Below are positions 1 to 64,000 of a stretch of DNA of 64,000 nucleotides, piece by piece. Origin of the DNA: Clostridiales bacterium (lineage in GTDB: Bacteria > Bacillota > Clostridia > Christensenellales > Borkfalkiaceae). Within the stretch, counting starts at the first letter, position 1. Each line of letters starts with the position of its first letter. A model generated the notes under the pieces. That model searched no databases and was not told the DNA's origin. It saw only the letters and a list, made by a program, of their open reading frames with translations. The stretch is taken from the NCBI GenBank assembly GCA_022508265.1, contig JAFLVP010000006.1:1-64000 (forward strand), read 5' to 3'. Position numbers and translations under genes: made by a program.

Positions 1-117
1 ATTGACTTCCCGCAAGCACCGAAAATGTACGGAATTCGTCCTCTTGCGTTCCTTGCATTCGGGCAAGCGGCAGAGTATTTGACGATAAAATCGAAATACA
101 ATTTAATAGCCCCATAA
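1..117 (+). CDS. C-terminal fragment of a CDS truncated by the window edge; product unknown
   Basis: Frame 1 is open from base 1 to TAA at 115-117 (IDFPQAPKMYGIRPLAFLAFGQAAEYLTIKSKYNLIAP) and is followed by a terminator-like hairpin. Confidence 0.35.
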   Translation: MDFPQAPKMYGIRPLAFLAFGQAAEYLTIKSKYNLIAP

Positions 118-118
118 G

Positions 119-156
119 CGAAAGTCCTGACGACAGTCAGGGCTTTTTGTTTTACT
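119..156 (+). terminator. Rho-independent terminator
   Basis: aGTCCTGAC gaca GTCAGGgc followed by tttttgtttt. Confidence 0.6.
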
Positions 157-265
157 CGAAGATTGTGAAGCTCGCCTATAAGGTACCGCAACGCAGAAAT
201 CTGATGAAGCTCGAATTTGAGGTTATTATCACAGTATAACGACACCGGCTAATTTATTCCACGTT

Positions 266-389
266 CCGCTTGACATGAGCCTCTATGGGGCGTGTTTGGT
301 TAGGCAAAGAGCCAAGCATGACAGCCCCGTGGGGGCTTTTTGTTTGCCTTCGGCGAATAGCCTAACACGCCCCAACTCATGTCAAGCGG
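266..389. repeat. Long interrupted inverted repeat with an internal terminator-like hairpin
   Basis: CCGCTTGACATGAG (266-279) is perfectly inverted at 376-389; GGGGCGTGTT..TTAGGC (287-305) pairs with GCCTAACACGCCCC (360-373); the interior holds aGCCCCgtGGGGGCTTTTTG. Confidence 0.7.
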
Positions 390-433
390 CTTTCGCGGCA
401 TAAACCGCCGCCGTCTTTGGTGCTAAAAAGGGC

Positions 434-480
434 AAAAAAAGACATCAACCTAAACCGAAAGTAGTTCGATTTAGGTTGAC
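434..480 (-). terminator. Terminator of the tRNA cluster
   Basis: On the minus strand GTCAACCTAAAtCGAAC tact tTCGGTTTAGGTTGATGTC is followed by TTTTTTTGCC, directly downstream of tRNA-Tyr. Confidence 0.8.
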
Positions 481-482
481 GC

Positions 483-567
483 TGGTGGGAAGAGGTGGAT
501 TCGAACCACCGAAGTCGTTGACGTCAGATTTACAGTCTGATCCATTTGGCCGCTCTGGAATCTTCCC
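483..567 (-). tRNA. tRNA-Tyr (GTA)
   Basis: Cloverleaf with 7-bp acceptor GGGAAGA/TCTTCCC, long variable arm, GGTTCGAATCC T-arm, anticodon loop CTGTAAA, encoded CCA. Confidence 0.95.
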
Positions 568-579
568 ATATTCAATTTT

Positions 580-655
580 TGGAGCTGGTGACTGGAATCG
601 AACCCGCAACCTGCTGATTACAAATCAGCTGCTCTGCCAGTTGAGCTACACCAGC
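580..655 (-). tRNA. tRNA-Thr (TGT)
   Basis: Acceptor GCTGGTG/CACCAGC, anticodon loop TTTGTAA, GGTTCGATTCC T-arm, encoded CCA. Confidence 0.95.
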
Positions 656-658
656 GAA

Positions 659-734
659 TGGTGCCTTGGGGCGGAATCGAACCACCGACAGACGGATTTT
701 CAGTCCGTTGCTCTACCATCTGAGCTACCAAGGC
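659..734 (-). tRNA. tRNA-Phe (GAA)
   Basis: Acceptor GCCTTGG/CCAAGGC, anticodon loop CTGAAAA, GGTTCGATTCC T-arm, encoded CCA. Confidence 0.95.
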
Positions 735-772
735 ATGTTTAAGCCTCATTTCTCAATGAGGCTTATTTCTTG

Positions 773-849
773 TGGCGACCCAAAACGGGCTCGAACCGTC
801 GACCTCCAGCGTGACAGGCTGGCGCTCTAACCAACTGAGCTATCGGGCC
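773..849 (-). tRNA. tRNA-Asp (GTC)
   Basis: Anticodon loop CTGTCAC, acceptor GGCCCGA paired to TTGGGTC with wobbles, discriminator G, encoded CCA. Confidence 0.95.
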
Positions 850-877
850 GTAACTACGTAATTGCCGTTGCGAATAG

Positions 878-954
878 TGGTGGGCCTTCACGGACTCGAA
901 CCGCGGACCAATCGGTTATGAGCCGACCGCTCTAACCAACTGAGCTAAAGGCCC
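878..954 (-). tRNA. tRNA-Met (CAT), or a CAT-anticodon tRNA-Ile
   Basis: Anticodon loop CTCATAA, acceptor GGGCCTT/AAGGCCC, encoded CCA. Sequence alone does not exclude a lysidine-modified Ile tRNA. Confidence 0.9.
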
Positions 955-1208
955 GTAAAGCAACGGAATTGCGTGTGTCGCACAATGCCTACATATAATA
1001 ATATACCCTAAAAATTTTGTCAAGTAATTTTTCGGGCTTTTCGCACACAAATTTTAATGATTTTTTAAGAATTTGTATTGCCTTAAAATCAAGCCGTTTA
1101 GGCGGTATTAAAATTCGCAGCCCGACAAAACTATTCATTTAACCCAAAAATTTTACAAAATATTGCCTTTTTAATGTATTAAGATTTTAAAAAACGCAGG
1201 AGGAATTT

Positions 1209-1520
1209 ATGGTTGTAACAAGTTATTTTCAAGATAAAACATTGTACATAAATCTTTCGGGAGAGATGGACGAGTGCTCGGCACAATCTGCGCGGGCGAA
1301 GTGCGACAAGCTTATAGACGAGTACGTAAACGCCAAAAAAATTATAATAAATCTTTCGGCCGTTGCGTTTATGGACTCGACTGGGATAGGTTTTTTAATA
1401 GGAAGGTACAAAAAGTCGGCGGCGTTATCTATTCCCTTATACGTGCAAAAGCCCAATTTTGCGGCGGATAAAATACTTAATTTAAGCGGGATATACTCGC
1501 TCATACCCAAGGCGGAGTAA
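1209..1520 (+). CDS. spoIIAA: Anti-sigma F factor antagonist, STAS domain
   Basis: STAS motif MDSTGIGFLIGRYK; SD AGGAGG upstream; followed by spoIIAB and sigF. Confidence 0.9.
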   Translation: MVVTSYFQDKTLYINLSGEMDECSAQSARAKCDKLIDEYVNAKKIIINLSAVAFMDSTGIGFLIGRYKKSAALSIPLYVQKPNFAADKILNLSGIYSLIPKAE

Positions 1521-1523
1521 ATT

Positions 1524-1961
1524 ATGGCGAACAACTATCTTAAACTTCAATTTTTATCACTTCCCCGCAATCAGGCTTTTGCAAGGGACGCGGTTGCCGC
1601 GTTCTGCCTTGAACTTAATCCGTCGCTCTCGGACTTGTCCGATATTAAGACCGCCGTCTCCGAAGCGGTTACGAACTGCACCGTTCACGCATACAAAAAA
1701 GAAGCGGGAACGGTTACACTCGAATGTGAAATCGAGGACGGGCAATTACATATAACCGTAAGTGACGAGGGTGGCGGAATTGCCGACATAGAGCAAGCAA
1801 TACAGCCCTTTTACACCTCGCTTCCCTCCGCCGAACGTTCGGGTATGGGCTTTACCATAATGCAGACCTTTATGGACGAATTCAAAGTCAACTCCAAAGT
1901 CGGCGGCGGCACTACGGTATTTATGACTAAAAGTTTTAAAACGGAAGTGGAGAATGCTTGA
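1524..1961 (+). CDS. spoIIAB: Anti-sigma F factor, HATPase/serine kinase
   Basis: GHKL motifs AVSEAVTNCTVHAY and VSDEGGGI...SGMGFTIM. Confidence 0.92.
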   Translation: MANNYLKLQFLSLPRNQAFARDAVAAFCLELNPSLSDLSDIKTAVSEAVTNCTVHAYKKEAGTVTLECEIEDGQLHITVSDEGGGIADIEQAIQPFYTSLPSAERSGMGFTIMQTFMDEFKVNSKVGGGTTVFMTKSFKTEVENA

Positions 1962-2679
1962 CGTCGAAGAGACGAACCGACTTATCCGCCTTGCCAAGGG
2001 TGGCGACGCGGGCGCAAAGGAGACGCTCATACTCGAAAACAACAACTTAATAAAGAGCATCGTAAGGCGGTATCTCAACAAGGGCGTGGAGTACGACGAT
2101 TTGTATCAGCTTGCCAGTATAGGACTGTTAAAGGCGATTACGGGCTTTGACGAAGGGTTCAACGTTCGCTTTTCGACCTACGCCGTGCCCATGATTGCGG
2201 GCGAGATTAAGCGCTTTATGCGTGACGACGGAAGTATAAAGGTTTCCCGCGCAATAAAGAGCGCCGCTAAGCAAATCAATCTTTTCGTTGAAAAATATTG
2301 TGCCGCACACGGCGCCCAGCCAACTATAAAAGCAATTTCGGAAGAGTTCAACATGCCCGAGAGCGAGGTTGTCTTTACTATGGGTTCGTCGCGCATGCCG
2401 GTATCTATCTACAATCAGAGCGATTACAAAGACGAAAAGGGTCAGGAGCTATTGGAAAAACTTCCCGTAGAGGACAGACAGGAGGAGATAATCGAGACTT
2501 TACAGCTCAAACTCGAGATTGACAAACTGCCCGAGCGCGACAGAAAAGTCATAATTTTGCGTTATTTCCGCGATATGACTCAGAGCGAGGTAGCCAATAT
2601 GCTCGGAGTGTCGCAGGTGCAGGTGTCCCGTATAGAGAATAAAATAATGGAAAATTTCAGAAAAACTCTTGCCGGTTAA
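1954..2679 (+). CDS. sigF: Sporulation RNA polymerase sigma-F factor
   Basis: Sigma-70 region 2 (DDLYQLASIGLLKAITGFD, RFSTYAVPMIAGEIKRF) and region 4; overlaps the spoIIAB stop. Confidence 0.9.
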   Translation: MLDVEETNRLIRLAKGGDAGAKETLILENNNLIKSIVRRYLNKGVEYDDLYQLASIGLLKAITGFDEGFNVRFSTYAVPMIAGEIKRFMRDDGSIKVSRAIKSAAKQINLFVEKYCAAHGAQPTIKAISEEFNMPESEVVFTMGSSRMPVSIYNQSDYKDEKGQELLEKLPVEDRQEEIIETLQLKLEIDKLPERDRKVIILRYFRDMTQSEVANMLGVSQVQVSRIENKIMENFRKTLAG

Positions 2680-2699
2680 AATTAAGGCGGCAACTGAAC

Positions 2700-2740
2700 C
2701 CAACCGTCCCCGAAAGTTTCGGAGGCGGTTTTTAATTTTT
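2700..2740 (+). terminator. Terminator after the spoIIA operon
   Basis: CCGTCCCCGAAAgtttCGGAGGCGG followed by tttttaatttttt. Confidence 0.65.
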
Positions 2741-2908
2741 TAAACGCAATTTATATCAAATCTATTTACAATATGATATAATAAATGATATACTAAACTA
2801 AATAAATCCAAACCCGTACACGATTGCAGGGCAAAATTTTGGCTTATATCCGTCAAGAACCTTGTCAATCCGTCTTTGGATTATTTTGATAAATTAAAGA
2901 GGTAATAT

Positions 2909-4096
2909 ATGATCAACGAGAAGAACGTACAATTAGGCAAAAAGCGCTCTATTATAAGAGAGCTCTTCGAATACGGCAAAAAGCGCAAGGCGGAGATTGG
3001 CGTGGAAAACGTCTTTGATTTTTCAATAGGCAATCCCAGCGTGCCTGCTCCCGACGCAGTGCGCGAGGCGTTGAACGAAATTATTAACACCTTCGATCCC
3101 GTATTCCTGCACGGCTATACGTCGGCGCAAGGAGATTACTCCGTCCGCGAAACGCTTGCAAACTATACGAACAAGAGATTTTCAACAAATCTGAACGCCG
3201 ACTGTTTCTACTTAACCTGCGGTGCAGCGGCTTCGCTTTCAATTTCTTTGAACGCCCTTTTAAACGAGGGGGACGAGGTAATAGTCTTTGCGCCTTACTT
3301 TCCCGAGTATAAGGTTTTCATCGAAAATGCGGGCGGTAAATTTGTAGTTGTCGAAAATACTGAAATGAACTTGGGGATCGACGTAGCAAAGCTTGAAAAG
3401 GTACTTTCAAAAAAGACTAAAGCTGTCATTATTAACTCGCCCAACAACCCCAGCGGCGTAGTTTATGATAGAGAAAGCATCAAAAAGCTGTGCGCCGCGC
3501 TTGAAAATCACAACAAAAAATACGGCAACCCCGTATATATTATTGCCGACGAGCCCTACCGCGAGCTCGTCTACGATAAGAGCGTTGAAGTGCCCTATAT
3601 AATGAATTATTACGACAGAACACTCGTGTGCTATTCATACTCGAAGAGCCTTTCGCTCCCCGGCGAACGTATAGGTTATATTGCAGTCAATAACGCAATG
3701 GAGGAGTTTGAGGACGTCTACGCCGCGGTGTGCGGCGCGGGCAGAGCGCTCGGCTTCATATGTGCGCCGAACCTCTTTCAACAACTTATAAAAAAGGTCT
3801 ACGACAAAACTTCGGATATTTCCATATATAAGGATAATCGCGACAAGCTTTATTCCGCGCTGAAAGAGTACGGATACGAGGTGGTAAAGCCCGAAGGAGC
3901 GTTCTATCTTTTCGTCAAGGCGTTGGAGCCCGATGCATACGCCTTTTTAGAGCGGGCTAAAAAATACGAGCTTTTAGTTGTTCCGGGCGACAGCTTCGGT
4001 GCCAAGGGTTACGTGCGCATTTCCTATTGCGTCTCCCCTGAAACACTCGAAAAGTCTTTACCTTCCTTCAAAGCCCTTGCCGAAAGCTATAAATAA
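2909..4096 (+). CDS. Pyridoxal phosphate-dependent aminotransferase, class I/II
   Basis: NSPNNPSGVVYD, DEPYRELVYD, PLP lysine motif SYSKSLSLPGERIGYI. Confidence 0.88.
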   Translation: MINEKNVQLGKKRSIIRELFEYGKKRKAEIGVENVFDFSIGNPSVPAPDAVREALNEIINTFDPVFLHGYTSAQGDYSVRETLANYTNKRFSTNLNADCFYLTCGAAASLSISLNALLNEGDEVIVFAPYFPEYKVFIENAGGKFVVVENTEMNLGIDVAKLEKVLSKKTKAVIINSPNNPSGVVYDRESIKKLCAALENHNKKYGNPVYIIADEPYRELVYDKSVEVPYIMNYYDRTLVCYSYSKSLSLPGERIGYIAVNNAMEEFEDVYAAVCGAGRALGFICAPNLFQQLIKKVYDKTSDISIYKDNRDKLYSALKEYGYEVVKPEGAFYLFVKALEPDAYAFLERAKKYELLVVPGDSFGAKGYVRISYCVSPETLEKSLPSFKALAESYK

Positions 4097-4117
4097 TAAT
4101 AGTAACAATAAAAGTAT

Positions 4118-4150
4118 TACGCCCGCGCAAATTTGCGCGGGCGTTTAATT
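4118..4150 (+). terminator. Rho-independent terminator
   Basis: aCGCCCGCGCAAAtttGCGCGGGCG followed by tttaatt. Confidence 0.75.
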
Positions 4151-4194
4151 ATATTGTTGACTTATTTTTAAAATTATTTTACAATAAATACGGT

Positions 4195-4692
4195 ATGATT
4201 ATTTTGGGACTTGACCCAGGACTTGCGACTATGGGTTACGGAGTCGTGGAAAAACAGAAGAACGACAATATTATTGCCGTGGATTACGGGGTAGTACTCA
4301 CACCCAAGAATGAGAGCCTGCCCGTTCGCCTTGCAATGCTTGAAGAGGGTATCAACAAAATCCTCAACAAATTCAAGCCCGAGGAAATAGCGGTGGAGGA
4401 GCTCTTCTTTTCAAAGAACATAACTACGGGTATTCCCGTAGCCCACGCGCGCGGAGTTATGCTTTTAACCTGCATTAAATACTGCGGCAAGCTCTACGAA
4501 TACACGCCCAACCAGATAAAGCAGTCGCTAACGGGCTACGGCAAGGCGGACAAGCTACAGATGATGAACGTAGTAACTTCAATTCTGCATCTCAATAAAA
4601 TTCCCCGTCCCGACGACGCTGCGGATGCACTCGCAGTCGCACTCTGCCACGCTCACACTTCAAGGTTCGGACTTATGTTCGGCATTAAATAA
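4195..4692 (+). CDS. ruvC: Holliday junction endodeoxyribonuclease RuvC
   Basis: LGLDPGLATMGYGVV, VEELFF, DDAADALAVALCH. Confidence 0.95.
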   Translation: MIILGLDPGLATMGYGVVEKQKNDNIIAVDYGVVLTPKNESLPVRLAMLEEGINKILNKFKPEEIAVEELFFSKNITTGIPVAHARGVMLLTCIKYCGKLYEYTPNQIKQSLTGYGKADKLQMMNVVTSILHLNKIPRPDDAADALAVALCHAHTSRFGLMFGIK

Positions 4693-4704
4693 AGGTTGTA
4701 CGGT

Positions 4705-4976
4705 TATTCAACCCTAACCGATACACCTGATAACGGCTTGTTTTGGGCTTTTCCTGCGTTAAACTCACTCGTAGTAGGGTTCACTACAACTTCGCTCGTT
4801 TGCCTTGTAAAATCACGCAAAACGAGCCGTTTCAGGCGCAGTGCGTTTTTACGGAGCAAAATAGCGAGTATAGACGCACGAAACGGCGTGAAGTCGTGTT
4901 GGGCACACGTCGAGCGACGGTTTGGGTGGATAGACCGATAGTTTGCCCGTAAAAATATATCAGTTGAGGTTGAATA
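4705..4976. repeat. Non-coding spacer bounded by 9-bp inverted repeats (possible MITE-like element)
   Basis: TATTCAACC (4705-4713) is perfectly inverted as GGTTGAATA (4968-4976); interior has further inverted motifs such as gccgtttc/gaaacggc; no convincing CDS. Confidence 0.4.
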
Positions 4977-4984
4977 TCCGTATT

Positions 4985-5575
4985 ATGATAGGTTTTATCA
5001 AAGGAAAAATTTTAAATTTAAAGCCCGACGTCGCACTAATAGAAACGGCTTCGGGAGTTGGCTTTGAAATTGCCATTTCGGGCGCGGCATATTCCTTGCT
5101 CGAAGGAAAGAAAGAGGGCGAGGTCTACACGTATATGCAGGTAAAAGAGGACGGAACATCGCTTTTCGGTTTTTCCTCGCTCGAAGAAAAGGAAATGTTT
5201 ATAAAGCTCACTTCTGTGTCGGGCGTAGGTCCCAAAACGGGTATAGGCGTGCTCTCCTCGATGAGCGCCGCCGATATTGCAACAGCAATTGCGACGGGCG
5301 ACGTTAAAAGGCTTTCGGCGGTCAAGGGCTTGGGCAAAAAGTCTGCGGAGCGTATAATTTTAGAGCTTCGTGAAAAGGTTTCGCTCTTTGAAAAGTCCGA
5401 AACATCCTCTGGCACACCGGTTGTAACCGTTTCAAGCGGCGACGAGGACGCGGTAGTTGCGTTAATGACCCTCGGCTTTACACGCACGGAGAGTGTAAAT
5501 GCAATCGGACGTGCACGCAGCGAAGGCGCAACCACAATAGAGGATATGATACGCCTCGCATTAAAAGGAATGTAA
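4985..5575 (+). CDS. ruvA: Holliday junction DNA helicase RuvA
   Basis: MIGFIKGKI N-terminus and helix-hairpin-helix VSGVGPKTGIGVLSS...VKGLGKKSAERIILEL. Start moved from the ORF track to ATG 4985. Confidence 0.94.
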   Translation: MIGFIKGKILNLKPDVALIETASGVGFEIAISGAAYSLLEGKKEGEVYTYMQVKEDGTSLFGFSSLEEKEMFIKLTSVSGVGPKTGIGVLSSMSAADIATAIATGDVKRLSAVKGLGKKSAERIILELREKVSLFEKSETSSGTPVVTVSSGDEDAVVALMTLGFTRTESVNAIGRARSEGATTIEDMIRLALKGM

Positions 5576-5611
5576 AACAGCTCACAAAACTGATAATTAT
5601 AAGGTACAAAT

Positions 5612-6676
5612 ATGTTTTTTGACGATTTTGAAGAAGACGGCGAAGAAGGCAGGCTCGTAACAAGCACGAAAGGGGAGTACGACGTAGAGGAAAACGTACT
5701 TCGCCCCAAAACGCTTGAGTGCTACGTCGGACAGAGTAAAGTCAAAGAAAATTTAAAAGTATATATGAGCGCGGCAAAAGCGAGAGGTGAAGTTCTCGAG
5801 CACGTGCTATTATACGGTGCACCCGGACTCGGTAAAACCACGCTCGCGCACATTATAGCAAACGAAACGGGCGGACAGTTAAAGCTCACTTCCGCGCCCG
5901 CAATAGAGCGCAGCGGCGACCTTGCGGCAATACTTACCAACCTAAACGAGGGCGACATACTTTTCATAGACGAAATTCACCGCTTAAACCACAGCGTCGA
6001 AGAAATTTTATATTCGGCAATGGAGGACTACGCGCTCGATATAATCGTAGGCAAGGGGCCGGGGGCAAGAAATATAAGGTTCTCGCTCAAAAAATTCACT
6101 TTAATCGGCGCAACAACCCGCGCCGGTATGATAGCCAATCCCCTGCGCGACAGGTTCGGCATAGTCTGCCGTCTTGAAATGTATACCCCGGACGAACTCG
6201 AAGAGATAATTACCCGCAGCGCGCGCACCCTCGGCATAGAGATTGAAAGCAGGGCGGCAAATGAAATTGCCAACCGTTCGAGGGGTACGCCGAGGATTGC
6301 GAACAGACTTTTAAAGCGCGTCCGCGACTTTTCAACCGTAAACCACAATTCTGCCGTCACGCTTGACGACGCAAAGTACGCGCTCGATAAAATGGAAATA
6401 GACAACCTCGGGCTCGACGAAATCGACAGAGCGCTACTTCGGGCATTGATAGAAAAATTCGACGGCAGACCTGTCGGTCTTGAAACACTCGCCGCAACCA
6501 TCAACGAGGATGCGGGAACGATAGAGGATGTTTACGAACCCTATCTATTAAGGCTGGGCTTTATCGCAAGAACTCCCCGCGGCAGGATGATACTTCGCGG
6601 CGGTTATGAGCACCTCGGCTACAAAATGACTAAAAAGCAAAGCGAACAGGTGTCAATGTTCGATTCGAACGACTAA
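5612..6676 (+). CDS. ruvB: Holliday junction DNA helicase RuvB
   Basis: Walker [13 protein letters not shown], Walker [21 protein letters not shown]. Confidence 0.96.
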
Positions 6677-6677
6677 A

Positions 6678-7703
6678 ATGCAGTACAAAAAAAGTGACTT
6701 TTATTACGACCTCCCCGAGGAGCTCATAGCGCAAACTCCCGCAGACCCGCGCGACAGCTCTCGGCTACTCGTCTATAACAGAGCTACCAGAGAGGTAGAG
6801 CACAAAATTTTCAGGGATATAACCAATTATCTCCGCGCAGGCGACGTACTTGTGGTAAACAACACCAAGGTTTTGCCCGCGCGTCTTTTTGCGACTACCC
6901 GAAACGGCGGAGCGGTAGAGGTGCTACTTTTAAAGCGCCATGATATCGACAAATGGGAAGTGCTCGTAAAGCCCGGTCGCAAGTGCACGGTGGGTAAAGA
7001 GCTGAAAATTTCAGACGAGCTGTCCCTTGTCGTTGAAGATATAACCCTCACGGGCGAGCGCATAGTTAAATTTATTTACGACGGAATATTCGAAGAAATT
7101 CTCGAAAAGCTTGGCACAATGCCCCTGCCGCCCTATATAAAAACTCAACTAAAGGACAAAAACCGCTATCAGACGGTGTACGCAAAGCACGAAGGCTCGG
7201 CGGCGGCACCCACGGCGGGACTGCATTTTACTCCCGAGCTGCTTGAAAAAATCCGTGGTATGGGAGTTGAGATTGCCGAAGTTTTACTTCACGTGGGCTT
7301 GGGGACCTTCCGTCCAGTCAAAGAGGATATTATAACCGACCATAAGATGCACTCCGAACACTACGAAATTTCGGCGGAGGCTGCGGCAACGGTCAACGCC
7401 GCAAAGCGCGAGGGAAGAAGGGTAATTGCCGTCGGCACAACCTCCGTGCGTACCTTGGAGAGTGCGTCGGATAGTAACGGGTATATAAAAGCTTGTAAAG
7501 ACGACACGCAGATATTTATCTATCCCACCTATAAGTTCAAATGCGTAGATGCACTTGTGACCAACTTTCATCTTCCCGAAAGCACGCTCATAATGCTTGT
7601 CGCCGCCCTTACGGGCAGAGAGGAAGTTTTATCTCTCTACGAAACTGCAGTAAAAGAACAATACCGCTTTTTCTCGTTTGGCGACGCCACGCTCATCTTA
7701 TAA
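6678..7703 (+). CDS. queA: S-adenosylmethionine:tRNA ribosyltransferase-isomerase
   Basis: YDLPEELIAQTPADPRDSSRLLVYNR, VNNTKVLPARL, TAGLHFTPELL. Confidence 0.95.
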   Translation: MQYKKSDFYYDLPEELIAQTPADPRDSSRLLVYNRATREVEHKIFRDITNYLRAGDVLVVNNTKVLPARLFATTRNGGAVEVLLLKRHDIDKWEVLVKPGRKCTVGKELKISDELSLVVEDITLTGERIVKFIYDGIFEEILEKLGTMPLPPYIKTQLKDKNRYQTVYAKHEGSAAAPTAGLHFTPELLEKIRGMGVEIAEVLLHVGLGTFRPVKEDIITDHKMHSEHYEISAEAAATVNAAKREGRRVIAVGTTSVRTLESASDSNGYIKACKDDTQIFIYPTYKFKCVDALVTNFHLPESTLIMLVAALTGREEVLSLYETAVKEQYRFFSFGDATLIL

Positions 7704-7811
7704 GCGGCGCAATACTGTGTCGAGCTTGCGTTTTTGCTTGGTCATTTACGCTTAGTAAACTCCCTGCGCAAAAGCCGCGCTCTCCTTGTCTTGCTTGCTT
7801 CTAAAATGAGC
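7691..7811. repeat. Short segment bounded by imperfect 15-bp inverted repeats at the queA/tgt junction
   Basis: GCTCATCTTATAAGC (7691-7705) versus inverted GCTTCTAAAATGAGC (7797-7811), 13/15 matches; the left arm overlaps the queA stop codon. Confidence 0.4.
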
Positions 7812-7867
7812 TATCCTGACTCCCGTAACAATGCGGGACGCTATGATGATTTTATAATATAAGGTAA

Positions 7868-8992
<1,125 letters not shown>

Positions 8993-9102
8993 AAAGGCGA
9001 AAAAATGTGAAAGTTTGGCGTAAAAATCCAAATATGTGAATTTTTGCTTGCCAAACTGTCAAAAAAATATTATAGTTATAAAAAAATAACGGAGTGTTTG
9101 AA

Positions 9103-9606
9103 ATGTTATCGTATTTGCTTGAAGACGTCCCCGATTACAGCACGTATTTAGTATGGGGTTTCGTAATAGTATTCCTCGTTGGCTTTTTAGTATGGATGTT
9201 CTTGAGTTCCAAAAAGCGCAAAAAGCAGGAGCAGGAGGCGAAGGATTTAATCGACGCCGTTAAGCCCGGCAACAAAGTAAAGACTATCGGCGGAGTATGC
9301 GGAATAGTCGTTGAAGTCAACAGCGAAGAAAACACCTTCGTATTGGAAACCGGCAGTGAATCTGTAGGCAAGAGCTACGTTAAGTTTGACAAGCAGGCTA
9401 TCTATCAGACGGACGCGGTAGTTGAAAAGCAAGCCCCCGCCGCAACGGAGGACAGCGAAGCCCCCGCAGACGGCGGCGCGGATTCGGAAGAAAAACCCGC
9501 AGAAACTGCGGAGACAACCGAAAACGTTGAAAATAAGCCTGATGACGACCCGCTCTTATTAAAACCAAAAAAAGATAAGAAGGCAAAAAATCAAACGGAA
9601 AAATAA
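9103..9606 (+). CDS. yajC: Preprotein translocase subunit YajC with a long acidic/charged C-terminal tail
   Basis: One N-terminal TM helix, KKRKKQEQEAKDLIDAVKPGNKVKTIGGVCGIV; ATG 9103 fits the upstream GGAG. Confidence 0.88.
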   Translation: MLSYLLEDVPDYSTYLVWGFVIVFLVGFLVWMFLSSKKRKKQEQEAKDLIDAVKPGNKVKTIGGVCGIVVEVNSEENTFVLETGSESVGKSYVKFDKQAIYQTDAVVEKQAPAATEDSEAPADGGADSEEKPAETAETTENVENKPDDDPLLLKPKKDKKAKNQTEK

Positions 9607-9628
9607 CGACTGTCAATAATATATTTAA

Positions 9629-9667
9629 AAGCCTCTGCATAGATTAAAGCAGAGGTTTTTTTATGAA
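9629..9667 (+). terminator. Terminator-like hairpin overlapping the next gene's start region
   Basis: AAGCCTCTGC atagattaaa GCAGAGGTTTTTTT; the T-tract runs into ATG 9663. Confidence 0.65.
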
Positions 9668-10031
9668 AAGCAACGTTTTTCAAGTTTTGAAAGCCGTTTT
9701 GGCGGCAATACTCATTTCACTTATCTTCGTGCTCGTTTTTACGCTTATTATACAGATTTTTACCCTACCGATTGATATAGTCAAGCCCATAAATCAGGTC
9801 TTTAAGGTGCTGGCAATCGCAGCCGGAGGACTTTTATTTATAAGGGGAGAAAAGGGGCTTATAAAGGGGGCTATCTACGGCGCACTTGCGGTCATTTGTA
9901 CATATCTCGTATTCTCGTTGCTGTCTTTATCCTTTGAATTAAGCTGGAAATTTCTTTTGGAATTGCTCATAGGGGCTGTTGCGGGCGGAATTTCGGGCGT
10001 TATTTCCGTCAATATAAAAAACAATGCTTAA
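9663..10031 (+). CDS. Small multi-pass membrane protein resembling the TIGR04086 family
   Basis: Four predicted TM segments; position between yajC and the SCIFF genes is a recurring clostridial context. Confidence 0.65.
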   Translation: MKSNVFQVLKAVLAAILISLIFVLVFTLIIQIFTLPIDIVKPINQVFKVLAIAAGGLLFIRGEKGLIKGAIYGALAVICTYLVFSLLSLSFELSWKFLLELLIGAVAGGISGVISVNIKNNA

Positions 10032-10122
10032 ATCGCTTGATTTTTTATCTCGGTTATTTTATAATAATTAAGTAATTTAAGCGGAATTTTTCGCTATAAA
10101 AGCTATTCCAAGGAGATTTGAA

Positions 10123-10278
10123 ATGATTAAGACAATTGCAAAACCCCAGACAAAGAAGGTAACGGGCTGCGGCGAATGCAGAAGCACTTGCCAATCGGCT
10201 TGCAAAACGAGCTGTACGGTAGGAAATCAAAGTTGTGAAAGGATTACGAGAGAACAAAACCCCGAAAAAACAAAGTAA
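10123..10278 (+). CDS. scfA: SCIFF (six cysteines in forty-five) ranthipeptide precursor
   Basis: 51-aa ORF MIKTIAKPQTKKVTGCGECRSTCQSACKTSCTVGNQSCERITREQNPEKTK with six Cys; SD AGGAG upstream; followed by a radical SAM/SPASM maturase. Below the size cut-off of the supplied ORF track. Confidence 0.94.
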   Translation: MIKTIAKPQTKKVTGCGECRSTCQSACKTSCTVGNQSCERITREQNPEKTK

Positions 10279-10288
10279 ATTGATTTAT

Positions 10289-10320
10289 AAGGAGCAGAAA
10301 ATTCTCTGCTCCTTAAATTT
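10289..10320 (+). terminator. Perfect 10-bp hairpin between precursor and maturase (partial terminator or attenuator)
   Basis: AAGGAGCAGA aaattc TCTGCTCCTT followed by aaatttgttta. Confidence 0.6.
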
Positions 10321-10328
10321 GTTTATTG

Positions 10329-11648
10329 ATGGTACACGTTTTTAACTATAAAGATAAAAATTACATATACGATTCGGGCAGCGGCAGTCTGCACGAGTGC
10401 GACAAAGACACGGCGGACTACGTAAAAGCAAAATACGAAGGTGGAGATAATCCGTCCCTTTCCGCAGAGAAAATTGCGGAAATCGAAGGGGACTTGGAGG
10501 CTCTCAAAAAAGAGGGACTGTTTTTAAAGGGAGAGATAAATACCTATCCTTTGAAGTCAAAGGAAGTCAAAGCCCTCTGCCTGCATATCTGCCACGACTG
10601 CAATTTAAGATGCCGCTATTGTTTTGCCGACGAGGGTGCGTATCACTCCGCGCGCGAGTTTATGAGCGAAGACACGGCAAAATCCGCAATAGACTTTCTC
10701 TTAAAAAACAGCGGCAACCGCAAGGTACTCGAGGTCGATTTTTTCGGCGGCGAGCCTTTAATGTGTCTTGAAACGATAAAAAACGTCGTTGCGTACGCAA
10801 GAGCGGAGGGGGACAAGCTCGGAAAGAAATTTCTTTTCACAACTACGACCAACGCTCTTTTACTTGACGACGATGCTATTGACTTTTTCAACCGTGAAAT
10901 GGAGAACGTCGTATTAAGTCTCGACGGAAGGAAAGAGGTACACGACGAGGTTAGGAAGACGGTAAACGGTAAGGGCAGCTTTGATTTGGTAATCGACAAA
11001 GTTAAAAAGTTCGTGCGTTCGCGCGGGGATAAAAGCTACTACGTCAGGGGAACCTTCACTGCAAAGAATACCGACTTTTCAAAGGACGTAATATTTCTTG
11101 CCGAAAACGGTTTTGACAGCATCTCAATGGAGCCCGTCGTAACCGATATTCCCGACCTTAAAATAGACGAAGATCATCTGCCCGCCATTTTGGACGAGTA
11201 CGAAAATCTCTGCGATAAGTATCTTGAAAAGTATGACAAGGGAGAGGGCTTCAATTTCTTTCATTTCAACGTCGATTTAGAGGGCGGCGTCTGCCTTCAG
11301 AAGAAAGTCTCCGCCTGCGGTGCGGGCAACGAATACTTCTCGGTAGTGCCGAGCGGCGATATTTATCCGTGCCACCAATTTGCGGGCGATAAAGATTTTT
11401 TAATGGGCAACGTCTTTGAGGGCAAGCTCAACCAAAGCACAAGGGATAAATTTGCGTCGTCCTGCCTCTTTACGAGGGAGATGTGCGATAGCTGTTTTGC
11501 AAAATTTATTTGCAGCGGCGGCTGTGCGGCAAACAATTATCACTATAACGGCGACGTAAATAAGCCTTACGAAATAACCTGTGCAATGATGAAAAAGCGT
11601 ATAGAATGCGCAATGCACTCACTTGCGCATAAAAAATCTTGTAAATAA
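10329..11648 (+). CDS. scfB: SCIFF maturase, radical SAM/SPASM thioether-forming enzyme
   Basis: CNLRCRYC radical SAM motif; SPASM-type Cys clusters CHQFAGD...CLFTREMCDSCFAKFICSGGC; adjacent precursor. Confidence 0.92.
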   Translation: MVHVFNYKDKNYIYDSGSGSLHECDKDTADYVKAKYEGGDNPSLSAEKIAEIEGDLEALKKEGLFLKGEINTYPLKSKEVKALCLHICHDCNLRCRYCFADEGAYHSAREFMSEDTAKSAIDFLLKNSGNRKVLEVDFFGGEPLMCLETIKNVVAYARAEGDKLGKKFLFTTTTNALLLDDDAIDFFNREMENVVLSLDGRKEVHDEVRKTVNGKGSFDLVIDKVKKFVRSRGDKSYYVRGTFTAKNTDFSKDVIFLAENGFDSISMEPVVTDIPDLKIDEDHLPAILDEYENLCDKYLEKYDKGEGFNFFHFNVDLEGGVCLQKKVSACGAGNEYFSVVPSGDIYPCHQFAGDKDFLMGNVFEGKLNQSTRDKFASSCLFTREMCDSCFAKFICSGGCAANNYHYNGDVNKPYEITCAMMKKRIECAMHSLAHKKSCK

Positions 11649-11671
11649 CCTTTTTAAGGCAAGAAAATTTA

Positions 11672-11700
11672 TTGACTGAATTAAAAAATTTATATATAAT
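11672..11700 (+). promoter_or_regulatory. Sigma-A-type promoter for secDF
   Basis: TTGACT-N17-TATAAT upstream of ATG 11763. Confidence 0.7.
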
Positions 11701-11762
11701 GATAGAGTTAAAAGTTCGCGTTAGCCGGAATATTCGGTTAAACGCTTTGGACAGGAGTTAAA

Positions 11763-13283
11763 ATGGGTAAAGTAAAATCGGCGATAATAACCGCAATTCT
11801 CGTCGCCGCAATAATAGTACTCGGACTGTTTGCGGTGATTTCGTGTGACGTTCCCGGTACGAACGGTGTGGAAAAGTATAACGGATTTATCGGAAACATT
11901 CGCTTGGGAAGCGAATTTACGGGTGAAGCATATACTATGCTTTATCCCGAGGGCGTCATTTCCGCCGAAGATTATCATCTTGGCGAGAACGACGTACACG
12001 AAAAAGCGGACGACGACTATGAAAACAAGTACGTTAAGCACGGCGGACTCTATATCGAGAAGGACAAGCTTGATGACGAAGCTGCCGCAAAAGAATTTAA
12101 GTGCAGCGTAGCAGCAGACGCTAAAATTCTTGCTAAAAGATTTGGACAGAAGAGCAGCTCGAGTTTTTCTGTAAGTCTCGTTGACGATTACGCAATAAAA
12201 GTCACTCTCCCCGCAAGCTTTTCATATGCAGCGTATAAGAGCTTTGAAGAGGACTACGATTCTACGGCGCGTTCAAACAGTCTTACAAATATCAGCCATG
12301 CAATACAGTATTTGATGCCGAGCGGCGAGCTTGCTATTAAAGACGGTACGGACGAAACGGCAAAATCCATTTTATCATATAAAGAAACCCCTAACTTTTA
12401 CACCTATTTCAAGGGCGCAAGCGTTTATTCGATGGGAGGAACGAACGCAGTAAGAATTGACCTTACCGATGACGGTTTCAACAAGCTCAACGTCGCACTG
12501 CTTTCCGGTTCTGGTTCGGCATATCTTTTCATCGGCGACGAATGTCTGCAGTTGACCCTTACGATGGGCTCTGCACTCGAAGACAAGTCGATGATGTTTA
12601 CGATGTCAAATAACAATAAGTCCTATGCAGAGGATTTGGCAATCGTATTAGACTCGGTAATTAACAACAACATAATAACAAACTCCTTCAATACCGACAA
12701 GGCGGGCTCGGGCACGCAGATAGTAACGCAGACTTCCTCTTTCGGAAGATACGCGGCAGTATATCTCGGCGTGGTATTCCTGCTCGTCATCCTCGCGGCA
12801 GTAGTCGGAAACATTGTAAAATATAAAAAACTCGGCATCGTCGGCGGGCTTATGACTTTGGTATATTCGCTCGTAATGGTGACGGCACTGCTCGTGATTG
12901 ATATAGAAGTTACCATGGCGGGTGCGTTCGTGCTCATACTCGGACTTGCTCTTATGACTTTCTCCAACATAGTAGTATTTGAAGCAGTCAGAAAGGAAGT
13001 GGAGGCTGGCAGAACAGTTCATGCGGCTGTCAAAGTCGGATATAAGAAAACTTTGGCAACCCTCCTCGATATGCACATTATCCTTTGGGTAGTATCTGCA
13101 ATAGTCGGTCTCGTCTGCGTGGGCGAGCTTGCGGCTTGCGGCTTGATATTCTTCGTCGCTTCGCTTGCATCCTACGCCCTGTATTGGTTCACGCGTTTTA
13201 TGTGGTATGTTTTAATATCGCCTACAAAGGACAAGTTCGCATTCTGCGGATTTAAGAGGGAGGCAAACGACGATGAAGACTAA
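11763..13283 (+). CDS. secD: Divergent SecD-like translocase subunit
   Basis: N-terminal TM, large extracytoplasmic domain, C-terminal multi-pass membrane region, followed by SecF-like gene; canonical N-terminal motif not apparent. Confidence 0.75.
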   Translation: MGKVKSAIITAILVAAIIVLGLFAVISCDVPGTNGVEKYNGFIGNIRLGSEFTGEAYTMLYPEGVISAEDYHLGENDVHEKADDDYENKYVKHGGLYIEKDKLDDEAAAKEFKCSVAADAKILAKRFGQKSSSSFSVSLVDDYAIKVTLPASFSYAAYKSFEEDYDSTARSNSLTNISHAIQYLMPSGELAIKDGTDETAKSILSYKETPNFYTYFKGASVYSMGGTNAVRIDLTDDGFNKLNVALLSGSGSAYLFIGDECLQLTLTMGSALEDKSMMFTMSNNNKSYAEDLAIVLDSVINNNIITNSFNTDKAGSGTQIVTQTSSFGRYAAVYLGVVFLLVILAAVVGNIVKYKKLGIVGGLMTLVYSLVMVTALLVIDIEVTMAGAFVLILGLALMTFSNIVVFEAVRKEVEAGRTVHAAVKVGYKKTLATLLDMHIILWVVSAIVGLVCVGELAACGLIFFVASLASYALYWFTRFMWYVLISPTKDKFAFCGFKREANDDED

Positions 13284-14286
13284 ACTCAATCTTTCCTCTA
13301 AAATACATCTATTTATTATAATTACTTCGATAATAGTTGCAATAGGCATAGCCGTTGGCGTAATCTGCCACAGTGTTGCAGGTAAATATTTCAACTACGG
13401 CGGAGATTTCGCAAGCTATAAGAGCGTTACCGTAACTTATGCCGACATAGATTTCAGCGGCAAGAAGGACGACCCCGAAGTAGTTATGGACAACATCTGC
13501 GAAAATGCTTTCAAAGATGCTGGCATCAGCAGCTACACTAAAGAGTACGGCGATAAGTCGGGCGGCGGCAGTATAACGTATAAGTTCGTTGACTCTACCG
13601 ACGGGGCAAAGCTCGATAAAGCGGTTGAGGCAATTAACGGAAAAATAGACGAGGCCCTTGACGGCGACTCAATGTTCAGCAATGCGTCATGGCAGACGGT
13701 CGAGGCTGTCTATGAAGGTAGCAAGGCGCTTTTAAGAGCGGGAATTGCTATTGCAGTAGTAGCTGTGTTCCACTTCCTGTACTTCTTAATTCGTTACAGA
13801 CTCACTATGGCGTTTGCGGCTCTCCTTGCCGACGCACACAACCTTGCGCTCTACCTGTCCTTGCTCGCTATAACGCGAGTTCCGGTAACTTCCGCAATTG
13901 CGACCTTTGCCGTTGTAACAGTATTGATTAGCGTGATAGGCACGTGCTTCCTGTTCGACAAGATGCGCAAAAAGATCAAGTCTGCAGAGAAGAAGGGAGA
14001 GGAGTTTAAGGTTGACGATGCTGCGGATGCGACTTTCCTTTTGAATGTAATATTCCCCGCGAGCATTGCGGCGGTTGCAGTCGTGGTATTCGTGCTTATG
14101 TCAATAAGCTCGCTATCCCCTCTCGCAATAATGGCCCCCGTATTTATGGCGCTCATTTCGTGTGTTTCATGCATATACGGTACGGCAATGTTCGTGCCTG
14201 CCGTCTATTCGCGATTTAAGCAAATAGGCGATAACTATAAGGCAACACACACCCGCAAAGCCAAGAGTAAAAAAACCGACAAATAA
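13273..14286 (+). CDS. secF: SecF-like translocase subunit
   Basis: YGGDFASYKSVTVTY N-terminal region, multi-pass RND-type architecture; overlaps secD. Confidence 0.75.
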   Translation: MKTKLNLSSKIHLFIIITSIIVAIGIAVGVICHSVAGKYFNYGGDFASYKSVTVTYADIDFSGKKDDPEVVMDNICENAFKDAGISSYTKEYGDKSGGGSITYKFVDSTDGAKLDKAVEAINGKIDEALDGDSMFSNASWQTVEAVYEGSKALLRAGIAIAVVAVFHFLYFLIRYRLTMAFAALLADAHNLALYLSLLAITRVPVTSAIATFAVVTVLISVIGTCFLFDKMRKKIKSAEKKGEEFKVDDAADATFLLNVIFPASIAAVAVVVFVLMSISSLSPLAIMAPVFMALISCVSCIYGTAMFVPAVYSRFKQIGDNYKATHTRKAKSKKTDK

Positions 14287-14294
14287 ATTCAATC

Positions 14295-14320
14295 AAAGGC
14301 GGGGCGACCCGCCTTTTTAC
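14295..14320 (+). terminator. Terminator-like hairpin between secF and recJ
   Basis: AAAGGCGGG gcga CCCGCCTTT followed by ttac. Confidence 0.65.
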
Positions 14321-14325
14321 GTAAT

Positions 14326-16635
14326 ATGAAAAGAATTTTACCCGAGTTCGAATTTTCCGAGCAACAACTGAATATTGTGCGCACGCTTGCGCGCGAGAGC
14401 GGTCTTTGCGAGGACACGGTTAAAATTCTGTACGGCAGAGGCGTGAGGGATAGGGAGAGCATATACAGCTTTATGCATCCTTCAAAATCGCACTTCATAT
14501 CGCCCTTTAAAATGAGCGGTATGAGAGAGGCTGTAGACCTAATTACCCGTGCTCGCGACGAGGAGTGGGACGTTCTTGTCTACGGCGACTACGATGCGGA
14601 CGGCATCTGCGCCTCTACGATAATGGGGGGCGTTTTACGCGATTTCGGATTGAACCCCTTCGTATTGGTACCCGAGCGCACTAACGGATACGGGCTTTCG
14701 ATAGAGCTTTTAGACGGGCTCTTCGAGGAGTTTTTCCCCCAACTCGTCATCACGGTTGACTGCGGAATTTCCTGCTGCAAAGAGGTGGAATATTTAAAAG
14801 AAATGGGTGCCGAAGTCATAGTCACCGACCACCACGAGTTACCCGACAATATCCCCGACTGCATCTGTATTAACCCCAAGTTCAACGACGGATATATCTA
14901 CGACAATCTGTGCGGTGCGGGCGTTGCTTTTAAAGTCGGTTGCGCTCTTCTCGGCGAAAAAGCCTATAAATATCTGGATTTTGCCGCTATTGCAACGGTT
15001 GCGGACAGTGTTCCTTTGACGGGCGAAAATCGTGACATCGTCTTTGAAGGGCTCAAACTTATAAACAACAATCCCTCCAAATGCTACAAACAGTTTATTA
15101 ACAAAGCAGAGAGTGTGACTTCGCAGACCCTCGCTTTCTCAATCGCACCCAAAATTAACGCGGCGGGCAGAATGGGGGACGCAACCGCAGCATTAAACCT
15201 CTTTTCCGAGACGGACGAGAGGAAAATTGACGACCTTGCGGCAAAATTGACCTCGTACAATCTCGAACGGCAGAAGTACTGCGAGGAGCTCTATTTAAGC
15301 GCAAAACAAAAGATTTCCGAGCAAGGTGCGGCGGGCAATGTAATAATGCTCTGTGACGAAAATTGGAATACGGGCTTTGTCGGCATAGTTGCGGCAAGGC
15401 TTGCGGACGAGTATTCCCGCCCCGCAATTCTTTTCGTAAAGAACGGAAGCGTTTTAAAGGGCTCGGCACGTTCGGTTGAAAATGTAAACATTTTTGAAGC
15501 CTTGAAGGCTTGTGATAGCTATATAACCGAATTCGGCGGACACTCGCAGGCGGCGGGCGTGAATATAACGGAGGATAACTTCGTGGCACTCCACACCGCC
15601 CTCGAAGAGTTTATATCTGCTCATTACAGTGGCGAGGACTTCGTGCCCACCGTCTACGTAAATGGCAAGCTTGAAAGTGAACTTTCGCCCAAACTCGTGC
15701 GCGAGATTGAAATGTTAGAGCCGTACGGCGTCGGCAACAAGCGCCCGCTGTTCACTCTTACGGAAAATTCCGTACCCGCGCGTGTAACCAAGGCGGGTTC
15801 TCCGCATATTGCGGTCAAGAGCAACAAACTCGACCTTATGTACTTCGGCGGCAGCAAATTTATCCGCCTTATCGAGAGCGATGCACCCAAGGAGTTTATC
15901 TTTGAATATAACGTGTCGCAATTCAGGGGCAAGGAGTATATTAAGGGCTTTATTAAGGAAATAATCTGCCCTGCGAACTCGGGGGCGTATGCCGAGGAAG
16001 CTATTGCTCTTACCTATATAGAAAATCTTGCCTCGGTATCCGTTGCATACAATAAAAAGAGCGTTTCGGAGAGCGAAATTTCAGATAGCTTAAAGCAAAA
16101 AGATGAGGGCGTAGCCTATCTTTGCTGGAATTATAAAACGGCGGAAAGGTTCGCAAAAATTTCAAATACCGAAATCAATTTATTTACTCCTTCGGCAAAG
16201 AATTTCAGCTCAGTTATTTTACTTGCACCCGAAACAGGGGTTGATTTAAGCGGATATAAAAGGGTAATATTATTAGATGACGGAGTCTATAATATCCCGT
16301 CGATTTTGGAAAAATGCGCAGATGTCTACGAAAACGGACAAAAAGTCGACTGTCTTGATAAAATTTCCTGCGACAGGGACGAGCTTTTAAAAATTTACGC
16401 CCTGATTTCTGCAAACGAGCGCGCGTTCGACGGTTTTACGCCCTACGATGTGGTCAAGGAGAACCTTTCGGATATAGATAAACCCCAGCTTCTATTCGCG
16501 CTCTGCGTGTTTGAGGAGCTCGGTCTTATAACTTTTGTTGACGGCAGACTCAAAGTAAACAGGTCGCAAAAAACCAAACTTGAAAATTCAAATCTCTATA
16601 ACTCGGTGGCATTACGGATATCCGTATCGGAATAA
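14326..16635 (+). CDS. recJ: Single-stranded-DNA-specific exonuclease RecJ
   Basis: DHH-family motifs VYGDYDADGICAST, VTDHHELPD; GGHSQAAGVNI. Confidence 0.93.
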   Translation: MKRILPEFEFSEQQLNIVRTLARESGLCEDTVKILYGRGVRDRESIYSFMHPSKSHFISPFKMSGMREAVDLITRARDEEWDVLVYGDYDADGICASTIMGGVLRDFGLNPFVLVPERTNGYGLSIELLDGLFEEFFPQLVITVDCGISCCKEVEYLKEMGAEVIVTDHHELPDNIPDCICINPKFNDGYIYDNLCGAGVAFKVGCALLGEKAYKYLDFAAIATVADSVPLTGENRDIVFEGLKLINNNPSKCYKQFINKAESVTSQTLAFSIAPKINAAGRMGDATAALNLFSETDERKIDDLAAKLTSYNLERQKYCEELYLSAKQKISEQGAAGNVIMLCDENWNTGFVGIVAARLADEYSRPAILFVKNGSVLKGSARSVENVNIFEALKACDSYITEFGGHSQAAGVNITEDNFVALHTALEEFISAHYSGEDFVPTVYVNGKLESELSPKLVREIEMLEPYGVGNKRPLFTLTENSVPARVTKAGSPHIAVKSNKLDLMYFGGSKFIRLIESDAPKEFIFEYNVSQFRGKEYIKGFIKEIICPANSGAYAEEAIALTYIENLASVSVAYNKKSVSESEISDSLKQKDEGVAYLCWNYKTAERFAKISNTEINLFTPSAKNFSSVILLAPETGVDLSGYKRVILLDDGVYNIPSILEKCADVYENGQKVDCLDKISCDRDELLKIYALISANERAFDGFTPYDVVKENLSDIDKPQLLFALCVFEELGLITFVDGRLKVNRSQKTKLENSNLYNSVALRISVSE

Positions 16636-16637
16636 AT

Positions 16638-18764
16638 ATGGAACTACTCGATAAAATTCAAAAAAATTATAGCGAAAGCGACTGCAAAGTGCTGATGGAG
16701 GCATACAATTATGCCGAGGAGATGCATCGCGGGCAGAAACGGGCTTCCGGAGAGCCCTATTTTACCCACCCTTGCGCTGTAGCCGAAATTTTAGTTGATT
16801 TGGGGCTTGACGCTCCATCGGTAGCAGCCGCCTTTTTACACGACTTAATAGAGGATACTGCCGCAACAGAAGAAGATATATTAAAAAGATTCGGCAAAGA
16901 AATTTTAACACTTGTTGACGGAGTTACCAAACTCGATAAAATAAAATATCAAACGCACGAGGAAGAGGATGCTGAAAATTTCAGAAAAATTTTCGTGGCA
17001 ATGGCTAACGACGTGCGCGTTATCATCATAAAGCTTGCAGACAGACTGCACAATATGCGCTCGCTCAACTTCCTTTCCATCGAAAGACAGCAGCGTATTG
17101 CAAAGGAAACGCTTGAAATTTTCACGCCTCTTGCCGGCAGACTGGGTATCTCGCAGATTAAATGTGAGCTGGAAGATTTGTGCCTTAAATATCTCGAACC
17201 AGAGGCATACGAATTCCTCGTCGCTAATATTCATCAGGAACTAATCGAAAGGAATAATTTCGTTCAGTTCGTCGTGGATCAAATAAAAGAAATTCTGAAA
17301 GAGAGCAACGTCAAGGGCGAGGTAATTGGCAGGCCCAAGCACTTTTATTCCATATATCGCAAAATGAAAAAACACGATAAGCCCCTCGACCAGATTTACG
17401 ATTTAACGGCTGTCAGAGTAATTGTCAATACCAAAGAGGATTGTTACAACGTTATGGGCAAAATTCACGACAGGTGGAAGCCCGTACCCGGCAGAATAAA
17501 GGACTATATAGCTATGCCGAAGGTCAACGGCTATCAGTCGCTTCATACAACGGTCGTAACTAACTTCGGTCAGTTTTTCGAAATTCAGATACGCACCTAC
17601 GAAATGCATAAAATGGCGGAGTACGGAATTGCGGCGCACTGGAAATATAAGGAAAACAAGTCCAGCGAGAATAATTTCGACGCCCGCCTTTCCTGGATAC
17701 GCGACGTAATGGATTGGCAGGGGAGTATAAACGAGTCAAGGCAGTTCGTAGACAGTCTTAAAAACGACTTATACGATAAGGAACTTTTAGTGTTTACTCC
17801 GCACGGCAAAGTAATTTCTTTGCCCCTTGAAGCCACCCCCGTAGATTTCGCGTACGCAATTCACTCCGAGGTTGGCAACAAATGCGTGGGCGCCAAGGTC
17901 AACGGCAAAATGGTCGCCTTAAATTCCGTACTTACCACGGGCGACATAGTTGAAATTTTAACGCAGCAGAGCAGCCGCGGGCCCTCGTGGGATTGGCTCA
18001 AATTCGTAAAATCGGGCTCTACGAAAGCTAAAATAAGGCAGTTCTTCAAGCGCGAAATGAAGGAGGAGAACGTCAAAACGGGCAAGGCTATGCTCGAGGC
18101 CGAGGCGAAGAGAAAGGGCTATAATTTAAACGAGCTTTTAACCGAAAACTCTTTCCAAAAACTCTCAAACAAGCTCGTTTTCAGCTCAATTGAAGAAATG
18201 ATGGCGTCTGTCGGCTACGGTGCCGTGAGCGTCAATCAGGTCATTTTCAAACTCATTGACTACTATAAAAAGGAAATGCCCAAGCCCGTAAACGTTGTGG
18301 ATACGGGCAAAATCAAAACTCCTGCTGGTAGCGTTACCGTAGAGGGTATGGGCGGGCTTCTCGTTCGCTTTGCACACTGCTGCGATCCCGTTCCCGGCGA
18401 CGATATAGTGGGTTTTGTATCACACGGCAGGGGCGTTATAGTCCACAGAACGGACTGCCCCAATCTTAAAGATCTGGACAAAAACAGACTTCAACCCGCT
18501 TCTTGGACGGGCAATCTCGACGCCGAATTTATTGCGGGGCTTAAAATAGTTGCCGACAACGCCGATGGGGTTATGGTGTTTATTACGGGCGAGCTTGCAA
18601 TAATGCACCTTTCATTGACTCAGATAAACGGCAGGGTCAACAAGGATAAGCTTGTAGAGATTGATTTAAAAATTATTTTGAATAAGCGTTCGGATATCGA
18701 CCTTTTAATCAACAGACTTAAAAAGGATAAGCGCATAATAGACGTTTTCAGAACAGCTAATTAA
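16638..18764 (+). CDS. relA: Bifunctional (p)ppGpp synthetase/hydrolase, RelA/SpoT family
   Basis: HD motif HDLIEDT, synthetase region YDLTAVRVIV / MPKVNGYQSLHTTV, TGS domain; ACT-like C-terminus. Confidence 0.95.
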   Translation: MELLDKIQKNYSESDCKVLMEAYNYAEEMHRGQKRASGEPYFTHPCAVAEILVDLGLDAPSVAAAFLHDLIEDTAATEEDILKRFGKEILTLVDGVTKLDKIKYQTHEEEDAENFRKIFVAMANDVRVIIIKLADRLHNMRSLNFLSIERQQRIAKETLEIFTPLAGRLGISQIKCELEDLCLKYLEPEAYEFLVANIHQELIERNNFVQFVVDQIKEILKESNVKGEVIGRPKHFYSIYRKMKKHDKPLDQIYDLTAVRVIVNTKEDCYNVMGKIHDRWKPVPGRIKDYIAMPKVNGYQSLHTTVVTNFGQFFEIQIRTYEMHKMAEYGIAAHWKYKENKSSENNFDARLSWIRDVMDWQGSINESRQFVDSLKNDLYDKELLVFTPHGKVISLPLEATPVDFAYAIHSEVGNKCVGAKVNGKMVALNSVLTTGDIVEILTQQSSRGPSWDWLKFVKSGSTKAKIRQFFKREMKEENVKTGKAMLEAEAKRKGYNLNELLTENSFQKLSNKLVFSSIEEMMASVGYGAVSVNQVIFKLIDYYKKEMPKPVNVVDTGKIKTPAGSVTVEGMGGLLVRFAHCCDPVPGDDIVGFVSHGRGVIVHRTDCPNLKDLDKNRLQPASWTGNLDAEFIAGLKIVADNADGVMVFITGELAIMHLSLTQINGRVNKDKLVEIDLKIILNKRSDIDLLINRLKKDKRIIDVFRTAN

Positions 18765-18771
18765 GAAAAAA

Positions 18772-19386
18772 ATGAGCAATTTTAAAGTAATTAAAGTTTA
18801 TCCGTGCTCGTTTGCGAGCAACTCGTATATTCTTACTGCGGACGGAAAGACGGCGGTCGTCATAGACCCCTCGGAAGAGGGCATTTTCGCGCTCTGCAGT
18901 AAAAACGGGCTAAAATGCGAGTGCGCTCTTTTAACACACGGACATTTCGACCACATAGGCGGTTGCGGCGAGTTGTATAAAAACGGTGTTCCCATATATT
19001 GCGGAGAAAGAGAAAAAGAGCTAATCTTTTCAAGGGAATATCTCTCCATTTTCGGCGGCGTAAGCGTGCCGAAGTTCGAAATTGCGGGAACATTCAAAGA
19101 CGGCGACGAGGTGGAGCTCTTCGGCATAAAATTCAAGGTTTTGAAAACACCCGGACACACCGCTGGGAGCGTTACCTATCTTGCGGACGACTGCCTTTTT
19201 ACGGGCGACACGCTGTTTAAAGGAAGCGTCGGAAGAACGGATTTACCTTCGGGCGATTTTACAAAGATACTCGAAAGCGTTAAGAAATTGTCCGCACTTG
19301 CGGGCGACTACAAGGTCTATTGCGGGCACGAAGACGATACGACTTTGGAAAACGAAAGGGAGAATAACCCTTACTTAAATTGTTAA
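18772..19386 (+). CDS. MBL-fold metallohydrolase (glyoxalase II-like)
   Basis: LLTHGHFDHIGG, TPGHTAGSV, FTGDTLF, YCGHEDDTT. Confidence 0.92.
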   Translation: MSNFKVIKVYPCSFASNSYILTADGKTAVVIDPSEEGIFALCSKNGLKCECALLTHGHFDHIGGCGELYKNGVPIYCGEREKELIFSREYLSIFGGVSVPKFEIAGTFKDGDEVELFGIKFKVLKTPGHTAGSVTYLADDCLFTGDTLFKGSVGRTDLPSGDFTKILESVKKLSALAGDYKVYCGHEDDTTLENERENNPYLNC

Positions 19387-19387
19387 T

Positions 19388-20749
19388 ATGTTAAACACCA
19401 ACAGCGAATATCTCCGCCCCGAAATAATGGACGTACTTAGGGCTTTCAATGCCGAAAACGAGGACTTTACCCATTATTTTTCATGCTCGGGCGGAGAAAT
19501 TTTAAATTGCATAGAATACTGCGGCAAGATTTACGACTTTGCGGAAAAGTACGAGACGGAGGACGAAACCGAGCTTAAAAGGCTTATAAAACGCGCCTCA
19601 AAGCTCGCATTTTACAAGATTCTGTCGGAGGCAAAGGGTAGGCACCTCGCCTGGGGCGCCCTCACGGGCATACGCCCCACTAAGCTCGCGTATTCAGAGC
19701 TTTCGGCGGGCAGAGACTTCAAGCCTCTGTTTGAAAAATTCTGCGTTTCTCCCGAAAATATAGCCATCGTTGAAAGCATAATTAAAACCCAGCAGGGACT
19801 GCACGGGCGGGGCGGGCAGGACTTGTATATAGGCGTTCCTTTTTGCCCCACAAAGTGCGAATACTGCTCGTTTATTACTGCGCCCATTGAAAAAACGAGA
19901 GTTTATGTCGAGAAATATATAGAATGTCTCGTGCGCGAGATATATTCCGTTAAAGAATTTATTACAGAATTGCGCTCGGTGTATATAGGCGGCGGAACGC
20001 CTTTTGTGCTCGACTGCAATCAACTTGAAAAAATTTACTCGGCTTTAAGAGATATATTGCCGAAATATATAGAATACACGGTAGAGGCGGGCAGGCCCGA
20101 CGTTTTTTCCGAGGACAAGCTCAAACTTTCCAAGGACTTTGGCGTGACGAGAATTTGCGTAAATCCGCAGTCGTTCAGCGATAAAACGCTTGAAAAAATA
20201 GGCAGAAAGCACACAGCCGTACAGACCTTAAAAGCCTACGAAATGGCGCAAAAGTACGGTTTTGATATAAATATCGATTTAATTGCGGGACTTGCCGACG
20301 AAAACGCAAAGGACTTTGAAAATTCGCTTGCAACGGCTATAAAATTGAGCCCTGCAAATATAACTGTTCACACTCTTTCGCTTAAATCGGGCGCAAAACT
20401 CAAAGAAAACGTAGAAAGGCTCAATATCGCCGAGATTTCTGAAATGATTGCAATATCCCGAAAACTCTTATTTGAGGCAGGATACGCGCCCTATTATCTT
20501 TACAGACAGAAGTATCAGGCGGGCGGGCTTGAAAACACGGGCTGGACAAAGTCGAACAAGGCGTGCCTTTACAATATAGACGTAATGGAAGAGATTTCAA
20601 GCAACGTCGCAGTAGGCGCAAATTCTATCTCAAAAAGGCTATTTGAAGAGGGGGACAGAATAGAGCGCTACGCCGTTCCCAAGGACATTTCTACATATAT
20701 CAGCAAAATCGATAAAATAATCACCGAAAGACAACAATTTTTTAAGTAA
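19388..20749 (+). CDS. hemZ: Coproporphyrinogen III oxidase-like radical SAM protein (HemZ-type)
   Basis: YIGVPFCPTKCEYCSF radical SAM motif, YIGGGTPF, EAGRPDVF. Confidence 0.88.
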   Translation: MLNTNSEYLRPEIMDVLRAFNAENEDFTHYFSCSGGEILNCIEYCGKIYDFAEKYETEDETELKRLIKRASKLAFYKILSEAKGRHLAWGALTGIRPTKLAYSELSAGRDFKPLFEKFCVSPENIAIVESIIKTQQGLHGRGGQDLYIGVPFCPTKCEYCSFITAPIEKTRVYVEKYIECLVREIYSVKEFITELRSVYIGGGTPFVLDCNQLEKIYSALRDILPKYIEYTVEAGRPDVFSEDKLKLSKDFGVTRICVNPQSFSDKTLEKIGRKHTAVQTLKAYEMAQKYGFDINIDLIAGLADENAKDFENSLATAIKLSPANITVHTLSLKSGAKLKENVERLNIAEISEMIAISRKLLFEAGYAPYYLYRQKYQAGGLENTGWTKSNKACLYNIDVMEEISSNVAVGANSISKRLFEEGDRIERYAVPKDISTYISKIDKIITERQQFFK

Positions 20750-20840
20750 AATAAAACACGGTATCAATATTTGTGATAAATACTTAACAATCATAATAGC
20801 TGTGACTATCATATTAATACAATTTGCAAGGAGAAAACGT

Positions 20841-21143
20841 ATGCAAAAGGTAATTACGATAAGGGCATCTAAAAGAAATTTGGATGCAAAACTGAACGAA
20901 TGTGCTCAAAGAGGATGGAAAGTAGTCAGTGTATCAAAGGGTCAAGTAGTTGGTTTTGCGTATGAGTGGACGGTACTTTTAGAAATTCCCGATGACGCCG
21001 ACACACAAAAGGCAGTAAATGAATTTGGGTCTTCAAAAAGTGTTTTCAATAATAGTGTCTATATAAGACTATTTTCTGTAATAGTGTCTTTAATATTATT
21101 GGGTATAGGACTTGTTTTCGTTTACTTAAAGAAATTTTTTTAA
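20841..21143 (+). CDS. Small membrane-associated protein with DUF4177-like N-terminus
   Basis: MQKVITIRASKRNLDAKLNECAQRGWKVVSVS, C-terminal TM; ATG 20841 preceded by AAGGAG. Confidence 0.6.
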   Translation: MQKVITIRASKRNLDAKLNECAQRGWKVVSVSKGQVVGFAYEWTVLLEIPDDADTQKAVNEFGSSKSVFNNSVYIRLFSVIVSLILLGIGLVFVYLKKFF

Positions 21144-21272
21144 GTAGGTTAAATTTGTTGCTATTTTTATTCTGCTGTGCTAAAATAATTGATGTTACGG
21201 CTACAAGGCGGTACGAATACTCAACGGCTGACTTTGTTGCCCGCAAATAGTTCCATAGGAGGATAAATGCAA

Positions 21273-21527
21273 ATGGAAAAGTCTGAAATTATTGCAAAGT
21301 ACGCTCTTAAAGAGGGAGATACGGGTTCGCCCGAAGTGCAGATTGCACTTTTGACGGAGAGAATAAACCACCTCAACGAGCATCTTAAAGAGCACATTCA
21401 CGACAATCATTCACGTCGCGGACTTTTAAAGATGGTCGGCCGCCGTCGCGGACTTTTGGACTATCTTAAAAGCAAGGATATCGAAAGATACCGTGCTATA
21501 ATCGCAGCACTCAATTTGAGAAAGTAA
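21273..21527 (+). CDS. rpsO: 30S ribosomal protein S15
   Basis: [53 protein letters not shown] 21273 favoured. Confidence 0.96.
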
Positions 21528-21531
21528 AATA

Positions 21532-21568
21532 AAAAGGGGCGGGGCTTTTATAAACTCGCCCTTTTTTA
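21532..21568 (+). terminator. Terminator after rpsO
   Basis: GGGGCGGGgcttttataaaCTCGCCCTTTTTT. Confidence 0.6.
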
Positions 21569-21633
21569 ATAGTTTAAGAAAAATTTCGTCCGTAACGGGC
21601 GTTGCGGACACAAGAACAGAGAAGGAGACAGGT

Positions 21634-23727
21634 ATGAATTTTAAACAGTTTTCACTTGAAATCGGTGGCAGAACAGTCACGATTGAAACAGGCAAATACG
21701 CAGAGCAAACAAACGGCTCGTGCGTGGTAAGATGCGGCGAAACGGCGGTAATGGTGTCGGTATGTATGTCGGCTGCTCCCCGCGACGGTATGGATTTCTT
21801 CCCGTTGCAGGTAGACTATGACGAGAAAATGTACGCTATCGGCAAAATCCCCGGCGGCTTCAAGCGCAGAGAGGGCAGGGCAAGCGACAAGGCAATACTC
21901 ACGGCAAGACTTATCGACAGACCTCTTCGTCCGCTTTTCCCCAAGGGTCTTTTCAACGACGTAGTAGTTACGGCGCAGGCAATCTCGGTTGAACCCGATA
22001 TCTCGCCCGAACCCCTTGCAATGATAGGCTCGTCAGTAGCCATTGCAATTTCGGATATTCCTTGGGCAGGACCTACGGGCTCGGTAGTCGTCGGAATGGT
22101 AGACGGCAAATACGTTATCAATCCCGACCTTGCACAGCGTGAAGCCAGCGCAATTCATCTCAATCTTGCGGGCACTAAAGACGCAATACTTATGATTGAG
22201 GCTGGCGCAAACGAAGTTACCAACGACGAAATGGTAGGCGCAATTACCTACGGTTTCGAAGAAATTAAAAAGATTTGTACGTTTATCGAGAACGAAATCG
22301 TTCCCGTAGTCGGCAAAAAGAAGCTTGAAATCGAGCTTTACCACATTCCCGAAGAGCTTGACAAGGCAGTAAGGGAGTACGCTTCGGCTAAAATCGATTA
22401 CGCTATCGACACCTTCGACAGACAGGAGAGAGAAGTTAGACAGGAAGCCGCAGAGAAAGAGGTTTTGGAGCATTTTGCAACCATTTATCCCGAAAATACT
22501 CGCGAAATTAAGGACAGCCTTTACTATCTTACAAAGGAAAAGGTTCGCGCTAAAATATTCGACAAGGGCATTCGTCCCGACGGCAGAGGTCTTAAAGACG
22601 TTCGTCCCATCTGGTGCGAAAGAGGCGTTCTTCCCCGTGTACACGGTTCTGCTGTGTTCACGAGAGGACAAACCCAAACCCTTACAACCTGCACACTCGG
22701 CATGATGACGGATGCGCAGAAGCTCGAAGGACTCGACGAAGAAACTTCAAAGAGATATATGCACCAGTATAACTTTCCCGGCTACTGCACGGGCGAGGCT
22801 AAGGCGCTCCGTTCCCCCGGCAGACGCGAAATCGGACACGGCGCACTTGCAGAACGTGCTCTCATTCCCGTAATTCCCGACGAGGACAGCTTCCCTTACG
22901 CTATAAGAGTTGTCAACGACATTCTCTCGTCCAACGGTTCGTCGTCAATGGCTTCGGTGTGCGGTTCTACTATGGCGCTTATGGACGCAGGCGTTCCCAT
23001 CAAGGCACCCGTTGCGGGCGTTGCTATGGGTCTTATCAAAAATCAGGAAACGGGCGAGTTCAAGGTCCTTACGGATATTCAGGGACTTGAAGACTTCCTC
23101 GGCGATATGGACTTCAAGGTTGCGGGTACTCAAAAGGGTATAACCGCAATTCAGATGGATATCAAAATCAAGGGCATTTCCGAAGAGATTATGCACACCG
23201 CAATCAATCAGGCGAACGAGGGCAGACAGTTCATTCTCTCCAAAATGCTTGAATGTGTTCCCGAAGTTGCGCCTCAGCTCTCCGTATACGCACCTAAGAT
23301 TATCGGATTCCAGATTGATCCCGACAAGATTGGCGACGTCATCGGCAAGCAGGGCTGCGTAATCAAGAAGATTATGGAAGAAACGGGCACGGAGATTGAG
23401 TTCAACGAGGACGACAGCGGCAGAGGCTATATCTCCTGCGTAGGTCCTATCGAAAACGCAGAGAGAGCAAAGGCTATAATTATGAGTATTGCTCACGACC
23501 CCGAAGTAGGCGATATGTTCGTAGGAACGGTCGTAAGAATTATCAATTTCGGCGCGTTCGTAGAATTTGCACCCGGCAAAGACGGTATGATTCACATTTC
23601 CAAGCTTTCCAACAAGCGCGTTGAAAAGGTAGAGGACGTCGTTAAAATCGGCGACACCGTAAAGGTAGAAATCATTAAAATCGGCGACAAGGGCATCGAC
23701 TTGAAGCTCCTCGAAAAGCTTTCATAA
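21634..23727 (+). CDS. pnp: Polyribonucleotide nucleotidyltransferase
   Basis: RNase PH repeats (PLFPKGLFNDV, RPDGRGLKDVRPI), KH IGKQGCVIKKIMEETG, S1 FVGTVVRIINFGAFVEF. Confidence 0.96.
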   Translation: MNFKQFSLEIGGRTVTIETGKYAEQTNGSCVVRCGETAVMVSVCMSAAPRDGMDFFPLQVDYDEKMYAIGKIPGGFKRREGRASDKAILTARLIDRPLRPLFPKGLFNDVVVTAQAISVEPDISPEPLAMIGSSVAIAISDIPWAGPTGSVVVGMVDGKYVINPDLAQREASAIHLNLAGTKDAILMIEAGANEVTNDEMVGAITYGFEEIKKICTFIENEIVPVVGKKKLEIELYHIPEELDKAVREYASAKIDYAIDTFDRQEREVRQEAAEKEVLEHFATIYPENTREIKDSLYYLTKEKVRAKIFDKGIRPDGRGLKDVRPIWCERGVLPRVHGSAVFTRGQTQTLTTCTLGMMTDAQKLEGLDEETSKRYMHQYNFPGYCTGEAKALRSPGRREIGHGALAERALIPVIPDEDSFPYAIRVVNDILSSNGSSSMASVCGSTMALMDAGVPIKAPVAGVAMGLIKNQETGEFKVLTDIQGLEDFLGDMDFKVAGTQKGITAIQMDIKIKGISEEIMHTAINQANEGRQFILSKMLECVPEVAPQLSVYAPKIIGFQIDPDKIGDVIGKQGCVIKKIMEETGTEIEFNEDDSGRGYISCVGPIENAERAKAIIMSIAHDPEVGDMFVGTVVRIINFGAFVEFAPGKDGMIHISKLSNKRVEKVEDVVKIGDTVKVEIIKIGDKGIDLKLLEKLS

Positions 23728-23745
23728 TTAAAATAAAATGCTTTT

Positions 23746-23790
23746 AAGAGCAATGAGAAAATATCTCATTGCTCTTGTTTTTATTTTTGA
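23746..23790 (+). terminator. Strong terminator after pnp
   Basis: AGAGCAATGAGA aaata TCTCATTGCTCT followed by tgtttttattttt. Confidence 0.9.
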
Positions 23791-23929
23791 TTTGTGATAA
23801 AATGATTGTAAAAAAAATAGTAATTTAGCGGAGAATGGTCGAGTAGCATAAAAAATTGTGTCAATAGATTGCGATTTACCTAAGTTCATAATATTCTACC
23901 CAAATTCGACAAGGTTGAACCTACGGTAT

Positions 23930-23957
23930 TTGACAATGCGCTTCATTTCCATATAGA
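23930..23957 (+). promoter_or_regulatory. Promoter for the HTH gene
   Basis: TTGACA-N16-TATAGA; predicted transcript start lies past ATG 23962, favouring ATG 23980. Confidence 0.55.
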
Positions 23958-23979
23958 ATGTATGAAAAAGGAGGGAGAT

Positions 23980-24441
23980 ATGAACGAATTCGGAAACTAT
24001 TTATATTCACTTCGTAAAAGCAAGGGGATGACCCAACAAGAGCTTGCCGATAAGCTCGGTGTAACGAACAAGGCTGTTTCCAAATGGGAGACGGGCGAGG
24101 CATATCCAGAAACGGCGCAACTCATTCCTCTATCGGATATCTTCGGTGTGACGGTGGACGATTTGCTCCGCGGTAAGGAGGAAGCGCTTCGGGAGACAAA
24201 GCAAACATCCGAATTACTCAGTGAAGAGCAGGAATCTATTCAGTCCGAGAAGAAGAAATTTCGTTCGCTTGGTAAAATGATTAGCACCATCATAATGTTA
24301 TCGGCAACTGCAATTTATCTTTTGCTTGGTTTTGTATGGGAGCTTTGGCATCCCGGTTGGGTAGTATTTCCTGTGGGCGGAATTTTGTGTGGCATTATAT
24401 CGGCAATATTCAATTCGGCGATATACAACAAAGAACGATAA
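23980..24441 (+). CDS. XRE-family transcriptional regulator with C-terminal TM region
   Basis: MNEFGNYLYSLRKSKGMTQQELADKLGVTNKAVSKWETGEAYPE, then two hydrophobic segments; SD GGAGG before ATG 23980. Confidence 0.9.
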   Translation: MNEFGNYLYSLRKSKGMTQQELADKLGVTNKAVSKWETGEAYPETAQLIPLSDIFGVTVDDLLRGKEEALRETKQTSELLSEEQESIQSEKKKFRSLGKMISTIIMLSATAIYLLLGFVWELWHPGWVVFPVGGILCGIISAIFNSAIYNKER

Positions 24442-24478
24442 ATTTTAATTTAGCGCTTAATTTTTTTAAATAAATAAA

Positions 24479-24515
24479 GCTCGACTGTTACCGCGGTCGG
24501 GTTTTTTATTTTTTG
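24479..24515 (+). terminator. Rho-independent terminator
   Basis: CTCGAC tgttaccgcg GTCGGG followed by ttttttattttt. Confidence 0.65.
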
Positions 24516-24606
24516 CGTGTAAAATAAAAACAAAAGTTTATTTTATAATAAAACGGCGTTCAAACAGTTGTAAAATATTATAAAAAAGGTTATAATTTTA
24601 AAGGTT

Positions 24607-26574
24607 ATGAAATTCGAATTACACTCAAAATTTGAACCCACGGGCGACCAGCCGCAGGCTATCGAAAGCCTGACGGAGGGCGTTTTAGACGGCGTCAGAA
24701 CGCAGGTTTTAGTGGGCGTTACGGGCAGCGGTAAGACGTTCACAATGGCTAACGTCATTAAAAACGTAAACCGCCCTACGCTTGTAATTGCGCACAATAA
24801 GACGCTTGCGGCGCAGCTTTGCAACGAGTTCAAGGAGTTTTTTCCCAACAACCGCGTTGAGTATTTCGTTTCATATTACGACTATTATCAGCCCGAAAGC
24901 TACATTCCCTCGTCGGACACCTATATCGAAAAGGATATGAGCTTGAACGACGAGATAGATAAACTCCGCAACTCGGCTACAAGCTCGCTCGGCGAGCGGG
25001 AGGACGTCATAGTCGTCGCCTCTGTAAGCTGTATTTACGGACTCGGCGCGCCCGAAGAATATTTCCGTCTTGCAATCTCGTTGCGGCCAGGAATGGAGCT
25101 TGAACGCGACGCCTTACTTCGAAGATTGGTCGAAATCCAGTACGTAAGAAGGGACATAGATTTTCAACGTTCGTCCTTCCGCGTTCGCGGCGACACAGTG
25201 GAGATTTTTCCCGCCAGCAACTCGGAAATAGCAATACGTGTTGAGTTTTTCGGCGATGAAATAGATAGAATTTGCGAAGAAGAGGCACTTACAGGCAACG
25301 TAATTTCGGAGCTTAAACACGTTTTAATCTTCCCCGCAAGCCAGTACGCCGTAGGTTCTGACAAGATGAAGACGGCGCTCTCTATGATAGAGCGCGATAT
25401 GTACGACGAGGTCAAGGCGTTTAAGGACGACGGAAAACTTTTAGAGGCTCAGAGGCTTGAACAGCGCACGACCTACGACCTTGAAATGATGCGGGAAATA
25501 GGCTATTGCAGCGGCGTTGAAAATTACAGCAGATATTTTGACGGCAGACTTCCGAACGAGCCGTCTTTCACACTTTTGGACTATTTCCCCGCGGGCAAAT
25601 TCCTTGTCTTTATCGACGAAAGTCATATGACAATTCCCCAGATAAGGGCAATGTACCACGGCGACCGCTCGCGCAAGGAAAACCTTGTAAATTACGGTTT
25701 CCGCCTAAAAGCGGCGTACGACAACAGACCGCTCACGTTCGAAGAGTTTGACGCCCGCGTTCCCCAGCTTATCTGCGTTTCGGCAACGCCAGCGCCTTAC
25801 GAAATGGAACAGGCGGGCAACGTGGTAGAGCAAATCATCCGCCCGACGGGACTTGTAGATCCAGAAGTTGAAATCCGCCCTACAAAAACGCAGATTGACG
25901 ACCTTTTGGGCGAGATTAAAGGCGTAATTGTAAATGGCGGCAGAGTTCTCGTTACGACGATGACCAAGCGTATGGCGGAGAGCCTCACGGACTTTTTAAA
26001 GGAGCACGGGCTCAAAGTCAGATATATGCACAGCGATATAGACGCGTTGGAGCGCATCGACATAGTAAACGGACTCCGAAGCGGCGAATTTGACGTCCTT
26101 TGCGGCATAAATCTACTCCGCGAAGGGCTTGACTTGCCCGAAGTTCGGCTTGTCGCCATTCTTGACGCCGACAAAGAGGGTTTTTTAAGAAGCGAAACTT
26201 CGCTCGTGCAGACCATAGGCAGAGCGGCGCGAAATGCAGACGGCAAGGTTATAATGTACGCCGACACGATAACCGGCAGTATGAAACGCGCGATTGACGA
26301 AACCAACCGCCGCAGAAAAATTCAGTCCGAATACAATAAAGAACACGGAATTGTTCCCAAAACCATAATCAAAGAAGTCAAAAATTCCATAGGAATTACG
26401 GGCAAAAAGACGGTCGGCGACGATATAAAGCTCGCCGATATTCCCAACGAGATTGAAAAGCTCAAAGCTTTAATGAAAGTTGCTTCTTCGCAGCTCGATT
26501 TCGAAAGAGCGATTGAAATACGCGACACAATTTCGCAGTTAAAAAAGAAACTCCAAAAAAGTAAAAGGCAATGA
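24607..26574 (+). CDS. uvrB: Excinuclease ABC subunit B
   Basis: [51 protein letters not shown]. Confidence 0.97.
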
Positions 26575-29390
26575 AAGAAGAAATTTACGTAAAAGGCGCG
26601 AAAGAGAACAACTTAAAAAATATAGACGTGCATATTCCCCGCAACACGCTGACGGTGTTTACGGGCCTTTCGGGCAGCGGAAAAACGACGCTTGCTTTCG
26701 ATACAATCTTCGCAGAGGGTCAAAGGCGCTATATAGAGAGCCTTTCGTCGTATGCCCGCCAATTCCTCGGACAGATGGAAAAACCCGACGTAGAGCTTAT
26801 CGACGGGCTTTCTCCCGCAATTTCCATAGACCAGAAGACGACTTCGCGCAATCCCCGCTCGACGGTCGGCACGGTTACCGAAATTTATGACTATTTCAGA
26901 CTGCTTTTTGCCCGCGTGGGAATACCTCACTGCCCTAAATGCGGCAGGGAAATCCGCAGACAGTCGGTTGACGAAATAGCCGATAAAGTTATGCTTTTAC
27001 CTGAGGGCAGTAAAATTATAGTCGAAGCTCCCGTTGTGCGCGGCAAAAAGGGCGAGTTCGTTAAGGAGCTCGGAGGTTACAAAAAGAGCGGCTACGGCAG
27101 AGTTAAAATCGACGGCATTATCTACGACTTGCAGGAGGATATTCACCTTGAAAAGAATATCCGACACAACGTTTCGGTTGTCGTCGACCGACTTGTTATC
27201 AAAGAAAATATCTTAAAACGCCTCACGGACAGCTTAGAGGCGGCTTTAAAGCTTGCGGACGGGCTTGTGGTCATCGACTGCGACGGCAAAGAAGAGCTGT
27301 ATTCTTCAAAATACGCCTGTCCCGACTGCGGCATTTCAATCGAAGAGATTGAACCCAGGCTGTTTTCCTTCAATACCCCGTGGGGTGCGTGTCCCGAATG
27401 CTCGGGCTTGGGCTTCAAGCAGGTTATCGACCCCGATTTGATTTGCCCCGACAAGACGAAAACGCTCAGAGAGGGCGCAATCAAAATAAGCGGTTGGAAC
27501 CTCGATTCTTCGTCGATGACGCAGATGTATCTCAATTCGCTTTCAAAGGTTTACAATTTTTCGCTTGATGTTCCCGTAAACGAGCTTCCCGACGGCATTT
27601 ACGATATGCTTATGTTCGGCAACGGCGGCGAAAGAATTGAGCTTGCCTACAACGCATATCGGTTTACGGGTAGTTACCAGACCGCTTGGGAGGGCTTTGC
27701 AACCAATTTACAGCGCAGATACAATCAAACTTCGTCCGACAGCGTAAAAATGGACATCGAGCGTTATATGCGCACCTGCGATTGCCCCGCTTGCCACGGC
27801 AAAAGACTCAAAAAAGAGGCTCTTGCAGTGACCGTCGGCGGTAAAAATATTGCGCAGGTCTGCGATATGTCGGTTGATGATTTAAAATCTTTCTCGGATT
27901 TCAGCTTTTTCGGTAAGACAGAGCACCTTATTGCCGACAGCATAGTTAAGGAAATAGACAGCCGCTTGAACTTTATGCAGAACGTCGGTTTGGGCTATCT
28001 GACGCTTTCGAGAAGCGCCGCGACCCTTTCGGGCGGCGAAAGTCAGCGAATAAGGCTTGCTACGCAGATAGGCAGCGCACTCACGGGCGTTTTGTATATT
28101 CTCGACGAGCCGAGCATTGGTCTGCATCAGCGCGACAATGAAAAACTTTTAAAATCACTCTTGGGCTTGAGAGATTTAGGAAACACGCTCATTGTTGTCG
28201 AACACGACGAGGACACAATGCGCGCCGCCGACTATATTGTTGACATAGGTCCCAAGGCGGGCGTTCACGGTGGCGAAGTGGTCGTTTGTGGCACGCTTGA
28301 CGACGTTATAAATGAGCCGAAGTCTATTACGGGCGATTTCCTTTCGGGCAGAAGAAAGATTGATATTCCCGAAGTTCGCTACAAACCCGACGGTAGAGTT
28401 TTAAAAGTTTACGGGTGCAGACAGAACAACCTTAAAAATATCGACGCAGAAATTCCCGTAGGACTGATTACAGCGGTTACGGGCGTTTCGGGAAGCGGTA
28501 AATCGAGCTTGGTCAACGAAATAATTTATCCTTACCTTGCAAGCAATTTAAACGGAGCGCGTCAGCAGCTCGGCAATGCAAAATTATTCGAGGGCTTGGA
28601 ACACTTCGACAAGGTAATCGCAATCGACCAGCAGCCCATTGGCAGAACGCCGAGAAGTAACCCTGCAACCTACACTGGCGTGTTTACGATGATAAGAGAT
28701 TTGTTCGCCGCAACTCCCGACGCAAAGGAGAGGGGCTATAAGAGCGGCAGGTTCTCGTTCAATATCGCAGGCGGAAGATGCGAACACTGTCAGGGCGACG
28801 GCATAATTCAGATAGAAATGCACTTTCTGCCCGACATCTACGTTCCCTGCGAGGTGTGCAACGGACGACGCTACAACCGTGAAACGCTTGAAGTCAAGTA
28901 CAAAGGTAAATCAATCTCCGATGTGTTGGAAATGACGGTGGAGGAGGCAACGGAATTTTTCAACCCTATATCTTCCATACACAACAAGCTCTCAACACTG
29001 TGCGACGTCGGGCTCGGATATATTAAACTCGGACAGAGCGCAACGACACTTTCGGGCGGCGAGGCGCAGAGAGTAAAGCTTGCCACCGAGCTTTCAAAAA
29101 GGAGCACGGGCAAGACATTCTACATCCTGGACGAACCCACCACGGGACTTCACAGCTACGACGTTGAAAAGCTCATTTCAATTCTTACAAGATTGAGAAG
29201 CGGGGGCAACACCGTCCTCGTCATAGAGCATAATTTAGACGTCATAAAATGTGCCGATTGGATAGTTGATTTGGGCCCCGAAGGGGGAGATAAAGGTGGT
29301 CAGATTATCGTTTGCGGCTCTCCGGAAGATGTTGCAAAATGCGAAAGCAGCTACACAGGGCATTTCCTCAAAAAAATCTTAAAACCGTAA
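26571..29390 (+). CDS. uvrA: Excinuclease ABC subunit A
   Basis: [35 protein letters not shown], zinc-finger CxxC pairs, [17 protein letters not shown] overlap with uvrB. Confidence 0.97.
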
Positions 29391-29472
29391 AAAATACTAC
29401 AATTTAGCCTATTTTGATGCAAATTAAGGTTTTAGTGAAGTACTATGCGTGACATAAATAGTTATATTTGAC

Positions 29473-29505
29473 AAAACTCCGCACTTTTTGCGGGGTTTTT
29501 TCATA
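29473..29505 (+). terminator. Terminator-like hairpin upstream of the ferritin-like gene
   Basis: AAAACTCCGC acttttt GCGGGGTTTTTT. Confidence 0.75.
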
Positions 29506-29514
29506 GTCTGTATT

Positions 29515-30024
29515 ATGCCTAAACCTTTGACTTTGGATTTACCTTTTCCTTCTACCGATAAGATTACGCCCGACGCTTTGACACTTCGAATTATATCTCC
29601 GGAATACGCCTCGGCGTCGGGAGAGCTTACCGCCGTTCTGCAGTATATTTACCAATCCTTCTTTTTTAAAAAAGAGGGGTACGATGAAATTGCCGACACG
29701 CTCGAAGCTATCGCAATAGCCGAGATGATTCATTTTAAATTACTCGGCGAAACGGTGTTGGCGCTTGGCGCCGCCCCCATTTATACGCAATATCCGCCAA
29801 GTCCTTTCAACTTCTATTCCACGAAATACGTCACCTATTCCAGAACTCTTAAAGATATGCTCGAGGACGATATCCGCGCCGAACGGCACGCAATCCGCTC
29901 GTATGAAAATATGCTGCGCAGGCTGAAAAATCAGCAGGTTAGTTCAATAATCGAGAGATTACTTCAGGATGAAAAACTGCATCTTCAGACCTTTACGCAA
30001 ATTTTAGAGGCTTTCAAATCTTGA
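29515..30024 (+). CDS. Ferritin-like protein resembling CotJC/manganese-catalase family proteins
   Basis: YASASGELTAVLQYIYQSFFF and EMIHFKLLGETVLALGAAPIY resemble the GELxAxLxYLxQ...ExxHxxxxG pattern; second helical pair DDIRAERHAIRSYENML. Confidence 0.65.
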   Translation: MPKPLTLDLPFPSTDKITPDALTLRIISPEYASASGELTAVLQYIYQSFFFKKEGYDEIADTLEAIAIAEMIHFKLLGETVLALGAAPIYTQYPPSPFNFYSTKYVTYSRTLKDMLEDDIRAERHAIRSYENMLRRLKNQQVSSIIERLLQDEKLHLQTFTQILEAFKS

Positions 30025-30055
30025 CAATAGTGCCTATTTTTTATACAATTTAAGT

Positions 30056-31216
30056 ATGAAAAAGTATGATGTTGCAATAGTTGGCGGCGGGGCGAGCGGT
30101 CTTGCTTGCGCCGTTATGCTTGCGGAAAATTCCAATTTAAGTACGGTAATTTTAGAAGCGGGGGAGAGAATAGGCAAAAAGCTTGCTTCAACAGGCAACG
30201 GTCAGGGCAATATTTCCAACCTTGATTTGGATATAAAGCATTACTTCGGCGGTAATACGCATTTGGTTGAAAGAATTGCCTGCGTTAATCCCTATGCGGC
30301 AGAGCGCATTTTCGACTGCATTTTTTCTGCCGACGAGCGGGGCAGAATTTACCCTGCTGGAAGGCAAGCTTCGGCGCTTTGCGATAATCTTTTACGCAGA
30401 CTTGCGGGTAAGGTGGAAATTTTGCTTTCGACCCCCGTCAAAAATATAGAAAGCGGCTTTGTTCTCGAAACCGAAAAGGGAAAAATTACGGCAGATTACG
30501 TTGTGATGTGTACTGGTGGTAGCGCTCAACCTGTTGCAAAAAGCATTTCTCCGTACGCTCTTGCCGAAAAATTCGGGCATACTCACACCGAGCTCTATCC
30601 GTCGCTCGTTCAGATAAAGACGGACACGGCGCACATAAAAACCTTGCGTGGGATACGCGCCGACTGCGAAATTTGCGCCTATTCGGACGGAAAATTTATA
30701 AAATCAACGCGCGGAGACGTCATTTTTACCGAATACGGTATTTCGGGCAACGCCGTTTTTGCACTTTCGCCCTATATCACGGACAAGCGTGGCGTTACCG
30801 TTTCTCTTGCATTTTTGCCCGATATTGCCGAAGATATCATATCTGACAACCTCAAAAAACGCAGAAAGGCGGGTTGCAATGGAAGCGAATTGCTTTCAGG
30901 AACTCTCCACAATCAGATCGGAAGGGCTATAATAGCGCGTAGCGGCGCGGAAAACGATGAAAAAATAGTCAAAACGCTCAAAAATTTCGTTTTAAGCGTA
31001 AAAGAAACGCTCGGCTTTGCATATGCTCAAGTGACGCGCGGCGGCATAAAAATGACCGAAATTACCGATGAACTCGAAAGTAAACTCGTAAAAAACTTGT
31101 TTTTTGCAGGCGAGGTTTTGGACGTTGACGGAGATTGCGGCGGATACAACCTGCAATGGGCGTTCACGAGCGGCATGTATATCGCAGAAAACCTTATCAA
31201 GAGAGCAAAGAAATGA
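30056..31216 (+). CDS. FAD-dependent oxidoreductase, HI0933/BaiN-like
   Basis: VAIVGGGASGLACAVMLAE, EAGERIGKKLASTGNGQGNISN, FFAGEVLDVDGDCGGYNLQWAFTSG. Confidence 0.9.
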   Translation: MKKYDVAIVGGGASGLACAVMLAENSNLSTVILEAGERIGKKLASTGNGQGNISNLDLDIKHYFGGNTHLVERIACVNPYAAERIFDCIFSADERGRIYPAGRQASALCDNLLRRLAGKVEILLSTPVKNIESGFVLETEKGKITADYVVMCTGGSAQPVAKSISPYALAEKFGHTHTELYPSLVQIKTDTAHIKTLRGIRADCEICAYSDGKFIKSTRGDVIFTEYGISGNAVFALSPYITDKRGVTVSLAFLPDIAEDIISDNLKKRRKAGCNGSELLSGTLHNQIGRAIIARSGAENDEKIVKTLKNFVLSVKETLGFAYAQVTRGGIKMTEITDELESKLVKNLFFAGEVLDVDGDCGGYNLQWAFTSGMYIAENLIKRAKK

Positions 31217-32748
31217 TAAAACGGCTCGACAATATAAAATTGGGCATTGGCGAGAGTGAGGACAAGCTTTTAACTATAGCAAAGGGCAAGCTTCACGGGC
31301 TAAAACAGTTTAAAATAATCAAAAAATCGCTCGACGCCCGCGATAAAAACCATATTTTTTGGGTCTATTCGATAGCTTTTTCGGACGGCGAACCCCTGAA
31401 CCCACCCCAAACCTTCGAAAGACTTAAAAGCCCGCCCAAAGTCGCCGTTATCGGTAGCGGACCTGCGGGGCTTTTTTGCGCACTCGGTCTCTTAAGGCAC
31501 GGCATTTACCCCGTAATAATCGAACGGGGCGAACCTGTGGAGAAAAGGCGGGACACTGTTACCGATTTTTTCGAAAACAGAAAACTCAACCCGAACTCCA
31601 ACGTGCAATTCGGAGAGGGTGGAGCGGGGGCCTTTTCGGACGGAAAGCTCAACACACAGACCAACTCGGGCTCAAACCGCGACGTTTTAGAGCTCTTCCG
31701 CCAATTCGGTGCACCCGAGGAGATAACCTATCTCAATAAGCCCCATATAGGGAGCGACAATCTCTATAAAGTTCTTCAAAATATTCGCAAATATATCGCC
31801 GAAAATGGCGGAGAGTATAAATTTAACACTCAATTTATAGGTTTTGAATGCAAAAACGGACGTATTTGCGCTATTAAACTCAAAAATACTTTAACGGGCG
31901 AGGAAGGTCTTGAAAAAGTTGACTGTGCAGTGCTTGCACTCGGTCACTCGGCAAGAGATACATTTGAGATGCTTGCAAGTTCGGGCGTGCAGATGGTGCC
32001 GCGTGATTTCGCAGTGGGTGTAAGAATAGAGCATCTTTCACAGCAAATCGGACTTTCGCAGTACGGAAAAAGTCACACTCTTTTACCGGCCGCAGATTAT
32101 AAGCTCGTGTCTCACGCAGGTGAAAGAACGGCGTTTACTTTCTGTATGTGCCCCGGCGGCGTGGTTATCCCCGCTGCGAGCGAGGAGGGGGGTGTAGTTA
32201 CAAACGGCATGAGCCTCTATGCCAGAGACGGAAAAAATTCCAACTCCGCACTTCTCGTACAAATGAAAAAAGAGGACTTCGGCGAGCACCTGTTTGCAGG
32301 TATGGAATTTCAAAGGGAGCTTGAACGAAAGGCGTTTATTGCAGGAGGAAAAACCTACGCTGCGCCCGTTCAGCTTTTCAAGGATTTTTCTGCGGACAAG
32401 CTTTCGCATAGCTTCGGACAAATCGAGCCCACCTACGCGGCGGGAACAAATTTTGCGCCTCTAAACGAAATTCTTCCCGAAATAGTTGTGAAAACCTTAA
32501 AAGTTGCCATACCCGATATGGGAAGAAGACTAAAAGGGTTTGACTGTCCCGACGGGCTGCTGGTGGGAGTTGAAACGCGGTTTTCTTCGCCCGTTCGCAT
32601 TTTAAGAGGAGAAAAAGGCGAGAGTGTGTCCTGTGAAGGGCTATATCCTTGCGGGGAGGGCAGCGGCTATTCGGGCGGAATAACCAGCTCGGCGGCAGAC
32701 GGGCTTGAAACGGCTGAAAAAATTTATGAAAAATTTAAAAATCATTGA
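31213..32748 (+). CDS. FAD-dependent dehydrogenase, COG2509-like
   Basis: VAVIGSGPAGLFCALGLLRHGI, NVQFGEGGAGAFSDGKLNTQTN, EGSGYSGGITSSAADGLE; ATG 31213 overlaps the upstream stop. Confidence 0.88.
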   Translation: MIKRLDNIKLGIGESEDKLLTIAKGKLHGLKQFKIIKKSLDARDKNHIFWVYSIAFSDGEPLNPPQTFERLKSPPKVAVIGSGPAGLFCALGLLRHGIYPVIIERGEPVEKRRDTVTDFFENRKLNPNSNVQFGEGGAGAFSDGKLNTQTNSGSNRDVLELFRQFGAPEEITYLNKPHIGSDNLYKVLQNIRKYIAENGGEYKFNTQFIGFECKNGRICAIKLKNTLTGEEGLEKVDCAVLALGHSARDTFEMLASSGVQMVPRDFAVGVRIEHLSQQIGLSQYGKSHTLLPAADYKLVSHAGERTAFTFCMCPGGVVIPAASEEGGVVTNGMSLYARDGKNSNSALLVQMKKEDFGEHLFAGMEFQRELERKAFIAGGKTYAAPVQLFKDFSADKLSHSFGQIEPTYAAGTNFAPLNEILPEIVVKTLKVAIPDMGRRLKGFDCPDGLLVGVETRFSSPVRILRGEKGESVSCEGLYPCGEGSGYSGGITSSAADGLETAEKIYEKFKNH

Positions 32749-32770
32749 ATTATCATATTATTTACACATT

Positions 32771-32808
32771 GGCATAGTATAATTTCATCGTAAACGAAAT
32801 TATATGCC
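32771..32808. promoter_or_regulatory. Inverted repeat of unknown function
   Basis: GGCATA(gta)TAATTTC atcgtaaac GAAATTATATGCC. Confidence 0.35.
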
Positions 32809-32844
32809 ATATGATTTACCCTCATTTTTTTCATATTCTCTCTG

Positions 32845-32885
32845 AGGAAACCGCGTTCAAGCTAACGCGGTTTCCTTATTGTTTA
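32845..32885 (+). terminator. Rho-independent terminator
   Basis: GGAAACCGCGTT caagct AACGCGGTTTCC followed by ttattgttt. Confidence 0.8.
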
Positions 32886-33106
32886 TGAAAAATTTATAAT
32901 TTTTCATAAGTAATGTAAAAATTTACATATTTTCGGGGTGGTCAACTATGTTGCAAAAATTATGCATAAATGAATAATCAAGAAAATAGCTAAGCAAAAA
33001 AATGCGGATAATTATAAATTTTATCGTGCGCGCATACTGTAAGTTATAATATGGAATTATAAAATTGAATTTATTTTTAAAAAATTGATAAATTTGCTCA
33101 AAACAC

Positions 33107-33136
33107 TTGCATTTTGCCGACTATTTATTGTATAAT
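33107..33136 (+). promoter_or_regulatory. Promoter for the secreted-protein/Opp locus
   Basis: TTGCAT-N18-TATAAT about 120 bp upstream of ATG 33255. Confidence 0.6.
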
Positions 33137-33254
33137 TTATCTGTACGAATTTCGACAAATAATGCATAAACTTATAGCGTTGTGTTGCTCGCTTGTTTTG
33201 TGGTAAGAAATATTGTCGCATTTCGGGCAGACACAGCGATGCAGAGGTTAGTAA

Positions 33255-36200
33255 ATGAAGAAATTTTTAATTGCTTTTTTGGCGGCTTTGGCGTGCACAC
33301 TTACGATAGTTGCTTTCGGTTGCGAAACGGACAACGGAAACAATGGAACTACTCCCAAAGAGTATACCGTTGAATTTGTGCCGACGGAAAATTTAGAGTA
33401 TGTCTGCGACGGGCTCGCAGATGGAGAGAACACGCTCACGGTAAAATCGGGGGCTACGGTAAGCTTTTCAATAACCGTTCCCTTGTTGTATGACGCTCCC
33501 ACGGTCTATGCAAACGGTAATACCGTAAAGGTTCAGGACGGAGTTTACTCGGTCGTCGTTACAAGTGATGTAACTATTACGACTGCCGAAGTAAAGATGC
33601 CTTCACCCTCTTTAACGGGTTCGGGCACGGATGATTCGCCCGTTCTTATCTCAACCCCCTCGGATTATATTTATATTGCAAACAGAATCAACGAGGGCGA
33701 TACCTCATTTATCAGTTTATATTACGCACTTGCAAACGATATTGATTTTGCCGGAACGGAAATTCCCGTTATAGGTAACGGCACTACGGCTTATTCCTAT
33801 TTCATGGGCAATTTCAACGGCAACGGACATACGATTTCCAACTTTAAAATCAAAACCAACGGAATATCGTATGTGGCGCTTTTCGGTTACGTTATTTCAT
33901 CCGGCGGTATGGACGGAACGGGTATGATCGTAAACCTCAACGTCGATAATTTCGAAATCGAAGCTCAGGCAAGCACGCTTAGCTCGATGTACGTCGGCTC
34001 GCTCGTCGGTTACGGAATTGCTTCAAGCGTTATTGCGTGCAGTGCAACCAACGGCTCTATCGTAGTCAACTCCGATAACGCCGTATTCTCGTATGTAGGC
34101 GGTGCGGTAGGTATTCAAAACTCGGCAACTCTGCCGAACGGAAGCAGTATCGAGTATTACCCCGCGTCTACAAGCTACGTTCACACGAGCGTAGATATTG
34201 ACTGCAGCGGCGGCGTATATGCTGCAGGCGGTGTGGTGGGATACGTCATTTCCGAACACGAAAGGGCAATTTCTTCCGTTATAAACTGCTATTCCGACGG
34301 TAACGTATTCGGCGGTATCAGTTCGGGCGGCGTAGTCGGTAATTTGAGTGATTATTCTTCTATAGCAAACAGCTATTCTTTGAGCGATGTTTACGCTTCT
34401 TCGAGATACTTGGACAACGAAACTTATTCCCACGCATATGCGGGCGGTCTCGTCGGCTACATCGGAAACAACGCAATAATTTCCGACAGCTTTGCAAAGA
34501 ACTCCTTAGTTGACGGCTATTCCGAGTCGGGCACAAGCTACGTCCATAAAGGCGAGATTGTCGGCGGAAAGGCGGAGGCGACCGCAGTGGCTACCGAAGG
34601 CATACTTTTCAACTGCAAGTCGGGAGACGAAGTTAATACCACGGCGAGCTTCTTCAAGAATACTCTCTACTGGCAGGCTTGCGACTGGATTATAACCGAA
34701 GGCTCTTACCCGGTTGTCAATTTGGATGAAGCACAACCCAACGAATTTACCGTTACGTTTAACTATTCGGGCAAAATTGCTGACGGCAAGTCGAGCAGGG
34801 ACCTCAAAATATCTTTAAGTGAAGATTTCTATTCGCCCTTGTTCTATTTCTACAGTGCGGAAAAGAACGTTGACGGAGAGGAGTTCGGCGATACGGTTCT
34901 TGCAGACAGCGGCGAAACCTCGTACGGATATTTCTTCGATCAAGCGCTTACCCAAAAGGTTCCCTACGGCTATATCCCCACGAGAAATATAACCCTTTAC
35001 ACGGGCTTTATTGATTACAGTGTTGTTGCGGGTACTTATTACCTCGTAGCGAGCAACTCAAAAAGAGAAGTTACGCTCACTCTCCATACTAACGGAACTT
35101 ATACTTACAACGACGGTGTGGAGTTTAACGATTTCTATACCTACAACGGAACAATAATTATATTCGGAAACGCGCTGTTTGCCCGTCTTTCGTCGTCTGT
35201 TACGGTCAGCGAAGACACTTCCGGCAATTCTGTCGCGCGTCCCGACTTAAACTATGATATCGCTAAGTTTGCGGCCGTTAAGACAGATAACGGACTTAAA
35301 ATCTTTGACGGCTCTTTCTTCACGGAAGAGGAATCTTTAATTGCCAACCGCTACGCGCTTTACGGCGAGTGGTACAACGGTACCGACGAATACGTGTTCT
35401 ATGCAAACTATACAGGCAAGCTCAACAACCAAAGCTTTACCTATACGTTGACGGCTTCGGGCGATCTTACGATTACCATCGGTTCTACAACCAAGACGGG
35501 TACCTATATCAGCGGAAAAATTACGGTGGATGGAACCCTTCTTTCCAAGTACGACATATTCAAGGGTGTTTGGGAAATAGCTTCCAACGTAAACAGAAGA
35601 TATGAGTTTGACGGTATGAACGGTTGGACTTATAAGGTCAAGGGTGCAGTTAAGGACAGCGGAACCTATACTATAGGGGAAAATGGCGTTGCAACTTTAA
35701 AATCTGGACTTACGGCAGAGATTGACGCAAGCGGACTTCTTCTTATAAAGAAAAACGGAGATAACGAATATTTCGTAAAAGAGGGAAGCTTCAGTGGAAT
35801 CTGGATTGACTTGGAGCACAATATACTTATTCATATTGACGGCTTCGGCAGCTCTCTTTCCGGTAACGCGCTCATAAATGAGGGCGGGGCAACCAGCGAA
35901 CTTATCTATATTCTTGACGGCTTCTTCGACGGCGACGGAAAAACTCATATAACCCTTTTGAACGGCTATTCGCTGTTCGGTTATCTTACCGTCAACGAGG
36001 ACGGCTCGTTTACGGGAACCTTCTTCTCGTCGAGTACTAAAGAATACTTTGGCGGATATAATTTCTATCTTTTGGATACGCTCGAAGGCGACTGGGTAGG
36101 CGAGGGTGTCCTCGGCGACATTACAATAGACAGTCTCAACTTCAACGGTTTGGGCCTTTTCGGTAACGGAAGCGTTTCTTTAAACGGTGGACCTGGAGTT

Positions 36201-37391
36201 GAATACACCCTCGATGACAATTTCGATGCTACTTTCGGCGATTATAAGGTTGAATTCGACGACGAAAACAACGTAATTACGATAACTCTCGGAGCCCAAA
36301 CGGTTGAACTTTACCGCAAGGACGAAATAAGCGCCTATGTGCTCATCTCCGAAGACGGCACAAAGTACGCGTTTAACGGCGGCGGCAACCTTTCAAAGGG
36401 CGGTAAGCTTACCGTAACCGACGCAAACGGAAATATTATTGCAGTCCTTGGCTATAAAAACGTCAGCGGCAGTATAGCGGATCTCGATTTAGAGATAGAG
36501 CTGTACAGCTCGTTCAGAGGAACGGAAACCGTCGGTACAATCACTATAAACGGCTATAAATTCGAATTAGATTATACGGGAAGTGTGAACGGCCTTCCCA
36601 AGGAAAAGACCACGCTCAATATAGATAATCCTTTCACGGGCAGCTGGTGTGTGAGCGCGTTCGACACTATTATCCAAATCGGCGAGTTTGACCTTTCAAA
36701 CAGTGCGACAGGTGACTTCCTTGATATGTCGAGTAAAGCCACGTTTACCTATTTGCCCGATTACGGTTGCTTAGTGGTGGGCTATATTACGGGCGAAATG
36801 ATTGCACCCGTTGAATTGTATCTCATAATGCTTTCTGAAGGCAATATGGTTATTTCAAGCTATAACGTGCTTACGACAGGCGATAATCTCATCTACTGCG
36901 CACCCAATGACGGACTTCAGGGCGAGTGGAACGATACTGCCGAAAACAGCCAGAAAAAGCTTAGATTCGACGGCTTGGCAGACAGCTTGTACACGGCAGG
37001 CGTAGCGTGGAACGAGAGCGGAGAAATCTTTTTCTATACCCGTCGTTTCGGCAATTACTATTTCTGGTCGGCAGACGGCGAAAATGCTTATACGATTAAA
37101 AAGAACGGCGATACGGAAGGTGCAAGCATGGTATATGAGAAGAACCGTTTTAACCGCATCGTATTCAACGAGTTCGATATAACGTCCTGCATTTTAAAGA
37201 TAGAAAGCGGCGACACTGTTTACGAATTCAATCTCACTGACGTAGAAGTTAACGGTGTAGAGAAGGAATATACGATTACAAAAGTAAACGGCGATATTAC
37301 CGAGCTTACAATCTTCGAAGACGCGCAGGACACCACGGGCGTGAAATTTATAGTAAATCACGCCGAAAAGACGATTGAACAAGCAGACTAA
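33255..37391 (+). CDS. Large secreted lipoprotein with GLUG-like repeats and divergent beta-rich repeats
   Basis: Signal peptide with lipobox-like VAFGC; ALANDIDFAGTEIPVIG...FNGNGHTISNFKI and GGVVGY/GGVVGN/GGLVGY units; then repeated GxW-containing beta-rich segments. Confidence 0.75.
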   Translation: MKKFLIAFLAALACTLTIVAFGCETDNGNNGTTPKEYTVEFVPTENLEYVCDGLADGENTLTVKSGATVSFSITVPLLYDAPTVYANGNTVKVQDGVYSVVVTSDVTITTAEVKMPSPSLTGSGTDDSPVLISTPSDYIYIANRINEGDTSFISLYYALANDIDFAGTEIPVIGNGTTAYSYFMGNFNGNGHTISNFKIKTNGISYVALFGYVISSGGMDGTGMIVNLNVDNFEIEAQASTLSSMYVGSLVGYGIASSVIACSATNGSIVVNSDNAVFSYVGGAVGIQNSATLPNGSSIEYYPASTSYVHTSVDIDCSGGVYAAGGVVGYVISEHERAISSVINCYSDGNVFGGISSGGVVGNLSDYSSIANSYSLSDVYASSRYLDNETYSHAYAGGLVGYIGNNAIISDSFAKNSLVDGYSESGTSYVHKGEIVGGKAEATAVATEGILFNCKSGDEVNTTASFFKNTLYWQACDWIITEGSYPVVNLDEAQPNEFTVTFNYSGKIADGKSSRDLKISLSEDFYSPLFYFYSAEKNVDGEEFGDTVLADSGETSYGYFFDQALTQKVPYGYIPTRNITLYTGFIDYSVVAGTYYLVASNSKREVTLTLHTNGTYTYNDGVEFNDFYTYNGTIIIFGNALFARLSSSVTVSEDTSGNSVARPDLNYDIAKFAAVKTDNGLKIFDGSFFTEEESLIANRYALYGEWYNGTDEYVFYANYTGKLNNQSFTYTLTASGDLTITIGSTTKTGTYISGKITVDGTLLSKYDIFKGVWEIASNVNRRYEFDGMNGWTYKVKGAVKDSGTYTIGENGVATLKSGLTAEIDASGLLLIKKNGDNEYFVKEGSFSGIWIDLEHNILIHIDGFGSSLSGNALINEGGATSELIYILDGFFDGDGKTHITLLNGYSLFGYLTVNEDGSFTGTFFSSSTKEYFGGYNFYLLDTLEGDWVGEGVLGDITIDSLNFNGLGLFGNGSVSLNGGPGVEYTLDDNFDATFGDYKVEFDDENNVITITLGAQTVELYRKDEISAYVLISEDGTKYAFNGGGNLSKGGKLTVTDANGNIIAVLGYKNVSGSIADLDLEIELYSSFRGTETVGTITINGYKFELDYTGSVNGLPKEKTTLNIDNPFTGSWCVSAFDTIIQIGEFDLSNSATGDFLDMSSKATFTYLPDYGCLVVGYITGEMIAPVELYLIMLSEGNMVISSYNVLTTGDNLIYCAPNDGLQGEWNDTAENSQKKLRFDGLADSLYTAGVAWNESGEIFFYTRRFGNYYFWSADGENAYTIKKNGDTEGASMVYEKNRFNRIVFNEFDITSCILKIESGDTVYEFNLTDVEVNGVEKEYTITKVNGDITELTIFEDAQDTTGVKFIVNHAEKTIEQAD

Positions 37392-37416
37392 TATATATTT
37401 AGGAAAGAGGAAAATT

Positions 37417-40400
37417 ATGAATTTATTGCGTAAAAAAATCAGACGCGGAGCTATATCATTCCTTGCACTTACTATGAGTGCAACTATGTGTGCAGGCACC
37501 GTTCTTATGGATTTTGGCGGAAGGAAATCTGTGACGGCTTTAGCCGAAACTGCCGAAAATGTTAAATTTACCGATATAACGGGACAAGTGGATACGAGTT
37601 CAATCGTAGAGAGCAATTTTAACTCCTCGGTGCAGCGGTCTGACGTTGCAACCTACGAAACGCGTACCGTCATAATTTCCCTCGACGGGAACTCGCTTAT
37701 AGATGATGCCAACGGCGAATATTCCGTTTCGGAATATATCAACACTCCGCTCGGCAGACAGTCTTTAAAGAGAATAAATAGCGAGCAGTCAAAGTTTTTA
37801 ACTTCGCTCTCTCTTCGCGGCATTAAGTACAACTTAAAGCATACTTATAATTCCGTAATAAATGCAGTTGCCATCGAAATCGATACCTCCAATGTGGCAC
37901 AGATTAAGAAAATGGGAGGGGTAAGCAGCGCGGTAATTTCCCGCACTTATGCCGCACCCAAGTTATACAAGGAGAACAGCTCGGCATCGTCTATTACTAA
38001 CAATACCAACGTTTACGCAACGGGTATTTACGACTCCTCTGCAGTAGCAGATTACGAATGGGGTACGGGTGCCGGCACGGTCGTTGCAATACTCGATACG
38101 GGTATTGACTACACTCATGAGGCATTCCAAACTATGCCGAGCAAACTCGGTATGGACAAAAACTATGTTGAAAGCATTTTCGGAAGTACTACCGCGTTTA
38201 GACGCACGGTTGAGCTCGGCGGAACTGCAAATGTTGACGACGTTTACGTAAGCGACAAAGTACCCTTCGCTTACGACTATGCAGATAACGATTTTGACGT
38301 TTATCCGTCCTATTCCAACCACGGCGCACACGTCGCGGGTATAGTAGGCGGTTACGATGAAAACGGCTACGACAGAAAGATAGGTAACGACGTCGTGCAT
38401 TACGACGAGACGTTTAAAGGCGTTGCAACCGAGGCGCAACTCGTCATCTGCAAAACCTTTACCGACAATCTTGAAAGCGAAAATATCGGCGGTGCGCTTA
38501 CCGAAGATATTCTTGCTGCCTTGGATGACTGTGTAGCGCTCGGCGTTGACGTAATAAATATGAGCTTGGGCACGACTTCAGGCTTTACTACGACCGATGA
38601 CGGCGACGACGAGGGCGAAATGATGGATAAGACTTATAAGTCTATTCAAAGTCAGGGTATAAGCCTCATCTGTGCGGCAAGTAACGACTACAGCTCGGGC
38701 TTCGGAAGCGTTTTCGGAACCAACCTTGCTTCCAATCCCGATTCGGCTACGGTAGGCTCGCCCTCTACGTTCTATTCCGCGCTCTCTGTTGCAAGTATCA
38801 ACGGACAGCGTTCACCCTACATGATCGCTGGCGACGGCACCGATGCAGATGAATTCCCCGTATTCTACGAGGAAGCTCGCGACGGCAACTCCGTAGAATA
38901 CGATTTCGACGGCGAACTGTTCGCTATGCTCGACGACAAAACTCAAACAAGACATACTTTCGAATACGTAGTAGTAGGAAAGGGCGGGGCGCAGGACTAT
39001 TCCACGACGGTCAAAAATCTTTTAAAGGACAGTGCGACAGGGAAATCACTCGGAAGATTGGCGCTTATTGAGCGCGGTAATACAACTTTCCTTGAAAAAA
39101 TTGAGCTTGCCTTTGAAATGGGCGCTATCGGCGCAATCATTTATAACAATGTATCCGGTACTATAAGGATGTCGCTCGGCGATATAGAGCAGTCAAGGCG
39201 TATTCCTGCCGTTTCTATAACACAGGACGCAGGCAACGAGCTTGTCTCGCGTGCACAGTCCGGTACTGGCAGAAGATTAGGTAAAATTACCCTCGATCTC
39301 TCACTAAACGCAGGACCTTTTATGAGTGATTTCTCCTCGTGGGGAACCACTCCGAACTTAAAGATTAAACCCGAAATAACTGCTCATGGCGGAGAAATAA
39401 TTTCTACCGTCCCCGGCGGTTACGATGCACAGAGCGGAACCTCAATGGCTTCCCCTAACATGGCGGGCGTAACTGCGCTTGTGCGCAACTACGTAAAGAC
39501 ACAGCTTCTTCCCGCTGACGCTACCCCTGTGCAGGTAACGCAGCTCACTAATCAGCTTTTGTTAAGTACGGCAACTACGGTTGTTGACCCGTACGGGCTT
39601 TTATATTCTCCCCGCAAACAGGGCGCGGGACTTGCAAGCCTTGACAATATAGTAAAGACCAAAGCCTATCTCTATACCGATTCCGGCTGCGGCGAGTACT
39701 GGTATAATGAGCTCGACGGCAGGCCCAAGGTAGAGCTCGGCGCGGATAAAAACAAGGTAGGCGAATATACTTTCAGCTTCAAGATAAAGAATTTCGGCGA
39801 TAGCCCTTTAACGTTCAGTCTTGATACCACGTTTATGACCGAATCACTGTCAAGCGACAAGCTTGCGGTTGCCGAAAAAGCTTATCTTCTCAAAGATATA
39901 GCTCCCCAATATTCCGTAAGCGGAGCATCCTTTGCGGGCGGAGAAATTACGGTGGCCGGAGGGCAGGACGCCAAAATTACCGTAACGGTCAAGCTTTCGG
40001 ATGCCGAAAAGAAATATATTGAGCAGAGTTTTAAAAACGGTATGTTCGTAGAAGGCTTTGTTAGCCTCAAAGGCTCGGGCGAACAGTGCGATTTAAGTAT
40101 TCCTTTCCTTGCGTTCTACGGCGATTGGGATAATCTGCCCATGCTCGACTACGACTGCTTTGATATAGCTGAATCGCAGAGAGACAAGTCAGTTGAAGAA
40201 AAGGATAAACTCAATCCCACAGTATTTGCAACGCAGGCGTATGCATCTTACGGCGGAAATAAATACGTAATTCCCATCGGCAACTATGTTTATATTCAGG
40301 ATGAATTAGAAGACCAGATTTACACCACCGAGGACCACGGCGCTATTTCCCGCTTTGACGAAATAGTCAGCGAGGAGGGTATAGGCAATTACTATACGGC

Positions 40401-43400
40401 TAATCAGATACGGTGTCTGTATGCGGGACTGTTAAGAAATGCCTATAAAGTTGAATGGCGCATGTATGATGCCTACACGGGCGAGTTAATAACGAACAGT
40501 TACAAAAACAGAATAAGCAAGGCGTATTCTAACGGTGGAGCTGCCGTTCCCGGATTTGTTGAGTTGAAGCTCACGCCCGACGAACTCGGACTTGTCAACA
40601 ACGGCAAGTACCGCATGGAATTTGACTTCTATTTCAATGAAAATTCCGTATATTCCGAGGAAAATACGTTTGCTTTCAGTTTCTATCTCGACTACGATGC
40701 ACCTGTTCTTCAAGATGCTCGTATCAGATACGAAGACTATAAAGACGGTAATAAAAATAAACAGAATATTTATCTCGAACTCGATATATACGACAATCAC
40801 TACGCTCAATCGGTAATGCTTGCATACATTGATACAACGGGCGGAAGACGCGAGATGAAGCTTGCAACCGAATATTTCACTCCCGTACAAAACGCTGTTA
40901 AAAACGGAGTAACTACCGTTTCTATAGACGTCACGGATATTTGGGAACAGTACAAAAAGACTGCAGGTGGGCTCATTGTTCAAATAGATGACTATGCGCT
41001 CAATCACTCGACCTATGTGCTCGGAACTCTCAACGGTTCGAATATCGGCGAGATGGACACTGCGTTGAACGCAAACGTAACTCCCGCAACCTTCGAGCTT
41101 GCAGAGGGCGAGGACAAGATAACCGTAGGGGTGAACGAAACTCATACAGTTGCGCTTGAATATGAGGGAAATGCAAATATTTCCAACTTCGAGTGGACCG
41201 CAAACAATCCCTATGTTAAAGTTAAAAACGGCGAGATAGTGGGCGTGCGCACCACTGGCAGAACACCTGCAACCGTCATAGTCAGCAACCGCAAGGGTGT
41301 CAGTAGGACAATTCAGGTAACGGTAGTGGACAACGGCAAGACTTTGGGCTGGCCTTCGATTTCCTTCGACGTTATTAAAAACTATGCAGATGCTCTTGTC
41401 AAGGCAAGTGGCTATGTTCGGGTACATGCGGGCAAGGATATAGCGCTCTCCGTGCTTACCGACCCTTGGTACTATCCCAACGCGTTGGATTTGGTGTGGT
41501 CAACCGACAACCCGACGGTTGCCACGGTGGACCAGAGCGGAAACGTTCATACCATAACGAAAGGCAACGCAATCATCAAGGCAACGATTAAAGGTACGGC
41601 GTATTCCGCAAGTGTTTTGCTCGCCGTGCAAGATGAATTTACGATAGATAGTTTCAGTCTTACAGAATACCACGGCGACGGTGTTGTAAAGGACGGGCAG
41701 GAAGGCGTAGTCGAAATTCCCGACGGGAAGAACATTATGACGATAGGCGAGCGCGCCTTTGCCGACAATACAAAGATAACCAAAGTTATAATCCCCAAAT
41801 CGGTAACGGAAATCGGTGAATACGCATTTATTGGCTGTACAAATCTTAAAGAAGTTTGCTTTGTTAGCGATGCTGACGACGATTACACTGCCGACGGTTT
41901 CGTTTCGGCTTCGGGGTTGAAGCTCATAAGAAAATACGCGTTCAAGGGCTGCAGCTCGCTTGAAACTCTCGATTTGCGAAACTGCAAAGTCATTTCGATA
42001 GCTCACGAAGCCTTTGCCAACTGCGTAAATTTAAAACAAATTATCAAATCAACCGCTATAGGAACGGCGTACGACAGAGCGTTTATGGGCTGTAGTTCGC
42101 TTGAATCTATTGATTTGTCCGGACTTCACGTCGCAGGAAGAAACGTGTTCAGCGGCTGTACTTCGCTTACGAGTATAACAACCGATAAGTTTACGGCTAT
42201 CGGCGACAATATGTTCACTTCGCTTCATTACGTATATCAGGAAATGGATTTCGATACGGGCGATTGGAATATTAGGGTTACAGATTACGAAGCGTGCAAT
42301 AAACTTGATAATTTAGTTATAAAAGCGGATACGGTAGGCGCGAACGCGTTTGCAGGCTGTACGGGAATTACGAAAGTTGAATTTACTAACGTAATTAATG
42401 ACACGCCTGATGACTCGATCGTGTTAAAAATATCCGATAACGCGTTCAGAAACTGCACGAATCTTGCTACGGTTCAATTCAACGGAAAGGTCAAGAGTAT
42501 AGGCGCGTATGCGTTTGCAAACACGGCTATAACTTCAGTAACTCTGCCCGACGGCTTGATTTCACTCGGTGCAGGCGCGTTCGGCGGCACGAATATGCCT
42601 ACGATAGCAGGAGGAAGCGACTATCAGATAAGCGGCGACTTTATATTAAATAAAGAAGGAACTATGCTGCTCCTGTATATCGGTTCGGGCACAACCTGCG
42701 AAATTCCCGCAACCGTAACTGAGATTGCGGCAAACGCATTTGCAGAAAGCAGTATAACTTCTTTGACAATTCCTGCAACAGTTGATATAATAGGAGAAGG
42801 TGCGTTCCAAAACAGTGCACTTTCCTCGATAACCATAGAAGCAAACCTTGCGGAAATTCCCGCGTATGCTTTCTTTGGAACACATATTTCGCAAATAACG
42901 TTGCCCTCTACGGTAACTTATATCGGCGATTATGCATTTGCAAATTGCGCACTCACAACGTTCAACTTCTCTCCTGAGTTGGGCGCAGAGCTCGGAAACT
43001 ATGTATTCTACAACTGTAAGCAGCTAGTAAATATTGCTTTGGACAGTAAAATTTCCGTGCTCGGCGACGGCGTGTTTGGTGGCTGTACTGCACTTGAAAC
43101 GGTAACTCTGCCCGCGCTCGAATATCTCGGTGCATACACATTTTTCGAAACCCCTTCGCTTAAGACGGTCACGTTTGCGTCAGGTGCGAAGGTCACGGGT
43201 AATTATACCTTTGCGACTCAAAATGCGGCAGGCAGAGCAAACCTCACAGCTGTTACGCTCGGTTCGTCTCTTACGACGATAGGAGAGGGCGCGTTCTACA
43301 ACTGCGCGGCTCTTACCTCAATCAACCTCGGCGGTGCGGAAATCATAGAGGCAAGTGCGTTCTTCGGATGTACTTCTCTTGTTACCGTTACGGGGCTTGA

Positions 43401-44874
43401 AAACGTTGTATCAATCGGAGCGCTCGCGTTCTATAACTGCGGACTTGAAAATCTTAATCTTCTAAACGCAGAAAATATCGGCGACGGCGCGTTTATGATT
43501 GAAAACGAAGATAGCGCATATACAAGCGTCTCCATACCCAAGGCGGTTACGATAGGTAACTACACGTTTGCTGGCGGCGGCGAAAGCACAATAGCTCTTC
43601 CCGCAACTCTTGTAAAGATTGGCGGCGGTGCGTTTGCATCTTCCGTAAATCTGACTTCGTTCACAATCGACGCAAGCAACAAGATCTTTTTCAAGGACGC
43701 AGACGGCGTACTTTACAGATATATTACGGACAGCGTGTACGAGCTGGTTGCATATCCCGCGGGCGTTACGGCAAAGACTTTGACCGACGATTACGCTAAA
43801 AACAAGAAAACTTACGTGGTTTTGGACGGCACCATTTCGGTTGCGGCATCAGCGTTTGAGGGGCTTAAAACGGGTGCAATAGAACACATAGTTCTGCCCT
43901 ATACGCTCAAAATTATCGGTAGCAGCGCATTCTTCAACAGCGGAATAAAGGAATACCGCTTTGAAAGCATCAATGCTCCCGTACTTTTCACGGAGTATAT
44001 TGATTGGGTAAAACAGTATATAGAAGATGCTGGCGACGTTTACGTGGGTTATTTCTATGCCAATTTCGAAGATCACTTCATTAACCACAGCAGTTTCGGC
44101 GATGGATTTAACCCTGCACAGCTTACGATGTACCGTCCCGAAAACGGCGTAGGGTACGATATCCTGATTTACGCACAGTATTTTGCAAAATCCGTAACTA
44201 CGGGCATAAATATCGACGACACAACCCGTGAAGTCCGCGATTTAATTTTGACACTGCCTACGGCAAGCGAAGTCAGCGGATGGAATTCTTCCAATAAACC
44301 CAAGAGCGAAGTGGAGGAATTCTCCGAGCTTGTAAAGAGAATACGTTCTCTCTTTAACACGATAATCAGCGAGGATCAGCTTAATCTCCTCGGCGAAGAG
44401 AATATAAACCATCTCGGCGACGTCGAAGTTGCGCTCCGTGCGGTGAAAGCGGCTTACAATATTCCCGTCAGCATTACGAGTGTAACGAGAGTAGAGGGCT
44501 CATACAAGAGCGTATACTATGCGGGCGAAAAGTTCGATATGAAGGGTTTACAGGTTATCGTAACGTATGACGACTTCTCAACCGAAACAGTCGGCGCAGA
44601 TAAACTCACACTCGTAACTACAGAGCCTCTCACGGTTTACGACCGTTCGGTAATCGTTTCTTACAATGGGGTAGAGTGTTATCTCGTAGTAACCGTTAAT
44701 AAAAATGATACGACTGCTCCTGTCGGTGGTGGCGGCTCAAACAGTGGATGCAACAGCGGTTGCAATAGCGTTACGGACAATTCTGACAGTATAATAATAA
44801 CTTTTGCGGGTCTCGGTGCACTTTTGTTAGTTGCGTCGACGCTTCGTAGAAGAAAGAGGATGACAAATGACTAA
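37417..44874 (+). CDS. Giant cell-surface subtilisin-like (S8) serine protease with PA domain, Ig-like domains, BspA-type LRRs and a C-terminal TM anchor
   Basis: Catalytic motifs VAILDTGIDYTHEAF (Asp), SNHGAHVAGIVGG (His), QSGTSMASPNMAGV (Ser); PA-like RLALIERGNTTFLEKIELAFEMGAIGAIIYNN; LRR_5 repeats ~41700-43980; TM plus RRRKR C-terminus. ATG 37417 preceded by GGAAAGAGG. Confidence 0.88.
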   Translation: MNLLRKKIRRGAISFLALTMSATMCAGTVLMDFGGRKSVTALAETAENVKFTDITGQVDTSSIVESNFNSSVQRSDVATYETRTVIISLDGNSLIDDANGEYSVSEYINTPLGRQSLKRINSEQSKFLTSLSLRGIKYNLKHTYNSVINAVAIEIDTSNVAQIKKMGGVSSAVISRTYAAPKLYKENSSASSITNNTNVYATGIYDSSAVADYEWGTGAGTVVAILDTGIDYTHEAFQTMPSKLGMDKNYVESIFGSTTAFRRTVELGGTANVDDVYVSDKVPFAYDYADNDFDVYPSYSNHGAHVAGIVGGYDENGYDRKIGNDVVHYDETFKGVATEAQLVICKTFTDNLESENIGGALTEDILAALDDCVALGVDVINMSLGTTSGFTTTDDGDDEGEMMDKTYKSIQSQGISLICAASNDYSSGFGSVFGTNLASNPDSATVGSPSTFYSALSVASINGQRSPYMIAGDGTDADEFPVFYEEARDGNSVEYDFDGELFAMLDDKTQTRHTFEYVVVGKGGAQDYSTTVKNLLKDSATGKSLGRLALIERGNTTFLEKIELAFEMGAIGAIIYNNVSGTIRMSLGDIEQSRRIPAVSITQDAGNELVSRAQSGTGRRLGKITLDLSLNAGPFMSDFSSWGTTPNLKIKPEITAHGGEIISTVPGGYDAQSGTSMASPNMAGVTALVRNYVKTQLLPADATPVQVTQLTNQLLLSTATTVVDPYGLLYSPRKQGAGLASLDNIVKTKAYLYTDSGCGEYWYNELDGRPKVELGADKNKVGEYTFSFKIKNFGDSPLTFSLDTTFMTESLSSDKLAVAEKAYLLKDIAPQYSVSGASFAGGEITVAGGQDAKITVTVKLSDAEKKYIEQSFKNGMFVEGFVSLKGSGEQCDLSIPFLAFYGDWDNLPMLDYDCFDIAESQRDKSVEEKDKLNPTVFATQAYASYGGNKYVIPIGNYVYIQDELEDQIYTTEDHGAISRFDEIVSEEGIGNYYTANQIRCLYAGLLRNAYKVEWRMYDAYTGELITNSYKNRISKAYSNGGAAVPGFVELKLTPDELGLVNNGKYRMEFDFYFNENSVYSEENTFAFSFYLDYDAPVLQDARIRYEDYKDGNKNKQNIYLELDIYDNHYAQSVMLAYIDTTGGRREMKLATEYFTPVQNAVKNGVTTVSIDVTDIWEQYKKTAGGLIVQIDDYALNHSTYVLGTLNGSNIGEMDTALNANVTPATFELAEGEDKITVGVNETHTVALEYEGNANISNFEWTANNPYVKVKNGEIVGVRTTGRTPATVIVSNRKGVSRTIQVTVVDNGKTLGWPSISFDVIKNYADALVKASGYVRVHAGKDIALSVLTDPWYYPNALDLVWSTDNPTVATVDQSGNVHTITKGNAIIKATIKGTAYSASVLLAVQDEFTIDSFSLTEYHGDGVVKDGQEGVVEIPDGKNIMTIGERAFADNTKITKVIIPKSVTEIGEYAFIGCTNLKEVCFVSDADDDYTADGFVSASGLKLIRKYAFKGCSSLETLDLRNCKVISIAHEAFANCVNLKQIIKSTAIGTAYDRAFMGCSSLESIDLSGLHVAGRNVFSGCTSLTSITTDKFTAIGDNMFTSLHYVYQEMDFDTGDWNIRVTDYEACNKLDNLVIKADTVGANAFAGCTGITKVEFTNVINDTPDDSIVLKISDNAFRNCTNLATVQFNGKVKSIGAYAFANTAITSVTLPDGLISLGAGAFGGTNMPTIAGGSDYQISGDFILNKEGTMLLLYIGSGTTCEIPATVTEIAANAFAESSITSLTIPATVDIIGEGAFQNSALSSITIEANLAEIPAYAFFGTHISQITLPSTVTYIGDYAFANCALTTFNFSPELGAELGNYVFYNCKQLVNIALDSKISVLGDGVFGGCTALETVTLPALEYLGAYTFFETPSLKTVTFASGAKVTGNYTFATQNAAGRANLTAVTLGSSLTTIGEGAFYNCAALTSINLGGAEIIEASAFFGCTSLVTVTGLENVVSIGALAFYNCGLENLNLLNAENIGDGAFMIENEDSAYTSVSIPKAVTIGNYTFAGGGESTIALPATLVKIGGGAFASSVNLTSFTIDASNKIFFKDADGVLYRYITDSVYELVAYPAGVTAKTLTDDYAKNKKTYVVLDGTISVAASAFEGLKTGAIEHIVLPYTLKIIGSSAFFNSGIKEYRFESINAPVLFTEYIDWVKQYIEDAGDVYVGYFYANFEDHFINHSSFGDGFNPAQLTMYRPENGVGYDILIYAQYFAKSVTTGINIDDTTREVRDLILTLPTASEVSGWNSSNKPKSEVEEFSELVKRIRSLFNTIISEDQLNLLGEENINHLGDVEVALRAVKAAYNIPVSITSVTRVEGSYKSVYYAGEKFDMKGLQVIVTYDDFSTETVGADKLTLVTTEPLTVYDRSVIVSYNGVECYLVVTVNKNDTTAPVGGGGSNSGCNSGCNSVTDNSDSIIITFAGLGALLLVASTLRRRKRMTND

Positions 44875-46294
44875 AAAATTAAGGCTCGTTTTAATAGCGG
44901 TTTTTGCGTTCATAGCATGCGCATGTCTTTTTGCGGGTTGTACTCTCAAGCCGTCCTTAAAAGATGTTTTGGATGACTTGGATAGTAAAGGCGCAGTAGT
45001 TGCCGTGACTTATTTTGCAAACGACGGCAATTTCAACGATAAATCCGATAAGGACAAAACAGACAGCGACAAAGACGGCGAGGAAGGCGATGAGAACTCG
45101 GATAGTCAAAGTAGCTCAAGTAGCAACGCTCCAAAAAACAACAACGGCAAAGTAAGAACTATACATTACAAAGTCGGCAGTAAAGCTATATGTATCGACT
45201 CTCAAGATAATTCAAGTTTTGAGTCGGGTTCTATAACTGTAGCTGCTACGGATTCAAGCAGATACGAGCTTGCCGGTTGGTATGTAGCTGAAGTTGACAG
45301 CAACGGCAATCCTTTATACGAGGACGGGACCCCCTATGAGTTCAGCTACGATACGCAATATTTTGACTCATCTAAAAAGATAAAACACACGGGCGAGCTG
45401 TTTGATTTTTCAACCGCTCTTGAAAAAGGCAGGCACTATTACTTGGTTGCCGAGTGGAGAAAAATTCAGACAGTGCAAGTGCTTCTTGCCGGCGAGGCGT
45501 CTTCAATTACGGTTGCAGGCAAAACTTATAACAAGGGTGATTTGCTGAACGATATAGCATTCCAATCTAACGGAATGATTCCCAAGCCCAACAACCCGCT
45601 AACAGGAACTGTTACGAACGCAACTTTTATTGAATTCTATTCGGATGAAGACTGCACTCAACTGTTCGAAGGCTGGCCAATACAGTTTGCCGACCACAAG
45701 GATGACGACCCTGAAAATCCCTTTACAATATATGCAAAATATATAGAGGGCATTTGGACGGTCGTTAAGAACGCAGGCGATGTAAGCAGCATGTTCAGAA
45801 ATGCAGATACGTACACAAACCAATATTATATCTTGAACGATATTGACTGTAATGGAAGAGCAATTGATGCCTTTACGGGCGATAACGGTTTCGCTTGTAC
45901 AATCCGAGGAAACAGTTGCACAATAAGCAATTTAAAAGTAAGCGGATCGTACAGAGGAAATCAGTTAAGTATTTCGTTCTTTGGTGCGATAAAAAGCTCT
46001 GCCAAAATCAGTGGGCTTACTTTTGAAAACGTTACGCAAGTATACACAGTAAATGCAAATACAACTATAAATCCTGGCATCTTTTTTGCTTTCTCGTCTA
46101 TTGATGAGGGTGCCAATATAGATGGCGTTGTATTATCCGGTAGTATGGAAGTAACAATCAACGCGTCCAATGGATATGTCAAAAATTTAGCCGGCGGTGC
46201 GACCAATAACTGGAAATTCGGCGGCTACACGGACGACAGCGAATATTCCGGTGGAATAACAGTAACGAGCAATTCGTCTTTGACGATAAAATAA
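44867..46294 (+). CDS. Lipoprotein with charged low-complexity linker and GLUG-like module
   Basis: Lipobox LFAGC; DKSDKDKTDSDKDGEEGDENSDSQSSSSSN; YYILNDIDCNGRAIDAF...IRGNSCTISNLKVSGSY. Confidence 0.65.
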   Translation: MTKKLRLVLIAVFAFIACACLFAGCTLKPSLKDVLDDLDSKGAVVAVTYFANDGNFNDKSDKDKTDSDKDGEEGDENSDSQSSSSSNAPKNNNGKVRTIHYKVGSKAICIDSQDNSSFESGSITVAATDSSRYELAGWYVAEVDSNGNPLYEDGTPYEFSYDTQYFDSSKKIKHTGELFDFSTALEKGRHYYLVAEWRKIQTVQVLLAGEASSITVAGKTYNKGDLLNDIAFQSNGMIPKPNNPLTGTVTNATFIEFYSDEDCTQLFEGWPIQFADHKDDDPENPFTIYAKYIEGIWTVVKNAGDVSSMFRNADTYTNQYYILNDIDCNGRAIDAFTGDNGFACTIRGNSCTISNLKVSGSYRGNQLSISFFGAIKSSAKISGLTFENVTQVYTVNANTTINPGIFFAFSSIDEGANIDGVVLSGSMEVTINASNGYVKNLAGGATNNWKFGGYTDDSEYSGGITVTSNSSLTIK

Positions 46295-46326
46295 GTTGAT
46301 TAACCGATTAAAACGGAGGATATAAA

Positions 46327-48912
46327 ATGAATAAAAAATTAGGTAAAATTTTAAGTTGCGGAGTATGCCTTACTATGGCTGCCGTATTTACGGCAGGCTG
46401 TACGCCTGGCGCAACAACCGGCACGGGTGCAAACCCCGAAACCCGCCCTTTTGTTATGGCAATAGGCGCAACCGACGGTAACTTCAGCCCGTTCTTCGCT
46501 ACGGCGCAGTACGATACGCAGGTAACGGAGCTTACTCAAATAAGCATGCTTAATGCAGACGCGAAAGGTAATATTGCCTACGGAGAAAACGAACCCACCG
46601 TTGTTCTCGATATGAAAGAAACTTTGTACGAGGATAAAGAGGGCACCATAGTATCCACTTCAGGCAGTATGAACGGTAAGAGCGTTTACCAATTTGTAAT
46701 CAAAAACGGTATTAAATTCTCTAACGGTTCCTACCTTACTATTAAGGACGTGCTTTTCAATCTCTACGTTTATCTCGACCCCGTATACTTCGGTTCGTCC
46801 ACCATTTATTCAACCGACATCATAGGTCTTGCCGCATACAGGAATCAAGACCCTACGGCGGACGCAGACAGCGATATCTCCGGTACGTTTGATGCCGATG
46901 CTCAGACGCGAATAAATCAGCTTATGGAGTATCTTGAGGACGGCACTATTATGGGTACTACTGAGGCGCAGCTCAAAGAAGACATAGAGCTTTTAAAGAA
47001 GCTCTATCGCGAAGAAGTTGAAAGTGACTGGACCTCCGTCTACGGCACGCTTGATTCATATACAAAAGAATACAGATTTACGAAAAACTGGGAAATTTAT
47101 TATTTCAATGAAGGCTTGATTTCTGTTCTTTACGACCTTACTGAGAGCGGTAACCGCGTTGAAAGAAAGGATGCTGACGGAAAATATCTTACGAGCCTCG
47201 ACGAAAAGGACGAAAGCGGTAATGATAAAACCGATTTCCGCGAGGAGATGGAAGCAGCTTTAAATGACGAAAGCAAGATATCCGCAGCAATGACAAAATA
47301 CGATTGTACCCGTGAGGAGGCTTTGGGATACGTAGAGCGTGATACCGCAATAGACAGAGTTTACAGCACCAAAACGGCAAGCAATCTTACCCTTCTTTCA
47401 ATACTTACTGAGGGCTGGGCATCTGCAAGTAATCTTCGCGATAAATTTGCAAAAGAGGCTATGTCCGATTACTTTGAGAACAACCGTAAGGATGACGGCT
47501 CGCTCGTAGTTCCCAACATTTCGGGTATAACCACATATAAAACTTCGAACTTCAACGGTAAAAATCTCGGAGAAACTCACGATGTTTTGCAAGTGGAAAT
47601 AAACGGTGTAGACCCCAAGGCTATTTGGAATATGGCTTTCCAGGTTGCCCCCGCATACTATTATTCAGGCGTATTCAACAATGTTGATTACAGAAATATA
47701 GATATTGCACAAAATCAGTTTGGCGTATGCTTCGGAAACTCTACGTTCTTTGATACCATTCTCGGAAGTACCGACAAGAGTAAATTGCCCGTAGGTGCAG
47801 GCGCTTACAAAGCATCGACCAAAAACGGCGGAGATGCTCCTAACGGTGACGTTTTCCACAATAATAAAGTTTCCTATTACGTTCGTAACGATTATTTTGA
47901 AACGGTAGGTAAAGGTATTTCAAACGCTAAAATAAAATATGTGCGCTATAGAGAAGTAGAGGACGCCAGCCTTGTTCAGGTTTTAAAAACAGGCGAAGTT
48001 GACTACGGTGAACCTAACTGTACGCCCGAAAACATTGCAGCTTTGCCCGGCGGCGCAGTTACTCTCGGCTATCAAACGCCCAAGTCCTCAGGCTACGGCT
48101 ACGTAGGTATTAACCCCAAATATATTCCTGATATCAACGTTCGTAGGGCAATAATCAGAGCTATGAATATCGGAACGACCATCAGATTCTACACCGAAGA
48201 ATATGCGGAAGAGTTACACAGACCTATGTCCACCGCAAATTGGGTGTATGACTATATCAAAAATGACGGAGCTTATTACAATTACGAATCCGATCCTGCA
48301 AAAATCAAAGCATCACTTAAGGGTTGGGATTTTAGCAGCGGTGTAGGTAAAAAGGATGGATATACTTTAAAATATACCTTTACAATCGCGGGCGGAACAA
48401 CCGATCACCCCGCATATGCTATGTTCAACGATGCAGCTAAAATTTTAAACAACGCAGGCTTTGACATTTCTGTTACGACCGATAATAACGCATTAAAGAG
48501 TCTTGCAACGGGTTCGCTTGCAGTATGGGCTGCGGCTTACACCTCACCCATTGACCCCGATCTCTATCAGCTGTATCATAAAGACAGTAAGGCAACGAAC
48601 GTAAAGAACTGGGGCTACGACGTTATCAAGCAGAACACCAATAACCTTTACACATACGAGAAAGGTGTTCTTGAGGACTTGAGCGACCTCATTATCGAGG
48701 CAAGACAGACTACGTCACAGATGGAACGCGGAGCTAAATATAAGGATGCGCTTGACCTTATTATGGAGCTTGCAATTCAGCTTCCTACCTATCAGAGAAA
48801 CGACCTCGTAGTTTACAACAGAATACTCCTTGACGGCAACACGCTCAATAAGAGTGCAAGCGCATACGCGGGCGTTCTCAACAGAATTTGGGAAGTAAAT
48901 TACAGTAAATAA
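46327..48912 (+). CDS. oppA: ABC transporter oligopeptide-binding lipoprotein (SBP family 5), unusually long
   Basis: Lipobox FTAGC; FVIKNGIKFSNGSYLTIKDVLFNLYVYLDP, INPKYIPDINVRRAIIRAMN; followed by OppBCDF-type genes. Confidence 0.88.
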   Translation: MNKKLGKILSCGVCLTMAAVFTAGCTPGATTGTGANPETRPFVMAIGATDGNFSPFFATAQYDTQVTELTQISMLNADAKGNIAYGENEPTVVLDMKETLYEDKEGTIVSTSGSMNGKSVYQFVIKNGIKFSNGSYLTIKDVLFNLYVYLDPVYFGSSTIYSTDIIGLAAYRNQDPTADADSDISGTFDADAQTRINQLMEYLEDGTIMGTTEAQLKEDIELLKKLYREEVESDWTSVYGTLDSYTKEYRFTKNWEIYYFNEGLISVLYDLTESGNRVERKDADGKYLTSLDEKDESGNDKTDFREEMEAALNDESKISAAMTKYDCTREEALGYVERDTAIDRVYSTKTASNLTLLSILTEGWASASNLRDKFAKEAMSDYFENNRKDDGSLVVPNISGITTYKTSNFNGKNLGETHDVLQVEINGVDPKAIWNMAFQVAPAYYYSGVFNNVDYRNIDIAQNQFGVCFGNSTFFDTILGSTDKSKLPVGAGAYKASTKNGGDAPNGDVFHNNKVSYYVRNDYFETVGKGISNAKIKYVRYREVEDASLVQVLKTGEVDYGEPNCTPENIAALPGGAVTLGYQTPKSSGYGYVGINPKYIPDINVRRAIIRAMNIGTTIRFYTEEYAEELHRPMSTANWVYDYIKNDGAYYNYESDPAKIKASLKGWDFSSGVGKKDGYTLKYTFTIAGGTTDHPAYAMFNDAAKILNNAGFDISVTTDNNALKSLATGSLAVWAAAYTSPIDPDLYQLYHKDSKATNVKNWGYDVIKQNTNNLYTYEKGVLEDLSDLIIEARQTTSQMERGAKYKDALDLIMELAIQLPTYQRNDLVVYNRILLDGNTLNKSASAYAGVLNRIWEVNYSK

Positions 48913-48942
48913 TACAAATCTTTTAAGAGAGTTCAACAAATA

Positions 48943-49941
48943 ATGGTTAAATATGTAATTAAACGGCTCTTGCTTGCGGCATTTATTCTTTTGATAGTAT
49001 CAATATTTCTTTACTTTCTTGTAAGAATGATGCCGCTCGACGCAATAACAAAAAAATATTTGGAAACGCACACCGGTGATAAGGAGCTCAATGAAGCAGA
49101 GTTGCAGGAAATACTTGCGCGTTATAACCTTGCGGATAGCAGCTTTGGCGGTATCGTAAACGGCTGGTGGCAGTGGATAAAAAATTTCTTTTCCGGCGAT
49201 ATGGGTACGTCCTTTGAACAGAACCGTCCGGTTGGGGATATAATCAAAGAAAATATGGGAATTTCCTTCTCAATCTCTTTGATATCCCTTATTTTGGAGG
49301 TGGTCATTGCAATTCCTCTCGGAATTAAGTGCGCTTGCAACCAGTACGGCAAGTTGGACTATGCTGCAACTGTGCTTACAATGATTGGCATATCTTTCCC
49401 GACTTTCTTCTTTGGTAATTTGATTATCAAATTCTTTGCCGTCGATTTAGGCTGGTTCCCTGCAAACAATATAAACAGTAACCTCCTTACAACGGCAACA
49501 GACTGGGAAAGATTTGTTGATACGCTTTGGCATATGGTCTTGCCTCTATTCGTACTGACAGTGCTATCCATAGGCTCGCTTATGAGATATACGAGAACGA
49601 ATACGTTGGAAGTACTCAACGCCGACTACATAAGAACAGCGCGTGCTAAAGGTCTTTCAGAGGGAAAGGTCGTGTATAAGCACGTATTCAGAAACACTAT
49701 GATTCCCCTTGTAACGGTGTTGGCAAGTACGCTTCCGGGCCTTTTCGGAGGTGCTATGATTACCGAAACGGTCTTCGGCATCCCCGGTATAGGTAAGGTT
49801 GCTTACGATTTGATGTACAATGGCGACATACCCTTTATAATGGCGTATAATATGTTTATTGCCGTTTTAACTGTCATAGGTATTTTGCTTGCCGATATTA
49901 TGTATGCGGTTGTTGACCCTCGAGTCAAGATCGGCAAATAA
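48943..49941 (+). CDS. oppB: Oligopeptide ABC transporter permease, OppB/DppB type
   Basis: YVIKRLLLAAFILLIVSIFLYFLVRMMPLD, GMGTSF-like GDMGTSF, EAA loop DYIRTARAKGLSEGKVVYKHVFRNTMIPL. Confidence 0.93.
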   Translation: MVKYVIKRLLLAAFILLIVSIFLYFLVRMMPLDAITKKYLETHTGDKELNEAELQEILARYNLADSSFGGIVNGWWQWIKNFFSGDMGTSFEQNRPVGDIIKENMGISFSISLISLILEVVIAIPLGIKCACNQYGKLDYAATVLTMIGISFPTFFFGNLIIKFFAVDLGWFPANNINSNLLTTATDWERFVDTLWHMVLPLFVLTVLSIGSLMRYTRTNTLEVLNADYIRTARAKGLSEGKVVYKHVFRNTMIPLVTVLASTLPGLFGGAMITETVFGIPGIGKVAYDLMYNGDIPFIMAYNMFIAVLTVIGILLADIMYAVVDPRVKIGK

Positions 49942-49950
49942 GGAGTAGAT

Positions 49951-51051
49951 ATGGAAGAAGAAAAAATATCCACCCCGGAAGTTGAAGAAGCTGTTCAAAG
50001 CGGTAGCGGCGCAGCTCTCGTAACAAAGGAAGACGAGCTCCACGGAGAGAACCTCTCCGACAGAGTAAAAACTCTTTCTCCGGGAAGAACTGTTTTAAAA
50101 AGATTTTTCCGCTCAAAGCTTTCAATCGTCGGACTTGTTATACTTTTAACATTGTTTCTGATATCGTTTTTCGGCCCGCTGTTTTCACCGTGGGGCGAAA
50201 CCGACCCCGACAGAAGAGCGGTAGAGTTGGGTGTGCCCGAAATTATCACAAAAGAAATAGTATATGTCGTTGACGGGGTGGAATATACCGCCTACGACGT
50301 GGTACTGGAGTGGCCTAAAGACGGAGTATTGGCGAGGGGCAACATTTCGGCAGATCATTGGCTCGGCACCGACAAGTGGGGCTTCGATATATTCACAAGG
50401 CTTATGCTCGGCGGTAGAATATCGCTTACTATAGGCTTTGTCGTAATAATCTTGGAGACGCTAATAGGTGTAGTGCTCGGCGGTATAGCCGGCTATTTCG
50501 GCGGGAAAGTAGATAACGTCATAATGCGTATAGTCGACGTTATAATGTGTATTCCGCAACTGCCGATAATGCTTATTTTATCGTCAATGTTCGTTTATAT
50601 GGGTATTGTCGATATTTCAAAGCTATACTACATGATGGGTATTTTGACGCTATTGGGCTGGGCAGGTACTGCGCGGCTCGTGCGCGGACAGATATTATCC
50701 CTTAGAGAGCAAGAATTTATGCTTGCCGCAAAGTGTTCGGGACTTTCAGTAAAGAGGAAGATATTCAAACATCTGTTGCCAAACGTATTGCCCCAGCTCA
50801 TTGTTACTATGACGCTCGGACTCGGCAGTGTAATTTTGATGGAAGCAACTCTTGGATTCCTCAATATAGGTGCGCCGCTCGGTACGGCAACTTGGGGCAC
50901 AATGATAAGCGAGGCACAGGATTTTAACGTGCTGCAGAATTTCCCCAATTTCTGGATACCGCCCGGCATATGTATAACCCTTGCTATTCTGGCGTTTAAC
51001 TTTGTCGGCGACGGCTTGAGAGACGCTTTTGACCCCAAAATGAAGAGGTAA
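49951..51051 (+). CDS. oppC: Oligopeptide ABC transporter permease, OppC/DppC type
   Basis: HWLGTDKWGFDIFTRLMLGGRISL, EAA loop EFMLAAKCSGLSVKRKIFKHLLPNVLPQL. Confidence 0.93.
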   Translation: MEEEKISTPEVEEAVQSGSGAALVTKEDELHGENLSDRVKTLSPGRTVLKRFFRSKLSIVGLVILLTLFLISFFGPLFSPWGETDPDRRAVELGVPEIITKEIVYVVDGVEYTAYDVVLEWPKDGVLARGNISADHWLGTDKWGFDIFTRLMLGGRISLTIGFVVIILETLIGVVLGGIAGYFGGKVDNVIMRIVDVIMCIPQLPIMLILSSMFVYMGIVDISKLYYMMGILTLLGWAGTARLVRGQILSLREQEFMLAAKCSGLSVKRKIFKHLLPNVLPQLIVTMTLGLGSVILMEATLGFLNIGAPLGTATWGTMISEAQDFNVLQNFPNFWIPPGICITLAILAFNFVGDGLRDAFDPKMKR

Positions 51052-51055
51052 ATAA

Positions 51056-52642
51056 ATGTCGGAAACAAAAAACGAGAAGAAATCGCATTATATTTCCGGA
51101 AAAGAATCGCGCAGAATTGCGAAGGAAAATATAAAAGCGACTAAATACTACGAAAAATTAAAGAAAAAGAGAAAGGATCCTTCCGAGTACCTTACCGAGA
51201 TGAAAGACGAGAAGAATATTCTCGAAATCGACGATTTGCACACCTTTTTCTTCACTGACGCGGGTACGGTTAAAGCCGTAAACGGCGTAACCTTTTCCAT
51301 ACCCCAAGGGGCTACGGTCGGCGTCGTGGGAGAGAGCGGCTGCGGAAAGAGTGTAACTTCGCTTTCCACAATGCAGCTCGTTCAGGGCCCTGCGGGACAG
51401 ATTGTCAGCGGCTCTATACGCTTTAAGTCGAATATGTTCAAGCTCGACAGTAAGGGTAAGAAAATTCCCGTTTACGAGACCAAAGTGGACGAAAACGGGC
51501 AGGTTCAGACTGTTTTGGACGAGCGCGGTAAGCCCGTTATAAAGAAGAACAACCTCGGCGGAAATATGTACGAGATGGAAGACCAGGTAGTGGACATTGC
51601 AAAAATGCCCGTAAGTACCATGCGTACTATTCGCGGCAGGGAAATTGCAATGATTTTCCAAGAGCCTATGACATCTTTGAACCCGGTATTTACAATAGGC
51701 AATCAGCTTGACGAAGTTGCTTTTCTGCACATACAGGGAATTTCCAAAGCTAAGGCTAAAGAGCGCAGTATAGAGATGCTCAATCTCGTAGGTATTGCCG
51801 ACCCCGAGGGCGTTTACAAAAAGTTCCCTCATCAGCTTTCTGGCGGTATGCGTCAGAGAGTTATGATTGCAATGGCGCTTCTGTGCAACCCCAAGCTTAT
51901 AATAGCCGACGAACCTACGACCGCGCTTGACGTTACGATTCAGGCGCAGATTATAGACCTTTTAAGAAATATTAAGAGCAAAATCAACGGCAGTATTATG
52001 CTTATCACGCACGACTTGGGTGTCGTTGCCGAGATGGCTGATTTCGTTGTGGTTATGTATGCGGGCAAAATAATTGAAATGGGTACGGCAGCGGATATTT
52101 ACGACAACCCTCTGCATCCCTATACGATTGGTCTGCAAAAGAGCAAACCCACCGTAGACAGCGAAGTTGACTCGCTCTACTGCATTCCCGGTTTCGTTCC
52201 CAACCCCGTAAATATGCCCAACTATTGCTATTTCCGCGACAGGTGCGACAGGTGCCGCGAGGAGTGTGCGGGCGATTATCCTGAACTTATAAAAGTAAGC
52301 GATACACACAGCGTTTCCTGCTATCTCTATAAGGCAGGTACAGACGCAACACAGGCTAACAAGGCTGTAGAGCCCGAAAAAGCGGCAGAACCTGCATCAA
52401 AAATTGCAGAACCTGCAAAGAGTGCGCCGGCAACCGATGATAATAAAGCGCAGTCAGAGCAGGTCAATAACTCAGAGCCTAAAAAACCGGCCTCTGTGAC
52501 TGTTGTGAAGCCTAATAACGCGCAATCCGATAAGGACGCTAAAAAGGTAGTAGTCAAAGTAGTCAAAAAATCGGGAGAAATGCACAAATCTGCTACAAAT
52601 CAAGCCAACGAGGCAAAAGATAAACAAGGAGAGCAAAAATGA
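51056..52642 (+). CDS. oppD: Oligopeptide ABC transporter ATPase, OppD type, with N-terminal extension, internal insertion and Ala/Lys/Glu-rich C-terminal tail
   Basis: Walker A GESGCGKSVTSLS, signature LSGGMRQRV, Walker B LIIADEPTTALDV, CYFRDRCDRCREEC. Confidence 0.92.
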   Translation: MSETKNEKKSHYISGKESRRIAKENIKATKYYEKLKKKRKDPSEYLTEMKDEKNILEIDDLHTFFFTDAGTVKAVNGVTFSIPQGATVGVVGESGCGKSVTSLSTMQLVQGPAGQIVSGSIRFKSNMFKLDSKGKKIPVYETKVDENGQVQTVLDERGKPVIKKNNLGGNMYEMEDQVVDIAKMPVSTMRTIRGREIAMIFQEPMTSLNPVFTIGNQLDEVAFLHIQGISKAKAKERSIEMLNLVGIADPEGVYKKFPHQLSGGMRQRVMIAMALLCNPKLIIADEPTTALDVTIQAQIIDLLRNIKSKINGSIMLITHDLGVVAEMADFVVVMYAGKIIEMGTAADIYDNPLHPYTIGLQKSKPTVDSEVDSLYCIPGFVPNPVNMPNYCYFRDRCDRCREECAGDYPELIKVSDTHSVSCYLYKAGTDATQANKAVEPEKAAEPASKIAEPAKSAPATDDNKAQSEQVNNSEPKKPASVTVVKPNNAQSDKDAKKVVVKVVKKSGEMHKSATNQANEAKDKQGEQK

Positions 52643-53838
52643 CTGAAAACGAAATCGTAACAGAGACTCCGTCATCTGAATATCTCCTTGAAGTTGAGGA
52701 TTTAAAACAGTACTTCCCCGTACAGACCAACTTCTTCGGTAAACCCACAAAATTTTTGCATGCGGTAGACGGCGTTTCGTTTAAAATTAAAAAGGGCAGA
52801 ACGCTCGGCATAGTAGGCGAAAGTGGTTGCGGAAAAACTACGATGGGCAGAAGTATTTTGCGCCTTTACGATGTCACGGGCGGAAAAGTCTTTTTCAAAG
52901 GGCAGGAAGTTACAAAGTTGAAGAACAGCGAGTTCAACAAGCTTCGTCCCAATATGCAGATGATTTTCCAGGACCCGTACGCAAGCCTTTCTCCGAGGCT
53001 CAATGTCGGCGAAATTATCGGCGAAGCAGTGCGCGAGCATAAAATAGTTAGCAAAGAGGAGTACCGCGACTATATTCAGAAGGTTATGAAGATGTGCGGG
53101 CTTCAACCCCACTATTTCGAAAGATATCCGCACGAATTTTCGGGCGGTCAGCGTCAAAGAATTTGTATCGCGCGCGCCCTTGCACTCAAACCCGAGCTTG
53201 TTATTTGTGACGAGCCCGTATCCGCGCTTGACGTTTCAATTCAGGCGCAGATTATAAATATGCTCAAAGAATTGCAACAAGAGTTGCAATTAACTTACGT
53301 GTTCATTTCGCACGACTTATCGGTTGTAAAGCACATTTCCGACGAGGTAGGTGTAATGTACCTTGGTAGCATGGTCGAATTCGGCTCCAAGGACAGGATA
53401 TTCAACAACACTCTTCATCCATACACGAAGGCGCTGTTCTCGGCAGTTCCCGTGCCTAACCCGCACGTAAAAATGAACAGAATATTGCTTAAAGGCGATA
53501 TTCCCTCGCCCGTTAACCCTCCCAAGGGTTGCAAATTCCATACACGCTGCGAGCACTGCATGGAAATTTGCGGAAAGGTTATTCCCGCATATAAAGAAGT
53601 GGAAGAGGGGCATTTCTGCGCTTGTCACCTTTACAACACCGCAGAGGAAACCGAGCGCTATTTGGAGGAGGCTAAAAAGCAGGAAGAGCTTGAAGCAGTT
53701 CAGGCTCAAGCCAAGGCGTTTATGAGCCCTTCAAAAAGAAAAAAACTTTCAAAGGAACAGCAGTCCGAAGGCGAAAGCAAGATAGACGGCGAAGCTCCTA
53801 ATAAAGAGGAAGGCGCAAACGGTGAAGAAAAAGCCTGA
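52639..53838 (+). CDS. oppF: Oligopeptide ABC transporter ATPase, OppF type, with charged C-terminal tail
   Basis: Walker A GESGCGKTTMGRS, signature FSGGQRQRI, Walker B VICDEPVSALDV. Confidence 0.93.
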   Translation: MTENEIVTETPSSEYLLEVEDLKQYFPVQTNFFGKPTKFLHAVDGVSFKIKKGRTLGIVGESGCGKTTMGRSILRLYDVTGGKVFFKGQEVTKLKNSEFNKLRPNMQMIFQDPYASLSPRLNVGEIIGEAVREHKIVSKEEYRDYIQKVMKMCGLQPHYFERYPHEFSGGQRQRICIARALALKPELVICDEPVSALDVSIQAQIINMLKELQQELQLTYVFISHDLSVVKHISDEVGVMYLGSMVEFGSKDRIFNNTLHPYTKALFSAVPVPNPHVKMNRILLKGDIPSPVNPPKGCKFHTRCEHCMEICGKVIPAYKEVEEGHFCACHLYNTAEETERYLEEAKKQEELEAVQAQAKAFMSPSKRKKLSKEQQSEGESKIDGEAPNKEEGANGEEKA

Positions 53839-54064
53839 AGATTTAGATACCGAAACGACTTTTGCGGATATGAATATCGAAGGGTTCAAATGGTACGACC
53901 CGTCGAAGAAGAAAAAGGGGATGAAAAAAGTATCAACCCCCGTCTCGCGCAAGGAGTATTGGGCAATGGTGCGTGGCGCATTTCTTGCCGCACTTCCCTT
54001 TATAATCGGAGCAATCGCAATTTTCGGTCTAATATATTTAATTGCATTTCTTTGGCTTTCATAA
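53822..54064 (+). CDS. Small basic membrane protein coupled to oppF; function unknown
   Basis: 80 aa, KWYDPSKKKKGMKK then a hydrophobic segment AFLAALPFIIGAIAIFGLIYLIAFLWL; overlaps the oppF 3' end by 17 bp. Confidence 0.65.
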   Translation: MKKKPEDLDTETTFADMNIEGFKWYDPSKKKKGMKKVSTPVSRKEYWAMVRGAFLAALPFIIGAIAIFGLIYLIAFLWLS

Positions 54065-54069
54065 TAAGC

Positions 54070-54102
54070 AAACTCCCCGCAATCTGCGGGGAGTTTTGAT
54101 TT
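54070..54102. terminator. Bidirectional terminator between the Opp operon and pyk
   Basis: AAACTCCCCGCA atc TGCGGGGAGTTTT with A/T-rich flanks. Confidence 0.85.
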
Positions 54103-54111
54103 TATATGTAA

Positions 54112-55530
54112 TTAAACGGTTTCTACGTTTATAAGGTTGGAATTTCCGCTCTTTCCGTTGGGAGTACCGCCCGTTAAGACAATTTTGTCGCCCTTTTGAA
54201 CAAATCCCGTATCCATAGCTGCACGTTTTGCATAGTGGAAGAGTACGTCAACCGAATAGAATTCCTCGCTCATAACGGGGATAACCCCCCAGCTTAAAGC
54301 AAGCTTTCTGTACGCCTTCTCGTCCGTCGTCATACCTATAATATCAATCATGGGACGGAAGCGCGAAACCATCTTTGCCGTACCGCCCGTCCTCGTGCAT
54401 ACTACTATAACCTTCGCGCCTATATCCTGCGCCAGTGTGCAAGCCGAGTGCGAGAGCGCTTCGGAAAGTTTGGTAATACTGTATTTGCTGTCGTCGATAT
54501 GCGCGATATAGTTGGTGTTTGCTTCCGCCTGCTTTGCAATTTTAGCCATTGCCTTTACAGCCTCTACGGGGTACGCACCTGCCGCTGTTTCGCCTGAAAG
54601 CATAATTGCCGACGAACCGTCGTAAACGGCGTTAGCAACGTCTGAAATTTCCGCACGTGTGGGACGGGGTTGCTTAATCATGGATTCAAGCATTTCGGTT
54701 GCGGTAATACTGCGCTTGCCGCGGATACGGCATGCATTTATAATAGTTTTCTGAATACTGGGCAGCTCTTCGAAGGGAACTTCAACGCCGAGGTCGCCGC
54801 GCGCAACCATAATGCCGTCGGAAACGTCGAGAATTGCATTTAAATTGTTAACGCCGGCACGGCTTTCAATCTTTGCAATAATTTCTATTTCGCCGTCGTG
54901 TGAGCCGCATTGACGAAGCCAATTTCTTATATCGATAACGTCTTGCGCCTTCGAAACGAAGGAAGCTGCAATAAAGTCAACGCCCTGCTCGACGCCGAAC
55001 TTGATGTCTGCTTTGTCCTGCTCGGAGAGGTAGACCATATCAAGCTCTTTGTCTGGGAAGAACATACTTTTTCTGTTGGAAAGCTCGCCGCCTATGAGCG
55101 TCTTGCATATTACGTCGGGTTTTTCAACTTTGACGACCTCGAAGACCATAAGTCCGTTGTTTAAAAGAATTTTGTCGCCCGGAACCATCTGTTCGCAGAT
55201 GCCGGCAAACGAAACGGCAACGCGAGTCTTGTCGCCAATAATATCCTCGGTAGTGAAGGTAAAGGTATCGCCGTCTTTAAGGGTAATTTTTCCGTCTGCA
55301 AAGGTCTTAATTCTGAATTCTGGACCCTTTGTGTCGAGTAAAATGGGAAGGGGAACCTTTTTGCGCTCGCGCAGTCTTTTAATCATCGCTATTTTTGCGG
55401 CGTGCTCCTCGTGCGTACCGTGCGAGAAATTTAATCTCGCAACGTTCATACCTGCGTCAACAAGGTCGGATAAAACTAACTCATTATCGCTGGCAGGACC
55501 AAGCGTACATATGATTTTCGTTTTTTTCAT
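54112..55530 (-). CDS. pyk: Pyruvate kinase
   Basis: MKKTKIICTLGPASDNE, LNFSHGTHEEH, LDTKGPEFRI, MVARGDLGVEVPFE. Confidence 0.96.
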   Translation of the reverse strand: MKKTKIICTLGPASDNELVLSDLVDAGMNVARLNFSHGTHEEHAAKIAMIKRLRERKKVPLPILLDTKGPEFRIKTFADGKITLKDGDTFTFTTEDIIGDKTRVAVSFAGICEQMVPGDKILLNNGLMVFEVVKVEKPDVICKTLIGGELSNRKSMFFPDKELDMVYLSEQDKADIKFGVEQGVDFIAASFVSKAQDVIDIRNWLRQCGSHDGEIEIIAKIESRAGVNNLNAILDVSDGIMVARGDLGVEVPFEELPSIQKTIINACRIRGKRSITATEMLESMIKQPRPTRAEISDVANAVYDGSSAIMLSGETAAGAYPVEAVKAMAKIAKQAEANTNYIAHIDDSKYSITKLSEALSHSACTLAQDIGAKVIVVCTRTGGTAKMVSRFRPMIDIIGMTTDEKAYRKLALSWGVIPVMSEEFYSVDVLFHYAKRAAMDTGFVQKGDKIVLTGGTPNGKSGNSNLINVETV

Positions 55531-55546
55531 TTAAATTTACTCCCGA

Positions 55547-55578
55547 TACGGGTGTTAAACCCAACCGATACACCCGTA
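55547..55578 (-). promoter_or_regulatory. Leader hairpin immediately upstream of the pyk SD
   Basis: Minus strand TACGGGTGT atcggttgggttta ACACCCGTA then tcGGGAGtaaatttaaATG. Confidence 0.5.
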
Positions 55579-55646
55579 CAAAAATATTTCTTATACAATA
55601 TTTTAATTGATTATGTAACAAAAATCAACGGATATCTGCAAAATAG

Positions 55647-55675
55647 TTGTTAAAATAGAAAATTTATGCTAAAAT
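55647..55675 (+). promoter_or_regulatory. Promoter of the RNase P RNA gene
   Basis: TTGTTA-N17-TAAAAT ending just upstream of the RNA 5' end. Confidence 0.6.
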
Positions 55676-55681
55676 TTAATC

Positions 55682-56039
55682 AATTTGAGTTAATTATACG
55701 GTCGCGGGCTACGAAAGTAGCGTGAGGAAAGTCCGAGCATCTCAGGGCAGGGTGCCTGCTAACGGCAGGAGGAGGCGACTTCAAGGAAAGTGAACAGAAA
55801 TATACCGCAGGATTTTCCTGTAAGGTTGGAATGGCGAGGTAAGAGCTCACCGTCTTCCCGGCAACGGGGAGAGCCAATTAAACCCCACCCGATGCAAGAT
55901 TGGGCTATCGGCTTGCTTAAATGCAAAAGGCTGCCCGTCTGCCGACAGCCGTAAATATCGCTTGAGTTTACAGGTGACTGTAAAATTAGATAGATGACCG
56001 TACACGACAGAACTCGGCTTACAGATTAAACTCAAATTA
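55682..56039 (+). ncRNA. rnpB: RNase P RNA component
   Basis: GCGTGAGGAAAGTCCGAGC, GGCGAGGTAAGAGCTCACC, GACAGAACTCGGCTTACAG; terminal P1 helix AATTTGAGTT/AAACTCAAATT. Confidence 0.95.
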
Positions 56040-56045
56040 TTATGA

Positions 56046-56078
56046 GCGCCGCAACGTAAATCCGTTGCGGCGCTTTCA
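56046..56078 (+). terminator. Terminator after rnpB
   Basis: GCGCCGCAACG taaatc CGTTGCGGCGC followed by tttc. Confidence 0.8.
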
Positions 56079-56112
56079 ATTCAAATTGACAATTAGTATT
56101 GTTCAATATTTC

Positions 56113-56141
56113 TTGCAAAAATATTGCTTAACGAGTATAAT
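56113..56141 (+). promoter_or_regulatory. Promoter for the aminopeptidase gene
   Basis: TTGCAA-N17-TATAAT. Confidence 0.6.
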
Positions 56142-56175
56142 ATGAGGGTACAATAAAAATAAAGGGGTTTTTTAT

Positions 56176-57402
56176 ATGCAAAAGGAAAGATTGAAAAAAT
56201 ACGCAGAACTTATTGTAAAGTGCGGCTTAAACGTACAAGAGGGGCAGGAGATTATAGTCCGTTGCGGACTCGACCAGCCCGAATTTATAACTATGGTAGT
56301 GGAAGAGTGCTACAAGCGCGGTGCGGCGAGAGTTAAAATGGAGTGGCTGCATATGCCTATTACCAAGCTTAACTATCTTTACAGAACTGAAGAAACTTTG
56401 TCCGAGGTAACCGAAGTGGAAATTGCCGAGTGGGAGAGAAGGCTTAAAAAGAGTACCTGTATTCTTTTTATCGACTCCGACGACCCCGACGGTTTGAGCG
56501 GTACTGATAGCGGCAAAATTTCCCGCTCGGATATGGCGAGATTTCCCATAATCAAGCCCTATCGCGACGCACTTGAAAACAAATATCAATGGTGTATAGC
56601 TGCGGTTCCCGGAAAGGAGTGGGCACACAAGGTTTTCCCTGACCTGCCCATTGACGAGGCTATGGAAAAAATGTGGGAGGCAATACTTTCTACTGCCCGC
56701 GTTGACAGTGACCCCATAAAGGCGTGGGATGAGCACAACAAAAATCTTGCAAAGCGTTGCAAGTTCTTAAACGACTATAAATTTGCATCTTTGGAGTACA
56801 AGAGCGCCAACGGCACGGATTTCAAAGTCGGCTTGAATCCCAAGGGCATGTTCCACGGCGGCGGCGAATACACGCTTGGAACTAATGTTTACTTCAACCC
56901 TAATATCCCGAGTGAAGAGGTGTTTACTTCGCCTATGCGTGGACTTGCAGAGGGAAAAGTGGTTGCAACCAAGCCACTTTCCTATCAGGGCAAGCTGATA
57001 GAGAATTTCTGGGTACGCTTTGAAGGCGGTAAGGCAGTAGAGGTGTACGCCGAAAAGAATATGGACGTTCTTGAAAAAATGATTTCCATGGACGAAGGCG
57101 CGGCGTACCTCGGCGAGTGTGCGCTCATTGCTCACGACAGCCCCATAAACAACACGGGAATACTTTTCTACAGCACTCTTTTCGATGAGAATGCAAGCTG
57201 CCATTTGGCTTTCGGCAGAGGCTTCAACGAGTGTTTGGAAGGCTTTGAAAATATGACCGTCGAGGAGTGCCAAAAGGCGGGTATCAACAGTTCTATGATA
57301 CACGTTGACTTTATGATAGGCAGCGAGGATATGTCCATAGTCGGCGTAACCAAAGAGGGTGAACGCGTCACTATTTTCAAGGACGGAAACTGGGCAATTT
57401 AA
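56176..57402 (+). CDS. M29-family aminopeptidase (AmpS/PepS-like)
   Basis: MQKERLKKYAELIVKCGLNVQEGQEIIVRC, EEVFTSPMRGLAEGKVVATKPLSYQGKLIE, HVDFMIGSEDM. Confidence 0.92.
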   Translation: MQKERLKKYAELIVKCGLNVQEGQEIIVRCGLDQPEFITMVVEECYKRGAARVKMEWLHMPITKLNYLYRTEETLSEVTEVEIAEWERRLKKSTCILFIDSDDPDGLSGTDSGKISRSDMARFPIIKPYRDALENKYQWCIAAVPGKEWAHKVFPDLPIDEAMEKMWEAILSTARVDSDPIKAWDEHNKNLAKRCKFLNDYKFASLEYKSANGTDFKVGLNPKGMFHGGGEYTLGTNVYFNPNIPSEEVFTSPMRGLAEGKVVATKPLSYQGKLIENFWVRFEGGKAVEVYAEKNMDVLEKMISMDEGAAYLGECALIAHDSPINNTGILFYSTLFDENASCHLAFGRGFNECLEGFENMTVEECQKAGINSSMIHVDFMIGSEDMSIVGVTKEGERVTIFKDGNWAI

Positions 57403-57413
57403 TAAAATTATCA

Positions 57414-57438
57414 AACCCGACGCGCAGTCGGGTTTTTG
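57414..57438 (+). terminator. Rho-independent terminator
   Basis: AACCCGAC gcgca GTCGGGTTTTT. Confidence 0.8.
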
Positions 57439-57481
57439 CATAAAATTAAAAAATAATTATTAAAAAATTTTTCGCAAACAT

Positions 57482-57510
57482 TTGCATTGTAATAAATTAG
57501 ATGATATAAT
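57482..57510 (+). promoter_or_regulatory. Promoter for gdhA
   Basis: TTGCAT-N17-TATAAT upstream of ATG 57544. Confidence 0.65.
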
Positions 57511-57543
57511 GAAGTTACTAAAAATCTTTTAAAAGGAAATGAT

Positions 57544-58890
57544 ATGAATTACGTTGAAAAAGTACTTGAAAATTTAAAGAACAAAAACCCCAACGAACCT
57601 GAATTTCTTCAGGCGGCAACAGAAATCCTTCACGGACTTAAACCTGTGTTCGAAAAGCATCCCGAGTATGAGGCTGCAGCGCTTTTGGAGCGCTTCGTTG
57701 AGCCCGAGCGCGTCGTTATGTTCCGCGTTCCCTGGATAGACGACAAGGGTAAAGTGCAGGTTAACAAGGGCTACCGCGTGCAATACAACAGCGCGATAGG
57801 TCCCTACAAGGGCGGACTTCGTTTTCACCCGTCCGTGAACCTTTCCATTATGAAGTTCCTTGCACTTGAGCAAATCTTAAAGAACAGCCTTACAAGCCTT
57901 CCCATAGGCGGTGGTAAGGGTGGCTCGGATTTCGATCCGAGAGGCAAGTCCGATAATGAAGTTATGCGCTTTTGCCAGAGCTTCATGACGGAACTCTATC
58001 GTCATATCACACCCGACCGCGACGTTCCCGCCGGCGATATCGGCGTAGGCGGCAGAGAAATCGGCTATCTTTTCGGTCAGTACAAGAGAATCGTCGGCGA
58101 ATACAAAAACGGCGTTCTTACCGGAAAGGGAATTTCATACGGCGGCTCGCTTATCAGACCTGAAGCAACAGGCTTCGGCGCAACCTACTTCCTTGTAGAA
58201 GTTCTTAAACATAAGGGCGAGAGCATCAAGGGTAAGACCTTTGCGCTTTCCGGTTTCGGCAATGTTTCTTGGGGTGCAGCTCTTAAGATAACCGAACTCG
58301 GTGGTAAAGTTCTTTGCATTTCCGGACCTGACGGTTACGTACATATTCCCAACGGCATGACCAAAGAGATGATCGACTACATGCTCGTTATGCGTAGCTC
58401 GGGTCGCGACAAGGTACAGGATTTGGCAGATAAGTTCGCAGGCACAACGTTCGTCGCAGGCAAAAAGCCTTGGGGCAACGTCAAGGCGGATATCTATATG
58501 CCTTGCGCAACGCAAAATGAAATTCTTATCGCCGATGCAGAGGCTATCGTTAAGATGGGTATCAAGATTGTCAACGAAGTTTCCAATATGCCTACCACCA
58601 ACGAGGCTATGGCTTACCTTCAGGAGCACGGCGTTCTCGTCTGCCCGAGCAAGGCAGTTAATGCCGGCGGTGTTGCCGTTTCCGCTCTCGAAATGTCTCA
58701 GAACAGTGAGAGACTCTCATGGTCTGAAGAAGAAGTTGACGCGAAACTCAAAGGTATTATGGCAAACATCCACGCGCAAATCGCCAAGGCTTGCGAGGAA
58801 TACAATCTCGGCTATAATTTAGTTGCCGGTGCAAACATCGCAGGCTTTAAAAAGGTTGCCGAGGCTATGATGGCTCAAGGCATCGTTTAA
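57544..58890 (+). CDS. gdhA: Glutamate dehydrogenase (NADP-type family)
   Basis: FRVPWIDDKGKVQVNKGYRVQYNSAIGPYKGGLRFHPSVN, LPIGGGKGGSDFDPRGKSD, GFGNVSWGAALK. Confidence 0.96.
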   Translation: MNYVEKVLENLKNKNPNEPEFLQAATEILHGLKPVFEKHPEYEAAALLERFVEPERVVMFRVPWIDDKGKVQVNKGYRVQYNSAIGPYKGGLRFHPSVNLSIMKFLALEQILKNSLTSLPIGGGKGGSDFDPRGKSDNEVMRFCQSFMTELYRHITPDRDVPAGDIGVGGREIGYLFGQYKRIVGEYKNGVLTGKGISYGGSLIRPEATGFGATYFLVEVLKHKGESIKGKTFALSGFGNVSWGAALKITELGGKVLCISGPDGYVHIPNGMTKEMIDYMLVMRSSGRDKVQDLADKFAGTTFVAGKKPWGNVKADIYMPCATQNEILIADAEAIVKMGIKIVNEVSNMPTTNEAMAYLQEHGVLVCPSKAVNAGGVAVSALEMSQNSERLSWSEEEVDAKLKGIMANIHAQIAKACEEYNLGYNLVAGANIAGFKKVAEAMMAQGIV

Positions 58891-58901
58891 TAAGTTTTAC
58901 A

Positions 58902-58930
58902 GTATCCCGCCAAGTGCGGGATATTATTTT
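58902..58930 (+). terminator. Terminator-like hairpin after gdhA
   Basis: TATCCCGC caagt GCGGGATA ttatttt. Confidence 0.65.
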
Positions 58931-58948
58931 AATTAAAGGTATAAGTTG

Positions 58949-59587
58949 ATGAAAAAGTATAACAACGTGTTTGTTTTTGACCATCCGCTCATTAAGCACA
59001 AGGTGGCAATTCTTCGTGATAAGGCTACGGAAATGAAAAAATTCCGTGAACTTATCGAAGAAATTACTACAATTATGACGTATGAGAGCATGCGCGACGT
59101 GGAGCTTGTGCCCGTACAGGTTGAAACGCCTTTGGAGGTCACAACGCAGTACAAAGTGCCCGAGGACAGTATAGCAATCGTTCCAATACTTCGCGCGGGT
59201 TTAGGAATGGTGAACGGCGTTCATACAGTGTTCCCCACGGCAAAGGTTGGACATATAGGTATGTACCGCAACGAAGAGACACTTGAACCTTGCGAATACT
59301 ACTGCAAACTACCCGACGGAATAGAGAATAAGACGGTATTTTTAGTTGATCCCATGCTTGCAACGGGCGGTTCGGCCTGCGACGCTCTTACGGCACTCAA
59401 AAAACGTGGCTGCAAGAAAATTAAGTTTATGGCAATAATCGCCGCTCCCGTAGGAGTGGAAAAGGTTGCCACGACTCATCCCGACGTAACAATATATATT
59501 TCCACTTTGGATAGGGAACTCAACGAAAACGGCTATATTCTCCCCGGACTCGGCGACGCCGGCGACAGACTTTTCGGCACTAAATAA
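58949..59587 (+). CDS. upp: Uracil phosphoribosyltransferase
   Basis: VFDHPLIKHKVAILRDKATEMKKFRELI, PILRAGLGMV, VDPMLATGGSA. Confidence 0.97.
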   Translation: MKKYNNVFVFDHPLIKHKVAILRDKATEMKKFRELIEEITTIMTYESMRDVELVPVQVETPLEVTTQYKVPEDSIAIVPILRAGLGMVNGVHTVFPTAKVGHIGMYRNEETLEPCEYYCKLPDGIENKTVFLVDPMLATGGSACDALTALKKRGCKKIKFMAIIAAPVGVEKVATTHPDVTIYISTLDRELNENGYILPGLGDAGDRLFGTK

Positions 59588-59599
59588 TCATAAAACGAA

Positions 59600-59632
59600 A
59601 ACGACCTCTTAACGAGGTCGTTTTTTTGTTTT
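59600..59632 (+). terminator. Rho-independent terminator after upp
   Basis: AACGACCTC ttaac GAGGTCGTT TTTTTG. Confidence 0.9.
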
Positions 59633-59681
59633 AAATAAATAAGTATCGGGTCAAATTATTGACCTGCGCTATAAAATCATT

Positions 59682-59882
59682 TTAATCAATTAAACCTAAC
59701 AAATAGTCAACGGATTCTCCGAAAAATTTTGACAATTTAATAAGTGCAGAGGCAGTCGGCTCCGTTTTAGCAAGTTCCCACTTTGCTATTGCCGATTGAC
59801 TGATTTTTGTCAATTGAGCCAGCTCCATTTGACTGATATTTTTTTCCGTGCGTAATTCTTTTAATCTTTCACTAAACGTCAT
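59682..59882 (-). CDS. Small XRE-family DNA-binding regulator
   Basis: MTFSERLKELRTEKNISQMELAQLTKISQSAIAKWELAKTEPTASALIKLSKFFGESVDYLLGL. Confidence 0.9.
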   Translation of the reverse strand: MTFSERLKELRTEKNISQMELAQLTKISQSAIAKWELAKTEPTASALIKLSKFFGESVDYLLGLID

Positions 59883-59913
59883 ACTTTAATTTTATGCAAT
59901 TCAAGTAAAAAAA

Positions 59914-59926
59914 GACTTGACAAGTC
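59914..59926. promoter_or_regulatory. Palindromic operator candidate in the HTH/membrane-protein divergent spacer
   Basis: GACTTG A CAAGTC perfect palindrome, with half-sites TCAAGT near 59901 and AAGACTTGA near 59931. Confidence 0.55.
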
Positions 59927-59945
59927 AAATAAGACTTGATAAAAT
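59917..59945 (+). promoter_or_regulatory. Promoter overlapping the operator candidate
   Basis: TTGACA-N17-TAAAAT. Confidence 0.65.
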
Positions 59946-59988
59946 TTAAATTACAATAGTAAATCGGTCAATTAACAAGAATATTATC

Positions 59989-60017
59989 TTGACTTTAATG
60001 ATCTTACGATTTATAAT
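59989..60017 (+). promoter_or_regulatory. Second tandem promoter for the 60043 gene
   Basis: TTGACT-N17-TATAAT. Confidence 0.65.
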
Positions 60018-60042
60018 TTATCAAAAATTAAGGAGAGGATTT

Positions 60043-60525
60043 ATGAAGACAGTAATTACGCACGAACGTTTGGGTGAAATAATATATGAAGAAAGCGCTT
60101 GGACGGGCCAAAAGAACATCTCAATAAACGGACAAAAACTCAATAAGGTAAAAAGAAATATTTTTCAGATTCCGGGAGGGGAGACCGTCACGCTTAAAGG
60201 GAACTTCTTTCTTGGAACAACGGCAGTTATAGGGGCAGAAACCGTAGCTTTGACGCAGCCTTACAAGTGGTACGAATACGTATTGTCAGTCATTCCGTTT
60301 ATTTTAATTATCATTTGGGGAAATACTGTAGCGCTATGTAATATCGTTCCCATTGTCGGCGGCGCAATCGGCGGCGCAATAAGTGCACTATTTGTTGTAG
60401 TTAATCTGCTGTTGATTAAAAAAGTGAATAATATTGGTTTTAAAGTTTTAATTTCACTCGTCGTAACGGGATTATGCTTTTTGGCTTGTTATCTTATTGC
60501 GCTCGCAATTTTGGCGATTTTATAA
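60043..60525 (+). CDS. Membrane protein of unknown function
   Basis: Soluble N-terminal part then about three TM helices; ATG 60043 preceded by AGGAGAGG. Confidence 0.7.
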   Translation: MKTVITHERLGEIIYEESAWTGQKNISINGQKLNKVKRNIFQIPGGETVTLKGNFFLGTTAVIGAETVALTQPYKWYEYVLSVIPFILIIIWGNTVALCNIVPIVGGAIGGAISALFVVVNLLLIKKVNNIGFKVLISLVVTGLCFLACYLIALAILAIL

Positions 60526-60662
60526 GGATATATTACGTTGACCCCTCCGCAGGACTTCGGTGAAGTAGTTGTCTTGAGTGTAAGGAGTGGAGAGGTGGAA
60601 TAGCGTTTGTTAGCTTTGCACAATCGCATCATCAATATTTTCGATTATTTCAGGAAGAAGCA

Positions 60663-60702
60663 GAAAGTGCCTTGGGCAATTTGCCCAAGGCACTTTTTAA
60701 TG
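60663..60702. terminator. Bidirectional terminator downstream of kbl
   Basis: AAAGTGCCTTGGGCAA t TTGCCCAAGGCACTTTTT. Confidence 0.85.
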
Positions 60703-60728
60703 CGTCAATCAGAACGCAAGTCGAACGC

Positions 60729-61937
60729 TTATTTATTTTTCGCCATTTCTTCGCGTACTTCGATGAAGCATTTGACAATATAGTCCAAATCCTCTTTCGT
60801 GTGGGCAGCAGAGACTTGTGTGCGGATTCTCGCCTTGCCCTTCGGAACCACGGGATAGGAGAATGCGACTACATACACGCCCTTTTCCATCATACGACGC
60901 GCCATTTCGCCCGCCGTGCGCTCATCGTAAAGCATGATAGGAACGATAGGGTGTACGCTGTCGATGATATCAAATTTTGCCTCAGTAAGAAGGTTACGAT
61001 AGTATTTGGTATTCTCTTCAAGGCGGTCACGCAGCTCGGTCGTTGCTGACAGCATATCGATAAGTTTCGAGGTTGCAACAGCGATTGCGGGAGCCAAAGA
61101 ATTAGAGAAGAGATAGGGTCTGCTTCTTTGACGAAGCAGGGCAATGATCTCTTTTCTGCCCGAGGTAAATCCGCCAGAGGCGCCGCCAAGCGCTTTGCCG
61201 AAGGTGGAGGTAATAATATCAACTCTGCCCTCGACGCCGCAATACTCCGCGGTGCCTTTGCCGTGTGCTCCGACAAAGCCCGTAGAATGGCTGTCGTCAA
61301 CCATTACGAGCGCGTGATACTTCTCTGCGAGGTCGCAAATTCCCTTGAGATTTGCGATGATACCGTCCATTGAAAACACGCCGTCCGTTGCTATGAGCTT
61401 GATTCTTGCACCTTTTTCGTCCGCCTCGATGAGCTTTGCTTCAAGGTCTGCCATGTCGTTGTTGTGGTAGCGGTAGCGCGCTGCCTTGCACAGCCTAATG
61501 CCGTCGATAATACTTGCATGGTTGAGCTCGTCGGAGATGATTGCGTCCTCTGCAGTCAGAATGGTTTCAAACAGACCGCCGTTTGCATCGAAGCAGGAGG
61601 AATAGAGAATGGTATCTTCCGTTCCGAGGAAGGTGCTGATCTTTTCTTCCAGTTCCTTGTGAATGTCAAGCGTGCCGCAGATGAACCGCACGGACGCACA
61701 ACCGTAACCGCGGCGCTCGTAGCACTTGCGCGCAGCCTCGATGAGCTCGGGAGAATCTGCCAGCCCCAAATAGTTGTTGGCGCACATATTGAGCATCTTC
61801 TCGCCGTCCGCCGCGATAATTTTTGCGCTCTGAGGGGAAGCGATCACACGCTCGCCCTTGAAGAGCCCGTCAGCCTTGATTTTTTCAACTTCGTCACGAT
61901 AAAATTGAAGTGCCTGTTTCTGATTCATATCTTTCAC
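60729..61937 (-). CDS. kbl: Glycine C-acetyltransferase (2-amino-3-ketobutyrate CoA ligase)
   Basis: [67 protein letters not shown]; next to tdh. Confidence 0.95.
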
Positions 61938-61951
61938 CTGTCTTTATAAAT

Positions 61952-62995
61952 TTATGCGTGGAGCTTCGTCCAGTCGAGAATGACCTTACCGGATTTCCCG
62001 CTGTTCATTGCTTCAAAGCCCTTTTCAAAATCGCGCACGTCAAAGTGGTGCGTGATGATGGGGGAGATGTCCAGCCCGCCCTCGATCATGGCGGACATCT
62101 TGTACCACGTTTCGAACATCTGACGACCGTAAATACCGCGTATATTCAGACAACGGAATACAACGGTCTCCCAATTTATTTTCATGTCGTTCTTAGGGAT
62201 TCCGAGCATGGCGATCTTTCCGCCATTCTCCATATTATCGATCATCTGATTAAACGCCACGGCACTGCCCGACATTTCAAGTCCGATGTCGAATCCCTCG
62301 CGGATATTCAGCGACTTCATGACCGAGCCGAGATCTTCCTTCATCGTATTGACGGTCGTTACGCCGAACTTCTTTGCAAGTTCGAGGCGGTAATCGTTGA
62401 TATCGGTAATCACGGTGTGTCTGGCGCCGCAGAATTTCGTGATAGCAGCTGCCATGATACCGATGGAACCGGCTCCCGTGATGAGAACGTCCTCGCCAAC
62501 GAGGTCGTAAGAAAGAGCGGTATGGGTCGCATTTCCGAACGGATCAAAGATAGAATACAGGTCGTCGGAAATGCTGTCTACGCACTTTAAAACGTTTTTT
62601 TCGGGAACTACGAGATACTCGGCAAACGCGCCGTCGCGATTGACGCCGACGCCTTTCGCCTCGCGGCACAGATGACCTCTACCCGCAAGACAGTTGCGGC
62701 AGCGTCCGCAGACCACGTGACCTTCACCGGTAACCCGTTCCCCGATGTGGAATCTCTCAACGTTTTCGCCGATTTCCACAATTTCGCCAACGTATTCATG
62801 ACCGATTGTCATAGGCGTTTTGATGGTGTTTTGAGACCACTGATCCCAGTTAAAGATATGCAAATCAGTACCGCAGATAGCAGTCTTTTTGATTTTTATT
62901 TTTACGTCGTTTTTTCCGACGGTAGGAACGGGGACTTCTCGCATCCAAAGTCCGACGTCCGCTTTCTCTTTGACAAGAGCAATCATTTTCTCCAT
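61952..62995 (-). CDS. tdh: L-threonine 3-dehydrogenase
   Basis: Zinc alcohol dehydrogenase motifs [38 protein letters not shown]. Confidence 0.95.
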
Positions 62996-63076
62996 TGCTC
63001 TGTTTTCCCTCCTTGCGGATGATTTTTTTATAAAAATGTTATTTTAGCGTAATTTCAAATACATTAGATAGGTAAT

Positions 63077-64000
63077 TTAACCTTTTATTATATCTACCCA
63101 GCCGTATTTATCTTGATACTTACCGCACTGAATTCCGGTAAGTTCATCGTAAAGCATTTTACTGATTTCTCCCATTTCGCCACCGTTGACAACGTAATCT
63201 CTGCCTTGATAGCCAAACTGACCGACGGGGGAAATTACCGCTGCCGTACCTGTACCGAACACCTCGGTCAGGGTTCCGTTTTCTGCGGCTTCCGCAACTT
63301 TGCGGATATCAACCTTGCACTCGCGCACTTTGATATGCTTGTCTTTGAGAAGCTGTATTGCGCTCCTGCGGGTTATGCCGGGCAAAATGCTACCGTCTAA
63401 CTCGGGGGTATATACTACGCCGTTGATTACGAAGAAGATGTTCATTGCGCCAACTTCTTCAACATAACGGTGATACTTTGCGTCCAGCCACATTGCTTGG
63501 TCGTAACCTTCAGCCTTAGCAAGCTCACCTGCCTTCATGCTGGCTGCATAGTTGCCTATTACCTTGTTGCCGCCCGTGCCGCCCTTTGCTGCGCGGACAT
63601 AATGCTCTTCAACGAGAAGTTTAACGGGTTGCAATCCATTTGCATAGTACGAGCCGACAGGTCCTACTATTACGAAAAAGGTGTAGGTTTTGGATGCGTG
63701 AACGCCGAGAGCGGGTTCAGTTGCAATCATTGTGGGTCTTATGTACATAGCCATGCCTTCGGACGAAGGAATCCAATCCTCTTCTAAAAGGACGAGCTGC
63801 TTTATAGCGTCATATATAAACTGTTTGTCAAAAACGGGCATACACAGACGCTCTGCCGAGTCACACATTCTGGCAAGATTGTCCATAAGGCGGAAGAGGC
63901 GGATTTTGCCATTTTTATCCTTATATGCCTTTGCTCCTTCAAATATGCCCTGCGCATAGTGCAGAACGGAAGAGGAGGGGTCTAATGTTAAAGGTTGATA
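63077..64000 (-). CDS. ilvE: Branched-chain amino acid aminotransferase, 5' end beyond the window
   Basis: Frame stays open to base 64000 (...YQPLTLDPSSSVLHYAQGIFEGAKAYKDKNGKIRLFRLMDNLARM); GIFEGAKAY and SILPGITRRSAIQL motifs. Confidence 0.94.
   Translation of the reverse strand, partial: YQPLTLDPSSSVLHYAQGIFEGAKAYKDKNGKIRLFRLMDNLARMCDSAERLCMPVFDKQFIYDAIKQLVLLEEDWIPSSEGMAMYIRPTMIATEPALGVHASKTYTFFVIVGPVGSYYANGLQPVKLLVEEHYVRAAKGGTGGNKVIGNYAASMKAGELAKAEGYDQAMWLDAKYHRYVEEVGAMNIFFVINGVVYTPELDGSILPGITRRSAIQLLKDKHIKVRECKVDIRKVAEAAENGTLTEVFGTGTAAVISPVGQFGYQGRDYVVNGGEMGEISKMLYDELTGIQCGKYQDKYGWVDIIKG

Follow-up and report, generated by a model that had tools for sequence, protein, structure and literature searches.

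The window analysed here is a 64,000-nucleotide stretch of a Clostridiales genome. Between 33255 and 53838 it carries a conserved operon made up of a GLUG lipoprotein, an S8-LRR protease, a family-less lipoprotein, an Opp binding protein and OppBCDF. The protease ends in a cysteine-bearing tail. The genes and the parts of the tail are as follows.

33255..37391 (+), large predicted lipoprotein with GLUG motifs, the upstream neighbour, which most orthologous loci also have next to the S8 gene
37417..44874 (+), S8 cell-envelope-proteinase-like protein, assigned from its signal peptide, domain matches, catalytic motifs and Cys tail
44725..44769 (+), Gly/Ser linker that contains GGGGSNSGCNSGCNS, the Cys motif, from sequence and ortholog comparison
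44770..44790 (+), polar spacer VTDNSDS that separates the Cys motif from the helix, from sequence
44791..44844 (+), TM segment IIITFAGLGALLLVASTL of weak hydrophobicity, with a Kyte-Doolittle mean of 2.16 over its best 19 residues
44845..44874 (+), cytoplasmic end RRRKRMTND, short and basic, with the stop codon, from sequence
44867..46294 (+), predicted lipoprotein of 475 aa without a Pfam match, downstream and conserved next to the S8 gene
46327..48912 (+), oligopeptide-binding protein (SBP_bac_5), a predicted lipoprotein, downstream of the 475-aa lipoprotein
48943..53838 (+), OppB, OppC, OppD and OppF-like ABC permease/ATPase genes, downstream

The S8 protease corresponds to the open frame 37375-44874 (+) of 2,499 aa, and its start is probably the ATG at 37417, which is preceded by GGAAAGAGG, rather than the TTG at 37375. 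The end of the gene overlaps the start of the 475-aa lipoprotein gene by 8 nt (ATGACTAA). The protein comprises an S8 domain with a PA insert, fn3_5, Big_2, about nine BspA-type LRR_5 blocks and a Big_3-like domain (a weak match), followed by the Cys tail. The motifs of the catalytic triad are intact (DTGID at residue 241, NHGAHVAG at 315 and GTSMASP at 688) and, together with the PA insert and fn3_5, they identify the protein as of the cell-envelope proteinase kind. Its closest relatives of solved structure are C5a peptidase, chemokine protease and cell-envelope proteinases (PDB 7edd, 5xyr and 6vjb; phmmer E 1.8e-61 for 7edd and 3.5e-55 for 6vjb). A signal peptide is present, and Sec export is predicted.

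Of the 22 loci that we compared, nearly all kept the order of large lipoprotein-like gene, S8, ~470-aa lipoprotein-like gene, oligopeptide-binding protein and OppB/C/D/F. The exceptions were G013, which lacks most of this neighbourhood, and the two loci of G015 and G016, with the Opp genes on the opposite side of S8. In lactic acid bacteria, surface proteinases supply peptides for uptake. Since the S8 gene heads an oligopeptide-permease operon, the best reading of its product is a cell-envelope proteinase that supplies a peptide importer, and by analogy with lactic acid bacteria the natural reading is that it would generate peptides for Opp uptake. The tail of such a protease would then be a means of retaining it at the surface.

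The C-terminus translates as GGGGSNSGCNSGCNSVTDNSDS-TM-RRRKRMTND, exactly as the initial annotation had quoted it, with 44725-44874 reading GGGGSNSGCNSGCNSVTDNSDSIIITFAGLGALLLVASTLRRRKRMTND and a stop. The paired cysteines reflect a 12-nt duplication of a GCNS unit (44746-44757 and 44758-44769, 10/12 identical). An LPXTG-like motif is absent from the tail sequence, which agrees with the initial annotation. The generic LPXTG_anchor model TIGR01167 scored 18.3 bits on the isolated tail against a cut-off of 15.9, through a match confined to profile positions 7-32, that is, to the hydrophobic and basic part. With this exception, none of the NCBIfam CTERM models reached its cut-off on the tails tested.

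Conservation of the cysteine tail

The last 157 aa of the S8 protein served as the query of an ortholog search, which returned orthologs in 61 genomes. All genomes are metagenome-assembled, with completeness of 65-99%, and calls of absence share that error; tail detection relied on short models. For the comparison of anchor types we sampled 22 S8 orthologs without regard to their tails. A G-C tail on a weak helix was found in 11/22, for example GCGGGCGS (G009), CGGCGS (G014) and CAGGCGS (G019), and the other 11/22 had a Cys-free and mostly more hydrophobic anchor, such as GGGNKLNPAVIYGPIIGVVV (G021). Helix hydropathy over 19 residues was 1.66-2.47 for the G-C tails versus 2.34-3.17 for the Cys-free anchors (Mann-Whitney p=1.4e-4, uncorrected for kinship), with the Cys-free helices of G005 and G008 overlapping or nearing the Cys-tail range. 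The G-C tails had 6-19 residues past the helix and the Cys-free anchors 6-134. Anchor type also changes between near relatives: G006 is without Cys and its sister G017 has it, so that in G006 the Cys was either lost or never present. The recurrence of the tail exceeds chance, given its presence in half of the tail-blind orthologs and the matches of the tail HMM in many genomes of the genus.

We refer to the S8-type tails also as class 2. In the 20 genomes that carry them, that of the window included, the proximal Cys motif G-C-[GN]-[ST] was present in 20/20 tails, an invariance somewhat inflated because the set was partly gathered with a Cys-favouring model. The helices of this set span 1.66-2.47 in hydropathy, and its Cys lies 5-12 residues ahead of the hydrophobic core. 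In the window, the invariant Cys is that of the second GCNS unit. The distal Cys is absent in G032 and in HAN107 (G073; MAG 'Clostridiales bacterium isolate HAN107', JAFLVO010000001.1). The HAN107 ortholog is 92% identical to the window S8 protein and has a single Cys (...GGCNSVSDNFDS...); between these two genomes the tail is 66.7% identical and the catalytic domain 97.4%, with GCNSV retained. Thus, the distal Cys is dispensable and the proximal Cys is invariant, and the pair of cysteines that had been taken as the signature of the tail reduces to one. The tripartite layout itself (invariant G-C motif, weak helix, short basic end) holds, and in a genus where no sortase was detected.

Neither the tail HMM nor motif searches returned a second protein matching the tail models in the window's own genome. 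The remaining matches to GC[NSGD]xGC there lay out of frame, away from a C-terminus or within a Gly-Cys-rich frame on contig C13. This last is a 189-aa frame rich in Gly-Cys repeats (GCGCGCGSN..., L007, near base 565 of G000:C13) and is unrelated to the tail. Elsewhere, G006, G017 and G107 each have a second protein, of ~1,730 aa, with a class-2-like tail, and in G019 such a tail ends a protein of 1,000 aa. A lack of other proteins with the motif had been named as grounds for abandoning a sorting signal; the lack is real within the window genome and disappears across the genus.

Relatives also carry a one-Cys tail, GGC[GNS][SG]-TM-RRK, on other large secreted proteins, with up to six per genome (class 1; examples at L071, L073, L076, L078, L080, L081, L085, L088 and L188-L196). 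Its Cys lies mostly 2-3 residues ahead of the hydrophobic core.

Candidate processing enzymes

Sortase PF04203 was found in none of the 23 genus genomes scanned, the window's included, and was present in 8 genomes from other families of the order. Exosortase PF09721 did not appear above cut-off in 37 genomes, again including that of the window. Rhomboids are encoded by three genes in the window genome (G000:C4 and G000:C23), occur in 3/22 other genus genomes, and were not found in the class-2 genomes G004, G009, G013, G014, G017 and G019. With exosortase not found and rhomboids sporadic, exosortase and rhombosortase were ruled out as partners of the tail.

The CPBP proteases of the genus split into several clades. 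Clade I (~305 aa) is present in nearly all genus genomes, including that of the window (G000:C8, its only CPBP), whether or not the S8 tail is of the Cys type. The resident protein carries the EExxxR, FxxxH and HxxxN motifs and scores below the NCBIfam cut-offs (MrtS 43.1 vs 130 and Mrt_core 20.1 vs 100 bits). Clade II, which we call CPBP-II (~265 aa), occurs in 22/93 genus genomes (CPBP-II loci L150, L157, L160, L165, L173, L175, L177, L183 and L185) and matches the Mrt_core, MrtJ and MrtS profiles, in each case below cut-off. Its motifs, E124-E125-R129, F158-H162 and H206 with D/N four residues on, are invariant in 8 sequences, and one member scored 73.0 bits with PF02517 against a cut-off of 22.4. 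By the EExxxR, FxxxH and HxxxN/D motifs and this match, CPBP-II is a CPBP (Rce1-like) protease.

CPBP-II was found in 18/21 genomes with class-1 tails versus 4/69 without (Fisher 2e-12). The association was seen in the discovery set of 37 genomes (8/10 vs 1/27) and again in a hold-out of 56 further genomes (10/11 vs 3/45, p=8e-8). On a UvrA tree, CPBP-II and the class-1 tail each underwent 14-15 changes, and independent pairs were concordant in 6.3 and discordant in 0.3 cases (median p 0.03). General adjacency of the two genes was ruled out, as they share a contig in three genomes only and are not adjacent. At these loci, L354 (G116:C86), L355 (G086:C5) and L356 (G082:C6), a protein with a one-Cys tail is encoded 3.6-14 kb from CPBP-II; predicted lipoproteins and membrane proteins lie in between.

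CPBP-II was found in 0/20 genomes that carry the S8-type tail, among them the window's, a result that rules it out as partner of that tail. A dedicated sorting enzyme in the genome, which the initial annotation had proposed, is therefore unsupported: sortase and exosortase were undetected, rhomboids are sporadic, CPBP-II is missing from all 20 genomes, and the resident CPBP belongs to a clade independent of tail type. The co-occurrence check that had been suggested with it gave a good candidate partner for the class-1 tails and nothing for the S8-type tail. Since class-1 tails co-occur with CPBP-II, the idea of a Cys-CTERM signal in this genus is sound. The class-1 tail and the fast-evolving CPBP-II are a candidate for a new Cys-CTERM/myxosortase-like pair, one not represented in the window genome.

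Discussion

The tail of the S8 protease is a real Cys-type C-terminal signal, a variant related to the known signals of this type. Our main reading, to which we give a probability of roughly 0.45, is that it serves as a processed and probably lipidated anchor, handled by the resident CPBP or by an unrecognised general enzyme. Processing and lipidation are plausible from the sequence comparisons. They are favoured by the G-C-[GN]-[ST] motif in all 20 tails, the weaker helices, the short ends and the switching of anchors among close relatives. Further support comes from the tracking of class-1 tails with CPBP-II, the motifs of the resident CPBP, the Opp operon and the Cys-dependent cleavage by MrtX: cleavage of TraA by this CPBP-family protease depends on the motif cysteines, with lipidation hypothesised (PMC11980579). 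On the other side, none of the enzymes scanned follows the S8-type tail, the clade of the resident CPBP is indifferent to tail type, the window genome has a single substrate, and plain TM anchors suffice in half of the orthologs.

For acylation, cleavage and the enzyme responsible, we infer the following course. The protease would be exported by Sec via its signal peptide, after which the weak helix and basic end would keep it membrane-bound. The key residue would be the proximal Cys, that of G-C-[GN]-[ST], which would most likely be acylated, and the helix would then be cleaved off distal to the acylated Cys, as proposed for MYXO-CTERM. Any cleavage would fall to the resident CPBP, encoded on G000:C8 at about 10.4 kb, or to an enzyme not recognised as such. 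The outcome would be a lipid-anchored protease that cooperates with the Opp importer of the same operon. Because the Cys lies 5-12 residues before the core, and not mostly 2-3 as in class 1, cleavage next to it may fall outside the plane of the membrane.

A serious contender, short of even odds, is a plain, uncleaved C-terminal TM anchor in which G-C would either be a relic or do no more than place a thiol at the surface of the membrane, for a disulfide, S-acylation or a metal contact. It would account for the Cys-free helices that serve half of the orthologs, the failure of any enzyme to track the S8-type tail, the single carrier in the window genome and the distance of the Cys from the helix. 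It also fits a fast-evolving tail that, by the comparison of the two closest genomes, tolerates the loss of one Cys. However, the proximal motif persists in 20/20 tails despite diverging flanks, and orthologs with plain anchors have systematically more hydrophobic helices.

That the tail is a sorting signal cut by a dedicated but unrecognised enzyme, restricted to the genomes with S8-type tails, appears unlikely to us. Its general layout matches the class-1 tails that accompany CPBP-II, CPBP-II is itself missing from the class-2 genomes, and class-2-like tails are found on second proteins in G006, G017, G107 and G019, all of which speak for such an enzyme; the scanned sortase, exosortase and rhomboid families, however, do not fit. 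A divergent LPXTG-type, wall-anchored sortase substrate is very improbable and, to the extent of assembly completeness, refuted, since the TIGR01167 score and the kinship of the protease domains with LPXTG-anchored cell-envelope proteinases are set against the lack of any LPXTG-like motif and the 0/23 genus genomes with PF04203, although genomes from elsewhere in the order, in other families, encode it.

A broader reading, which we consider less likely than not, is that the genus holds two undescribed Cys-type sorting signals. The one-Cys class would be processed by CPBP-II as its dedicated protease, and in the S8 type the proximal Cys would first be lipidated and the tail then cut by another enzyme. 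If this were true, a lipid-anchored cell-envelope proteinase system would replace sortase in apparently Gram-positive bacteria. Among the genomes scanned, the genus is without a detected sortase yet has very large secreted proteins that need to be retained at the surface. For the one-Cys class, statistics support a CPBP partner, and a Cys signal paired in this way would carry the myxosortase principle over to Clostridia. The proteinase beside Opp, with Cys and plain anchors exchanged among its orthologs, offers a natural experiment on the role of the Cys motif.

Among known proteases, the window protein shares S8 with PA insert and fn3_5 with lactococcal PrtP-type cell-envelope proteinases and with S8 peptidases of the C5a/chemokine type. 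It differs from these in its long BspA-type LRR part and in being anchored by a Cys tail, or in orthologs by a plain TM, instead of LPXTG. Within the genus, class-1 tails resemble the S8 type in G-C with small residues, weak helix, basic end and location on large secreted proteins. They differ in the closer position of the Cys, in having almost always one Cys, and in their pairing with CPBP-II (found in 18/21 of their genomes, against 0/20 of those with S8-type tails).

A limited literature search found no published source on Cys-CTERM signals in Clostridia. JDVT-CTERM/MrtJ, Synerg-CTERM/MrtS and archaeal MrtA are reportedly Cys-type signals with CPBP enzymes (Haft 2024 and NCBIfam). A two-gene pairing is not seen here, and the MrtS, MrtJ and Mrt_core profiles match CPBP-I and CPBP-II far under the curated cut-offs. 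With MYXO-CTERM (TIGR03901)/MrtX of Myxococcota, to which the tail had been likened from the start, it has in common a small-residue motif with an invariant signature Cys, a C-terminal helix and a short basic cytoplasmic end. The likeness does not extend to the curated model, as TIGR03901 gave 8.0 bits on the window tail and 18.6 on the best tail of a relative against a cut-off of 20. Nor does it extend to lineage, substrate number or enzyme, the window being from Clostridia, with one substrate in its genome instead of many and no MrtX-type CPBP above cut-off. The S8 tail, though no member of that family by curated model or enzyme, appears by analogy most similar in its working to the MYXO-CTERM/myxosortase system.
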